Positions 1 through 43,733 are shown, counted from the first letter of the stretch. The stretch is 43,733 nt of DNA from Candidatus Nanoarchaeia archaeon (GCA_028693395.1 JAQUVJ010000009.1:1-43733); one strand, 5' to 3'. Notes: generated by a model not told the origin, from the letters alone. Program-made: numbers and translations.

Positions 1-1068
1 TTCTTTTAATCCTAATCTATTTACTCCAATTAAAGGCAATCCACAAGATGCTGCTTCGATTGCTACTAATCCTTGTGTTTCTATAGGACTTGATGTTAAA
101 AAAACATCATGATTTCTATAAATACTAGGTAAATCTTCTCTTGGAACTCTTCCCTGAAAAACAATATTTTCATAATTATTATTTTTTACCATTAGTTTTA
201 ATTCTTCTAATGCTGGTCCATCTCCATAAATATCTAAACTTATATTTCTATATTCTTTTTGTGCAAAAACAAAACCTTTTATTAAAATATCAATTTCTTT
301 TTCAAAACTAATTCTCCCTACATGTAAAAATTTTCCTTTAAAATCATATTTATTTTTTGGAGAAAACAATGTCAAATCTAAACCATTACTTATTGGATAA
401 ATTGGTCTTTTTAATTTATGTTTTTTAAGATCTTGAGCTAATATTTTTGTTGGAGTTGTAACTAAATCACATTTATTATATATTGAATTTGTATATGTCC
501 AAACAATTAAATCTATTAATTTTTTTTTATCATCTTTACTGTAATCTTTTTTCTTTAATCTTTCTTTTTCAAAAATTTTTATAATTGGATTTATTAAAGT
601 GTACAAAAAATCACTTTTATTTTTCATATTTTTATGATTTGTTTTTATTTTTTCCCAATTAATAAAATTTTTTGGAGAAATACATTGAACAAAATCAGGT
701 AAATATGTATGATATGTTCCTATACATGGAATCTTGTTTTTTCTTGCAATCATTTCTCCCATTATTCCCATTGGTGCTGGTGTTTGTATGTGTATTAAAT
801 CTGGATTGAAATTTTTTATAATTTTTTCTACTTTTGAAAACTTTAATTTTGAAAATTTAAAATCTTCATAATTCATAAGTTTAACAGATTCTATTCTTAT
901 TACTTTTACATTTTTTCCTAAATCAATTTCATCATTGTTTGTGTATTTTGGTGCTAAAATTAAAACTTCATGATTATGATTTCCTAATTCTTTTGCAATA
1001 CTTTTTAGAAATGAAACTACTCCATCAATATATGGATAAAATGTGTCTGTCATTAATATTATTTTCAT
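1..1068 (-). CDS. GT4-family glycosyltransferase, C-terminus cut by window edge
   Basis: A minus-strand frame begins with ATG at 1068 and is still open at base 1, giving 356 residues. It looks like a retaining GT-B glycosyltransferase of CAZy family GT4. The N-terminal half starts MKIILMTDTFYPYIDGVVS, the usual first strand and glycine-containing loop of this family. The second half holds HVGRIS near residue 250, YGDGP near 281, and the donor-site EX7E motif, E330 to E338, in ETQGLVAIEAASCGLP. No signal peptide or membrane helix is visible, so a cytoplasmic or peripheral enzyme adding a sugar from a nucleotide donor to a lipid or glycan is likely. It lies 70 bases after a second glycosyltransferase on the same strand, so both may serve surface-glycan assembly. 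The acceptor cannot be told. Only the extreme C-terminus is missing. Confidence 0.88.
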   Translation of the reverse strand, partial: MKIILMTDTFYPYIDGVVSFLKSIAKELGNHNHEVLILAPKYTNNDEIDLGKNVKVIRIESVKLMNYEDFKFSKLKFSKVEKIIKNFNPDLIHIQTPAPMGIMGEMIARKNKIPCIGTYHTYLPDFVQCISPKNFINWEKIKTNHKNMKNKSDFLYTLINPIIKIFEKERLKKKDYSKDDKKKLIDLIVWTYTNSIYNKCDLVTTPTKILAQDLKKHKLKRPIYPISNGLDLTLFSPKNKYDFKGKFLHVGRISFEKEIDILIKGFVFAQKEYRNISLDIYGDGPALEELKLMVKNNNYENIVFQGRVPREDLPSIYRNHDVFLTSSPIETQGLVAIEAASCGLPLIGVNRLGLKE

Positions 1069-1138
1069 TTTGATCTTGTGTTTTTTTTTTATCTTTTTGT
1101 TTTGTTTTTCATATTTATAATAAAATTTTTTGCATATC

Positions 1139-2170
1139 TTAATCTAATTTTTTAATAATTGAAGATATTTTAAAAAAAAATCTTACTACCAAATATTGCA
1201 ACTTATTTATTTTATTTTTTGAATTGTTGTATCCAAAATCTTTTATTACTCTAAAAAATTTTAAACCTCCTGCATTATGAATTATTTTTATTTTTTCTAT
1301 TTCTATTTTTTTATTTGTTTTATTGTTTGTTTTTTCTTTTATTGTTTCTTTTTTTTGTTTTATTTGTGTTTGTTTATTTGTTTCTTTATATTTTACTTTC
1401 TTATTGTTTAAAAGAAAAATTGAATTTTTTGATTTAATATTTCTTTTTGTAACATTTGGTATAAAATTATATAATTCATCAATTTCTTCAAATCCATTTT
1501 TGTATAGTAAATAATTTATTATAACTTGATCTGGACCAAAACTTTCTTTTTTTACAAATTTATACATATTTTCAAGTAATTCTACTATCTTTTTTGAATT
1601 TCCAACTAATACTCCTATGTTTATTACTTTTTTTTCTGAAATCATTTTTTTTATTTTTTCAGTATTTTCTTTTGAGAAATTATTTTCATTTATTAATGAA
1701 TGAAAAAAAAAATTTCTATAATATTCTCTTACAACTTGTATTTTCTTTTTTTTTTCTTCTAAAAAAGAACTTACATCATCTAAAAATAAGACATCTCCTC
1801 CGTCTGTTATAATGATATTTTCATAGTTATTTTCTTTTAAAAATTGAATAATTCCCTTGAATCTATTCATTACAACATTTCTTCCATTTAAATTATAAGA
1901 ATATACTTTCAAACCTGTTTTTCTTGCTTCATCGATTTTTTCTTTGGACAAATCAAGACCTACTAATACTATATCAATATTTTTTAAATTTACATTTTCT
2001 TTTATTGATTTGTACCAATGATTAATTACAAAATCTACATCTCTTAAATTTGTTGATGTTATTATTGCATGTGTTTTTTGTGCTTTTGTTATTTTTGATA
2101 CTTTTGTTGTTTTTGTTGCTAATTTTATCGATGTTTTCGTTGATATTTTCGAATCTTTCATATTAATCAT
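1139..2170 (-). CDS. GT-A-like putative glycosyltransferase with DxD-type motif
   Basis: This 343-residue protein looks like a GT-A-fold nucleotide-sugar transferase. After a low-complexity Lys/Thr N-terminus (residues 1-32), AIITSTN begins the fold. Residues 120-132 read IITDGGDVLFLDD, with D123-G-G-D126 in the place of a metal-binding DxD motif. GPDQVIINYL (212-221) resembles the late Asp-Gln motif of GT8-like enzymes, and IIHNAGG (296-302) the C-terminal His. Residues 258-292 are a Lys/Asn-rich insertion that interrupts the fold, so activity is not certain. It sits between RNase J (29 bases) and the GT4 gene (70 bases) on one strand. The start may be ATG at 2170 or ATG at 2161; no clear Shine-Dalgarno separates them. 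The family assignment is by motif only. Confidence 0.6.
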   Translation of the reverse strand: MINMKDSKISTKTSIKLATKTTKVSKITKAQKTHAIITSTNLRDVDFVINHWYKSIKENVNLKNIDIVLVGLDLSKEKIDEARKTGLKVYSYNLNGRNVVMNRFKGIIQFLKENNYENIIITDGGDVLFLDDVSSFLEEKKKKIQVVREYYRNFFFHSLINENNFSKENTEKIKKMISEKKVINIGVLVGNSKKIVELLENMYKFVKKESFGPDQVIINYLLYKNGFEEIDELYNFIPNVTKRNIKSKNSIFLLNNKKVKYKETNKQTQIKQKKETIKEKTNNKTNKKIEIEKIKIIHNAGGLKFFRVIKDFGYNNSKNKINKLQYLVVRFFFKISSIIKKLD

Positions 2171-2199
2171 TTTTTATTATATTTTATTAATCTATTTGG

Positions 2200-3591
2200 T
2201 TAATCTATTTTATTTAATTTAAATTTTTCTTTTTTATCATTATTTTTTGATTCATATTCTAAATAATTTGAATTGTTTACATAAATTATGTTTTCATTTA
2301 ATTTATATCCCATATTTTGATAAACTTCAACTGCACTATCTTTTAATCTTTTATCACAATGTGCTGGAACTATAAATTCTGGATTCATCATATTAACAAA
2401 TTCTCTCAAATCTTCTTTTGCAGGATGTCCACTAACGTGAATATCTTTAAAAATTCTAACTTTTCTGTCTTTTAATTGTTGATCGATTATTGCTCTATTT
2501 TCAATATGCATTTGAACTGGAATAATTCTTGAAGAAAAAATAAATACATCGTCTTTTTGAAAGATATCAGGTAATCTATCTGATAAAATCTTTGCTAAAA
2601 TTGCATTTGGTTCTCCTTGATGTCCTGTTATTATTAATGCTATTTTTTTTCTATCTATTTTGTTATTTTTTATTTTATTAAAAAATTTTTGTATTTGTCT
2701 TGGATATAAAACTTTTTCACAATATTTATCAAAATTAAAATAACCTAATTCTTTTGCAATTGATGTATATTTTTCTAAACTTCTACCTATTAAAAATACT
2801 TTTCTATGTTCTTTTTTTAGCTTTTTTACTATTGTTGATAATCTTTGAATATGTGATGAAAAGGTTGTTACTACAATTAAATTTTCTTTTACATCAATAT
2901 ATGAAAATAAATCGTCTAACATTTTTTTTACCATTTCTTCAGACATTGATTTTCCATCATCAACTGATCCTGTACTATCTGTTATTAAAAATTTAACTTC
3001 TCCAAAAGCTTTTTTTATTTTTTTTAAATCAGTTGGTTTTCCAAGTACTGGTTTTGTATCTATTTTAAAATCATTTGCATAAACAACATTTCCATCTGGT
3101 GTTTTTATGCACACAATTGTTGTGTCAAGAATTGAATGTGCAATTGGTTGAGTTACTAATGTAATGTTTTCATCAACATAATATTTACAATCTGAATTTA
3201 TTATTTCTATTGGATTTTCAATAACTTTTCTTTCAGATAAGTATATTTTTTCAAGTATTTTTATTGTAAATGCTGTTCCCATAATTTTTACATTTTTAAA
3301 ATGAGTTATAATGTGAGGAATTGCTCCTACATGGTCAAGATGTCCGTGTGCTATAAATATTAATTTTGGTTTTGGCCAATTTAATTTTTCATATTCTTCT
3401 ATATTTGGAACTGCTCCGTAATTTATTAATTCGTTTTTTGATGGAATATTATCTTCAGTTATTTCGATATATTTTGAAATATCTAAACCCATATCTATGA
3501 TTACAACTGTTCCATTGGAATTTATTGCTACACAATTTTTTCCAACTTCATCAAATCCACCTATAAATGCTATTTTTAACATGTTTTTCAT
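2200..3591 (-). CDS. rnj: Ribonuclease J, archaeal type (beta-CASP metallo-beta-lactamase)
   Basis: The product is a zinc-dependent beta-CASP nuclease of the RNase J group, whose members act as 5'-to-3' exonuclease and/or endonuclease in RNA decay and processing. Metallo-beta-lactamase motifs are in order: HGHLDH at 82-87, H152 in AHS and D174 in ANDF. The beta-CASP part has D205 in ITDST, TGHQGEP at 322-328, HVSGHPAKEDL at 385-395 and PAHCD at 409-413. At 463 residues it lacks the extra C-terminal domain of the roughly 555-residue bacterial RNase J and matches the shorter archaeal form. Bacterial enzymes usually have TGSQGEP; here the Ser is His. The start may be ATG 3591 or ATG 3582 (MLKIAFIGG). 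It follows a hypothetical gene by 14 bases and is probably co-transcribed with it. Confidence 0.93.
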   Translation of the reverse strand: MKNMLKIAFIGGFDEVGKNCVAINSNGTVVIIDMGLDISKYIEITEDNIPSKNELINYGAVPNIEEYEKLNWPKPKLIFIAHGHLDHVGAIPHIITHFKNVKIMGTAFTIKILEKIYLSERKVIENPIEIINSDCKYYVDENITLVTQPIAHSILDTTIVCIKTPDGNVVYANDFKIDTKPVLGKPTDLKKIKKAFGEVKFLITDSTGSVDDGKSMSEEMVKKMLDDLFSYIDVKENLIVVTTFSSHIQRLSTIVKKLKKEHRKVFLIGRSLEKYTSIAKELGYFNFDKYCEKVLYPRQIQKFFNKIKNNKIDRKKIALIITGHQGEPNAILAKILSDRLPDIFQKDDVFIFSSRIIPVQMHIENRAIIDQQLKDRKVRIFKDIHVSGHPAKEDLREFVNMMNPEFIVPAHCDKRLKDSAVEVYQNMGYKLNENIIYVNNSNYLEYESKNNDKKEKFKLNKID

Positions 3592-3605
3592 CTCTTTTTT
3601 TAATA

Positions 3606-4019
3606 TTATTTTTTAATTTCTTTTTCAATTTCTTTTTCAATTTCTTTTTCAATATTTTTTTCAATATCTTTTTTATATCTTGGTATCAAAACATTTTTAT
3701 TATATTGCCATCCAGACGTTCCTGGTTGAAATAAATACAAAGATTCATTTCTTTCTAAGTAATCTTTTGTAAATGTATAAATATTGGTAGTTTCATCTTT
3801 TTTTAAATCTAATGTAGATAAATTCAAAAAGTACCTAAAATGAACTCCGTAAAGTTTAATCAAATCATGTGTAAAATGAGTGTTTTTCTGTGGATAAATA
3901 GTAATTAAATTTTCATCATTATATCCTAAATCACAAAAGAAACCACCTAAAATTGCTATTTCTTCCAAAGATTCAATTTTTTTCAAGAAAAAAAAATCTT
4001 TAATATTATTTTTTCTCAA
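3606..4019 (-). CDS. Hypothetical protein with Ile-Glu-Lys-Glu repeat tail
   Basis: I do not recognise this 137-residue protein. The frame has no Met after position 1 and the only usable start is TTG at 4019, since an in-frame TAA lies about 25 bases upstream. Residues 1-115 form a mixed, aromatic-rich region with no known motif and no signal peptide. Residues about 117-137 are an almost pure repeat of Ile-Glu-Lys-Glu encoded by a 12-base tandem repeat, predicted to be a charged helix. A TATA-like element lies about 25 bases before the TTG, which would make the transcript leaderless on a non-ATG codon. It is the first gene of a probable operon with RNase J (14-base gap), so a link to RNA metabolism is possible but unproven. 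Confidence 0.6.
   Translation of the reverse strand: MRKNNIKDFFFLKKIESLEEIAILGGFFCDLGYNDENLITIYPQKNTHFTHDLIKLYGVHFRYFLNLSTLDLKKDETTNIYTFTKDYLERNESLYLFQPGTSGWQYNKNVLIPRYKKDIEKNIEKEIEKEIEKEIKK
3612..3668. repeat. 12-bp tandem repeat encoding the IEKE tail
   Basis: On the plus strand the unit reads roughly tttctttttcaa and repeats about four to five times with point changes toward the distal end. It encodes the Ile-Glu-Lys-Glu tail of the hypothetical gene upstream of RNase J. In-frame 12-base units let copy number vary without a frameshift. Confidence 0.8.
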
Positions 4020-4037
4020 ACTACTTTTTGTATTTTC

Positions 4038-4049
4038 GATTTATATCAC
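4038..4049 (-). promoter_or_regulatory. TATA box of the hypothetical-RNase J operon
   Basis: On the minus strand this reads GTGATATAAATC. Its centre is about 25 bases before the TTG at 4019, the spacing expected if transcription starts at or next to the start codon. This is by inspection only. Confidence 0.45.
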
Positions 4050-4134
4050 TTTATTATTTTAAACCTTAATCCTTGAATGAAATACTTGTTTTTTTAAAAA
4101 TGTTATTAAAATGTAACTATTTAATTTAGCAAAA

Positions 4135-4147
4135 TATTTATATAAAG
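4135..4147 (+). promoter_or_regulatory. TATA box upstream of the TBP gene
   Basis: The sequence atttatataaaga matches the archaeal TATA consensus. A start about 25 bases downstream would fall near 4165-4170 and leave a short leader that includes the Shine-Dalgarno-like site. A second AT-rich element, tttataaat at 4158-4166, would instead give a leaderless transcript; the leader with its ribosome site makes the first more likely. Autoregulation by TBP cannot be judged from sequence. Confidence 0.55.
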
Positions 4148-4177
4148 AATAAACTCATTTATAAATAGTTGATAATT

Positions 4178-4184
4178 TAGGGGT
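4178..4184 (+). promoter_or_regulatory. Shine-Dalgarno-like site of TBP gene
   Basis: taggggt lies seven bases before the ATG at 4192. It fits pairing with the pyrimidine-rich 3' end of archaeal 16S rRNA and supports that start. Confidence 0.6.
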
Positions 4185-4191
4185 AAAAAAA

Positions 4192-4734
4192 ATGGCAAAA
4201 TATAGTTTGATAATTCAAAACATGGTAATATCTAGTTCATTAGATGCAGAACTTCCTTTAAGCAGACTTGCTTCAAGTCTTCCTAATGTGGAATACAATC
4301 CTGATCAATTTCCAGGATTAATTTATAAATTAAAAGATCCAAAAAGAACAGCACTTTTGTTTAATTCAGGAAAGATTGTTTTTGCAGGAGGAAAAAATGA
4401 AACTCAAATAAGAGATGGTCTTGATACTTTAGTAAAAACTTTAAAAAAATTAGGTATTCAAGTTAATGAAAAACCTGAAATTCATGTTCAAAACATAGTT
4501 GCTTCTGGTTCAATTCCTTTTAAATTAAATTTAAACACTTTAGTTTTAAAATTAGAAAATGTAGAATATGAACCTGAACAATTCCCAGGACTTGTTTACA
4601 AATTACCTGAAAGAAATGCAACTTTCTTAATATTTAGCAATGGAAAGATTGTTTGTACTGGTTTAAAACAATTAAACGACATGGAACCAGCAGTAGATGA
4701 TTTAGTAAAGAGATTAAATAAGGTTTTAAAATGA
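4192..4734 (+). CDS. tbp: TATA-box-binding protein (TBP)
   Basis: This is the basal archaeal transcription factor that binds and bends the TATA box and recruits TFB and RNA polymerase. The 180-residue length is typical. The protein is two direct repeats of the saddle fold, about residues 1-90 and 91-180. The same signature occurs twice: NVEYNPDQFPGLIYKLKD near 30-47 and NVEYEPEQFPGLVYKLPE near 121-138, each followed by the strand containing SGKIVFAGGK or NGKIVCTGLK. There is no acidic C-terminal tail of the kind seen in some archaeal TBPs. The stop TGA overlaps the ATG of the next gene. Because the protein ends at its normal family length, this TGA is good local evidence that TGA is a true stop in this genome. 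Confidence 0.98.
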   Translation: MAKYSLIIQNMVISSSLDAELPLSRLASSLPNVEYNPDQFPGLIYKLKDPKRTALLFNSGKIVFAGGKNETQIRDGLDTLVKTLKKLGIQVNEKPEIHVQNIVASGSIPFKLNLNTLVLKLENVEYEPEQFPGLVYKLPERNATFLIFSNGKIVCTGLKQLNDMEPAVDDLVKRLNKVLK

Positions 4735-4928
4735 GTTCCAATGAAGAGATTATTGGCTTTCATAAAGGTTCATTAAATACTCTTTTAAAGGAATATAACG
4801 AACTTTCAAAAATGGTTAATGTTGTTGGTAGTTATATAAATTATCATAAAAATGAACTTGAAAAGTTAGGAGTAAAAATTGATATTAAATCAAATCAAGA
4901 TTCTTCTAATAATCAAGGAAATAATTGA
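4731..4928 (+). CDS. Small coiled-coil protein coupled to TBP
   Basis: This 65-residue protein starts in the ATGA overlap with the TBP stop, which implies translational coupling. Residues about 8-48 form a single amphipathic helical segment (LLKEYNELSKMV, then NYHKNELEKLGVKI), and the last 15 residues are an Asn/Ser/Gln-rich tail. There is no Cys motif, signal peptide or known DNA-binding motif. Its position suggests a co-expressed partner or modulator of TBP or of transcription initiation, but that is inference from overlap only. The coding call rests on the tight overlap, the hydrophobic heptad pattern and the clean stop. Confidence 0.72.
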   Translation: MSSNEEIIGFHKGSLNTLLKEYNELSKMVNVVGSYINYHKNELEKLGVKIDIKSNQDSSNNQGNN

Positions 4929-4930
4929 TT

Positions 4931-4949
4931 ATTTTTCTTTATTTTTTTT
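4931..4949 (+). terminator. Oligo-T terminator after the TBP operon
   Basis: A run rich in T (atttttctttattttttt) begins two bases after the TGA of the small coiled-coil gene. Archaeal RNA polymerase commonly terminates at such runs. The rest of the spacer to 5131 is AT-rich without a visible gene. Confidence 0.5.
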
Positions 4950-5131
4950 AATTGTTATTCTGTTTATTTTATTTTAAAAATATTAATTTTAAGTTTAATT
5001 TTATAAATTGATTTTATAAATTTATTAAAATTATAATAAATGAAATAATAGAAAAATAAATGTAAAAAAAACAAAAAATGAGATATAAAAAAAACAGAGA
5101 AATAAAATAAATAAAAAATTAAATCCAAAAA

Positions 5132-7324
5132 TCAATTAGGACATGATATCCAACTTGGTTTATAAGAATTTTGTAATGAAGAAGCAGTTGCAAAATCACT
5201 TGGTTCACTCAATATTTTTCCACACCAACTACTTATATCTTGATTAAAATTATTAGCTGCATAAAACATCCTACTCATATCAACAACTTCACTGACATTC
5301 CAATTACCCAATGGTTGATTAAATCTACGTCCAAAAAAAAACATATTGCTCATATCTGTAACTTTACTTACATCCCAATTACCTATGGGTTGATTAAAAA
5401 CATCATTATATGAAAACATCCAATTCATACTTTTAACACTACTTGTATTCCACATACTTATATCTTGATTAAAAATATGAAAAGAAGGATGGCCGGAAAA
5501 CATCCAATTCATATATTCTACTTTTCCAACATCCCATTTGTTTAATGGTTGATTAAATTTAATTGCATATAAAAACATACTATCCATGCTTTTAACATTA
5601 CTTACATTCCAATCATTTAAAGAATTATTAAAACTTCTTGCACCAGAAAACATTCTACCCATATTTTCAACATTACTTGTATCCCACATACTTATATCTT
5701 GATTAAATAAGCTTGCATAATTAAATAATCCATACATTGTTTTTACTTTACTTGTATTCCATTTATACAATGGTTGATTAAAAGAATAAGCTCCTAAAAA
5801 AACTTGATGCATACTCTCCACATTACTAGTATCCCAATCATTAATTGATTGATTAAAATTTGTTCCATCAAAAAACAAAGACCTCATATATCTTAAATTA
5901 CTCGTATTCCACATACCAATTGGTTGATTAAAATGCTTTGTTTCACCAAACATTACCCCAATATCTTCAACTTTACTAAAATTCCAATTATACAATGGTT
6001 GATCAAACTCCTCTGCATAATAAAAAACATAAGTCATATTTGTTACTTTGCTTACATCAAAATTATTTACAGATTGATTAAACTTTTTCGCATAATAAAA
6101 CATATAAGTCATATTCTCTAGACTACTTGTATTCCATCTATTTAATGGTTGATTAAAAACTTCAGCATAATAAAATATTCCTCTCATATCAATGACGTTT
6201 CTTACATCCCAATCATTTATATCACTATTGAAATATTTTGCATTTTGAAATAAATAACTCATATTTACAACATTACTTGTGTTCCATGTGCCTATATTTG
6301 ACACAATTGAAATCCCTGAATTATAAAACATTCTATATAAATCAGTTGTTCCTTCAAGATTTAATATATCTATTGCGGTTATGTTTAAATTTTCTGTTCC
6401 TGAAAAATAATATCCACTATTTCCTAATCTCAAATCTCCCCATTGTTTTATATCCCTTATCTTTAATTTATCTCCTAAATTGTTAAATGTAAATCCTCTA
6501 ATTGTTCCATTTATTTTTATTTCATATTCTCCTTGCTGGAAATATGTATGTGTAACATCTTCTTGATCCCAAGTAATTATATAACTTTGAGTTTCATCTC
6601 CCCAATCAACTGTAAAACTATAATTTCCACTTGATTCTAAAGGTAATTTTATTTGATTTGATGTTGATGAACCAGTTCCTGTCAATCTTGTATCCCATAC
6701 TGAAATAAAATAATTATTTTCATGTTCTGGAACTGTTTGGGTTTCATTTTCAGTTTCATTTATTGTTTCCTCTGAAATCTCTGAATTTTCTAAATCTAAT
6801 GGAATATAAGGATCACTTATTTCAAATCCACAAAGATGTAAATCATTAATTGCTAAACTAGATCCTGAACAAAAATAACTTTCCCCGTTGTTATCAATAT
6901 ATGGAACTAATTCAACATATTCAATTAAATCATTTTCATTTATAAGATTTTTAGAAAAGCCAATTATCTTTAAATTGAAATTTAAATCTTCAACATATTG
7001 ACTATAATCATGAGTTTCACTTGTTGAATTAGAAATCATATTTACTCTAATTCCTTTTAAAACTTCTGTACCTTTTGTTAATCTCACACTAATTGTAACA
7101 TTTTCAGAATCATTTGTGTAACAATAATCTTGTAAATTATTTATTTTCATTAATTTTAGATTTACATTTGTTGCACATGTCAATCTAACATCTGATGTAC
7201 TTGTAGCTTTAACTTGTTCTTCTTTAATATAAGAAGTTCCCCAATTCATAACAACTGATCCAATTGCAACAGTAAATGCGATTAATAAAACTGTTGCAAT
7301 TAATGGTGAAACACTTTTTTTCAT
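5132..7324 (-). CDS. Pilin-like surface protein with WGD/PKD-like and 14 DUF285 repeats
   Basis: First of three tandem paralogues (730 residues). Residues 1-25 are an archaeal type IV pilin N-terminus, KKSVSPLIATVLLIAFTVA, so processing by a PibD-like prepilin peptidase and display in or on the envelope is expected. Residues about 30-175 are a conserved region with four Cys (in LTCATN, QDYCYT, SYFCSG and LHLCGF). A Glu/Thr/Asn linker follows, then a domain with TVDWGDETQSY resembling bacterial PKD-like WGD domains. The rest is 14 units of a 25-residue repeat (consensus FNQxLxxWNxSxVxxMxxMF), the BspA-like DUF285 type, closed by a SSWC cap. Many W-N-x-S units are N-glycosylation sequons. A sugar- or cell-binding adhesin role is inferred. 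It ends YKPSWISCPN. Confidence 0.88.
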   Translation of the reverse strand: MKKSVSPLIATVLLIAFTVAIGSVVMNWGTSYIKEEQVKATSTSDVRLTCATNVNLKLMKINNLQDYCYTNDSENVTISVRLTKGTEVLKGIRVNMISNSTSETHDYSQYVEDLNFNLKIIGFSKNLINENDLIEYVELVPYIDNNGESYFCSGSSLAINDLHLCGFEISDPYIPLDLENSEISEETINETENETQTVPEHENNYFISVWDTRLTGTGSSTSNQIKLPLESSGNYSFTVDWGDETQSYIITWDQEDVTHTYFQQGEYEIKINGTIRGFTFNNLGDKLKIRDIKQWGDLRLGNSGYYFSGTENLNITAIDILNLEGTTDLYRMFYNSGISIVSNIGTWNTSNVVNMSYLFQNAKYFNSDINDWDVRNVIDMRGIFYYAEVFNQPLNRWNTSSLENMTYMFYYAKKFNQSVNNFDVSKVTNMTYVFYYAEEFDQPLYNWNFSKVEDIGVMFGETKHFNQPIGMWNTSNLRYMRSLFFDGTNFNQSINDWDTSNVESMHQVFLGAYSFNQPLYKWNTSKVKTMYGLFNYASLFNQDISMWDTSNVENMGRMFSGARSFNNSLNDWNVSNVKSMDSMFLYAIKFNQPLNKWDVGKVEYMNWMFSGHPSFHIFNQDISMWNTSSVKSMNWMFSYNDVFNQPIGNWDVSKVTDMSNMFFFGRRFNQPLGNWNVSEVVDMSRMFYAANNFNQDISSWCGKILSEPSDFATASSLQNSYKPSWISCPN
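5230..6300 (-). repeat. 75-bp DUF285 repeat array, 14 units plus cap
   Basis: Fourteen in-frame 25-residue units can be counted by their W/F-[DN]-x-S/G/R core, from GTWNTSNV to GNWNVSEV, ending in the Cys-containing SSWC cap. One unit carries a three-residue insertion near 5480 (SGHPSFHIFNQ). At DNA level gttgattaaa recurs at roughly 75-base spacing. Units here are more divergent from each other than in the downstream paralogues, which suggests an older array. Confidence 0.85.
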
Positions 7325-7344
7325 ATACTATATAAAAAAAAATA

Positions 7345-7362
7345 TATATTTAAATTTTTCTT
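7345..7362 (-). promoter_or_regulatory. TATA/BRE block of pilin-DUF285 gene 1
   Basis: The minus strand reads AAGAAAAATTTAAATATA. The same 18-base block, with one mismatch, precedes the other two paralogues at a similar distance. The TATA part is 21-30 bases before the ATG at 7324, consistent with a leaderless mRNA. Confidence 0.65.
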
Positions 7363-7410
7363 ATAAAAAAACAAAATTAAAAATTAAAAATAAAAATTAA
7401 AGTAAAGAAA

Positions 7411-8124
7411 TTAATTTGGACATGTCCCCCAGATTGGTTTATAGGAAGATTGTAAAGTAGATGAATATGAAAAGTAAGATGGTTCTGTTGTAATATTATT
7501 TACACACCAATTACTTATATTCTGATTAAAAGAGGAAGCACTAAAAAACATATAACCCATATATATTACACTACTGACATTCCAATTATCCAAGGGTTGA
7601 TTAAAAAAGGAAGCACTTCTAAACATAGAATCCATTGAAATTACACTACTGACATCCCAATTATTCAAGGATTGATTAAAAAAGAAAGCATTAGAAAACA
7701 TAAAACCCATTGAAGTTACACTACTTACATCCCATTCATTTATTCGAGAAACATTCGATATTCCACTATAATAAAACATTTGATATAATTTTGTTGTTCC
7801 TGTTAGATTTAAAATATCAGTTGCAGTTATATTTAAGTTTGAAGTTCCATAAAAATATCCTCCACTATTTCCTAATCTTAAATTTCCCCATTGCTTTATA
7901 TCTCTTATTTTTAATTTATCTCCAGTATTATTGAATGAAAAACCTGTTATTGTTCCATTTATTTTTATTTCATATTTTCCTTGCTGATCATATGTATGTA
8001 TTACATTAGGATCATTATATGTTGTTATATAATTTTGAGTATTATCTCCCCAATCTACTGTAAAACTATAATTTCCACTTGATTCTAAAGGTAATTTAAT
8101 TTGATTTGATGCTGATGAACCAGT
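7411..8124 (-). pseudogene. Third adhesin module cut off by in-frame TGA
   Basis: This 714-base stretch is the direct in-frame continuation of the upstream gene beyond its TGA at 8125-8127. Translation gives TGSSASNQIKLPLESSGNYS, a WGD domain (VDWGDNTQNY), the IRDIKQWGNLRLGNSGGYF strand region, three DUF285 units and the normal SNWC...YKPIWGTCPN end. No other stop or frameshift interrupts it, so the lesion is a single codon, Gly GGA to TGA relative to the paralogues. An internal ATG at 7779 could start a 122-residue peptide, but without a signal peptide this is unlikely to be a separate gene. It is either a recently inactivated module, a reservoir for recombination, or read through at low level. 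Confidence 0.75.
7490..7750 (-). repeat. DUF285 repeats of stranded module, 3 units plus cap
   Basis: Units NEWDVSSV, NNWDVSSV and DNWNVSSV at 75-base spacing, followed by the SNWCV cap. This is the shortest array in the cluster, and its units are close to those of the neighbouring paralogues. Confidence 0.85.
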
Positions 8125-8127
8125 TCA
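8125..8127 (-). other. In-frame TGA replacing a conserved glycine codon
   Basis: The context on the minus strand is AGTTTAGTTTGAACTGGT. In the last paralogue and in module A of this gene the codon is GGA (Gly), and in module B it is GAA (Glu), so one base change explains the stop. The frame stays open and homologous for another 237 codons. TGA ends TBP and the small gene after it at natural positions, so recoding is not needed to explain this. Confidence 0.85.
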
Positions 8128-11100
8128 AACTAAACTAGTATTCCATACTGAAACAAATTGATTTGCATTATATTCATTTTCAAGATTTATTGGACAAGTT
8201 CCCCATTGTGGTTTAAAATCTGGTTGAATATAAGCTCCAAATGTAAAACTTGCTGGTTCTGTTATAATATTCTCAACACACCAATTACTTATGTTTTGAT
8301 TAAATCTAATTGCGTGACTAAACATCGAATTCATGTTTGTAACACTACTTACATTCCACTGGTATAATGATTGATTAAATTGATATGCTTGACTAAACAT
8401 TGCATTCATATCTGTTACTTTTGAAACATCCCAAGAATTTAATGGTTGATTAAAAAAAGAGGCAGAAGAAAACACCCTTTGCATATTTGTAATTTTACTA
8501 GTATTCCATTTATCTAATGGTTGATTAAATGAAGATGCTTGATGAAATAAATAACTTAAAGATGTTATTTTTGCAATATTCCAATCATTTAATGATCCAT
8601 TAAATTTACTAGCAGAAGAAAACATAGATCCAATATCTGTTACATTACTAACATCCCATCTATCTAAAGGCTGATTAAAAGAAGATGCCGATAAAAACAT
8701 TTGATTCATTGTAGTTACTTTACCAACATTCCATGAATTCAATGGTTGATTAAAATTAAATGCATAAGAAAACATAGCCTCCATATTTATTACATTACTA
8801 ACATTCCAACTATCTAAAGATTGATTAAAAGAAGAAGCCCAAGAAAACATTAACCTCGTAGTCGTTACTTTACTAGTATTCCATTTATCTAATGGTTGAT
8901 TAAAAGAAGATGCCCTATAAAATGTAGCATACATACTATTAACATTACTTACATCCCAATTATTTATATTACTATTAAAATATCCTGCATAATAAAAAGT
9001 TCTATATAAACTAGTTATATTGCTTGTATTCCATTCATCTATTCGAGAAACATTTGATACTCCACTATCATAAAACATTTGAATTAAATTTGTTGTTCCT
9101 GATAAATTTAAAACATCGGTTGCTGTTATGTTTAAGTTTGAAGTTCCATAAAAATAATTTCCACTATTTCCTAATCTCAAATCTCCCCATTGTTTTATAT
9201 CTCTTATCTTTAATTTGTCTCCTAAATTATTAAATGTAAATCCTATAATTGTCCCATTGATTTTTATTTCATATTCTCCTTCCTGATCATATGTATGTGC
9301 AACATCTAATTGATCCCATGATGTTATATAACTTTGAGTTTCATCTCCCCAATCAACTGTAAAACTGTATGTTCCACTTGATTCTAAAGGTAATTTTATT
9401 TGATTTGATGCTGATGAACCAGTTTCAACTAAACTAGTATTCCATACTGAAACAAATTGATTTTCATTATATCCATTTTCGAGATTCATTGGACATGTTC
9501 CCCATTTTGGTTTATAGGAAGATAAAAGAGAGGATGAAGAAAATAAAGATGGTTCTGTTGTTATATTTGTTACACACCAATTACTTATATTTTGATTAAA
9601 AGAAGAACCATAAAACATTGCATGCATATCAGTAACATTACTAACATTCCAACTATCTAAAGATTGATTAAAGGAAGAAGCATATGAAAACATTTGAGAC
9701 ATTGAAACAACATTACTAACATTCCAACTATCCAATGGTTGATTAAAAGAAGAAGCACTAGAAAACATATTTCCCATATTAGTTACTTTACTAACATCCC
9801 AATTATTCAATGGTTGATTAAAACTAGAAGCAGCAGAAAACATTTGTATCATATTAGTTATATTACTTACATTCCAACTATTTAATGGTTGATTAAAACT
9901 AGAAGCATAAAAAAACATCGATCCAAGAGAAGTAACACTACTAAGATTCCAGCTATCTAAAGGTTGATTAAAAGAAGAAGCATATGAAAACATTGCACCG
10001 ACATTAATTACATTACGAACATTCCAACTATTTAATGGTTGATTAAAACTAGAAGCACCATTAAACATATAATACATATTAGTCACTTCACTAACATCCC
10101 AAGAATCTAAAGGTTCATTAAAATTAGAAGCCGAACGAAACATCTCTCCCATATTGATTACACTACTAACATCCCAATCGTTTATTCTAGAAATATTTGA
10201 TATTTTACTATTATAAAACATTTGATTTAATGTTGTTGTTCCTGCTAGATTTAAAACATCTGTTGCAGTTATATTTAAGTTCAAAGTTCCATAAAAATAT
10301 CTTCCATTATTTCCTAATCTTAAATCTCCCCATTGTTTTATATCTTTTATTTTTAATTTATCTCCGTTATTATTAAATGAAAATCCTACAATTGTTCCAT
10401 TGATTTTTATTTCATATTGTCCTTCTTGATTATATGTATGTGTAACATCTTCTTGATTCCAAGTTGTTATATAACTTTGAGTACCATCTCCCCAATCTGC
10501 TGTGAAACTATAGTTTCCATTTGATGCTAAAGGTAATTTTATTTGATTTGATGCTGATGAACCAGTTCCAACTAAACTAGTATTCCATACTGAAACAAAA
10601 TAATAATCTTCATATTCTGGAACTTCTGGATTTTGTGGTTCTTCTGGATCAGCAGGCTCCTCTGGATTTTCTGGATTTTCTGGATTTTCAGGTTCTTGTG
10701 GATTACTTGGAATTACTGGTGAATCTATTTCAAATCCACAAGGATATAAATAAGTAATTGCTAAACTAGATCCAGAACAAAAATAACTCTCACCATTATT
10801 ATCAATATATGGAACTAATTCTACATATTCAATTAAATCATTTTCATTTATAACATTTGTAGAAAAACCAGTTAATTTCAAATTAAAATTTAAATCTTCA
10901 ACATATTGACTATAATCATGAGTTTCACTTGTTGAATTAGAAATCATATTTACTCTAATTCCTTTTAGAACTTCTGTACCTTTTGTTAATCTCACACTAA
11001 TTGTAACATTTTCAGAATCATTTGTGTAACAATAATCTTGTAGATTATTTATTTTCATTAATTTTAGATTTACATTTGTTGCACATGTCAATCTAACATC

Positions 11101-11232
11101 TGATGTACTTGTAGCTTTTACTTGTTCTTCTTTAATATAAGAAGTTCCCCAATTCATAACAACTGATCCAATTGCAACAGTAAATGCGATTAATAAAACT
11201 GTTGCGATTAAAGGTGATACACTTTTTTTCAT
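8125..11232 (-). CDS. Pilin-like surface protein with two WGD-DUF285 modules, ending at premature TGA
   Basis: The longest paralogue, 1035 residues to the TGA and 1272 sense codons if read through to 7411. Residues 1-170 are nearly identical to the first paralogue, including the class III pilin signal. A Pro/Glu/Asn linker (repeated PENPENPEEP-like motif, about 175-205) follows. Module A has a WGD domain and 8 DUF285 units, a SNWCV cap and a WGTCPMNLENGYNENQF linker; module B has a WGD domain, 10 units, a cap and a WGTCPINLENEYNANQF linker. The frame then stops at TSLV, exactly where paralogues read TSLVGTG or TSLVETG. A secreted, prepilin-peptidase-processed adhesin is inferred. Sequons (WNVS, WNTS, FNQS) are frequent. 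Gene conversion with its neighbours is likely from the near-identical blocks. Confidence 0.85.
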   Translation of the reverse strand: MKKSVSPLIATVLLIAFTVAIGSVVMNWGTSYIKEEQVKATSTSDVRLTCATNVNLKLMKINNLQDYCYTNDSENVTISVRLTKGTEVLKGIRVNMISNSTSETHDYSQYVEDLNFNLKLTGFSTNVINENDLIEYVELVPYIDNNGESYFCSGSSLAITYLYPCGFEIDSPVIPSNPQEPENPENPENPEEPADPEEPQNPEVPEYEDYYFVSVWNTSLVGTGSSASNQIKLPLASNGNYSFTADWGDGTQSYITTWNQEDVTHTYNQEGQYEIKINGTIVGFSFNNNGDKLKIKDIKQWGDLRLGNNGRYFYGTLNLNITATDVLNLAGTTTLNQMFYNSKISNISRINDWDVSSVINMGEMFRSASNFNEPLDSWDVSEVTNMYYMFNGASSFNQPLNSWNVRNVINVGAMFSYASSFNQPLDSWNLSSVTSLGSMFFYASSFNQPLNSWNVSNITNMIQMFSAASSFNQPLNNWDVSKVTNMGNMFSSASSFNQPLDSWNVSNVVSMSQMFSYASSFNQSLDSWNVSNVTDMHAMFYGSSFNQNISNWCVTNITTEPSLFSSSSLLSSYKPKWGTCPMNLENGYNENQFVSVWNTSLVETGSSASNQIKLPLESSGTYSFTVDWGDETQSYITSWDQLDVAHTYDQEGEYEIKINGTIIGFTFNNLGDKLKIRDIKQWGDLRLGNSGNYFYGTSNLNITATDVLNLSGTTNLIQMFYDSGVSNVSRIDEWNTSNITSLYRTFYYAGYFNSNINNWDVSNVNSMYATFYRASSFNQPLDKWNTSKVTTTRLMFSWASSFNQSLDSWNVSNVINMEAMFSYAFNFNQPLNSWNVGKVTTMNQMFLSASSFNQPLDRWDVSNVTDIGSMFSSASKFNGSLNDWNIAKITSLSYLFHQASSFNQPLDKWNTSKITNMQRVFSSASFFNQPLNSWDVSKVTDMNAMFSQAYQFNQSLYQWNVSSVTNMNSMFSHAIRFNQNISNWCVENIITEPASFTFGAYIQPDFKPQWGTCPINLENEYNANQFVSVWNTSLV
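8275..9040 (-). repeat. DUF285 repeat array, module B, 10 units plus cap
   Basis: Ten 75-base units, from DEWNTSNI to YQWNVSSV, close with SNWCVENI. Several units share long identical stretches, for example the two whose cores read DKWNTSKV and DKWNTSKI, suggesting duplication or conversion within the array. Confidence 0.85.
9575..10190 (-). repeat. DUF285 repeat array, module A, 8 units plus cap
   Basis: Eight units, from NDWDVSSV to DSWNVSNV, close with SNWCVTNI. Adjacent units share ASSFNQPLDSW or ASSFNQPLNSW almost unchanged, so this array is more homogeneous than that of the first paralogue. Confidence 0.85.
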
Positions 11233-11253
11233 AAATTATATTAGAAAAAAAAG

Positions 11254-11271
11254 TATATTTAAATCTTTCTT
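11254..11271 (-). promoter_or_regulatory. TATA/BRE block of pilin-DUF285 gene 2
   Basis: The minus strand reads AAGAAAGATTTAAATATA, identical to the block before gene 3 and one base different from gene 1. It lies 22-39 bases before the ATG at 11232. Confidence 0.65.
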
Positions 11272-11331
11272 ATAAAAAAACAAAATTAAAAATTAAAAAT
11301 AAAAATTAAAAATAAAAATTAAATCAAAAAA

Positions 11332-12507
11332 TCAATTAGGACATGTCCCCCATATTGGTTTGTAATCAGACAAAAGAGGACTAGAATATGCAAAATATGA
11401 TGGTTCTATTGTTATATTTGTTACACACCAATTGCTTATGTTTTGATTAAAAGAGGAAGCACTAGAAAATGCATAATCCATATCTATAACACTACTTACA
11501 TCCCAATTATCTAATGGTTGATTAAAGGAAGAAGCAAAAAAAAACATTCTATTCATATCTTTAACATTTGAAACATTCCAAATATTCAATGGTTGATTAA
11601 AAGAAGAAGCACCTTGAAACATTGCAGACATACTATTTACATTACTTACATCCCAACTATCCAAGGGTTGATTGAAAGAGGAAGCAACATTAAACATATA
11701 AGACATACTATTTACATTACTAACATCCCAAGAATCTAATGGTTGGTTAAAAGAGGAAGCAACATTAAACATAGCATCCATATTAGTAACATTACCTACA
11801 TTCCATGAACTAATATCTTGATTAAAAGAGGAAGCACCAGAAAACATCCTTAACATACTTCTTACATTACTTACATTCCATAAACTAATGTCTTGATTAA
11901 AAAATGAAGCACCAGAAAACATCCTTAACATACTTCTTACATTACTTACATTCCATTCGTTTATTCGAGAAACATTCGATATTCCACTTATATAAAACAT
12001 TTCATTTAATATGGTTATCCCTGTTAGATTTAAAACATCGATTGCTGTTATGTTTAAGTTTGAAGTTCCAGCAAAATATCCTCCACTATTTCCTAATCTC
12101 AAATCTCCCCATTGTTTTATATCTCTTATCTTTAATTTGTCCCCTAAATTATTAAATGTAAATCCTATAATTGTCCCATTAATTTTTATTTCATATTCTC
12201 CTTCCTGATCATATGTATGTGTAACATCCTCTTGATTCCAAGTCGTTATAAAACTTTGAGTTTCATCTCCCCAATCTACTGTAAAACTATAATTTCCACT
12301 TGATTCTAAAGGTAATTTTATTTGATTTGATGCTGATGAACCAGTTCCAACTAAACTAGTATTCCAAACTGAAACAAATTGATTTGCATTATATTCATTT
12401 TCAAGATTTGTTGGACAAGTTCCCCAATTCATAACAACTGATCCAATTGCAACAGTAAATGCGATTAATAAAACTGTTGCAATTAATGGTGAAACACTTT
12501 TTTTCAT
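11332..12507 (-). CDS. Chimeric short pilin-DUF285 surface protein
   Basis: Third paralogue, 391 residues. The pilin N-terminus is identical to the others up to MNWGT, but the next residues are CPTNLENEYNANQFVSVWNT, which in gene 2 is an inter-module linker, not an N-terminal region. The roughly 160-residue Cys-containing segment of the other two is missing. The join lies in a 10-base sequence (TGGGGAACTT) present at both parental places, so this gene looks like the product of a deletion between the pilin start and a module linker. One WGD domain and 7 DUF285 units follow, then the SNWCV cap and YKPIWGTCPN end. With an intact promoter and frame it is probably expressed and displayed as a shorter adhesin. 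Confidence 0.87.
   Translation of the reverse strand: MKKSVSPLIATVLLIAFTVAIGSVVMNWGTCPTNLENEYNANQFVSVWNTSLVGTGSSASNQIKLPLESSGNYSFTVDWGDETQSFITTWNQEDVTHTYDQEGEYEIKINGTIIGFTFNNLGDKLKIRDIKQWGDLRLGNSGGYFAGTSNLNITAIDVLNLTGITILNEMFYISGISNVSRINEWNVSNVRSMLRMFSGASFFNQDISLWNVSNVRSMLRMFSGASSFNQDISSWNVGNVTNMDAMFNVASSFNQPLDSWDVSNVNSMSYMFNVASSFNQPLDSWDVSNVNSMSAMFQGASSFNQPLNIWNVSNVKDMNRMFFFASSFNQPLDNWDVSSVIDMDYAFSSASSFNQNISNWCVTNITIEPSYFAYSSPLLSDYKPIWGTCPN
11440..11965 (-). repeat. DUF285 repeat array with recent 75-bp duplications, 7 units plus cap
   Basis: Seven units, from NEWNVSNV to DNWDVSSV. Unit 11821-11895 and the bases from 11896 share an uninterrupted stretch of more than 40 identical bases encoding VSNVRSMLRMFSGAS. 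A second near-identical pair lies at about 11640-11790 (DSWDVSNVNSM twice). These indicate recent tandem expansion. Confidence 0.87.
12417..12426 (-). other. Recombination junction in the chimeric pilin gene
   Basis: TGGGGAACTT on the minus strand. The same 10 bases occur at 11142-11151 (after the pilin N-terminus of gene 2) and at 8196-8205 (a module linker). Upstream of it gene 3 matches the pilin start; downstream, about 45 bases match the linker at 8150-8196 with one mismatch. Confidence 0.8.
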
Positions 12508-12527
12508 ATACTATATTAAAAAAAATA

Positions 12528-12545
12528 TATATTTAAATCTTTCTT
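12528..12545 (-). promoter_or_regulatory. TATA/BRE block of pilin-DUF285 gene 3
   Basis: The minus strand reads AAGAAAGATTTAAATATA. It starts transcription toward 12507 and lies in a 90-base spacer shared with the divergent radical SAM promoter. Confidence 0.65.
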
Positions 12546-12565
12546 ATTAAAAAATAAAAACATAT

Positions 12566-12578
12566 AATTTTTAAATAG
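12566..12578 (+). promoter_or_regulatory. TATA box of the radical SAM gene
   Basis: aatttttaaatag centred about 26 bases before the ATG at 12598. There is no Shine-Dalgarno-like sequence, so a leaderless transcript is likely. Confidence 0.5.
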
Positions 12579-12597
12579 ATAAGTATTTCTTATTTAT

Positions 12598-13767
12598 ATG
12601 AAAAAAACAAAATACGAATCATACCTTGTAAGAAAATTACCTAAAGGTTGTTCTTTATGTCCAAATGGAAAAAAATCCGTTTTATACATCACAGGACTAT
12701 GTCCTAATCATTGTTTTTATTGTCCATTATCTGATACAAGAAATCAAATAGATAAAGTCTGGATTAACGAAAAAGAAGTAGAAGATACATATGATATAAA
12801 AAAGACAATTGAAGAAATTAAATTATGTAAAAGTAAAGGCGTTGGAATTACTGGTGGAGAACCACTTGTAAAACTTGATAGAACTTTAGAATACATAAAA
12901 GAATTAAAAAAAACTTTTGGTAAAAATTTTCATATTCATATGTATACAACAATGAAACTACTAACGCTTGAAAAAATTGAATTATTATATGAAGCAGGAT
13001 TAGATGAATTAAGAGTTCATCCTATGATTGAAAACTTACTTGAAATAAAATCCATTTTAACTCTAAAATTATTAGCACTAAAAAAATTATACAATAAATC
13101 TTTTGGTATAGAAATACCTGTTATACCTGATAAAAAAGAAGAAATAAAATATTTAATAAAATTAATTTATGGATATGCAGATTTTATTAATTTAAATGAA
13201 TTAGAAATATCTGATAATAATTCAAATAATATTTTAGGATATGGATATGAAACATCAAGTGAATATGCTTATTCAATAAAAGGATCTCTTGGTGCAGGAC
13301 TTGATATCTTAAAATTTGTTGAAAGTGAAAACAAGAAAAATAAAAACCATAATTTAAATGCACATCTTTGTACTTGTAAATTAAAAGATTCTTATCAACT
13401 AAAAAACAGATTAAAAAATAGAGCTAATTCGATAAAAACAAAATACGATAAAATTGTTGATGATTTTATGCTTGAAAGATTTGTTATATATCCAAAAGAA
13501 TTATCATTAGATAAAACAAAAAAAGAAAGAGATGAAATTGTTACACAACAAAAAGAAGATATACAAAATAACTTAAATAATTTTTCAAATCTTTTAAAAG
13601 AATTAAAAATAAATCACATTATCGATGAAAATCTTCACAGAATTGTTTTTGATAAAGGAAAAATTAATTTAATAAAAAACAAATTAAATGGTCTTGATCT
13701 TTTAATTTATAAGGTTATAGAATATCCTTCAAGTGATTTTACAATGATTGAAAGTGAGATTATTTAA
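12598..13767 (+). CDS. Radical SAM protein (COG2108-like)
   Basis: This 389-residue protein has the radical SAM cluster motif C35-x3-C39-x2-C42 (LCPNHCFYC) and GGEP at 86-89, which binds the S-adenosylmethionine amino group. It should hold a [4Fe-4S] cluster and generate a 5'-deoxyadenosyl radical. Two more Cys pairs stand out: C18-x2-C21 just before the cluster and C258-x-C260 (HLCTCK), which together could bind a zinc or a second cluster. The layout resembles the uncharacterised archaeal group related to pyruvate formate-lyase activating enzyme (COG2108), named here from memory of motifs. The C-terminal 110 residues are charged and helical. The gene stands alone, divergent from the adhesins, so context does not reveal its substrate. 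Confidence 0.82.
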   Translation: MKKTKYESYLVRKLPKGCSLCPNGKKSVLYITGLCPNHCFYCPLSDTRNQIDKVWINEKEVEDTYDIKKTIEEIKLCKSKGVGITGGEPLVKLDRTLEYIKELKKTFGKNFHIHMYTTMKLLTLEKIELLYEAGLDELRVHPMIENLLEIKSILTLKLLALKKLYNKSFGIEIPVIPDKKEEIKYLIKLIYGYADFINLNELEISDNNSNNILGYGYETSSEYAYSIKGSLGAGLDILKFVESENKKNKNHNLNAHLCTCKLKDSYQLKNRLKNRANSIKTKYDKIVDDFMLERFVIYPKELSLDKTKKERDEIVTQQKEDIQNNLNNFSNLLKELKINHIIDENLHRIVFDKGKINLIKNKLNGLDLLIYKVIEYPSSDFTMIESEII

Positions 13768-13871
13768 TTTTTTTTATATACTAATCTTAATAAAACTTAT
13801 ATATTGTAAAAGTGTATTACATAAATATCAGGTAAAACCAAATAGACAGTTTACCGTATGGTGGACGTTAA

Positions 13872-14048
13872 TTAGTTCTGTTTGGTACTGTCTTTCCAAA
13901 CATAATCAAATTCTTGATTTATTTCTATTAAATTTGTATATTCTGAATTATTATGTTAATATTTTTGAAAAGCACACCATGCAATTATATCAATAAATTG
14001 AAGTCCAGACCAAGAATGAGAATGACTATAATAAATTTCAATTTTCCC
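13872..14048 (-). pseudogene. C-terminal relic of a DUF3800 family gene
   Basis: Read on the minus strand from 14048, the frame gives GKIEIYYSHSHSWSGLQF, continues IDIIAWCAFQKY, then TAA at 13956-13958, then HNNSEYTNLIEINQEFDYVW and a final stop at 13872-13874. The SWSGLQxxDxIAWxxFxKYE-like pattern is the hallmark C-terminus of DUF3800 proteins, putative nuclease-like proteins often found near mobile elements; here the usual Glu after KY is a stop. In-frame stops directly upstream show that the N-terminal part is gone. This is a decayed remnant, with no sign that it is expressed. Confidence 0.68.
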
Positions 14049-14059
14049 TTATTAATTAA

Positions 14060-14089
14060 AAAAAATAAAAAAAATAAAAAATAAAAAAT
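14060..14089 (-). terminator. T-rich terminator after aspS
   Basis: On the minus strand the bases after the aspS stop are runs of five to eight T separated by single A. There is no hairpin, as usual for archaeal termination. Confidence 0.5.
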
Positions 14090-15802
14090 TTATTCATTAT
14101 TTGTTGATTTAATGAATAATTCTTCATATTGTTTTTTATAAATATTTGCTGGAGATCCATCCATAGGACATTGAGCATTTTTATTCTTTGGATAAGCAAT
14201 AACTTCTCTTATATCATTTGTTCCAAGTAAAAGAGCAATTATTCTATCTGCACCAAGTCCCATTCCTCCATGAACAGGAGCACCATAATTATATGCATTC
14301 AACAAAAAACCAAATTTTTCCATTGCTTCATCCTCTGGAAATCCAACGAATTTCATTATTCTTTTTTGTAAATCTGGTGATGTTATACGAATAGAACCTG
14401 AAGCAAGCTCAGTTCCATTTAAAACTAAATCCCATAAATCTCCTAAAACTTCACCTGGTCTTTTTTCAAAATCTTCAACAAATTCTTCCTTTGGCATTGA
14501 AAACATGTGATGTTCTGGTTCCCATTTTTCTTCTTCATCATTATATGAAAACAATGGAAAATCTTTAACCCAACAAAACTTAAATTTATCTGGATCTTTT
14601 AAACCTAAATCTAATCCAATTTTATTTCTCAATTCTCCCATTGAAGTTCTTGCTACTTTCTTTTTATCTGCAACAAAAAATATTGTTCCATTCTTAATTT
14701 TTGATTTTTCAATGATTTTATTTTTAATATCTTCATTTAAAAATTTAGAAACTCCACCATCAAAATTACCATCACTAACCTTTACATATGCAAGTCCTTT
14801 TGCTTTGTAAATTTTTACAACTTCAGTTAATGCATCAATTTCTTTTCGTGAAAAATCTTTTTCAACAGCAAGACCATAAATTGTTTGTGCATCATCAAAA
14901 ACTCCAAATCCAGTATTTTTTAAAATTTCTGAGAAATTAATTAATTCTAAATCAAATCTTAAATCTGGTTTGTCACAACCATATCTTTCCATTGCTTCTT
15001 CATATGAAAAAGTTTTAAAATCATCTACTTTTATTCCTTTAAATTTTAATACAACAGATTTCATCAAACCTTCAGCAAATTCTCTAATTTCATCTGAATT
15101 TACAAAACTCATTTCAAAATCAAATTGAGTGTGCTCTGGTTGTCTATCAGCTCTTAAATCTTCATCTCTTAAACATCTTGCAACTTGAAAATATCTATCA
15201 GCTCCTGCAATCATTGAAATTTGTTTATATAATTGAGGACTTTGTGGCAAAGCATAAAATTTACCTGGATTTACTCTACTTGGTACAACATAATCTCTTG
15301 CACCTTCTGGAGTTGGTTTTACAAGCATTGGAGTTTCGATTTCAATAAAACCATTTTTATCAAAATATTCTCTTACATGTTTAATTACATTATATCTAAA
15401 AACAATTTTATCCATATTTTCTTTTTTTCTAAGATCAATATATCTATATTTTAATCTCATTTCATCACTAGCATTTTCATCAATTGGTAAAGCAAGAGCT
15501 TTATTTATTATCTTTAATTGAGAAACTTTTACTTCAATTTCTCCTGTTTCTAAATTTTCATTAGCGACTTCTTTTTTTGCAACAATTCCTTCAACTCTTA
15601 TTACATATTCTTTTTTTAAATCATCACTAACATCACAATCATCTAAATTAAGAACAAGTTGAGTCTTTCCAAATCTATCTCTTAAATCAATAAAAGAGAT
15701 TTGTCCATGTGTTCTAATCTTATCTATCCAACCTGATAATACTACATTTTGCCCTACGTTATCAAGTCTTAATTCTGAGCAATTGTGTGTTCTATAATAC
15801 AT
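14090..15802 (-). CDS. aspS: Aspartyl-tRNA synthetase, bacterial type
   Basis: The class IIb synthetase loads Asp on tRNA. It has 570 residues from ATG 15802, with an N-terminal anticodon-binding OB fold (about 1-105), motif 2 in CLRDEDLRADRQPEHTQFDF (about 210-230), a GAD insertion (about 280-400) and motif 3 in GMGLGADRIIALLLG (about 513-527). The GAD insertion and length are those of bacterial AspRS; archaeal AspRS is about 430 residues and lacks it, so the gene was probably acquired from bacteria. In KIRTHGQISF, H32 lies where Pseudomonas AspRS has H31 and E. coli Leu30. His there goes with nondiscriminating enzymes that also charge tRNA-Asn, which would require GatCAB. The GGTGA ribosome site five bases before the ATG, and the MYYRTHNCSELRL start, favour 15802 over the GTG at 15811. 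Confidence 0.95.
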   Translation of the reverse strand: MYYRTHNCSELRLDNVGQNVVLSGWIDKIRTHGQISFIDLRDRFGKTQLVLNLDDCDVSDDLKKEYVIRVEGIVAKKEVANENLETGEIEVKVSQLKIINKALALPIDENASDEMRLKYRYIDLRKKENMDKIVFRYNVIKHVREYFDKNGFIEIETPMLVKPTPEGARDYVVPSRVNPGKFYALPQSPQLYKQISMIAGADRYFQVARCLRDEDLRADRQPEHTQFDFEMSFVNSDEIREFAEGLMKSVVLKFKGIKVDDFKTFSYEEAMERYGCDKPDLRFDLELINFSEILKNTGFGVFDDAQTIYGLAVEKDFSRKEIDALTEVVKIYKAKGLAYVKVSDGNFDGGVSKFLNEDIKNKIIEKSKIKNGTIFFVADKKKVARTSMGELRNKIGLDLGLKDPDKFKFCWVKDFPLFSYNDEEEKWEPEHHMFSMPKEEFVEDFEKRPGEVLGDLWDLVLNGTELASGSIRITSPDLQKRIMKFVGFPEDEAMEKFGFLLNAYNYGAPVHGGMGLGADRIIALLLGTNDIREVIAYPKNKNAQCPMDGSPANIYKKQYEELFIKSTNNE

Positions 15803-15902
15803 ATCTTTCACCGAAGTAATTTGTTAAAAACTATTTATGTTTAAAAATCTTTATGTTTTATTGAGTTTTTATTATTTTATTTAATTATTTTTTATTGATT
15901 AT

Positions 15903-15985
15903 TTTATTATTATTATTATTATTATTATTATATTATTTAATATTATTATTATATTATTTAATATTATTATTAATATTATTCATTT
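15903..15985. repeat. ATT-trinucleotide microsatellite
   Basis: tattat repeats run for about nine units and continue as imperfect atttaatattattatt blocks. It lies upstream of both divergent genes and could vary in length by slippage. Confidence 0.8.
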
Positions 15986-16088
15986 TATCTTATAATATTG
16001 TTTATTTTATATTAATCTCGTCTTTAATTTATTTTTATATTGTTTTTATATTGTTTTTTATATACCTTCCAAGAGTAGTAATCAATTT

Positions 16089-16101
16089 TTTTATATATAA
16101 T
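16089..16101 (+). promoter_or_regulatory. TATA box of pta
   Basis: ttttatatataat centred about 35 bases before ATG 16130. The leader would contain the tggt at 16119-16122, a weak Shine-Dalgarno-like site seven bases before the start. Confidence 0.5.
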
Positions 16102-16129
16102 TATACAAAAATGTATACTGGTAATAAAA

Positions 16130-17119
16130 ATGCAAGAACAAATCTTAAAATATTTCGAAAAAAATGCTAAAGAATTTCAAAATACCATAATTTTTGATGA
16201 ATGGGAAGACGAAAGAATAATACTTGCAGTAAAGAAATTAACACAAAAAAAGATTCTAAAACCATTATTTCCTGTAAAATCAAAAGATTTAGAAAAATTA
16301 AAAATTATATTAAAAAGAAACAAAATAAAATATTATTCAATAGCAATATTTGAAGATTTTAAAGATGAATTAATAAAATTATTAGAAGAAATAAGAAAAG
16401 ATAAATTAAAAGAAAATGAAGCCAAAACACTTATTGAAGATATTCATTATTTTTCCACTCTTTTATTAAAATCAAACTATGCACAAGGTATTGTTTCAGG
16501 ATCTTTAAGTCCAACAAAAGACGTAATAAAACCTGCCTTACAAATAATAAAAACAAAACAAGGAGTTCAAAAAGCATCATCATTTTTCTTCATGGTAAAA
16601 GAAAAAGAAACTTTCTTATTTGCTGATTGTGGATTTCAGATAAATCCAACTCCACAAGACATTGTTGAAATAACAAAATTAAGTGTTGAATCTTGCAAAA
16701 AATTCAACTATTATCCAAGAGTTGCACTTTTATCATTCTCCACAAAAAAATCATCTGATGATGAAATATCACAAAAAACAAGAGATGCTTATGAACTTTT
16801 ATTAAAAGAAAATGTTGACTTTGAATTTGAAGGTGACATTCAATTTGATGCCGCACTTGATAAAAAAACAAGAGAAATAAAAATTAAAGATACAAAATTA
16901 ACAAACAATGCAAACATTTTCATATTTCCAGATTTAAATTCAGGAAATATAGGATACAAAATAGCAAAAATTTTAGGAGATTACAACGCAATTGGTCCAA
17001 TAATTCAAGGTTTAAACCAACCTGTAAATGACCTATCACGTGGTTGCAGTGTAGATGAAATATACTATACTGCATGTATTACATCAATAATTGCAGGTAA
17101 AAAAAATGAAAATAATTAA
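16130..17119 (+). CDS. pta: Phosphate acetyltransferase
   Basis: This enzyme interconverts acetyl-CoA plus phosphate and acetyl phosphate plus CoA, in acetate activation or overflow. The 329 residues match the compact single-domain Pta. Family signatures are near the C-terminus: IFPDLNSGNIGYKIAKILGD, then AIGPIIQGLNQPVNDLSRGC, the CoA/phosphate-binding stretch, and the earlier QGIVSGSLSPTKDVIKPAL. No kinase gene (ackA) is in view; in fermentative DPANN lineages acetate is often made by ADP-forming acetyl-CoA synthetase, so the partner is worth noting. The gene overlaps the start of the next surface-protein gene by 14 bases, which seems to be economy of space rather than a shared role. The ATG at 16130 is supported by a GGT site seven bases upstream. 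Confidence 0.92.
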   Translation: MQEQILKYFEKNAKEFQNTIIFDEWEDERIILAVKKLTQKKILKPLFPVKSKDLEKLKIILKRNKIKYYSIAIFEDFKDELIKLLEEIRKDKLKENEAKTLIEDIHYFSTLLLKSNYAQGIVSGSLSPTKDVIKPALQIIKTKQGVQKASSFFFMVKEKETFLFADCGFQINPTPQDIVEITKLSVESCKKFNYYPRVALLSFSTKKSSDDEISQKTRDAYELLLKENVDFEFEGDIQFDAALDKKTREIKIKDTKLTNNANIFIFPDLNSGNIGYKIAKILGDYNAIGPIIQGLNQPVNDLSRGCSVDEIYYTACITSIIAGKKNENN

Positions 17120-19112
17120 AAATAACAAAAAATGCTTATTTTTTTTAATGTTTACTCTTTTTATTCTAATTAATATAAATTTATCATTTGTTTCTTCTTT
17201 TTCAGACAATTATTACGATATTTTTAAATGCGATAAAGACGGAGATGGTTTTTACAAAATATATGATATTAATGATCATGAATCATGTGAAATAATTGAT
17301 TCAAACACAAAAAGTTTTTCATTAGATTATTTTGATTTAGATTCTGTTTTAAAAAACAATATTACTTTAATAAACGGAAGATTTTTTAATGAAACTAATA
17401 TTGATAGTTTTAATAATGTTAAAAATTTAAGTTCATACTATGATAATATTACAGAATTTATTGGAATAATTATAGAGTTAATAGAAACAGAAAAATCGAC
17501 ACAAGAACATAGTAATAAACCTTATTTCTTTTTAGAAAATTCTAATGAAATAACCGATGCAACAACAGATAAAACAACAAATGATAAAATTTTTGAAGAA
17601 TTATTAATAGAATCTGGAAAAGAACCTATAACAATAAAACTACTAAGAAATTCTCCATATATTGTTCCTAGATTATGTCTTATAGAAACTAACGAAGAAA
17701 TATTTCAATTTGAAGGAAATTCTTTAAATGAAAATGATGAAACAAAAGAAAATAAGATATACAAAATTGAAAAATGGACTGCAACAAATTATGAAAAATG
17801 TAATGAAAATGTTTCAAGTAGAGATAATTTTTTAGAAAAAGAATTTTATCTATTTTGTAAAAATCCATTTCAAAATTATATAGAAAAAACATATGAAAAT
17901 AATGAAGCTAAAGATTTAGTAAATTGTTATGTAACAAATAATAAAAATATTAAATCTGATATAACAAATACTGAAACATCTGAAATTCTTGAAAACGAAA
18001 ATTCTACAAATGAAAATGAAACAAATACTGAGACAAATAATGAAACAAATATCATCGATATTTTTTCAACAACTAATAAACTTCAAGAAATAAATACAAG
18101 AATTGATGACTTTTCTAATACAATTTTAATCAAAAATCAACAAACAATAGAACTAACAAACACAATAACACAAAAAGAAAATGTAAAAACCGACTTAAAA
18201 AATAAAATTGATTCAGAAATTTCAAAAGAAACAAATGCAACAAAAAAAATAATTTTAGAACAAACAAAAGAAATAATAGAAAATAATAATATTGTTGAAA
18301 CAAAAACAAATTTAGAAATAAAAAGTATAGAAAATCTAACAAAAATATCAATAAAAATAGATTCAGAATTAGAAGGAAATAAAGAAGACTTTAAAATAAT
18401 ACAAAATATCGATAAATCTTTTATTGATTCTGCAAGTAAAATTATATACAATAAAACAAAATATTCATTAACTATTTTGATTGATGATCCATTAATTATG
18501 TGGAACTTTCTAAATGAAGAAGAACTACAAAAAAGGGAGATAGAATATTACGTTGATGAAGAAATTGAGAGTTCTAATCAAGAAGAAATGGAAGTCGTTG
18601 TTATAAATACTAATGAACCATTATCAACGCCTATTGAAGAAGATATAACAACAAATGAAACAATTAATGAAAATATAAATAATGAATCAATAACTATTGA
18701 AGAAAATACAACAATAAATGAAATTATAAATGAAAACATAAACAACAATTCAATTAATAATAACACAAACAAAGAAGATATCAATGAACAAAAAAACACA
18801 TCAACAACAAATCATAATGAAGAAAATACTAATGAACACATAAAAGAAATTAATCCCGAAATTATTGACGAAAAAGAAAATTTAATATCAATAATATTAG
18901 GACTTTCATTAATTCCTACTATTATCTTTTTACTTGTTTTCTTTGAAAAATTTAAAAAGAAAAAAGAAGAACATTACGAAGGAGTTTTTCAAAATGAACC
19001 TCAAACTCAATATTTTCAAAATATAAATCAAGCCACACAAAATAATAATTTAAAAATTAATGATCAACAAAGACAAAAGTTATATGATGCTATTAATAAA
19101 TTAAATAAATAA
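17106..19112 (+). CDS. Secreted, C-terminally anchored low-complexity surface protein
   Basis: The product (668 residues) has a signal peptide at about residues 8-30 (CLFFLMFTLFILININ) and one membrane helix near 594-616 (SIILGLSLIPTIIFLLVFF) followed by a basic stop-transfer KFKKKKEE and a short Gln/Asn-rich cytoplasmic tail. The outside part begins with FKCDKDGDGFYKIYD, an EF-hand- or dockerin-like acidic loop, has scattered Cys, a helical coiled-coil region near 330-430 and two Asn/Thr/Glu-rich linkers, the second next to the membrane. It resembles a stalked surface protein of unknown function. ATG 17106 is chosen because tgcaggt lies seven bases before it, the same arrangement as at tbp; the longer frame from 17091 lacks this. 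It overlaps pta by 14 bases. Confidence 0.78.
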   Translation: MKIIKNNKKCLFFLMFTLFILININLSFVSSFSDNYYDIFKCDKDGDGFYKIYDINDHESCEIIDSNTKSFSLDYFDLDSVLKNNITLINGRFFNETNIDSFNNVKNLSSYYDNITEFIGIIIELIETEKSTQEHSNKPYFFLENSNEITDATTDKTTNDKIFEELLIESGKEPITIKLLRNSPYIVPRLCLIETNEEIFQFEGNSLNENDETKENKIYKIEKWTATNYEKCNENVSSRDNFLEKEFYLFCKNPFQNYIEKTYENNEAKDLVNCYVTNNKNIKSDITNTETSEILENENSTNENETNTETNNETNIIDIFSTTNKLQEINTRIDDFSNTILIKNQQTIELTNTITQKENVKTDLKNKIDSEISKETNATKKIILEQTKEIIENNNIVETKTNLEIKSIENLTKISIKIDSELEGNKEDFKIIQNIDKSFIDSASKIIYNKTKYSLTILIDDPLIMWNFLNEEELQKREIEYYVDEEIESSNQEEMEVVVINTNEPLSTPIEEDITTNETINENINNESITIEENTTINEIINENINNNSINNNTNKEDINEQKNTSTTNHNEENTNEHIKEINPEIIDEKENLISIILGLSLIPTIIFLLVFFEKFKKKKEEHYEGVFQNEPQTQYFQNINQATQNNNLKINDQQRQKLYDAINKLNK

Positions 19113-19266
19113 TTTATTTATTAAGAAATATTATTCATTATAAAAAAAAATTAATAAAAAGAGAAATAAGAAAAATAAAAGAAATAAAAAAATAAAAGAA
19201 ATAAAAAAATAAATAATCTAAAAAATCTGATGATATTATTAATAATAACTACTTAATTATAATAAA
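19113..19266. other. AT-rich convergent spacer
   Basis: This spacer lies between the ends of the surface-protein gene and cbf5. It is almost only A on the plus strand (aaataaaaga units), which gives T-rich DNA on the minus strand suitable for terminating cbf5. No gene is visible. Confidence 0.5.
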
Positions 19267-20253
19267 TTATTTGTCCATTCTTGGATATATTCCTTGATTC
19301 ATTATTACTTTTTCTATCTTTAAAGCAATAGCATTTGAATTATTTTTAATCTCTTTAGAACTAATAAGAGCTTTGCCAAAACAAACCAATTCTCCTTTTA
19401 ATGTTAATACTGCAACGATATCATCTTTTCTAAATCTATGCTCTAATTTTGCTATACCTGGTGATTTTAAATCGATACCATTTATCATACTTGAAACTGC
19501 TGAATCTACTATCCATATTTTTGGAATATGATCTATACATTCTTCGATATTTAATATTATTTTATTTAACATAAATGAATCATTTTTTTCTTTATAAAAA
19601 TAATAAGCATCTGAAATTTCTTGTAAATTATGAATTGTATTTTCTCTTATTGGACCAACTCTTGTTCTTCTAAGTTCTACCATATTTGCTCCACATCCTA
19701 AGAATTCTCCTATATCATAACAAAGTTTTCTTATATATGTTCCTGCTTGACATCCAACCTTAAATAAAACATTTTGACCTTTTATTTCCAATATTTTTAT
19801 ATAATAAATTGTTCTATATCTTTCTTTTCTAACAACAGCACTTTTTACGGGTGGTTTTTGTTTGATTCTTCCAACAAATTTATCAATTGTTTCAACAAGT
19901 TTTTTTTCACTAATTTTTTTATGAATTCTCATTAAACAAACATATTCTTTTCCTGATTCTAAGAAAAATTCTAAAGATTTTGTTCCTTTGTTTAATGCTA
20001 TTGGTAAAATTCCAGTTACTGCTGGATCTAGAGTTCCTGAATGCCCACATTTTTCGATATTTAAAATTCTTTTTAGCATACCTGATATTTCATGACTTGT
20101 TGGCCCTGATGGTTTATCTACGTTTATTAATCCATATTCTAATTTTTCTTCTATGGTTCTATCTTCTATATTTTTACCATAATCTGGACTAGTATTTGCT
20201 TGTTTTAAAGTAATAATTTTAAATTCTAATTTTTCATAGGGCAAAAGACACAT
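19267..20253 (-). CDS. cbf5: tRNA/rRNA pseudouridine synthase Cbf5 (TruB family) with PUA domain
   Basis: Cbf5 is the catalytic subunit of archaeal H/ACA ribonucleoproteins, making pseudouridine in rRNA under guide RNAs, and may also modify U55 of tRNA. The TruB-type catalytic motif is GHSGTLDPAVTGILPIAL with D76 as the catalytic Asp. KPSGPTSHE precedes it, and CQAGTYIRKLCYDIGEFLG and LRRTRVGPI follow. The last 80 residues form the PUA domain (GIAKLEHRFRKDDIVAVLTLKGE) and end YPRMDK, typical of archaeal Cbf5 rather than bacterial TruB. The start at ATG 20253 (328 residues) has an AAAGGTG site just upstream; a GTG at 20262 would add three residues. It is divergent from hjc with about 60 bases between. 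Nop10 and Gar1 are not in the window. Confidence 0.96.
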   Translation of the reverse strand: MCLLPYEKLEFKIITLKQANTSPDYGKNIEDRTIEEKLEYGLINVDKPSGPTSHEISGMLKRILNIEKCGHSGTLDPAVTGILPIALNKGTKSLEFFLESGKEYVCLMRIHKKISEKKLVETIDKFVGRIKQKPPVKSAVVRKERYRTIYYIKILEIKGQNVLFKVGCQAGTYIRKLCYDIGEFLGCGANMVELRRTRVGPIRENTIHNLQEISDAYYFYKEKNDSFMLNKIILNIEECIDHIPKIWIVDSAVSSMINGIDLKSPGIAKLEHRFRKDDIVAVLTLKGELVCFGKALISSKEIKNNSNAIALKIEKVIMNQGIYPRMDK

Positions 20254-20316
20254 GCATGACACCTTTATATATTGAAATAGTGTTTATCATTATAAAGTTT
20301 TATAAAATAATACAAG

Positions 20317-20709
20317 GTGTTAAAGATTTCATTAAAATCAAAAGGAATTGGAGCAGAAAGAGAATTATTACATATGTTTTGGGCAAATAAATGGGCCTGT
20401 ATAAGAGTTGCGGGTTCTGGGTCAATGATATATCCCTCACCTGATTTACTTGCTGGGAACAATCTTAGAAAGATTGCGATAGAATGTAAAATAACAAAAA
20501 GTGAATATCAATATTTCACAAAAAAGGAAATAGAAGAATTAATTGAATTTTCTAGACTCTTTGGAGCAGAAAGTTTTGTTTCAGTAAAATTTCAAGGACT
20601 TGGATGGAAATTTTTTACACTTGAAGATTTAAAAGAAACTGATAAAAAATATGTTTGTTCAAGACATCTTGCAGAGATTAGAGGTTTAGATTTTAATGAT
20701 ATTATTTAA
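20317..20709 (+). CDS. hjc: Holliday junction resolvase Hjc
   Basis: Archaeal Hjc cuts four-way junctions symmetrically at the end of homologous recombination. The 130 residues are the usual size. Nuclease-fold residues are visible: E14 in KGIGAERELL, the VAGSGS loop at 31-36, P42-D43 in SPDLLAGN, and E56-x-K58 in AIECK, giving the E, D, ExK metal site. WKF near 97-99 is also conserved. The start is GTG at 20317 (coding LKISLKSKG); the next Met is inside the fold, so GTG is needed. An attataaag element centred about 25 bases upstream could be the TATA box of a leaderless message. It shares a divergent promoter region with cbf5. It could contribute to the recombination seen among the repeat-rich adhesins, but that is speculation. 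Confidence 0.95.
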   Translation: MLKISLKSKGIGAERELLHMFWANKWACIRVAGSGSMIYPSPDLLAGNNLRKIAIECKITKSEYQYFTKKEIEELIEFSRLFGAESFVSVKFQGLGWKFFTLEDLKETDKKYVCSRHLAEIRGLDFNDII

Positions 20710-20965
20710 AATAATAATAATAATAATAATAATATAATATGATAATAACATAATAAAATAAAATAAAATATAAAAAATATAGAAAATAAAAAAAAATTAA
20801 GAATAGTAATATAGTAAAAAAGTATATAAAATATTAAAAAATAACATAAAATAATAAAAAAAAGAAAAAATATTAAAAGAAAAAAAGAATAAGTAAAAAG
20901 ATTAAAAAAATATAAAAATATAAAAAGTAAAAAAAATAAAAAAAATAAAGAAAGAAAAGATCAAA
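20708..20965. other. A-rich convergent spacer with AAT microsatellite
   Basis: It begins with an (aat)n run of about eight units at 20708-20735 and continues as almost pure A with scattered T and G. It would terminate the minus-strand gene ending at 20966. No coding potential or structured RNA is visible. Confidence 0.6.
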
Positions 20966-23900
20966 TTATTTATTTTTCAATTCTTTTAAATTGAAAATTT
21001 TAGACATTGTATTCCAAAAATAATCATGCTGTGTCATATTAAATTTATGTAAATACTTTTGAATATCAATTAAATTACTAAAAATTGTTTCAATTCTTAC
21101 ATTTGCATCATAATAATTATTTAAAATTCTGAAAATATCTAATTTTTCATCAACTAAGAACACTTCTTTTTTATCTAAATTGTTGTATAACCAATTATAA
21201 TTTTTTTTATTATTATGTGAATACAATAATTTTATCAAAAACAAAAATCTTTCTTCTTCTAAATCAATTCCTAATAATTTCTTTAAATTAGCAATTATAA
21301 AAGAAAATTTACCTTGGTTTTCATTATTTAATTTTTCTAAATTTTTTATATAAATTCTCATTTTTTTTATATTTATTTTTAAATGTCCATTTTGCTTTAA
21401 TTTATAGTTTTGATATTTTTTATATTGTTCATTTATTTTTTTGAAATCATCAGCCGCACTTGGAATATTTACTTTTTTATTCAATAAATTAGATAATATT
21501 TTTGAATAATAATCTTCAATATCTTTTTCTTTTAAATTAAAAATTATTTTTAAATTTTCAAAAATAAATCCTTGACTAACAAATATATCAATATTTTTAA
21601 TAACATCTAATTTTATTTTATTAAATTCTTTATATTCAATTTCAAATGATTGTAAGAATTCTTTTTCGATTGCTTCAAAATTAATATTTTTATTTAAATA
21701 AATTTGATTATAATAATGAACATATATTTGAAAAGATGAAATTATTGATGTATTTGTTAAACAAAGTGAATAAAAAATATTTTTTGGATTATTGTTTAAT
21801 AATTTATTTATCTTATCATCTTTTGAAAAAATTTCTCTTCTTTTTTCAAATTCTAAAAAATCTTTTTTGAAATCAACTTCACTTAAATTATAAAGGTTTT
21901 GTTGAAAATAATAATTTAATGAAAATGAATTTAACTTATCTATTTTTATTAAACTATTTTTAATATCATCAAATACATAATAAACTGAACTTAATGATTT
22001 CTTTGATGTAAATTTTATGGTTCTTTGTAAATTTGTAATAATATTATTATTAATTACTTCTATTAATTTTTCTCCTTCTTTTTCTCTTTCATTAATATCT
22101 GCAACTACTTTTTTAAGATTTTTATATTCATCAATTATATTTTTTTGAAATTCTTTTTGATCTTTTTTAAATTCTTCTTGCATTTTTTTTAATTCAGATA
22201 TTCCATCAACTTTTTGATCTATGTTGTTTAATCTTTCTCCAACTTCTTTTTGAGATTCATTTATTGATTTTACTAACTCTTTATTTATTCCAATTAGATA
22301 ATTCACTCTTTTTCCTAAAATATTTTCTAAAATATCTTTTACTATTTTTTTATTTTGTGGATTATCTAAATTTACTAATTCCATTATTTTTTTTATTTGT
22401 AAATCATTTCTTTCAAAACCTTCTTTTATTTGTTTTGCAAGTGGTTCATAAACTTCTTTTTTTACTTGTACTAACATATTTTCTACTACTGCATTAATTT
22501 TTGATTCTAAGCTCTTTGATAATACTAATAAATCATTTAATGCACCTTTTATGTCTTTATGTGAATCTTTTATTATTTTTAATGATTGTTCATTATTTTT
22601 AGAAATTATTTCTTTTAATGATTCATATAATTTTAAATTATTAACAATAATTCCACTATAATTCTTTTGATTAAAGTCAAACAATTCTTTTATGGAATGC
22701 ATTATATAAGTGCTTCCTTCTACCAATCCTTCACCTAAAACTGAAATAAAATTACCAAATTCATCCATAAATTTTTCTTGGTTATTTTCAAAATTATTAA
22801 TTTTACTTATTATTTTAGCATTAGCAGCACCAACGCCTCTTTTAACTTTTTTTATTTCTAATAAGAATTCTCTTAATTTTTCTATTTCGTTAATTATCTC
22901 TTTATTATTTGGATTTTTTGAATCAGATTGTGCTTGAAGAGCTTCTATTTGACCTAAAATCTTTTCTTTTTCTATAATATCTTCTTTTTTATCATTAAAA
23001 GAATCTTGATTTTCTGTTGGGTTTTGAGAAATCAAAGTTTCTAATTCTTTTTTTTCTTTTTTTACATCTTCCTTTATTTCTCCAAAGATTGCTCTTATTT
23101 CATCTTCTTCTTCATTAGGCATTGTCATTAAAATTTCTGCTTCATTTCCTAAAGCATCTGGATCTCCTAAGTCTATTGCTTGCTCAACATTATTAATAAC
23201 TCCTTTAACTATATCACTTTGATTTTTTGAAGATTGATCTATATCGCTTTTTACTTCTTCGTCTGCCTTCTCAACTTTTTTTTCTGCTTCTATAATTGGT
23301 TTATCTCTTTTTTCTCTTTCTTTTATTTCTTGTTTTATTTCTATTCCCTCAGGAGTTATCATTTTTGTTAAACTTGTTAATAACAAAATAACAAACACAA
23401 TAAAAGAAATTTGCCAAATATTATATCCAATTATTAAAAACTTCAAGAAAGCATAATAAGGATTTGATTGTGAAACTAAATCATTAATATCATTTTCAAA
23501 ACCTAATTTTAATTGATTATTTGTACTTAAATATCTAATACTTCCATCACTTAAAACTTCAACATTTAATCCATAACCTCCCATCAATAAAGGGAAAAAA
23601 ATAATTAAAAATGCACCTAAGATTATTGCAAATCTTTTTAAATATAAACTTGAACCTTCAAAACTTTCATCTTCTTTAGAAAAAGCACTTTTAACTATTG
23701 CTATAACAAAAAATAAAAGTATAATAAATAAAAAATAAGGACTTGCTAGAAATAGTTTTCTAAATGTTCCAAATAAACCTGCATGAAGACCATAAGAAGT
23801 TGATATTCCCATTATTAATCCAAGAACATAACCTATTTTTCTTACATCTTCTTCATGTCCTTTCATTACATTTGCAAGACCATAAGAAATCAAAGTTATT

Positions 23901-24049
23901 GATAAGAAACTTAAAAATAAAGCATCTATAAAAAATGAATATTTGTCATAAAAATTTATTGCAACTTTTGATTTATCTTCTATTGCATAAGAAAAACTTG
24001 ATATAACTAATACTAACATTAAAAAACTAAATATTTTATTTGAATTCAT
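20966..24049 (-). CDS. Polytopic membrane protein with very long cytosolic or external coiled coil
   Basis: I do not recognise this 1027-residue protein. A signal-like first helix (residues 5-22, ending SYA) is followed by about five hydrophobic segments near 38-60, 70-90, 103-122, 138-157 and 203-228. After MITPEGIEIKQ the chain turns highly charged: residues 235-700 are mostly Lys/Glu-rich helix with repeated heptads, containing Asp/Glu-rich and Gln/Ser-rich stretches. The last 330 residues are helical, rich in Lys, Asn and aromatics, and look globular. No enzymatic motif, ATPase loop or Cys pair is seen. The layout recalls chemoreceptor-like or membrane scaffold proteins, or those that tether surface structures, but no HAMP or signalling hairpin is clear. 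It lies next to an S-layer-like gene on the same strand, 326 bases downstream of it. Confidence 0.72.
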   Translation of the reverse strand: MNSNKIFSFLMLVLVISSFSYAIEDKSKVAINFYDKYSFFIDALFLSFLSITLISYGLANVMKGHEEDVRKIGYVLGLIMGISTSYGLHAGLFGTFRKLFLASPYFLFIILLFFVIAIVKSAFSKEDESFEGSSLYLKRFAIILGAFLIIFFPLLMGGYGLNVEVLSDGSIRYLSTNNQLKLGFENDINDLVSQSNPYYAFLKFLIIGYNIWQISFIVFVILLLTSLTKMITPEGIEIKQEIKEREKRDKPIIEAEKKVEKADEEVKSDIDQSSKNQSDIVKGVINNVEQAIDLGDPDALGNEAEILMTMPNEEEDEIRAIFGEIKEDVKKEKKELETLISQNPTENQDSFNDKKEDIIEKEKILGQIEALQAQSDSKNPNNKEIINEIEKLREFLLEIKKVKRGVGAANAKIISKINNFENNQEKFMDEFGNFISVLGEGLVEGSTYIMHSIKELFDFNQKNYSGIIVNNLKLYESLKEIISKNNEQSLKIIKDSHKDIKGALNDLLVLSKSLESKINAVVENMLVQVKKEVYEPLAKQIKEGFERNDLQIKKIMELVNLDNPQNKKIVKDILENILGKRVNYLIGINKELVKSINESQKEVGERLNNIDQKVDGISELKKMQEEFKKDQKEFQKNIIDEYKNLKKVVADINEREKEGEKLIEVINNNIITNLQRTIKFTSKKSLSSVYYVFDDIKNSLIKIDKLNSFSLNYYFQQNLYNLSEVDFKKDFLEFEKRREIFSKDDKINKLLNNNPKNIFYSLCLTNTSIISSFQIYVHYYNQIYLNKNINFEAIEKEFLQSFEIEYKEFNKIKLDVIKNIDIFVSQGFIFENLKIIFNLKEKDIEDYYSKILSNLLNKKVNIPSAADDFKKINEQYKKYQNYKLKQNGHLKINIKKMRIYIKNLEKLNNENQGKFSFIIANLKKLLGIDLEEERFLFLIKLLYSHNNKKNYNWLYNNLDKKEVFLVDEKLDIFRILNNYYDANVRIETIFSNLIDIQKYLHKFNMTQHDYFWNTMSKIFNLKELKNK

Positions 24050-24375
24050 AGAAAAATTAAAGAGATTTCTATTTATAAAACTTACTATATTATATTTTTT
24101 AAATTGTCATACTTAATTAATATTTTAGATATTTAATATAATATAAAAATATTAAAATATTAAAATATTAAAAAATACAAAATTATCTTAAAAATAAATA
24201 ATATATAAAAAAGAATTAAATATTAAAAAATATATAATAAAAAAGATAAAACAAAAAAGATAAAATAAGAAAATAAAATAAAAAAATAACGAAAATCAAG
24301 AAAAAAAAATTTAAAAAAAAAGATTTAAAAAAAAAGAAATAAAAAAAAAATAAAAAAATTAAGAAAAAAAAACAA
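24050..24375. other. 326-base AT-only-like spacer
   Basis: No gene is visible. The right part (24290-24375) gives long T runs on the minus strand right after the S-layer-like gene and probably terminates it. The left part (24050-24120) holds AT elements including tttataaaa and tatattata and must contain the promoter of the 1027-residue gene; a single best TATA box cannot be chosen. Between them are A-rich stretches with taaaatatt direct repeats near 24145-24172. Confidence 0.55.
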
Positions 24376-27240
24376 TCATTTCTTTGGTAATAACAACAAC
24401 ACTAAAACTCCTATTAACAATAAAACAAATACTGATAATAATATTGTTGTTCCATAATTTCCTGATTGATTATTTTCATTATTTTCGTTATCTCCATCAG
24501 TTATTATTGGTGGAACTGGTACATATTCTGAATCATCATCGTCACTATCATCATCGTCATCATCACTATCTATTGAACATGCTTGTTTTGTTAAACTTAA
24601 TGAATTTATTGTTATAGCTTTATTATCATAATAAATATAACCTAATATAGTATATTTTTTCTCAGGTAAATTTTTTATGTCATATGTCTTTGAAAAGCTA
24701 TATTCATCATCTTCACCATATTTTTCAACTTCAACCAAATCAAAAACTGTATCAATTCCTAAATCATTACTTGCTACTTGAACAATAACGTTTCTATTTC
24801 TTGAACCTAAATTTTGGATTGTTCCACTTATGGTAAATCTATCTTCACATTTTATTGTTGATGGACTTAATTTTAATTCTGTGAAAACAACATGTGTTGT
24901 TTTTCTTTCAATATCTAAGTCTAATTCAGCTACTAAATCTTCAAATGAATTACTATCTTCATCTTCATATTCTACAGTTATTATAACTCTGTATTCTGAG
25001 ATATCTTCATCTAAGTCTAATGGTAAACTAACATCAAAATTATATGTACTTGATTTACTTGCTTTTAATTCGAAATCTTTTTCAAATTCTAAATCGTCTC
25101 CATCATCTATTTCTTCAATTATTAAATTAATTACTCCATCAATATCTCCTTCATCATCTGAAGAATCGTATAGATTTTCTAATTTTAATTTTAAAATAAA
25201 AGACTCTCCTGGATTAGCTGTAAAAGATGATCCATCAGACAATTCTTTTTTATTTGTATTATCACTAAATTCTACTGTTATATCTTCAATTTCTAATTTT
25301 GGTGAAACAACTCTTCTTAAAGAAAATGTTCTTTGAATTGTTTCATATCCATCTGATAAGTTTACTTGGAATGAGTATGTTCCTCCAACTCTTAAATTTG
25401 AAAGTCCATAAATTAATCCTGTAGAACTTACAGAAACATCAGCTGGTAAAGTTACAGGTGTTACAGTAATTATGTCAGAATCTGCATCATACATCTTTAA
25501 TTGATATGTACTTAAAGATTCATCAACTCTAATTGTTGCAGATTCATTTAATTCTGGAACTGAGTTTAACATTTGTTCTGAAACAACTCTATAAGTTGAA
25601 AAATGATCAACTGTAAACCAAACAATTCCGTTTTCATAATTAACAACTAAACTTGAACAATTATCTCTTAAAAATCTTTTTTCAGTTACTTTTCCTGATG
25701 CACATGAAACAATTGGTTTTGAACTAAATCCTGTTAAACTGATATTAGCTTTATTATCACCTAAAATTGTTCCTGATAATACATGAATTAAAACATCTTT
25801 ATTTACTCCTGATGTTGATTCTGAAAAATCAATCCATGATGATAAATCAATTGGTTTAGTTGATAAATCTAATCTATTAACCCAATCAATTGTTACTCCA
25901 CTTCTTGAAATTTTAATATCTGCATTGGAAATATCTGAAAAATCTCCATCAACAACAAAAGAAGAAACAACTGGTTTATCAACCCATGAAATTGTTATTG
26001 CTTTTTTAACAGTATGTGTTGAATTATGAACAATTTCAACTTCGACACTTGTAGAATTACCTACATCTGCTTGAGTTAAAACAATTTCTTTTCCTGTAGT
26101 TCCTTTATCAACACTATTTATTTTATATAAAAAAGTATTTGTATCTGGATCTTCTATTGTAAATGTAATTGGACTTAAAAATCCTCTATAAAATTGATAT
26201 GTTGTTTGATTTAATACAATTACTGGAATATCATCTACTGGCAAAACATTTATGTTAAATTGCATGTTAAGTGGATTTGAAATATAAGAACTATCTAATA
26301 TTGTTAAATTTACAATGCAACTTCCATAAAAATTTTCATTTGGTGTAAAAATAAAATCTGTTCCTGAAATTCTTCCAGTACAATCTGTTCCTGAAAAAAC
26401 ATATGACAAACCTGCTATTCCATCATCATCATAAAACCAACTATTTACATTACCATTACTATCAATACTAAAATTTATTGGAATAGTTACTGAATTATCT
26501 TCATTAGTTTGTAAATTAACTGTTGCTTGATTTAAAAAAGGAATTGCATCTAATGTGTTTACTGAAAGAACAATTTTCTTTGTATATTGAAATGTAATAG
26601 AATCATATGTTACATTATATTTTACATTATATTCTGAATTTCCATTTTTTGTATAAAATACATTTGTGAATTTTATCTTTCCTGATGCTATTTGTGAATT
26701 AACAAAAGCTCCAGTTAAAGGAGTTATACTATCTAAAACAATTGATAATCCTGCAATATTATTAAAATTTGCTCTTTGAGTTTCTAATAATGAATTACTA
26801 TCAATTTCTTTTATAACATCTAAATTATAATCAACTTTTTCATTAATTGAAGTTGAATATACTTGAGAAGCAAATGAAACAGTAATATCTTTTTCGCTTA
26901 ATAATACACTATCAAAAGTATCATAAACTTTTACTTTATAATTTCCAGCTGGTGCTGAAGAATTAAGTAAAAAAGTTAAATTAAAAAATACTTGATTTGT
27001 ATAATTTTTTCCAAAAAATAAATTATCTGCTTTATCTCTTACTTCTATTCTGAAATCATCGCTTGTAATTGGTGTATTATTTGTCATATTAACAACTAAT
27101 CCTTGGATGTATTTCATTGAATCATAAGAATTAAATGTAGTTGTTGGCACATTTGCAGTCCAATCACCAGCTGCACTTAATCCAAAACTCATCATTATTA
27201 CACTAAATAATAATAGATATCCTATATTTTTTATTTTCAT
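24376..27240 (-). CDS. S-layer-like secreted protein with Ig/cadherin-like domains and C-terminal anchor
   Basis: From ATG 27240 the protein has 954 residues. A signal peptide (KNIGYLLLFSVIMMSFGLSA) is cut near AAGDW. The body is all-beta: several 80-110-residue segments look like Ig, PKD or cadherin-like domains, for example one starting PFLNQATVNLQTNEDNSVTI and one PELNESATIRVDESLSTYQL with the SVSSTGLIYG turn. An acidic domain with many Asp/Glu follows, then a domain with two Cys (SPSTIKCEDRF and LTKQAC), an Asp-only-like linker (DSDDDDDDSDDDDSEY), Pro and Asn linkers, and a terminal helix TTILLSVFVLLLIGVLVLLL ending PKK. Architecture and size fit the proposed S-layer proteins of DPANN archaea. 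ATG 27240 is preferred over 27288 because of the GGTGG site six bases before it. Confidence 0.8.
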   Translation of the reverse strand: MKIKNIGYLLLFSVIMMSFGLSAAGDWTANVPTTTFNSYDSMKYIQGLVVNMTNNTPITSDDFRIEVRDKADNLFFGKNYTNQVFFNLTFLLNSSAPAGNYKVKVYDTFDSVLLSEKDITVSFASQVYSTSINEKVDYNLDVIKEIDSNSLLETQRANFNNIAGLSIVLDSITPLTGAFVNSQIASGKIKFTNVFYTKNGNSEYNVKYNVTYDSITFQYTKKIVLSVNTLDAIPFLNQATVNLQTNEDNSVTIPINFSIDSNGNVNSWFYDDDGIAGLSYVFSGTDCTGRISGTDFIFTPNENFYGSCIVNLTILDSSYISNPLNMQFNINVLPVDDIPVIVLNQTTYQFYRGFLSPITFTIEDPDTNTFLYKINSVDKGTTGKEIVLTQADVGNSTSVEVEIVHNSTHTVKKAITISWVDKPVVSSFVVDGDFSDISNADIKISRSGVTIDWVNRLDLSTKPIDLSSWIDFSESTSGVNKDVLIHVLSGTILGDNKANISLTGFSSKPIVSCASGKVTEKRFLRDNCSSLVVNYENGIVWFTVDHFSTYRVVSEQMLNSVPELNESATIRVDESLSTYQLKMYDADSDIITVTPVTLPADVSVSSTGLIYGLSNLRVGGTYSFQVNLSDGYETIQRTFSLRRVVSPKLEIEDITVEFSDNTNKKELSDGSSFTANPGESFILKLKLENLYDSSDDEGDIDGVINLIIEEIDDGDDLEFEKDFELKASKSSTYNFDVSLPLDLDEDISEYRVIITVEYEDEDSNSFEDLVAELDLDIERKTTHVVFTELKLSPSTIKCEDRFTISGTIQNLGSRNRNVIVQVASNDLGIDTVFDLVEVEKYGEDDEYSFSKTYDIKNLPEKKYTILGYIYYDNKAITINSLSLTKQACSIDSDDDDDDSDDDDSEYVPVPPIITDGDNENNENNQSGNYGTTILLSVFVLLLIGVLVLLLLPKK

Positions 27241-27246
27241 GGTCTT

Positions 27247-27251
27247 CCACC
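27247..27251 (-). promoter_or_regulatory. Ribosome site deciding the S-layer-like start
   Basis: GGTGG on the minus strand, six bases before ATG 27240. It places the start 16 codons inside the longest frame and puts the signal peptide at the true N-terminus. Confidence 0.7.
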
Positions 27252-27285
27252 TAATATTGATTACTACTTGATAGTAAACTTTATT

Positions 27286-27296
27286 CATTTATAAAG
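27286..27296 (-). promoter_or_regulatory. TATA box of the S-layer-like gene
   Basis: CTTTATAAATG on the minus strand. A start about 25 bases downstream leaves a leader of roughly 25 bases that carries the GGTGG site. Confidence 0.55.
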
Positions 27297-27353
27297 ATTT
27301 CCTTTTTGTTATCATTGAGTAGTGTTTACAATTTTTTCCTTTATATTAAATTA

Positions 27354-27363
27354 AATTTATAAA
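27354..27363 (+). promoter_or_regulatory. TATA box of the PIN gene
   Basis: atttataaag centred 26 bases before ATG 27385; no ribosome site, so leaderless. Confidence 0.5.
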
Positions 27364-27384
27364 GATATATAATATTTTTGATAT

Positions 27385-27756
27385 ATGACAAAAATAATAT
27401 TAGACACAAACTCATTAATTCATTGCATTGAAAACAAAATAAATTATTATGTTATTTTAGAAGAAAAACTTGGATATGTAGAATTCTTTATTTTAAAACA
27501 AAGCCTTGATGAATTAAAAAAAATAGAAATAAAACCAAGAATAAAAAAATTAGTATTAGAAATAATAAATAAAGATACAAAAATAATAGAATACAAACCT
27601 GAAATTTCTTATGTAGATCAATTAATAATAGATTACACGAAAGAAAACTCTGATTTTGTAGTTTTTACTCAAGATAAAGAACTACTAAAGAAATTAAAAT
27701 CAGAAAAAATAAATTCGTGTTACATTTCTAAAAACAAGAGAATAAACTATCAATAA
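27385..27756 (+). CDS. PIN-domain nuclease, FCF1/Utp24-like
   Basis: This 123-residue protein is a single PIN domain, a metal-dependent endoribonuclease fold. The start IILDTNSLI gives D7-T8-N9. E43 (SLDELKK) and D78 (VDQLIIDY), then D97 in VFTQDKELLKKLK, complete the acidic site. VD-x-LI-x-Y and VxTxDxEL are typical of the stand-alone archaeal PIN proteins related to Fcf1/Utp24, which act in pre-rRNA processing. No antitoxin gene is beside it, so a VapBC toxin is less likely. Its ends face the 5S rRNA gene (convergent, about 123 bases apart) and a CRM-domain gene lies beyond, which agrees with a ribosome-biogenesis neighbourhood. The exact RNA target cannot be told from sequence. Confidence 0.85.
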   Translation: MTKIILDTNSLIHCIENKINYYVILEEKLGYVEFFILKQSLDELKKIEIKPRIKKLVLEIINKDTKIIEYKPEISYVDQLIIDYTKENSDFVVFTQDKELLKKLKSEKINSCYISKNKRINYQ

Positions 27757-27844
27757 TTTTTCTATTTAAAATTTAATTTTTTAATATTTTAACATATTGA
27801 TATTTATTTAAATGAAAAATAAAATAAATAGATAAAAATAGAAC

Positions 27845-27878
27845 AGATAAAAATAAAATTTTTAGAATAAAAATTAAG
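27845..27878 (-). terminator. T-rich terminator of 5S rRNA
   Basis: On the minus strand, bases just after the 5S end read as alternating T runs (AATTTTTATT, AAAAATTTTATTTTTAT). No hairpin is evident. Confidence 0.5.
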
Positions 27879-27879
27879 A

Positions 27880-27990
27880 TAGCAGCTTTCCTTAGTTCCC
27901 GATCAAAAGACCAGTACAGTAAGGAACGTAGATTAGCTTGACTACCGGGTTCGAAATGAGACCGGGTAAACCTAACCGCTTTGACCGCAT
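27880..27990 (-). rRNA. rrf: 5S ribosomal RNA
   Basis: The minus strand reads GCGGTCAAAGCGGTTAGG near the 5' end, then GGTTTACCCGGTCTCATTTC, the loop C signature CGAACCCGG, the loop E region AAGCTAATCTACGTTCC, and TACTGTACTGGTCTTTTGAT with the stem GTTCCTTA...TAAGGAA. The ends pair as GCGGT with GCTGC (helix I). Length is about 111 bases. It is much less AT-rich than its surroundings, as expected for a structured RNA. No 16S, 23S or tRNA gene is beside it, so the rRNA genes are dispersed here. It has its own TATA box at 28012-28020. Ends may be off by a few bases. Confidence 0.93.
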
Positions 27991-28011
27991 ACTTTTTTGA
28001 AAAAAAGATTC

Positions 28012-28020
28012 ATATATAAA
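28012..28020 (-). promoter_or_regulatory. TATA box of 5S rRNA
   Basis: TTTATATAT on the minus strand, centred 26 bases before the predicted 5' end at 27990. This exact archaeal spacing supports independent transcription of the 5S gene. Confidence 0.75.
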
Positions 28021-28094
28021 CTTAACTAAATTTATAATAAATTTATAATAAATTCATATAAAAATTACAAAATATAATATAAAATGGATAGTAA

Positions 28095-28120
28095 TTAATA
28101 ATAATAATAATAATAATAAA
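28095..28120. repeat. AAT/TAA microsatellite
   Basis: About seven taa units in the spacer between the 5S and CRM genes. Confidence 0.75.
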
Positions 28121-28143
28121 ATATAATAAAATAAAAAATGAAA

Positions 28144-28200
28144 ATAAAAAATAGAAAAATAAAAAATAGAAAAATAAAAAATAGAAAAATAAAAATTAGA
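28144..28200. repeat. 15-bp tandem repeat
   Basis: The unit aaaaataaaaaatag repeats nearly four times, the last with two changes, in the spacer upstream of the CRM gene. A minus-strand frame across it is pure FYFSI-like repeat and not a gene. Confidence 0.8.
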
Positions 28201-28291
28201 TAATAGATAAAAACAAAAAAACATATAATAAAAATATAAAAATAAACAAAATATGCAAAAGCTTTTTAATAAGAATAAATTATCATAGAAC

Positions 28292-28738
28292 ATGATAAAA
28301 GATATTGACTTTGGAAAATTAACAATCGATGTTCAAATTGGAAAAAATAAAATCAACGAAAATCTAATTGAACATATAAAAAAAGTATTAAAATCAAAAG
28401 AAGTTACAAAAATAAAAATGCTTCAAAATTTTTTAAATGATGAAGATTTAGTTGGAAACAAAGATAAAAAAAAAGAAATAATAAAAGATCTTGAAAAACA
28501 AACAGAAAGTAAATGTGTATTTTTTGTAGGAAATACTTTTTGTTTATACAAGAAAAAAATCGTTCAAAAAAAAACAATCGATGAAAAATACAAACCAACA
28601 CAGAAAATATTTAATAAATTTAGTAAAATAAAAACTGAAAAAGACAACTTAAATCCACCAAAAAGATTTATTAAAGAAAAACCAAAAATTAGATATGATA
28701 ATAGAAAAAATTTCAAAATGAAAGGACCACAAAAATAA
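28292..28738 (+). CDS. CRM-domain (YhbY-like) RNA-binding protein
   Basis: This 148-residue protein starts with a CRM domain (about 8-88): VQIGKNKINENLIEHIKKVL gives the family's IGKxGIxxxLIxxIKKxLxxxE pattern, KIKML follows, and the last strand is CVFFVGNTFCLYKKK. CRM/YhbY domains bind RNA and in bacteria associate with pre-50S particles; archaeal homologues are presumed to act in ribosome assembly. The GxxG loop is changed to GKNK. After residue 90 comes a basic tail rich in Lys, Arg and Asn that could add RNA affinity and is not part of the standard domain. A TATA-like element (gctttttaataag) about 28 bases upstream suggests a leaderless message. It lies beside the 5S rRNA gene in the opposite orientation. 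Confidence 0.82.
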   Translation: MIKDIDFGKLTIDVQIGKNKINENLIEHIKKVLKSKEVTKIKMLQNFLNDEDLVGNKDKKKEIIKDLEKQTESKCVFFVGNTFCLYKKKIVQKKTIDEKYKPTQKIFNKFSKIKTEKDNLNPPKRFIKEKPKIRYDNRKNFKMKGPQK

Positions 28739-28894
28739 TTATTTTTATCATTTTTTTTAATTAAAAAAAACTTTAATAAAATTAAATAATAAGGAAAACA
28801 AAAAAAATAATAAAAAAATATAAAAATCATTAACATAAAATTATAAAAAGACTTAATTTTAAACATTATTAAAAACGTAACAAACTAGGTTAAA

Positions 28895-31021
28895 ATGAAA
28901 ATAAAAGAATTACCTATTGAAACAATTAACAAAATTTCTGCAGGTGAAGTTGTTGTAGATTCAACAAGTGTAGTTAAAGAATTAATTGAAAATTCTATTG
29001 ATGCAAATTCAACAAAAATACAAATAGATTTAATAGAAAATGGAAAAAAATCTATTATTTTAACAGATAATGGAGAAGGCATTGAAAAAGATGACCTTAT
29101 TCTTACAATAAAAAGACATGCAACAAGTAAAATATATGATGAAGAAGATTTATTTAACATTTCAAGCATGGGTTTTAGAGGTGAAGCACTTTATAGTATA
29201 AGTAGTGTTTCACATTTTTCAATAATTTCAAAACCAAAAAATCAAGAAATAGGATATGGATTATTTGTAAATGAAGTTTTTGATGAAACAAATAGTGAAA
29301 CAAAAGATAAAATAAACAGTGAAACAAAAAATAAAATAAATTCTAATATATTAATAATCGATAATAAAAAAGTTGAAGTAAAACCAAGCCCAATAAATGA
29401 AGGAACAAAAATAATTGTAAACGATTTATTTTACAACATCCCTGTTAGAAAAAAATTTTTAACTAATTCAACAAATTTATTAAAAAATATAATCCAAATA
29501 ATTGAAAATTTTTCAATAATATATCCAAATATTGATTTTATTTTAACTAATAAAAAAAATGAAAAGAAACAAGAATTAATTAACACTACTCAAAAAAATC
29601 AAAAAAAAAGAATCCAAGATTTCTTTGAATTAAATAATGAAGATATTTATGATTTTAAAAAAAATATTATGTTTAATGAATTTGAAACGAAAAAGAATGA
29701 ATTCAATCAAGAAAAATTAAAAGAAAATACAAATGATTTAGAAAAAAATCATTTTATAAAAGTCAATGGTTTCATATCATCACCATATAAAAACTTTTCA
29801 AATAAAAAATTACACATTTTTGTAAATAATAGATTAATTGATTATAAAATAATTAATGATGCAATATATAACGCTCACAAAACATTTCTTTTTGTAAATA
29901 GACACCCTTTTGTGTTTTTAGATATCAAAGTTAATCCAATCGATATAGATGTAAATATTCATCCAAGTAAAAAAGAAATAAAATATAGATTTGAATCAAC
30001 TTTATATCATTTTATTTACGAATTAATTAAAGAAACTTTATATGAAAACACAAAAGCAAGAGAAATAACTCAAAATGAATCTAAAAAAGATAATACAAAT
30101 GAAATAAAAAAAAACATCTATAATTTTGAAAACCACAAAGATTATCAAGATGAAAAAAATGAAATACAAAGACAAAATAATATAAGACAAAAAGAAATAA
30201 ATCTAGAAAATGAAATTATAAATGATGATATTGAAGAAAGAAAAATTAATGAAAAAATCATTAATCAAATTAAGATTGATAATGATAATAATAGTAATAA
30301 AGAAATCAATAATATAAATATAAAAGATTTTGAAAATCAAAACATAAATAAAAAATATAATAATTTTTATCAAGATAAATTATCAATAAATGAAGAAACG
30401 CAACAATACGAAGAAAATAAAAATGATAACAACAACTTTAATTCAAATAATATTAAATTAAAAGTAATTGGAGTTTTTCACGATACATATTTTTTAATAG
30501 AATTAAACGAAGAATTATACATAGTTGATCAACATGCTTTAGAAGAAAGATTAAACTATGAAAAAAATATGAAAGAATATCTAAATAATTCGATATCCAT
30601 ACAAAATTTAATTCAACCTGTAATTTTAGAATTAACAAATACTCAATATTTAACTTCAATAAACAATAAAGAAAAGATCGAAAAATTTGGATTCATATTT
30701 GATGATTTTGGTGATAAATCAATAGTTATAAGAAGTATTCCCATAATTCTTCAAAAACAATCAAGTATTGATTTATTTAAAGAACTTATAGATAATATCG
30801 AAAAAGAAGAAACAAATATTGAAGAAATAATAAACAAAACAATAATTTCAATGTCATGCAAAGAATCGATTAAAGCAAATAATTTAATTTCAAATGATTA
30901 TATAAAAAACGTATTCTTAAAAACTTTAGAATTAAATAATCCCTATCAATGTCCTCATGGAAGACCAACAATGATAAAATATTCTTTAAACGATATAGAA
31001 AAATTATTTAAAAGAAAATAA
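28895..31021 (+). CDS. mutL: DNA mismatch repair protein MutL, endonuclease-type
   Basis: MutL couples MutS mismatch recognition to strand removal. The N-terminal GHKL ATPase has E29-LIEN33, DNGEGI (58-63), FRGEAL (94-99), and EGTKIIVNDLFYNIPVRKKF (169-188). The transducer domain follows to about 390. Residues about 390-515 form an Asn/Lys/Glu-rich linker of low complexity. The C-terminal domain carries the nicking-endonuclease motif DQHAxxExxxxE (D545 to E556), SCKESIKA (654-661) and CPHGRP (686-691), so this is the endonuclease form and not the E. coli type. Archaeal MutL genes are patchy and commonly viewed as bacterial acquisitions; MutS is not in the window. The ATG at 28895 has an aggt four bases upstream. 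Confidence 0.96.
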   Translation: MKIKELPIETINKISAGEVVVDSTSVVKELIENSIDANSTKIQIDLIENGKKSIILTDNGEGIEKDDLILTIKRHATSKIYDEEDLFNISSMGFRGEALYSISSVSHFSIISKPKNQEIGYGLFVNEVFDETNSETKDKINSETKNKINSNILIIDNKKVEVKPSPINEGTKIIVNDLFYNIPVRKKFLTNSTNLLKNIIQIIENFSIIYPNIDFILTNKKNEKKQELINTTQKNQKKRIQDFFELNNEDIYDFKKNIMFNEFETKKNEFNQEKLKENTNDLEKNHFIKVNGFISSPYKNFSNKKLHIFVNNRLIDYKIINDAIYNAHKTFLFVNRHPFVFLDIKVNPIDIDVNIHPSKKEIKYRFESTLYHFIYELIKETLYENTKAREITQNESKKDNTNEIKKNIYNFENHKDYQDEKNEIQRQNNIRQKEINLENEIINDDIEERKINEKIINQIKIDNDNNSNKEINNINIKDFENQNINKKYNNFYQDKLSINEETQQYEENKNDNNNFNSNNIKLKVIGVFHDTYFLIELNEELYIVDQHALEERLNYEKNMKEYLNNSISIQNLIQPVILELTNTQYLTSINNKEKIEKFGFIFDDFGDKSIVIRSIPIILQKQSSIDLFKELIDNIEKEETNIEEIINKTIISMSCKESIKANNLISNDYIKNVFLKTLELNNPYQCPHGRPTMIKYSLNDIEKLFKRK

Positions 31022-31046
31022 AAAAAATCATAAATTAAAAAATAAT

Positions 31047-32015
31047 TTATGGCCATAATGTTATTTTTTGTGCACTAATAACATCTGGAATAGTTAATGA
31101 AAAACTTACAATAGAACCCCTTTTTGGAACAAATTGAAATTCTACTTTTTGATTTGGTTTTAAAACTTTCGCATCTGAAAATTTATATAATAATCTCAAG
31201 ATTTCACCAGATTCTACAATAAAATTACTGTTTCCTAAACTTGTTACAGAACAATATCTTGTTTCTGGAATTAAATGATTTATATTATCTAAACTACAAA
31301 CGTATTCTATTGGATTTAATGTTATTTTTAAAGCACCATCGGTTGGTTTTATAACATTTGCTTCGGTTATTGTTAGCTCTGCAGTAACAAATCCCCATGC
31401 TAAATTTCCAGTACCATAATCTTCTTCTTTTATCATAACATCTGAAACATTTATAACATTGCCAACTTCTATTTTATCATTTAAAATTGCAAAAGCAATT
31501 CTATCGTTTTTTGATAATTTAAATTCTAAAGCATCAACTGAAGAATTATAAGAAACAATTCTTATTTGGTCTTCATATATATCTCCATCTAAATCTCTTG
31601 AAATTGTATAATTTGTTGTTACAGTTTCTCCATGAATTGTATCAAAAGGATCTCCATTTAAGTCAATATCGTTTGTTTGAGTTTGAAGAGTTGCACCTAA
31701 AGAAAAATCTTTTGATGTGAAAGTCATACCTGCACTTTTTAATTGGACATCAGGGGAACCTGCACTCAATCTTATCAATACCTCTAAAGATTCAATTTCT
31801 TCATTTAAAACATCTGCATTTCCTAATATAGAAATAACATCTATTCCTGTAACTAATCTCTCTCTTGCTTCATTACCAACAGCATATGCTCTGTCTTGCA
31901 AGGCAGATGAAGTCATAACTAGTACTGATGCTGCAACTGAAGCGACTAATACCATTGCAATAAATATAATCATGGTACCTACACCATCTACAGCTTTTTT
32001 GGATTTTATTTTCAT
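31047..32015 (-). CDS. Archaellin-like protein
   Basis: The 322-residue protein from ATG 32015 begins MKIKSKKAVDGVGTMIIFIA and continues MVLVASVAASVL, a class III signal with the archaellin hydrophobic core; cleavage by a FlaK/PibD-like peptidase after G11 is expected. SSALQDRAYAVGNEARERLV is the next typical archaellin stretch. The rest is beta-rich with two Cys (VCSLDN and RYCSVT) and potential sequons (NYTIS, NVSD). It could be the filament subunit of an archaellum or a related pilus. No motor, ATPase or accessory arl genes are in the window. ATG 32015 is preferred over 32039 because of a GTGAG site six bases upstream and because it gives the correct signal length. Confidence 0.85.
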   Translation of the reverse strand: MKIKSKKAVDGVGTMIIFIAMVLVASVAASVLVMTSSALQDRAYAVGNEARERLVTGIDVISILGNADVLNEEIESLEVLIRLSAGSPDVQLKSAGMTFTSKDFSLGATLQTQTNDIDLNGDPFDTIHGETVTTNYTISRDLDGDIYEDQIRIVSYNSSVDALEFKLSKNDRIAFAILNDKIEVGNVINVSDVMIKEEDYGTGNLAWGFVTAELTITEANVIKPTDGALKITLNPIEYVCSLDNINHLIPETRYCSVTSLGNSNFIVESGEILRLLYKFSDAKVLKPNQKVEFQFVPKRGSIVSFSLTIPDVISAQKITLWP

Positions 32016-32071
32016 CTTCAACTCACTTATGTAATTCATTATAGTTTATTATTATTAAATGTTTTTAACCA

Positions 32072-32713
32072 CTATTTAGTAAACTTTATTATAATTCTTT
32101 CTTTGTCGCCTTCCATCGACTCTGTTTCAACCTTTAAACCATCTAAATCTTTTAAAGATTTTACAACAGGATATTTACAAGGATATTTATTATCCTTTAT
32201 TCCAATCCAATATCTTGATTTTACTTTTTTGTCTTGAAATAAAGAAACTTCATATTCTTCTTCAATCATTTCATTTAATTCATTTTGTAATTCTTCAATA
32301 TAATATTCAATTGGTTCATCTATTTTATAATCAATGTATGCATAATCTTCTAGTATTTCATTTTTTAATAATTTTTCATAATATGTTAAATTTTTAAAAA
32401 TAAAATAAACAAAGTGCATAGCAGTATTTAATTTCATCAATTTAATTCTTCTTTTTTCATCTAATTTCAAAACTACCATGTCTCCTTTTTTAAAATTAGG
32501 TTCTTTTTCCAAAGTATGAACTACTTTATCAGATTTTTGTACAACATCAATTACTTTTATTCCATTTATTGTACCTTTATCACAAACAATCTCTGTTGTT
32601 GTTGGTATAAAAATTGATTCGTTTAAAATAACTTTTTTTCCTTCTATTTTATCGACTTTAACTTTTGTCTCAAATAAATCTGGTTTATCATAGTACAAAA
32701 ACATTTTAATCAT
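32072..32713 (-). CDS. AlaX-like protein with degenerate metal site
   Basis: The 213-residue protein aligns by eye with AlaX, the free-standing editor that removes Ser or Gly from mischarged tRNA-Ala: an N-terminal beta domain (FETKVKVDKIEGKKVILNES, then DKGTINGIKVIDV) and a catalytic-type domain starting RRIKLMKLNTAMHFVYF. The usual zinc ligands HxxxH read N96-T-A-M-H100, and the later CxxxH reads C179-K-Y-P-V183, so two of four ligands are changed. The GGGQ loop is replaced by TTTEIVC. A zinc-dependent hydrolase is therefore doubtful; a tRNA-binding or SerRS-helper role is possible. The ATG at 32713 overlaps the serS stop by eight bases, so both are co-translated. It ends with TAG. Confidence 0.7.
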   Translation of the reverse strand: MIKMFLYYDKPDLFETKVKVDKIEGKKVILNESIFIPTTTEIVCDKGTINGIKVIDVVQKSDKVVHTLEKEPNFKKGDMVVLKLDEKRRIKLMKLNTAMHFVYFIFKNLTYYEKLLKNEILEDYAYIDYKIDEPIEYYIEELQNELNEMIEEEYEVSLFQDKKVKSRYWIGIKDNKYPCKYPVVKSLKDLDGLKVETESMEGDKERIIIKFTK

Positions 32714-33998
32714 CTTTTTTCATGTTTATTTTTTCTTGATTATTCATATATTTTTTTAATACTTTAGGAATAATAATACTACCATCTTTTTGTTGATTAT
32801 TTTCCATTATTGCAATTAATGCTCTTGGAGATGCTATTACTGTATTATTTAATGTGTGAGCAAAATCTGTTTCTCCATTCAATTCATATTTTATTTTTAA
32901 TCTTCTTGCTTGAGCTTGTTCCATATTTGTGCAAGAACCAACTTCAAAATATTTTTTTTGTCTTGGAGACCATGCTTCTACATCTGCGGATTTCGCCTTT
33001 AAATCAGCCAAATCACCAGAACAGCATTCTAATTTTCTGACAGGTACATTTAAACCTTTAAAAATCTCAACTGTATAATTCAACATTTTATCATACCAAT
33101 CATATGATTCTTCTGGAAGACATACAACAACCATTTCTTGTTTTTCAAATTGATGTACTCTATAAAATCCTCTTTCTTCAATTCCATGTGCACCAACTTC
33201 TTTTCTAAAACAAGCAGAATAAGCTGTGTATTTATATGGAAGTTCTTTTGCATTAAACTTTTTTTCTTTAAACATTCCAATTAAAGAATGTTCTGATGTT
33301 CCTATTAAATATAAATCTTCATTTTCAATTTTATACATCATAGCATCTTTTTCTTCAAAACTCATAACTCCTTCTACAACTTCTGATCTTATCATATATG
33401 GAGTAATTATTAATTCAAAACCTTTTTCAATCATATAATCTCTAGCATATGAAAGTATGGCACTATGAAGTCTTGCTATATCTCCTTTTAGAAAATAAAA
33501 TCCATTTCCTGAATTTTTTCTTGCTGTTTCAAAATCGGCACCATTTAATTTTAAAGCAAGTTCAGCATGATTAAAAATTTCATAATCATAAACTTTTGGT
33601 TCTCCTATTTTTTCTAATTCAACATTATCTGAATCATCTTTTCCTATAGGAACTGATTCATGAATCATATTAGGAATTTTAAACATTATTTCATTAATTT
33701 TACTTTCTAATTCAAGTCTTCTTTTTTCAATTATTTCAATTTTTTCTGGAATTTCTTTTGCTTCATTTTTTGCAATTTTTAAATTTTCTAAATCATTATT
33801 TTTTACATAAAGAGCAATCGATTTTGAAACTTTATTTCTTTGAGAACGTAAATCATCTTCTTGATATTTTAGATCTCTATATTCTTTATCATATTCTAAA
33901 ACTTTATCTACTAATGCAACTTTATAATCTTGAAATTTTTTTTTAATATTTTCCTTAACTTTATCTGGATTTTCTCTTATCAATTTTATGTCTATCAT
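32706..33998 (-). CDS. serS: Seryl-tRNA synthetase
   Basis: SerRS charges tRNA-Ser (and tRNA-Sec where present). The 430 residues contain the N-terminal long coiled-coil arm (about 30-105) that clasps the tRNA variable arm, then the class II core. Serine site T234-S-E236 lies in IGTSEHSLIG; motif 2 is F264-RKEVGAHGIEERGFYRVHQF (split at the limit of quotation), and motif 3 is NNTVIASPRALIAIMENNQQ with R392. EVGSCTNMEQAQARRL is the conserved segment between them. This is the standard form found in bacteria, eukaryotes and many archaea, not the rare methanogen type. The downstream overlap with an AlaX-like gene is notable because AlaX proteins correct serine errors on tRNA-Ala. Confidence 0.97.
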   Translation of the reverse strand: MIDIKLIRENPDKVKENIKKKFQDYKVALVDKVLEYDKEYRDLKYQEDDLRSQRNKVSKSIALYVKNNDLENLKIAKNEAKEIPEKIEIIEKRRLELESKINEIMFKIPNMIHESVPIGKDDSDNVELEKIGEPKVYDYEIFNHAELALKLNGADFETARKNSGNGFYFLKGDIARLHSAILSYARDYMIEKGFELIITPYMIRSEVVEGVMSFEEKDAMMYKIENEDLYLIGTSEHSLIGMFKEKKFNAKELPYKYTAYSACFRKEVGAHGIEERGFYRVHQFEKQEMVVVCLPEESYDWYDKMLNYTVEIFKGLNVPVRKLECCSGDLADLKAKSADVEAWSPRQKKYFEVGSCTNMEQAQARRLKIKYELNGETDFAHTLNNTVIASPRALIAIMENNQQKDGSIIIPKVLKKYMNNQEKINMKKDD

Positions 33999-34045
33999 CT
34001 TAATCTCTTCTTCATATCTTTATATTTAATTTATCTTTATTATTA

Positions 34046-34504
34046 TTAATTATTTCTTCCTAATTCTTTAAAATCTTTTGCAATTCTTCCTAATTCATTT
34101 ATATTCTCTGTAAAAACAGGTAATACTTTTTGAAAAACTCTTTCCATTGCTTTTAAATCTGTACCAATTCCTACAATATTTTTATCATAATCTCCAATTT
34201 TTCCTAATATAGATGAATTTAAATTATTAAAATCTTCTCTTAACAAACTAAATTTAAAATCCATTTCATCAACTCTTCTTGAAATTTCATCTCTATATTT
34301 TTCTAATTCTTCTATTTTTTTTAAAGAATCTGATAATTTTTCTGAAACAACTGCTTCAATTATTTCTTGTAATTTATTTAATAAATCATCATCTGAAGAA
34401 TCTTCTTGCATTTGATCTTGCATTTGCATAGGTTGCATTCCTGGCATAGGTTGTCCTGGAAATTGATTCATTTGCATATTTTGTGGTGGTTGCATTGGGT
34501 CCAT
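34046..34504 (-). CDS. Small coiled-coil protein with Met/Gln/Pro-rich N-terminus
   Basis: The 152-residue protein has no signal peptide. Residues 1-36 are Met/Gln/Pro-rich (PGQPMPGMQPMQMQ), then comes an acidic DSSDDD and a long helix from about 40 to 115 with clear heptads (IEELEKYRDEISRRVDEMDF). The end, GTDLKAMERVFQKVLPVFTE, looks well ordered. I believe similar proteins occur in other DPANN genomes but cannot name a function. The start is firm: AGAGGT eight bases before the ATG at 34504 is one of the best ribosome sites in the window, and TATA boxes lie at about 34561-34571 and 34577-34587. The serS gene begins 47 bases after its stop and may be co-transcribed. Confidence 0.75.
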   Translation of the reverse strand: MDPMQPPQNMQMNQFPGQPMPGMQPMQMQDQMQEDSSDDDLLNKLQEIIEAVVSEKLSDSLKKIEELEKYRDEISRRVDEMDFKFSLLREDFNNLNSSILGKIGDYDKNIVGIGTDLKAMERVFQKVLPVFTENINELGRIAKDFKELGRNN

Positions 34505-34511
34505 AATTAAT

Positions 34512-34517
34512 ACCTCT
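34512..34517 (-). promoter_or_regulatory. Strong ribosome site of the small coiled-coil gene
   Basis: AGAGGT on the minus strand, seven bases before ATG 34504. Confidence 0.65.
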
Positions 34518-34560
34518 TTTAATTAATAAATTAATGAATTTATAATATATTGTGTAAGAG

Positions 34561-34587
34561 ATTATATAAATACTATTATATAAATCT
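34561..34587 (-). promoter_or_regulatory. Twin TATA elements before the coiled-coil-serS-alaX group
   Basis: The minus strand reads ATTTATATAAT at 34577-34587 and TTTATATAATC at 34560-34570, two near copies 17 bases apart. The nearer one would start transcription about 30 bases before the ATG. Confidence 0.5.
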
Positions 34588-34697
34588 TACAATTATTCTT
34601 TTTACATTTTTTTTCTTATCTATTAATTTATTAAAAATAATTTTTAAAAATAATAAATTAATAATCTAAAAATACATTAAATAAAAAAATCAATAAA

Positions 34698-37600
34698 TTA
34701 TATTTTATCTATCTTATCAAAAACAGATTCTTTAGATTTTATTTCATCTTCCAAATCTTCAAAAATATCTTTTTCTTCTTTATTATTTTCTTTATTATCT
34801 TTTTTATCTTTATTTTCTTGGTTTTTATCAATATCTTTACTAATTATTTTTTCTATTTCATCATTTGATTTATTTTCTGTTTTTTCTGTCGATTTTGTTT
34901 CATCATCATTTAACAAAGATTCTATTTCTTTTTTAAGATCATCTTTTCTTTGTTTTAACTCATTTTCTCTTCTTGCTTCTATTTCTTTTAATTGATCTAT
35001 CATTTCTGCTTCTTTGTTTTCTTTTTTAATTCCTTCAATATCTTCCATTGTTATTTTTCTACTATTTGTTTCTTGAATTTCTTTTAATTTTTTAACAGCT
35101 CTTAATTTTTCTAATAATTCTTCTTTTGATAAATTTTTAAAATCATCTTTTGAAAAAGATTGTTTTTCTTCTTCTTTTATTTGTTTTGATTTTATATTTA
35201 TTCTATTAATAATTCCTTGTCTTTTTTCTTTTGAACTTGTTGTAAATGATTTTGAATTTTTAAGTTTCTCAGATAAATTACTAACATTTTCTTTGTTAAT
35301 ATTTATATTTTTTATACTATTAAATTTATTTTCATTTGATGTATTTACAAATTCTTTTGAAAAATTATCATTATTAATTCTTGAATTATTATTCATTCTT
35401 CTTTGAATTATACTTTGACCTGCATTTCTTGAATTTGATCCAAAACTCATTTGATTCATATTTCTATTAATGTTTCCATTTTGATTATTCTGATCAAATT
35501 GATTGCTTTGATTATTTTGATTACTTTGATTTGTTTGATCATTCTTTTTATTAGTATTTTTATCATAATTATTCTTGCTTTTATGAGCATATGCATAATA
35601 ACCAAATGAACCTACAATTAAAATTATAAAACCTAATCCAATGTATAATAATGACATTAATGGATTTTTTTCTTTAAATCCTGCTTCTTTTGCGTCTTCT
35701 TCATTTTGTTCTTTCATAGATTCTAATTCTGATTGGGTATATTGAGAACATTGTTTTGTTAATTGTGAACATACCCCTGTTTGACAATCTGAATCTTTTG
35801 AACAATATAAACCAACATCACATTTTTCACAACTACTTCCTCCGCAATCAACATCAGATTCGTATTGGTTTTTAAATCCATCATCACATGTTGGAATTTT
35901 ACAAATTTTTTCATCTAAATTACAAAAGCCTGATTGACAATCTGAATCTTTTTCGCATTTTGAATCAACTTCGCATTTTAATCCTCTAATTGTACAAGGA
36001 CCTCCGCAATCACGACCCATTTCACCTAAACTTGTATCAAAAATATAATTATAACAATGATTTAATACACAATATCCTTTAACACAATCCGCATTGTCTT
36101 GACAATCAGCATTTCTATTGCAATAAGCATTTAATTCACATTTTTTACAAGGTCCTCCACAATCAATATCAGATTCTCCTTGATTTTTAATTCCATCACT
36201 ACACGTTGCAATTCCTTCAGGAGTTAAACTTAAATCTTTTTTAAATCTTGAACATTTTTCTATTATATTTCCTGCACCATCTTTAACAAAAAGACAAACT
36301 TCGTATTCTCTATCAATTTCTAAAGTATAAGGAATTTCTATTTCTTTTGAAATGTTTTTTTCTTTTTTGTAATTTATTCCATAATTACTACAATCTAAAC
36401 TTTTTCCTTCTATTTTTAAAAAACACTCTTTAAATTCAAAATTATCGTACAAACTAATACTTGCATTTATTACATTTTTATATGTATCTCTTGCATTTAT
36501 TGATACTTCTGGATCTAAGAAATCAAAATAAAGAATTTTACTCATATCGTCTTTTAATCCAAAACTTGCAAAATTTTCAAAACTACAATTAACAATTAGA
36601 TGAATTTCGCTTAAATCTTTTATAATTGGACGATCTGGAATAATAACTTCATGAATTTTTCTTGCAATATTTAAAGAAACAGGTGATTCATTGAATTCTG
36701 TTATTTTATATTTGCATGTAGATTCTCTATTAGTACTTATTATAAATTTTAAATCTCTATTCAAATATTTATCTGGCTTTATTGATAATATTTTGTTGTC
36801 TGCTTGTGAATCTACTAAAACAGTAAACTCTTTTTCTACCATATTTCCAACAAAATCTTCACACTCAAGCTTAAAATCATATTCTTTATTATTTAAATTT
36901 GTAACAAGCAAAGATATTCCATCTTTTTTATACTCACTTGTAAATACACCTTGAAAATCATTATGTGAGTATTTACAAATAACTGGTTCTGATGCATTTA
37001 TTTTAATTTCTAAAATTTCGTTATAAATAACATTATCTCCGTAAGTAAAATCAATTTCAGGTAGTTTATCATCTAAAACAATTTTATAATTATAAACTTG
37101 AGAATATTCTATTTCGAATATATCATATAATTTCATATCTAAAAAGTATTCCTCTTGTCCTTCTTCTGGCATTGTAAAACTTAAAGATTCAAAATCTATT
37201 GAAAATACATGATTATTTATTGTTAATTCATTAAAACCACCAGCATCTGATTTTTCTTTATATAATTTATATTCCATTTTTTTTAATTGTTCTGTAGATG
37301 TAAATTCTAAATCGTTTTCTAATGTATTAATCAATATATAATTAATATTATTAATTTTCTTTTGTTTAAAATTTGTTGTTAAAGATGGAATTGGTCTTGT
37401 TATCCTTATTGTACTTGTTTTTTCTTTTAATTCGTTATTATGATCAAGATATTTTAATACAAAATTATATGCTCCTTCATATAAAAAATCTATACCTTCT
37501 AAAGTAAATTCATAATAATCATCTGAAACTTTATCATAATTTAAATTTATTATAGTAGGACCTTGATACAAATATGCATCTATTATATTTGGTTTATAAT

Positions 37601-37733
37601 TTGAATCTAATTTTACCATTATTTCTGGTTTTAAATTATTAATTTCTAAACTAATTGTAAATTGTGTTAAAATTACAACTGCAATACTTATTAAAAAAAT
37701 CATTTGAATTATTTTTTTATTATATTTTACCAT
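34698..37733 (-). CDS. Surface protein with Ig-like domains, DCGG Cys-rich repeats, membrane helix and cytoplasmic coiled coil
   Basis: The 1011-residue protein has a signal peptide (IIQMIFLISIAVVILTQFTI), then about 480 residues of beta domains with scattered Cys. Residues about 509-661 are Cys-rich and contain three modules of the kind CxDGxKNxxESDxDCGGxCxxC, the middle one altered (GRDCGGPCTIRGLKC), each followed by DC-x(2-4)-C motifs. Such modules occur in large extracellular proteins of bacteria and DPANN archaea and should be disulphide-bonded. A single membrane helix lies at about 690-712 (SLLYIGLGFIILIVGSFGYY). The cytoplasmic part of 300 residues has an Asn/Gln-rich stretch and a long Lys/Glu coiled coil. 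An outside sensor or adhesin linked to an intracellular scaffold is inferred; no known signalling motif is seen. Confidence 0.8.
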   Translation of the reverse strand: MVKYNKKIIQMIFLISIAVVILTQFTISLEINNLKPEIMVKLDSNYKPNIIDAYLYQGPTIINLNYDKVSDDYYEFTLEGIDFLYEGAYNFVLKYLDHNNELKEKTSTIRITRPIPSLTTNFKQKKINNINYILINTLENDLEFTSTEQLKKMEYKLYKEKSDAGGFNELTINNHVFSIDFESLSFTMPEEGQEEYFLDMKLYDIFEIEYSQVYNYKIVLDDKLPEIDFTYGDNVIYNEILEIKINASEPVICKYSHNDFQGVFTSEYKKDGISLLVTNLNNKEYDFKLECEDFVGNMVEKEFTVLVDSQADNKILSIKPDKYLNRDLKFIISTNRESTCKYKITEFNESPVSLNIARKIHEVIIPDRPIIKDLSEIHLIVNCSFENFASFGLKDDMSKILYFDFLDPEVSINARDTYKNVINASISLYDNFEFKECFLKIEGKSLDCSNYGINYKKEKNISKEIEIPYTLEIDREYEVCLFVKDGAGNIIEKCSRFKKDLSLTPEGIATCSDGIKNQGESDIDCGGPCKKCELNAYCNRNADCQDNADCVKGYCVLNHCYNYIFDTSLGEMGRDCGGPCTIRGLKCEVDSKCEKDSDCQSGFCNLDEKICKIPTCDDGFKNQYESDVDCGGSSCEKCDVGLYCSKDSDCQTGVCSQLTKQCSQYTQSELESMKEQNEEDAKEAGFKEKNPLMSLLYIGLGFIILIVGSFGYYAYAHKSKNNYDKNTNKKNDQTNQSNQNNQSNQFDQNNQNGNINRNMNQMSFGSNSRNAGQSIIQRRMNNNSRINNDNFSKEFVNTSNENKFNSIKNININKENVSNLSEKLKNSKSFTTSSKEKRQGIINRINIKSKQIKEEEKQSFSKDDFKNLSKEELLEKLRAVKKLKEIQETNSRKITMEDIEGIKKENKEAEMIDQLKEIEARRENELKQRKDDLKKEIESLLNDDETKSTEKTENKSNDEIEKIISKDIDKNQENKDKKDNKENNKEEKDIFEDLEDEIKSKESVFDKIDKI

Positions 37734-37800
37734 TTTTATCTATATTTTTCAATTTATATTATATTTTTGTTATATGTTTTTATCTTTTATTGTTTTTTTA

Positions 37801-37839
37801 TTAATTTTTATTAATTTTTATTAATTTTTATTAATTTAA
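37801..37839. repeat. 10-bp tandem repeat in spacer
   Basis: ttaattttta repeats about four times in the 114-base spacer between two surface-protein genes. T-rich on the plus strand, it is A-rich for the minus-strand transcript and thus no terminator for it. Confidence 0.8.
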
Positions 37840-37847
37840 TTACTTTT

Positions 37848-40262
37848 TTAATTAATATTCTTTACATAATAATCTGTTACAAATTCATTTGTATCTAAAT
37901 ATTGAGTATAAATTAAATCATCATTTTTCAAAATTACTGCTGAATTTAATTCACCTTGTAATAAATTGAAATTTGCTATTGTTTGTGCTGTTTGTTGAAT
38001 TATATTTTCTGATTTTTTACAAAAGGTTATATTAAAACTATTAAAAATTTCTATTCTTTCAACATTTCCACAATATTTAAATTTGTTTGGAGTGTAATTT
38101 ATTGTATATAAATAATTATTTGAAAGATCAACTCCATAACTTAATTTTGAATCTGATTCGTACCTTTTTAACAATTCTTTTGCTATTTGGTTTTCATCAT
38201 TATCTGTAAATTCTAATAAATAATTTCCAGATAAATAAAAAAATTCTTCTTTTCCTGCTTTTTTAAAAATTACAGTATTATCTATAACTTTAAATGCATC
38301 GAATTCTTTTTGAAGAAATACATTATTCAAATATTCTTTATTTTCATTAATATTAATTGAAATTTTAATACTATAACTACCTAAACTTACTGAATAATTG
38401 TGAGATTTATCAATTTCTGAATAAGAATATGATCCTGATGGAGCTATATTTACTATTTCTTTAAAGCAATCATCTTTACAATCTTCTTTTTCACAAATAT
38501 TATTTCCACATTTTTTATAAAAATCATTTATTGGATCTTTGAAATATAAACTACCTTTTTCTCCTCTATAAGATATTTCATTAATACTATAATTTAAAGA
38601 ATCTTTTTTGTAATATAAATAATCAAATTCATATTTTACTGAATCATTTACTAAAAATTGAACTCTTATGTAATTCATATCGTTATTTGAATTTATTGAA
38701 TATGATTTTACTGCTTTATTTGATATTGAATTTAAAAAAATAGAGTTAAAATCAATTCTATCTTCATTTCCATTTTGATTATTTATAATTTTTATTTGAT
38801 AATCTGAATTTTCTTTTTTATCAAAGATAAATCTTATATCTGGATTACTTTCAAAAATAGGAATTTTATTAGATAAAAAATTGTTTTCAATTATATCGTA
38901 TTTAAAATTATGAACATTTTTTATCCATGTATAATTTTTTTTAATAATCTGTGAATCTAATGATTCTATTTCTATTACAAAATTATTTATTTGTTCTTGA
39001 GTATATGACGAAGTATTTACAAAACATTTTTTGTTATTTCCAATATCAATACAATTATTTATTGAATAGGCATTATTATTGATTTTTAATGTGTCTAAAT
39101 TTGCATTATCTTTATTTTCAATTATTAATATGAAATCATCATATAAAGTTCCATCTATATCATTTGTTACTATATCAACATCTGTTGACTCATAAATAAT
39201 CTTGTAATGTTTCTTTCCTTCAGTATTTGTTGCTAAATCTGATATTTCAAATTCGATATTATTATCATTTACATAGGTATCAGCTAATAAATATTTTCCT
39301 ATTGAAAAATTAAATTCTAAACCATTTTTTGTTATATTTATTTCTTGAAGTGATGGGTCGTAATATAAATTTTTAAAAGTTAATTTCCCTGTTTCATTTA
39401 TATTTACATTTAATTTTATATTTTTATTTGAAAAAGTAATATTGTTTGATGTGTACGGAGATAAATATGTTTCATTTAAAAGATCATATATTTTATTATT
39501 TTTTTCATCTTTAAAATTTAATTCATTTATTTTTAAATTAATATCAAAATAAATTTTCCAATTTTTTAAATAATCGCTGAATCCTTCTTTTGAACAATTC
39601 AATGTTAAGTTTAATTCTCCATCATCAAAATCTAAATCTTCATCAGTATATGCATAAAAATTAATAATTGATGAATAACCTATAATCTGAATTGAAGTTC
39701 CTGTTATTATAGTGTAATAATTTCCTTTATTGTCTTTTAATTCACAATCATTTCCATCTATTGGCATTCTTGAATTAAATCTAACTTTAAAGTTATAAGT
39801 ATTTGAAGATGCAATAGGTGTTAAATTATAAACTGGATATTTTAAATTTGGATCATAAACAATATTTTTCTCTACTATTTTTTCTCCACATATAAAAGTA
39901 ATTTTATTTTCTCCTTCTTGTAAAGTTTTAAAAAATTCATAATAACTTTTTAATTGTATTATACTTCCTTCTTGAAAAACACAAGGTTCATTTGAAAAAT
40001 ATATCAATTCACCTGATAATTTTGAATTTTTTGTAAAAAATGTTTCACCAATATAATATCCAATATTTGAATAATAAATATCAAAATCACTTTCTAAAAA
40101 ACCTCCATATTGAATATTTACTTTGTTCCAAACAAGTCCTAAATTATCAATTTTTGAATCTTCGATAGTAACTCCAACTGAAATTGTATTTTGAATTAAT
40201 ACTAAAAAAAGTAAAAATAAAGATAATAATATTTTTTTTTGTTTAAAAATCATCTTAATCAT
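37848..40262 (-). CDS. Large secreted beta-rich protein with CGNxICE motif
   Basis: The product is about 804 residues from ATG 40262; ATG 40253, ATG 40268 and TTG 40271 are alternatives, all near or in the end of the upstream gene. A signal peptide (KKILLSLFLLFLVLIQNTIS) follows a basic start. The body is Asn- and Tyr-rich beta sequence with several probable Ig-like domains and many sequons. Near residue 585-600 is KCGNNICEKEDCKDDCF, the CGNGxCE-type Cys motif seen in surface proteins of many DPANN archaea. There is no clear C-terminal membrane helix, so it is secreted or held by partners. Overlap with the upstream gene indicates co-translation of two giant surface proteins, perhaps parts of one envelope structure. 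Confidence 0.75.
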   Translation of the reverse strand: MIKMIFKQKKILLSLFLLFLVLIQNTISVGVTIEDSKIDNLGLVWNKVNIQYGGFLESDFDIYYSNIGYYIGETFFTKNSKLSGELIYFSNEPCVFQEGSIIQLKSYYEFFKTLQEGENKITFICGEKIVEKNIVYDPNLKYPVYNLTPIASSNTYNFKVRFNSRMPIDGNDCELKDNKGNYYTIITGTSIQIIGYSSIINFYAYTDEDLDFDDGELNLTLNCSKEGFSDYLKNWKIYFDINLKINELNFKDEKNNKIYDLLNETYLSPYTSNNITFSNKNIKLNVNINETGKLTFKNLYYDPSLQEINITKNGLEFNFSIGKYLLADTYVNDNNIEFEISDLATNTEGKKHYKIIYESTDVDIVTNDIDGTLYDDFILIIENKDNANLDTLKINNNAYSINNCIDIGNNKKCFVNTSSYTQEQINNFVIEIESLDSQIIKKNYTWIKNVHNFKYDIIENNFLSNKIPIFESNPDIRFIFDKKENSDYQIKIINNQNGNEDRIDFNSIFLNSISNKAVKSYSINSNNDMNYIRVQFLVNDSVKYEFDYLYYKKDSLNYSINEISYRGEKGSLYFKDPINDFYKKCGNNICEKEDCKDDCFKEIVNIAPSGSYSYSEIDKSHNYSVSLGSYSIKISININENKEYLNNVFLQKEFDAFKVIDNTVIFKKAGKEEFFYLSGNYLLEFTDNDENQIAKELLKRYESDSKLSYGVDLSNNYLYTINYTPNKFKYCGNVERIEIFNSFNITFCKKSENIIQQTAQTIANFNLLQGELNSAVILKNDDLIYTQYLDTNEFVTDYYVKNIN

Positions 40263-43200
40263 TCTCATCAAAAACTTGTGAATAAAACTTATCGTTTGCT
40301 ATATTATAATAATAACTTGGATTAGAAATTATTATTTTATCTGTTACATTTATTGTTAATATTGAATATTTTTTATTTTCTAAATCTATATAATAATTAT
40401 ATTTATTATTATAATAATCTTTATTGTCATATCCTGATAAATATTCTATATCTGATTTTATATTTACTTTTTTACCATAAATATAATTTATTTCATTTGA
40501 ATAATATGAATTTTCTAATATTTTATTTTTGATTTCTTTTAAATTATATTCACTTTCTATTGTTATTGTTTTGTTATCTAATAATATATGTTCATTGTTA
40601 TATTCACAATAGTATTGCATTAATGTATTATTTTCTAAAATTAAAACTTCTTGATTTTTATATTTATTACCATCATATATTACATAATTTTCTAAATCAT
40701 ATTCATTATATTTACAAGATACATTTACTTCAAAAATGTTTTTATCAATATTTGAATTGTCTGTTAAAATTATTTGATTATTTGCTGTTAAATTATAATC
40801 TCTTTCATTAATTGGATCATTTGTTCCATCTGTTCTTTGACAAGATAAATTGAAAATTTCATTATCAATTTGACATTCGTGTAATTTTAAAAAACCAGCA
40901 CATTCTATTTCATTTACTTTACAAATATAATTTGAAAATGTATAAATGTAATTCTTACCGGTTTTTGGAATTGATTGATTTTCTCCAAATATTCTAAATT
41001 TGTTATTTTCATTTTCGTTTAATACAAAAAAATCAAATTTAATTATATCATTTGATTCTATATTTTTCAAATATATGTTTAAATTTTCTCCATTACAATT
41101 TATTAAATTTATATTATCTTTAATTAATTTTACTTGTTTTTTAGCCAACCATTCCATTCCAAAATTCAATCCACACTTATTTGAAGAATCATAATAAATT
41201 AAAACTTCACCTTTACTTATTTCATTATTTATTAATTCTTTAATTTCATCTTCTGAACCAAACAATGAAAATTTTTGCAATATTAATTCGTTATTTTTTA
41301 ATGATCCATTGATTTGGAAATTTCTTTCTAACATTAATTTTCCTTCTTGATTTGAACATTTTATTTCAACATCTCCAATAGTTGAATCTGTAAATGTAGT
41401 ATAATTAATATTATAAACATGATAATTTAAAAATTCATCTTCATATTCATTGTAAGCATTTTGTGCATATTTTAAAGTATAATTGCATTTTAATTCGTAA
41501 TCTGTATAAAATGAAAAATTCCTATCTTTTAATTTTATATTATCTTTACTCTCATATTCATTAAAAATTCCTATTATTTGTTGTTCATTATATGTATCTG
41601 AGAAAAATTCTACAACTTTTCCATAAACCATTTTTCTTAATTTTAATTCTCTTGTAAAAATTTCTGAATTTATTGTTTCTAAATTGATGTTTAAATCAAA
41701 TGTTGTACTTAAATTTTTAAATGTAATAATAGAATCTTCAAAACTACTTTTAAATCTAAATTGTTCATTTGATTTATATTTTAATACAAAGAAATTATTT
41801 TCATATGATAAATTAAATTCTTCTCCTAAATCATAATTTGAATCTTCTTGAATAATATATTCATTATTTAAATAATTTATTATTTTGATATTTTCTTCAT
41901 CATAATCTACTACTATTTCAAAACTTCTTCCATCTATAATAAATGATAAATTTATTATTTTTTTATTAAATAAAGATGAAGAATCAATTTTTAATTCATC
42001 TAATTTGTTTTTTGTAAAGTATAATTTATCTTTTTCTAAAATTGGATCTTCGCTAAAATTTATTTCTAATTTATTTGAATAATTTCCTATTTCAATTATT
42101 TGAGGAGAAATATAATCTTTAATAAAATCATTTAAATAATTTATTTGATTAAATCCACTTTCATTATAAAATTGTTTTCCTACTTGTATATTATTTGATG
42201 AAGATATCAATAAATTGTTTTTTCCATCAATTATTTCAAAATTATTTTTACTTAATTCTGTTAAATTTAAAACATAATTATCATTTGTTTTAATACATAA
42301 ATTTGTATATTTTAAATTTGTTAAATTAAATGTTCCATATGGATTTAAATTTTCTACACTTCTAAAAAAATCGTTATTTTTAATAAAATCATAAGATTCT
42401 AAATTACAAGTTAAATCATTTTCATTTAAATATATATTTGATAAAAATAATTTTTCATCTAAATTTAATAAATCAATAAAATATTTATTATCTGCATTTT
42501 TTGTTTGAGAAAAAACATTTCCTTTATCAAATCTTATTCTTTGTTCAAAATCTAAGACATCTAAAATTTTTGAGTCTTTTGTTATTAAAAGATTTACTTT
42601 ATTATATATTTGTGATTCATTTATTAAAATTATTTTTGTTGTTTCCGAATACAAATAACATGTCTCTTGATCTAAATTAACTATATATTCTGATGGTGAT
42701 TTTGAAATATTGCAATTTGAATAGAAATTAACATCATTATTTCCTTGTCCAAAATTAAATTTAAATTGTTCTTGATTTGAATTATATTTCATAAAATATG
42801 TTTTTAAATTTGAATCATAATAAATTATATTTTCACTTTCACTTATTATCTTATCATTAGTTTTATCAAAAGTTTTAGTTATAATTTTTTCTTGTCCGTT
42901 TATAATATATTTTATTTCAATATTGTTATTTGTGTTAGTAATTGAATCTGATAACAAAATTGATGAATATTTATTTATTGATGATTTTATAACTCCATTT
43001 ATCTTATATGTTATATTTGATACTTGATATGGATTATAAATTAAAACTCCTTTATTTTGATTAGTAAATATTTTTATTTCATTTAAATCAGTATATATGA
43101 CTTCTTGATTGGTATAAGATTGATTTAAATAATTTAAATTAAATTTATTATATCCTGAATTTATTTCAAAGTCTGAATTCGCAGATTTTATAATTCCATC

Positions 43201-43733
43201 TTGTTCAAAATTTTGTGGAAATCCTTTTTTATTTAAAAGAACTTCTTGATTTTTAAATTCTGTATTGCCAAAATCTTGTGGATTTGATGTTATTGTGTAA
43301 TTTTTTTCAAACATTTTGTAATTTAAGTTTGAGTTTAAAAAGTTACAATAAACTTTTGATTCTACAAATTTACCAGCAAAAAATGTTAATTGAGTATCAA
43401 ATTTTATATCATTTTTTTTAATTTGATCATTTTCTTTAAAATTATAACCATATTTTACATCAATAATTTCATTATTAAACATCAAATAACATTTATACAA
43501 TGAATTTTCAACATTTGAGGAAACTTTTAAATCAAAAGATTTATAATTTTCTATAGAATTTCCTCCCAAATTATTAGTTATAATTAAATTATTTTTAGTT
43601 ATATTTATACTATCATAACTTGAGTTTAATTCTAATTTTTTAAAATTATTATTTGATTTTTCATAATATCTGTTAATTGAATTATCTTTGTAAAACAAAT
43701 CAAAAATATCAATTTTTTTTAATAAATTTGAAT
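40255..43733 (-). CDS. Giant secreted-type beta-rich protein, N-terminus beyond window
   Basis: The frame is open to the right edge (SNLLKKIDIFDLFYKDN precedes the first TTG at 43698), so at least 1159 residues are present and the start is outside the window. The sequence is Asn-, Ile- and Tyr-rich, strongly beta in character, with no membrane helix and no enzyme motif. Paired Cys appear in regions such as YLMFN/YKCYL, FLKLHECQIDNEIFNLSCQR and VSCKYNEYDL, and sequons are common (NYSNKL, NLTNLK). It ends KFYSQVFDEND. It looks like a companion of the overlapping downstream gene; a shared role in the envelope is likely but the fold and partner are unknown. Confidence 0.75.
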   Translation of the reverse strand, partial: SNLLKKIDIFDLFYKDNSINRYYEKSNNNFKKLELNSSYDSINITKNNLIITNNLGGNSIENYKSFDLKVSSNVENSLYKCYLMFNNEIIDVKYGYNFKENDQIKKNDIKFDTQLTFFAGKFVESKVYCNFLNSNLNYKMFEKNYTITSNPQDFGNTEFKNQEVLLNKKGFPQNFEQDGIIKSANSDFEINSGYNKFNLNYLNQSYTNQEVIYTDLNEIKIFTNQNKGVLIYNPYQVSNITYKINGVIKSSINKYSSILLSDSITNTNNNIEIKYIINGQEKIITKTFDKTNDKIISESENIIYYDSNLKTYFMKYNSNQEQFKFNFGQGNNDVNFYSNCNISKSPSEYIVNLDQETCYLYSETTKIILINESQIYNKVNLLITKDSKILDVLDFEQRIRFDKGNVFSQTKNADNKYFIDLLNLDEKLFLSNIYLNENDLTCNLESYDFIKNNDFFRSVENLNPYGTFNLTNLKYTNLCIKTNDNYVLNLTELSKNNFEIIDGKNNLLISSSNNIQVGKQFYNESGFNQINYLNDFIKDYISPQIIEIGNYSNKLEINFSEDPILEKDKLYFTKNKLDELKIDSSSLFNKKIINLSFIIDGRSFEIVVDYDEENIKIINYLNNEYIIQEDSNYDLGEEFNLSYENNFFVLKYKSNEQFRFKSSFEDSIITFKNLSTTFDLNINLETINSEIFTRELKLRKMVYGKVVEFFSDTYNEQQIIGIFNEYESKDNIKLKDRNFSFYTDYELKCNYTLKYAQNAYNEYEDEFLNYHVYNINYTTFTDSTIGDVEIKCSNQEGKLMLERNFQINGSLKNNELILQKFSLFGSEDEIKELINNEISKGEVLIYYDSSNKCGLNFGMEWLAKKQVKLIKDNINLINCNGENLNIYLKNIESNDIIKFDFFVLNENENNKFRIFGENQSIPKTGKNYIYTFSNYICKVNEIECAGFLKLHECQIDNEIFNLSCQRTDGTNDPINERDYNLTANNQIILTDNSNIDKNIFEVNVSCKYNEYDLENYVIYDGNKYKNQEVLILENNTLMQYYCEYNNEHILLDNKTITIESEYNLKEIKNKILENSYYSNEINYIYGKKVNIKSDIEYLSGYDNKDYYNNKYNYYIDLENKKYSILTINVTDKIIISNPSYYYNIANDKFYSQVFDEND

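Follow-up and report, generated by a model that had tools for sequence, protein, structure and literature searches.

In the genome of Candidatus Nanoarchaeia archaeon, three adjacent genes begin like pilins and continue as arrays of short repeats, which raises the question of what such a locus makes and how its members came to differ. We addressed this question in a stretch of 43,733 nucleotides (GCA_028693395.1 JAQUVJ010000009.1:1-43733, hereafter the window, contig C26) and in the assembly to which it belongs, which is fragmented (48 contigs) and 88% complete. The account that we consider probable, with moderate confidence, is that of a family of adhesins displayed on pilins and diversified by homologous recombination. 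Its rivals overlap with it, and the confidences given here are not exclusive.

An earlier note on this DNA had placed three consecutive genes at 5132-12507, and both coordinates and strand were correct. We call them A, B and C. The main features are the following.

11332..12507, minus strand: gene A, 391 aa, with a 30-aa pilin H-domain, a WGD/PKD-like domain, 7 DUF285 units and a Cys-containing cap
7411..11232, minus strand: gene B, 1273 codons including one in-frame TGA, with a pilin domain and three WGD-DUF285 modules (8, 10 and 3 units)
10213..10605, minus strand: WGD (PKD-like) domain of gene B module 1
8125..8127, minus strand: in-frame TGA closing the gene B ORF ahead of module 3
7411..8124, minus strand: gene B module 3, past the stop, otherwise open in the same frame
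5132..7324, minus strand: gene C, 730 aa, with a pilin domain, a linker, a WGD domain, 14 DUF285 units and a cap
12528..12537, minus strand: TATA-like TTTAAATATA 5' of gene A
11254..11263, minus strand: TATA-like TTTAAATATA 5' of gene B
7345..7354, minus strand: TATA-like TTTAAATATA 5' of gene C

Each gene is preceded by an AT-rich leader in which TTTAAATATA lies about 25 nt upstream of the ATG; the three leaders are near-identical, as had been said of the promoters. Scans for sigma-70 promoters and for terminators gave no usable information in this archaeon. The repeats are tandem, with a period of 25 aa and a varying copy number. In all three genes they score far above the cut-offs of DUF285 (PF03382; 424-697 bits versus 25) and of TIGR02167 'PARCEL repeat' (85-167 versus 30), whereas the match of the WGD domain to PKD is weak. 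'BspA-like', the term first applied to these proteins, is therefore a loose label, as the repeats belong to PARCEL/DUF285. One to three WGD-DUF285 modules with differing repeat numbers had also been counted. Genes A and C have one each, and unit numbers do vary, but gene B has two, plus one beyond the stop.

The three-gene cluster is real, but the genome has at least three other loci of this kind. In the assembly, DUF285 was found on contigs C16, C26, C43 and C46, and at least eight genes join it to the same pilin domain or, as in gene A, to the first 30 residues alone. Beyond A, B and C, at least five further members were found: a tandem pair on contig C16 (D16 and E16, with ~29 and ~22 units), a pair on contig C43 (F43, with 20 units, and G43) and one gene on C46. 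Every paralogue appears to have its own promoter, so an arrangement of silent cassettes and an expression site is not seen. On contig C23, the same pilin is joined to an FGE-sulfatase/C-lectin-like domain and not to DUF285. A diversity-generating retroelement was considered for this last fold and rejected, no reverse transcriptase being found in the 88%-complete assembly.

The locus had been read as one of modular exchange, and this is borne out by breakpoints in several members of the family, mosaicism being judged within one genome. Three features of the window matter here.

12417..12426, minus strand: TGGGGAACTT, 10-nt microhomology at the gene A fusion point, common to pilin codons and inter-module linker
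8196..8205, minus strand: donor-type TGGGGAACTT (for gene A) in the linker that joins modules 2 and 3 of gene B
5228..6286, minus strand: gene C repeat array, units 1-9 collinear with those of D16 (contig C16), their closest relatives

An identical pilin N-terminus had been ascribed to all three genes. B and C do share a domain of ~168 aa, and the first 91 nt of A are exactly those of C, but A keeps only the first 30 residues of that domain. After these 91 nt, gene A continues with inter-module linker sequence, the frame being kept, and TGGGGAACTT is the sole word of at least 10 nt common to the pilin 5' end and the remainder of gene B. In gene C, the pilin domain is like B at 91 of 116 informative sites and like D16 at 12, whereas nine repeat units are like the collinear D16 units at 127 of 203 sites, against 50 for the best-matching unit from gene A, B or F43 (Fisher p 8e-24 for pilin versus array). 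A scan placed the switch point near codon 325-350, at the border between WGD domain and array. The same pattern would be seen if gene conversion between B and C had affected their pilin ends, so the transfer may have run in either direction. Counted from the ATG, D16 and E16 show no difference over 1506 nt, after which the identity is lost abruptly within a repeat unit; F43 and G43 have 2 differences in their first 563 nt before they diverge in the linker. Neighbouring repeat units of gene A are 95% identical, which suggests recent duplication. These breakpoints record past exchange, not current variation; variation may still be going on. Homologous recombination between paralogues, together with gain and loss of repeats, would diversify such a family, the pilin end being conserved while arrays and modules are exchanged.

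It could be, however, that the mosaics reflect ordinary birth-and-death of tandem paralogues by duplication, unequal crossing-over and decay, a non-adaptive process in which the array is simply PARCEL-type repeat DNA that spreads. Decay also occurs, since gene B is interrupted: its TGA at 8125 is GGA in the sister copies, and recoding of TGA was rejected because TGA is the stop codon of genes A and C. The dN/dS of the repeat arrays, 0.36-0.45 overall, fits this process as well. So does distribution: PARCELs have been described as horizontally mobile and patchily distributed (PMC2996958), and DUF285 is patchy here too, being present in 16/353 genomes and 11/220 genera of the order, and in 16/371 genomes of a sample of the phylum. 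Yet the arrays are open across up to 29 units, and the frame is preserved at all breakpoints examined. In addition, change is focused on eight of the 25 unit positions (dN/dS 1.1 versus 0.15 elsewhere), a hint only, as these positions were picked by eye. We regard non-adaptive birth-and-death as rather unlikely.

Two complete copies of the pilin domain are present in the window.

10729..11232, minus strand: pilin domain of gene B (168 aa), complete
6821..7324, minus strand: pilin domain of gene C, complete, 94% identical in DNA to that of gene B

By sequence comparison, the anchor of B and C is identified as a complete archaeal type IV pilin domain. A search with the 168-aa domain of gene B found homologues in 285/353 genomes and 187/220 genera of the order. 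Outside this genome, the pilin-domain matches listed sit in open frames no longer than 344 aa, and these order-wide homologues have the appearance of ordinary stand-alone pilins. Among 22 members, 19 positions of the domain are invariant, two of them Cys, and two further Cys are nearly invariant. When the profile of these 22 domains was compared with PDB sequences, eight matches were obtained up to E 10, and most of these are archaeal pilins or the cores of pili. The best was 8fk7 'Flagellin' (E 9e-5), and those with weaker E values included Natrinema PilA2, Iho670, the adhesion filament core 3j1r and 8fj5 Pilin_N. AF2 modelled the domain as a helix (7-52) followed by 8 strands, with a pLDDT of 80. 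A Foldseek search with the AF2 models of the pilin domain and of gene C gave no significant PDB match, and a PDB sequence search with gene A gave no match.

The predicted prepilin signal is KKS|VSPLIATVLL, and the nearest models are Pilin_N and TIGR02537. TIGR02537, which describes a prepilin signal and hydrophobic helix, scored above its cut-off (21.6-23.2 bits versus 20), whereas Pilin_N (PF07790) remained below the Pfam gathering score (15.8 versus 25.2). The latter score was not reached by a stand-alone homologue from this genome either (17.4), so the Pilin_N model seems to miss this branch of pilins. The class III signal that had been proposed holds in the broad, prepilin-type sense, but the narrow form was rejected: the QxSxExxxL motif is absent, and all three genes have KKSVSPLIATVLL. 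The assembly contains genes for a T2SSE ATPase, a T2SSF platform protein and one A24 prepilin peptidase, as well as a cluster of small pilins on contig C39 and, on contig C27, a pilin that adjoins a secretion ATPase. The order-wide stand-alone pilin, the archaeal pilins picked by the profile, and the ATPase, platform and A24 peptidase genes all uphold the prepilin reading of the N-terminus. The peptidase would be expected to cleave at KKS|VSP, and the protein would then be retained by its hydrophobic helix, either in the membrane or as part of a filament resembling a type IV pilus. The beta-rich pilin domain and a Pro/Glu/Asn-rich linker would expose the WGD domain, together with the DUF285/PARCEL solenoid, to the exterior, and the 25-aa units may bind ligands there, for example a partner cell, through their variable positions.

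Alternatively, the products could be membrane-anchored surface repeat proteins, in which the pilin-like helix is a transmembrane anchor and never enters a filament. Their C-terminal parts, of 350-1200 aa, far exceed those of most pilins, gene A retains the helix only, and WGD-DUF285 modules of Asgard archaea stand behind plain N-terminal membrane helices, those of bacteria behind Sec or lipoprotein-like signals. A simple membrane anchor, however, does not sit well with the retention of the whole pilin domain and its four conserved Cys in B, C and other paralogues, where dN/dS values of 0.12-0.42 (0.12 between B and C) point to purifying selection, nor with pilus machinery genes in the genome. 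We consider it unlikely.

Finally, misjoined paralogues or strain variants in the metagenome could have created false mosaics and the 1506-nt block, the assembly being in 48 contigs, of which C43, C46, C36 and C9 end within the family, and long identical blocks being a classic hazard; but such an artefact is quite improbable, since each half of gene C differs by 3-25% from its relatives, so that neither was copied from an assembled paralogue, the gene A fusion is in frame at a 10-nt word with a linker slightly different from that of gene B, and the D16 and E16 intergenic sequences differ. Assembly error is unlikely for genes A and C; the D16/E16 block is less protected.

We next consider where a recombining, pilin-displayed family finds relatives. 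The WGD-DUF285 module has named relatives in Flavobacteria, Myxococcales, Bdellovibrio-like bacteria, Spirochaetes, Lokiarchaeota, Heimdallarchaeota, Pacearchaeota and Woesearchaeota. Of these, nearly all with a readable start have Sec, lipoprotein-like or plain membrane N-termini. Further relatives occur in 61 viral contigs and 104 phage records. A GTDB scan with the pilin plus WGD alignment found no relative. The search that the earlier note had proposed, for a pilin-type N-terminus with DUF285 in archaea, did reveal other pilin-type anchors, in one genus of the same order and in genomes G100 and G509. DUF285 proteins of four genomes of that genus (G333, G335, G336 and G337) share one pilin-type anchor, and a fifth, G083, has a DUF285 protein with an ArlF-like anchor. 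In G100 the DUF285 proteins have a QAALEFL-type signal; G509, which has a pilin-type anchor on a DUF285 protein, belongs to another order. The anchors of the G333 genus match 8fk7 too (5e-6), and they align with the pilin of the window over its N-terminal part only.

Four species of the G333 genus have 8-23 anchor copies per genome, and the copies that were read carry LamG, LVIVD, SBBP or FG-GAP modules. On its anchors, up to 23 per genome, this one genus bears LamG, propeller or DUF285 modules.

Several known systems resemble this family in part. In Neisseria pilin antigenic variation, a conserved pilin N-terminus precedes a variable C-terminal part that is altered by recombination among copies. 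The present family likewise has a conserved pilin end, a variable C-terminal part and recombining copies, but it appears to have a promoter for each copy in place of silent cassettes and a single expression site, and what varies in it is a domain added to the pilin rather than the pilin. With ordinary archaeal type IV pilins (PF07790, TIGR02537) it shares the N-terminal signal, the helix, the beta domain and order-wide homologues; these pilins, however, measure ~150-250 aa and the family of the window 390-1400 aa. The nearest precedent is the Saccharibacterial minor pilin PilX2, which has a C-terminal beta-propeller and has been proposed as the adhesin of T4P-2 (PMC12206443). It too belongs to an ultrasmall organism and joins a pilin N-terminus to a large C-terminal domain with a proposed role in binding, but it is a single gene of a bacterial pilus with a propeller, whereas the present family is archaeal and multi-copy and its repeat arrays vary.

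The PARCEL/DUF285 repeats (Roske et al. 2010, PMC2996958) are alike in their 25-aa tandem units with a conserved hydrophobic core and variable hydrophilic positions, and in being surface proteins of patchy occurrence that are shuffled within genomes. The examples described come from bacteria and eukaryotic microbes and are lipoproteins or Sec/TM proteins, whereas a complete archaeal pilin anchor is found here. They also differ at the DNA level: dyad symmetry of the coding DNA of our repeats was not above that of synonymous-codon shuffles, in a test stricter than and different from the MEME test of that paper, and PARCEL-type DNA palindromes were accordingly rejected. PARCEL/DUF285 repeats and archaeal pilins are each known, but in the literature searched (open-licence papers only) we found no report of a pilin-DUF285 fusion, nor of their union as a multi-copy mosaic family.

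That DUF285 proteins are known mainly from bacterial surfaces, as the earlier note put it, was a fair statement in 2010, as none of the archaeal genomes known at that time contained PARCELs (Roske et al., PMC2996958). DUF285 is now found, patchily, in Nanoarchaeota-type and Asgard archaea and has been reported from sponge Thaumarchaeota (PMC7848895). Our results bear on the 2010 remark, as PARCELs are present in Archaea, patchily, on pilin-type anchors in several lineages.

A wider proposal, which we put forward tentatively and which may well not hold, is that Nanoarchaeota-type archaea have repeatedly made type IV pilins into display platforms, by amplifying a pilin and fitting it with interchangeable, recombining modules (DUF285, LamG, beta-propellers, FGE/C-lectin), and so diversify a repertoire for partner-cell recognition. 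How ultrasmall DPANN archaea recognize and hold their partner cells is largely an open question. The family described here offers concrete candidate adhesins and links them to the pilus machinery, and its breakpoints make diversification by recombination testable through long-read population sequencing. It suggests that this tiny-genome archaeon has a repertoire of adhesive proteins that can change and that may serve to hold on to other cells.

The pilin domain of the window family also occurs on another partner in the same genome, and further genes for likely surface or membrane proteins are present in the window itself:

L055:2010-3548 (on contig C23, from the same assembly as the window), a fusion of the family's pilin domain with an FGE-sulfatase/C-lectin-like domain
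window 31047-32039, a 330-aa member of the archaellin/flagellin family (PF01917, 73 bits)
window 20966-27288 and 34698-43698, several proteins of very large size (807-1147 aa), predicted to lie at the surface or in the membrane and almost without Pfam matches

The FGE-sulfatase/C-lectin-like domain of the C23 fusion scored 26.7 bits, versus a cut-off of 23.3. This fold is a frequent target of diversity-generating retroelements; no reverse transcriptase was found in the assembly. An archaellin-type gene similar to that of the window adjoins a 2165-aa DUF285 protein in genome G026 (L035).

Four genomes of one genus of the same order (G333, G335, G336 and G337; L257-L269) each carry 8-23 copies of a single pilin-type anchor, fused to LamG lectin, LVIVD, SBBP, FG-GAP or DUF285 modules, and several copies contain internal stops. 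In archaeal genome G100, DUF285 proteins (L237 and L238) are preceded by a QAALEFLTTYGWAF signal, an anchor that is prepilin-like but differs in type from that of the window family.

The tandem pilin-DUF285 paralogues D16 and E16, from the genome of the window, lie immediately downstream of tRNA-Glu and tRNA-Met genes (L011:959-1181), a position that is possibly an integration site. WGD-DUF285 modules are common in phages and on viral contigs (104 phage records and 61 IMG/VR loci, L164-L224), and it could be that phages and viruses are the route by which these modules spread.
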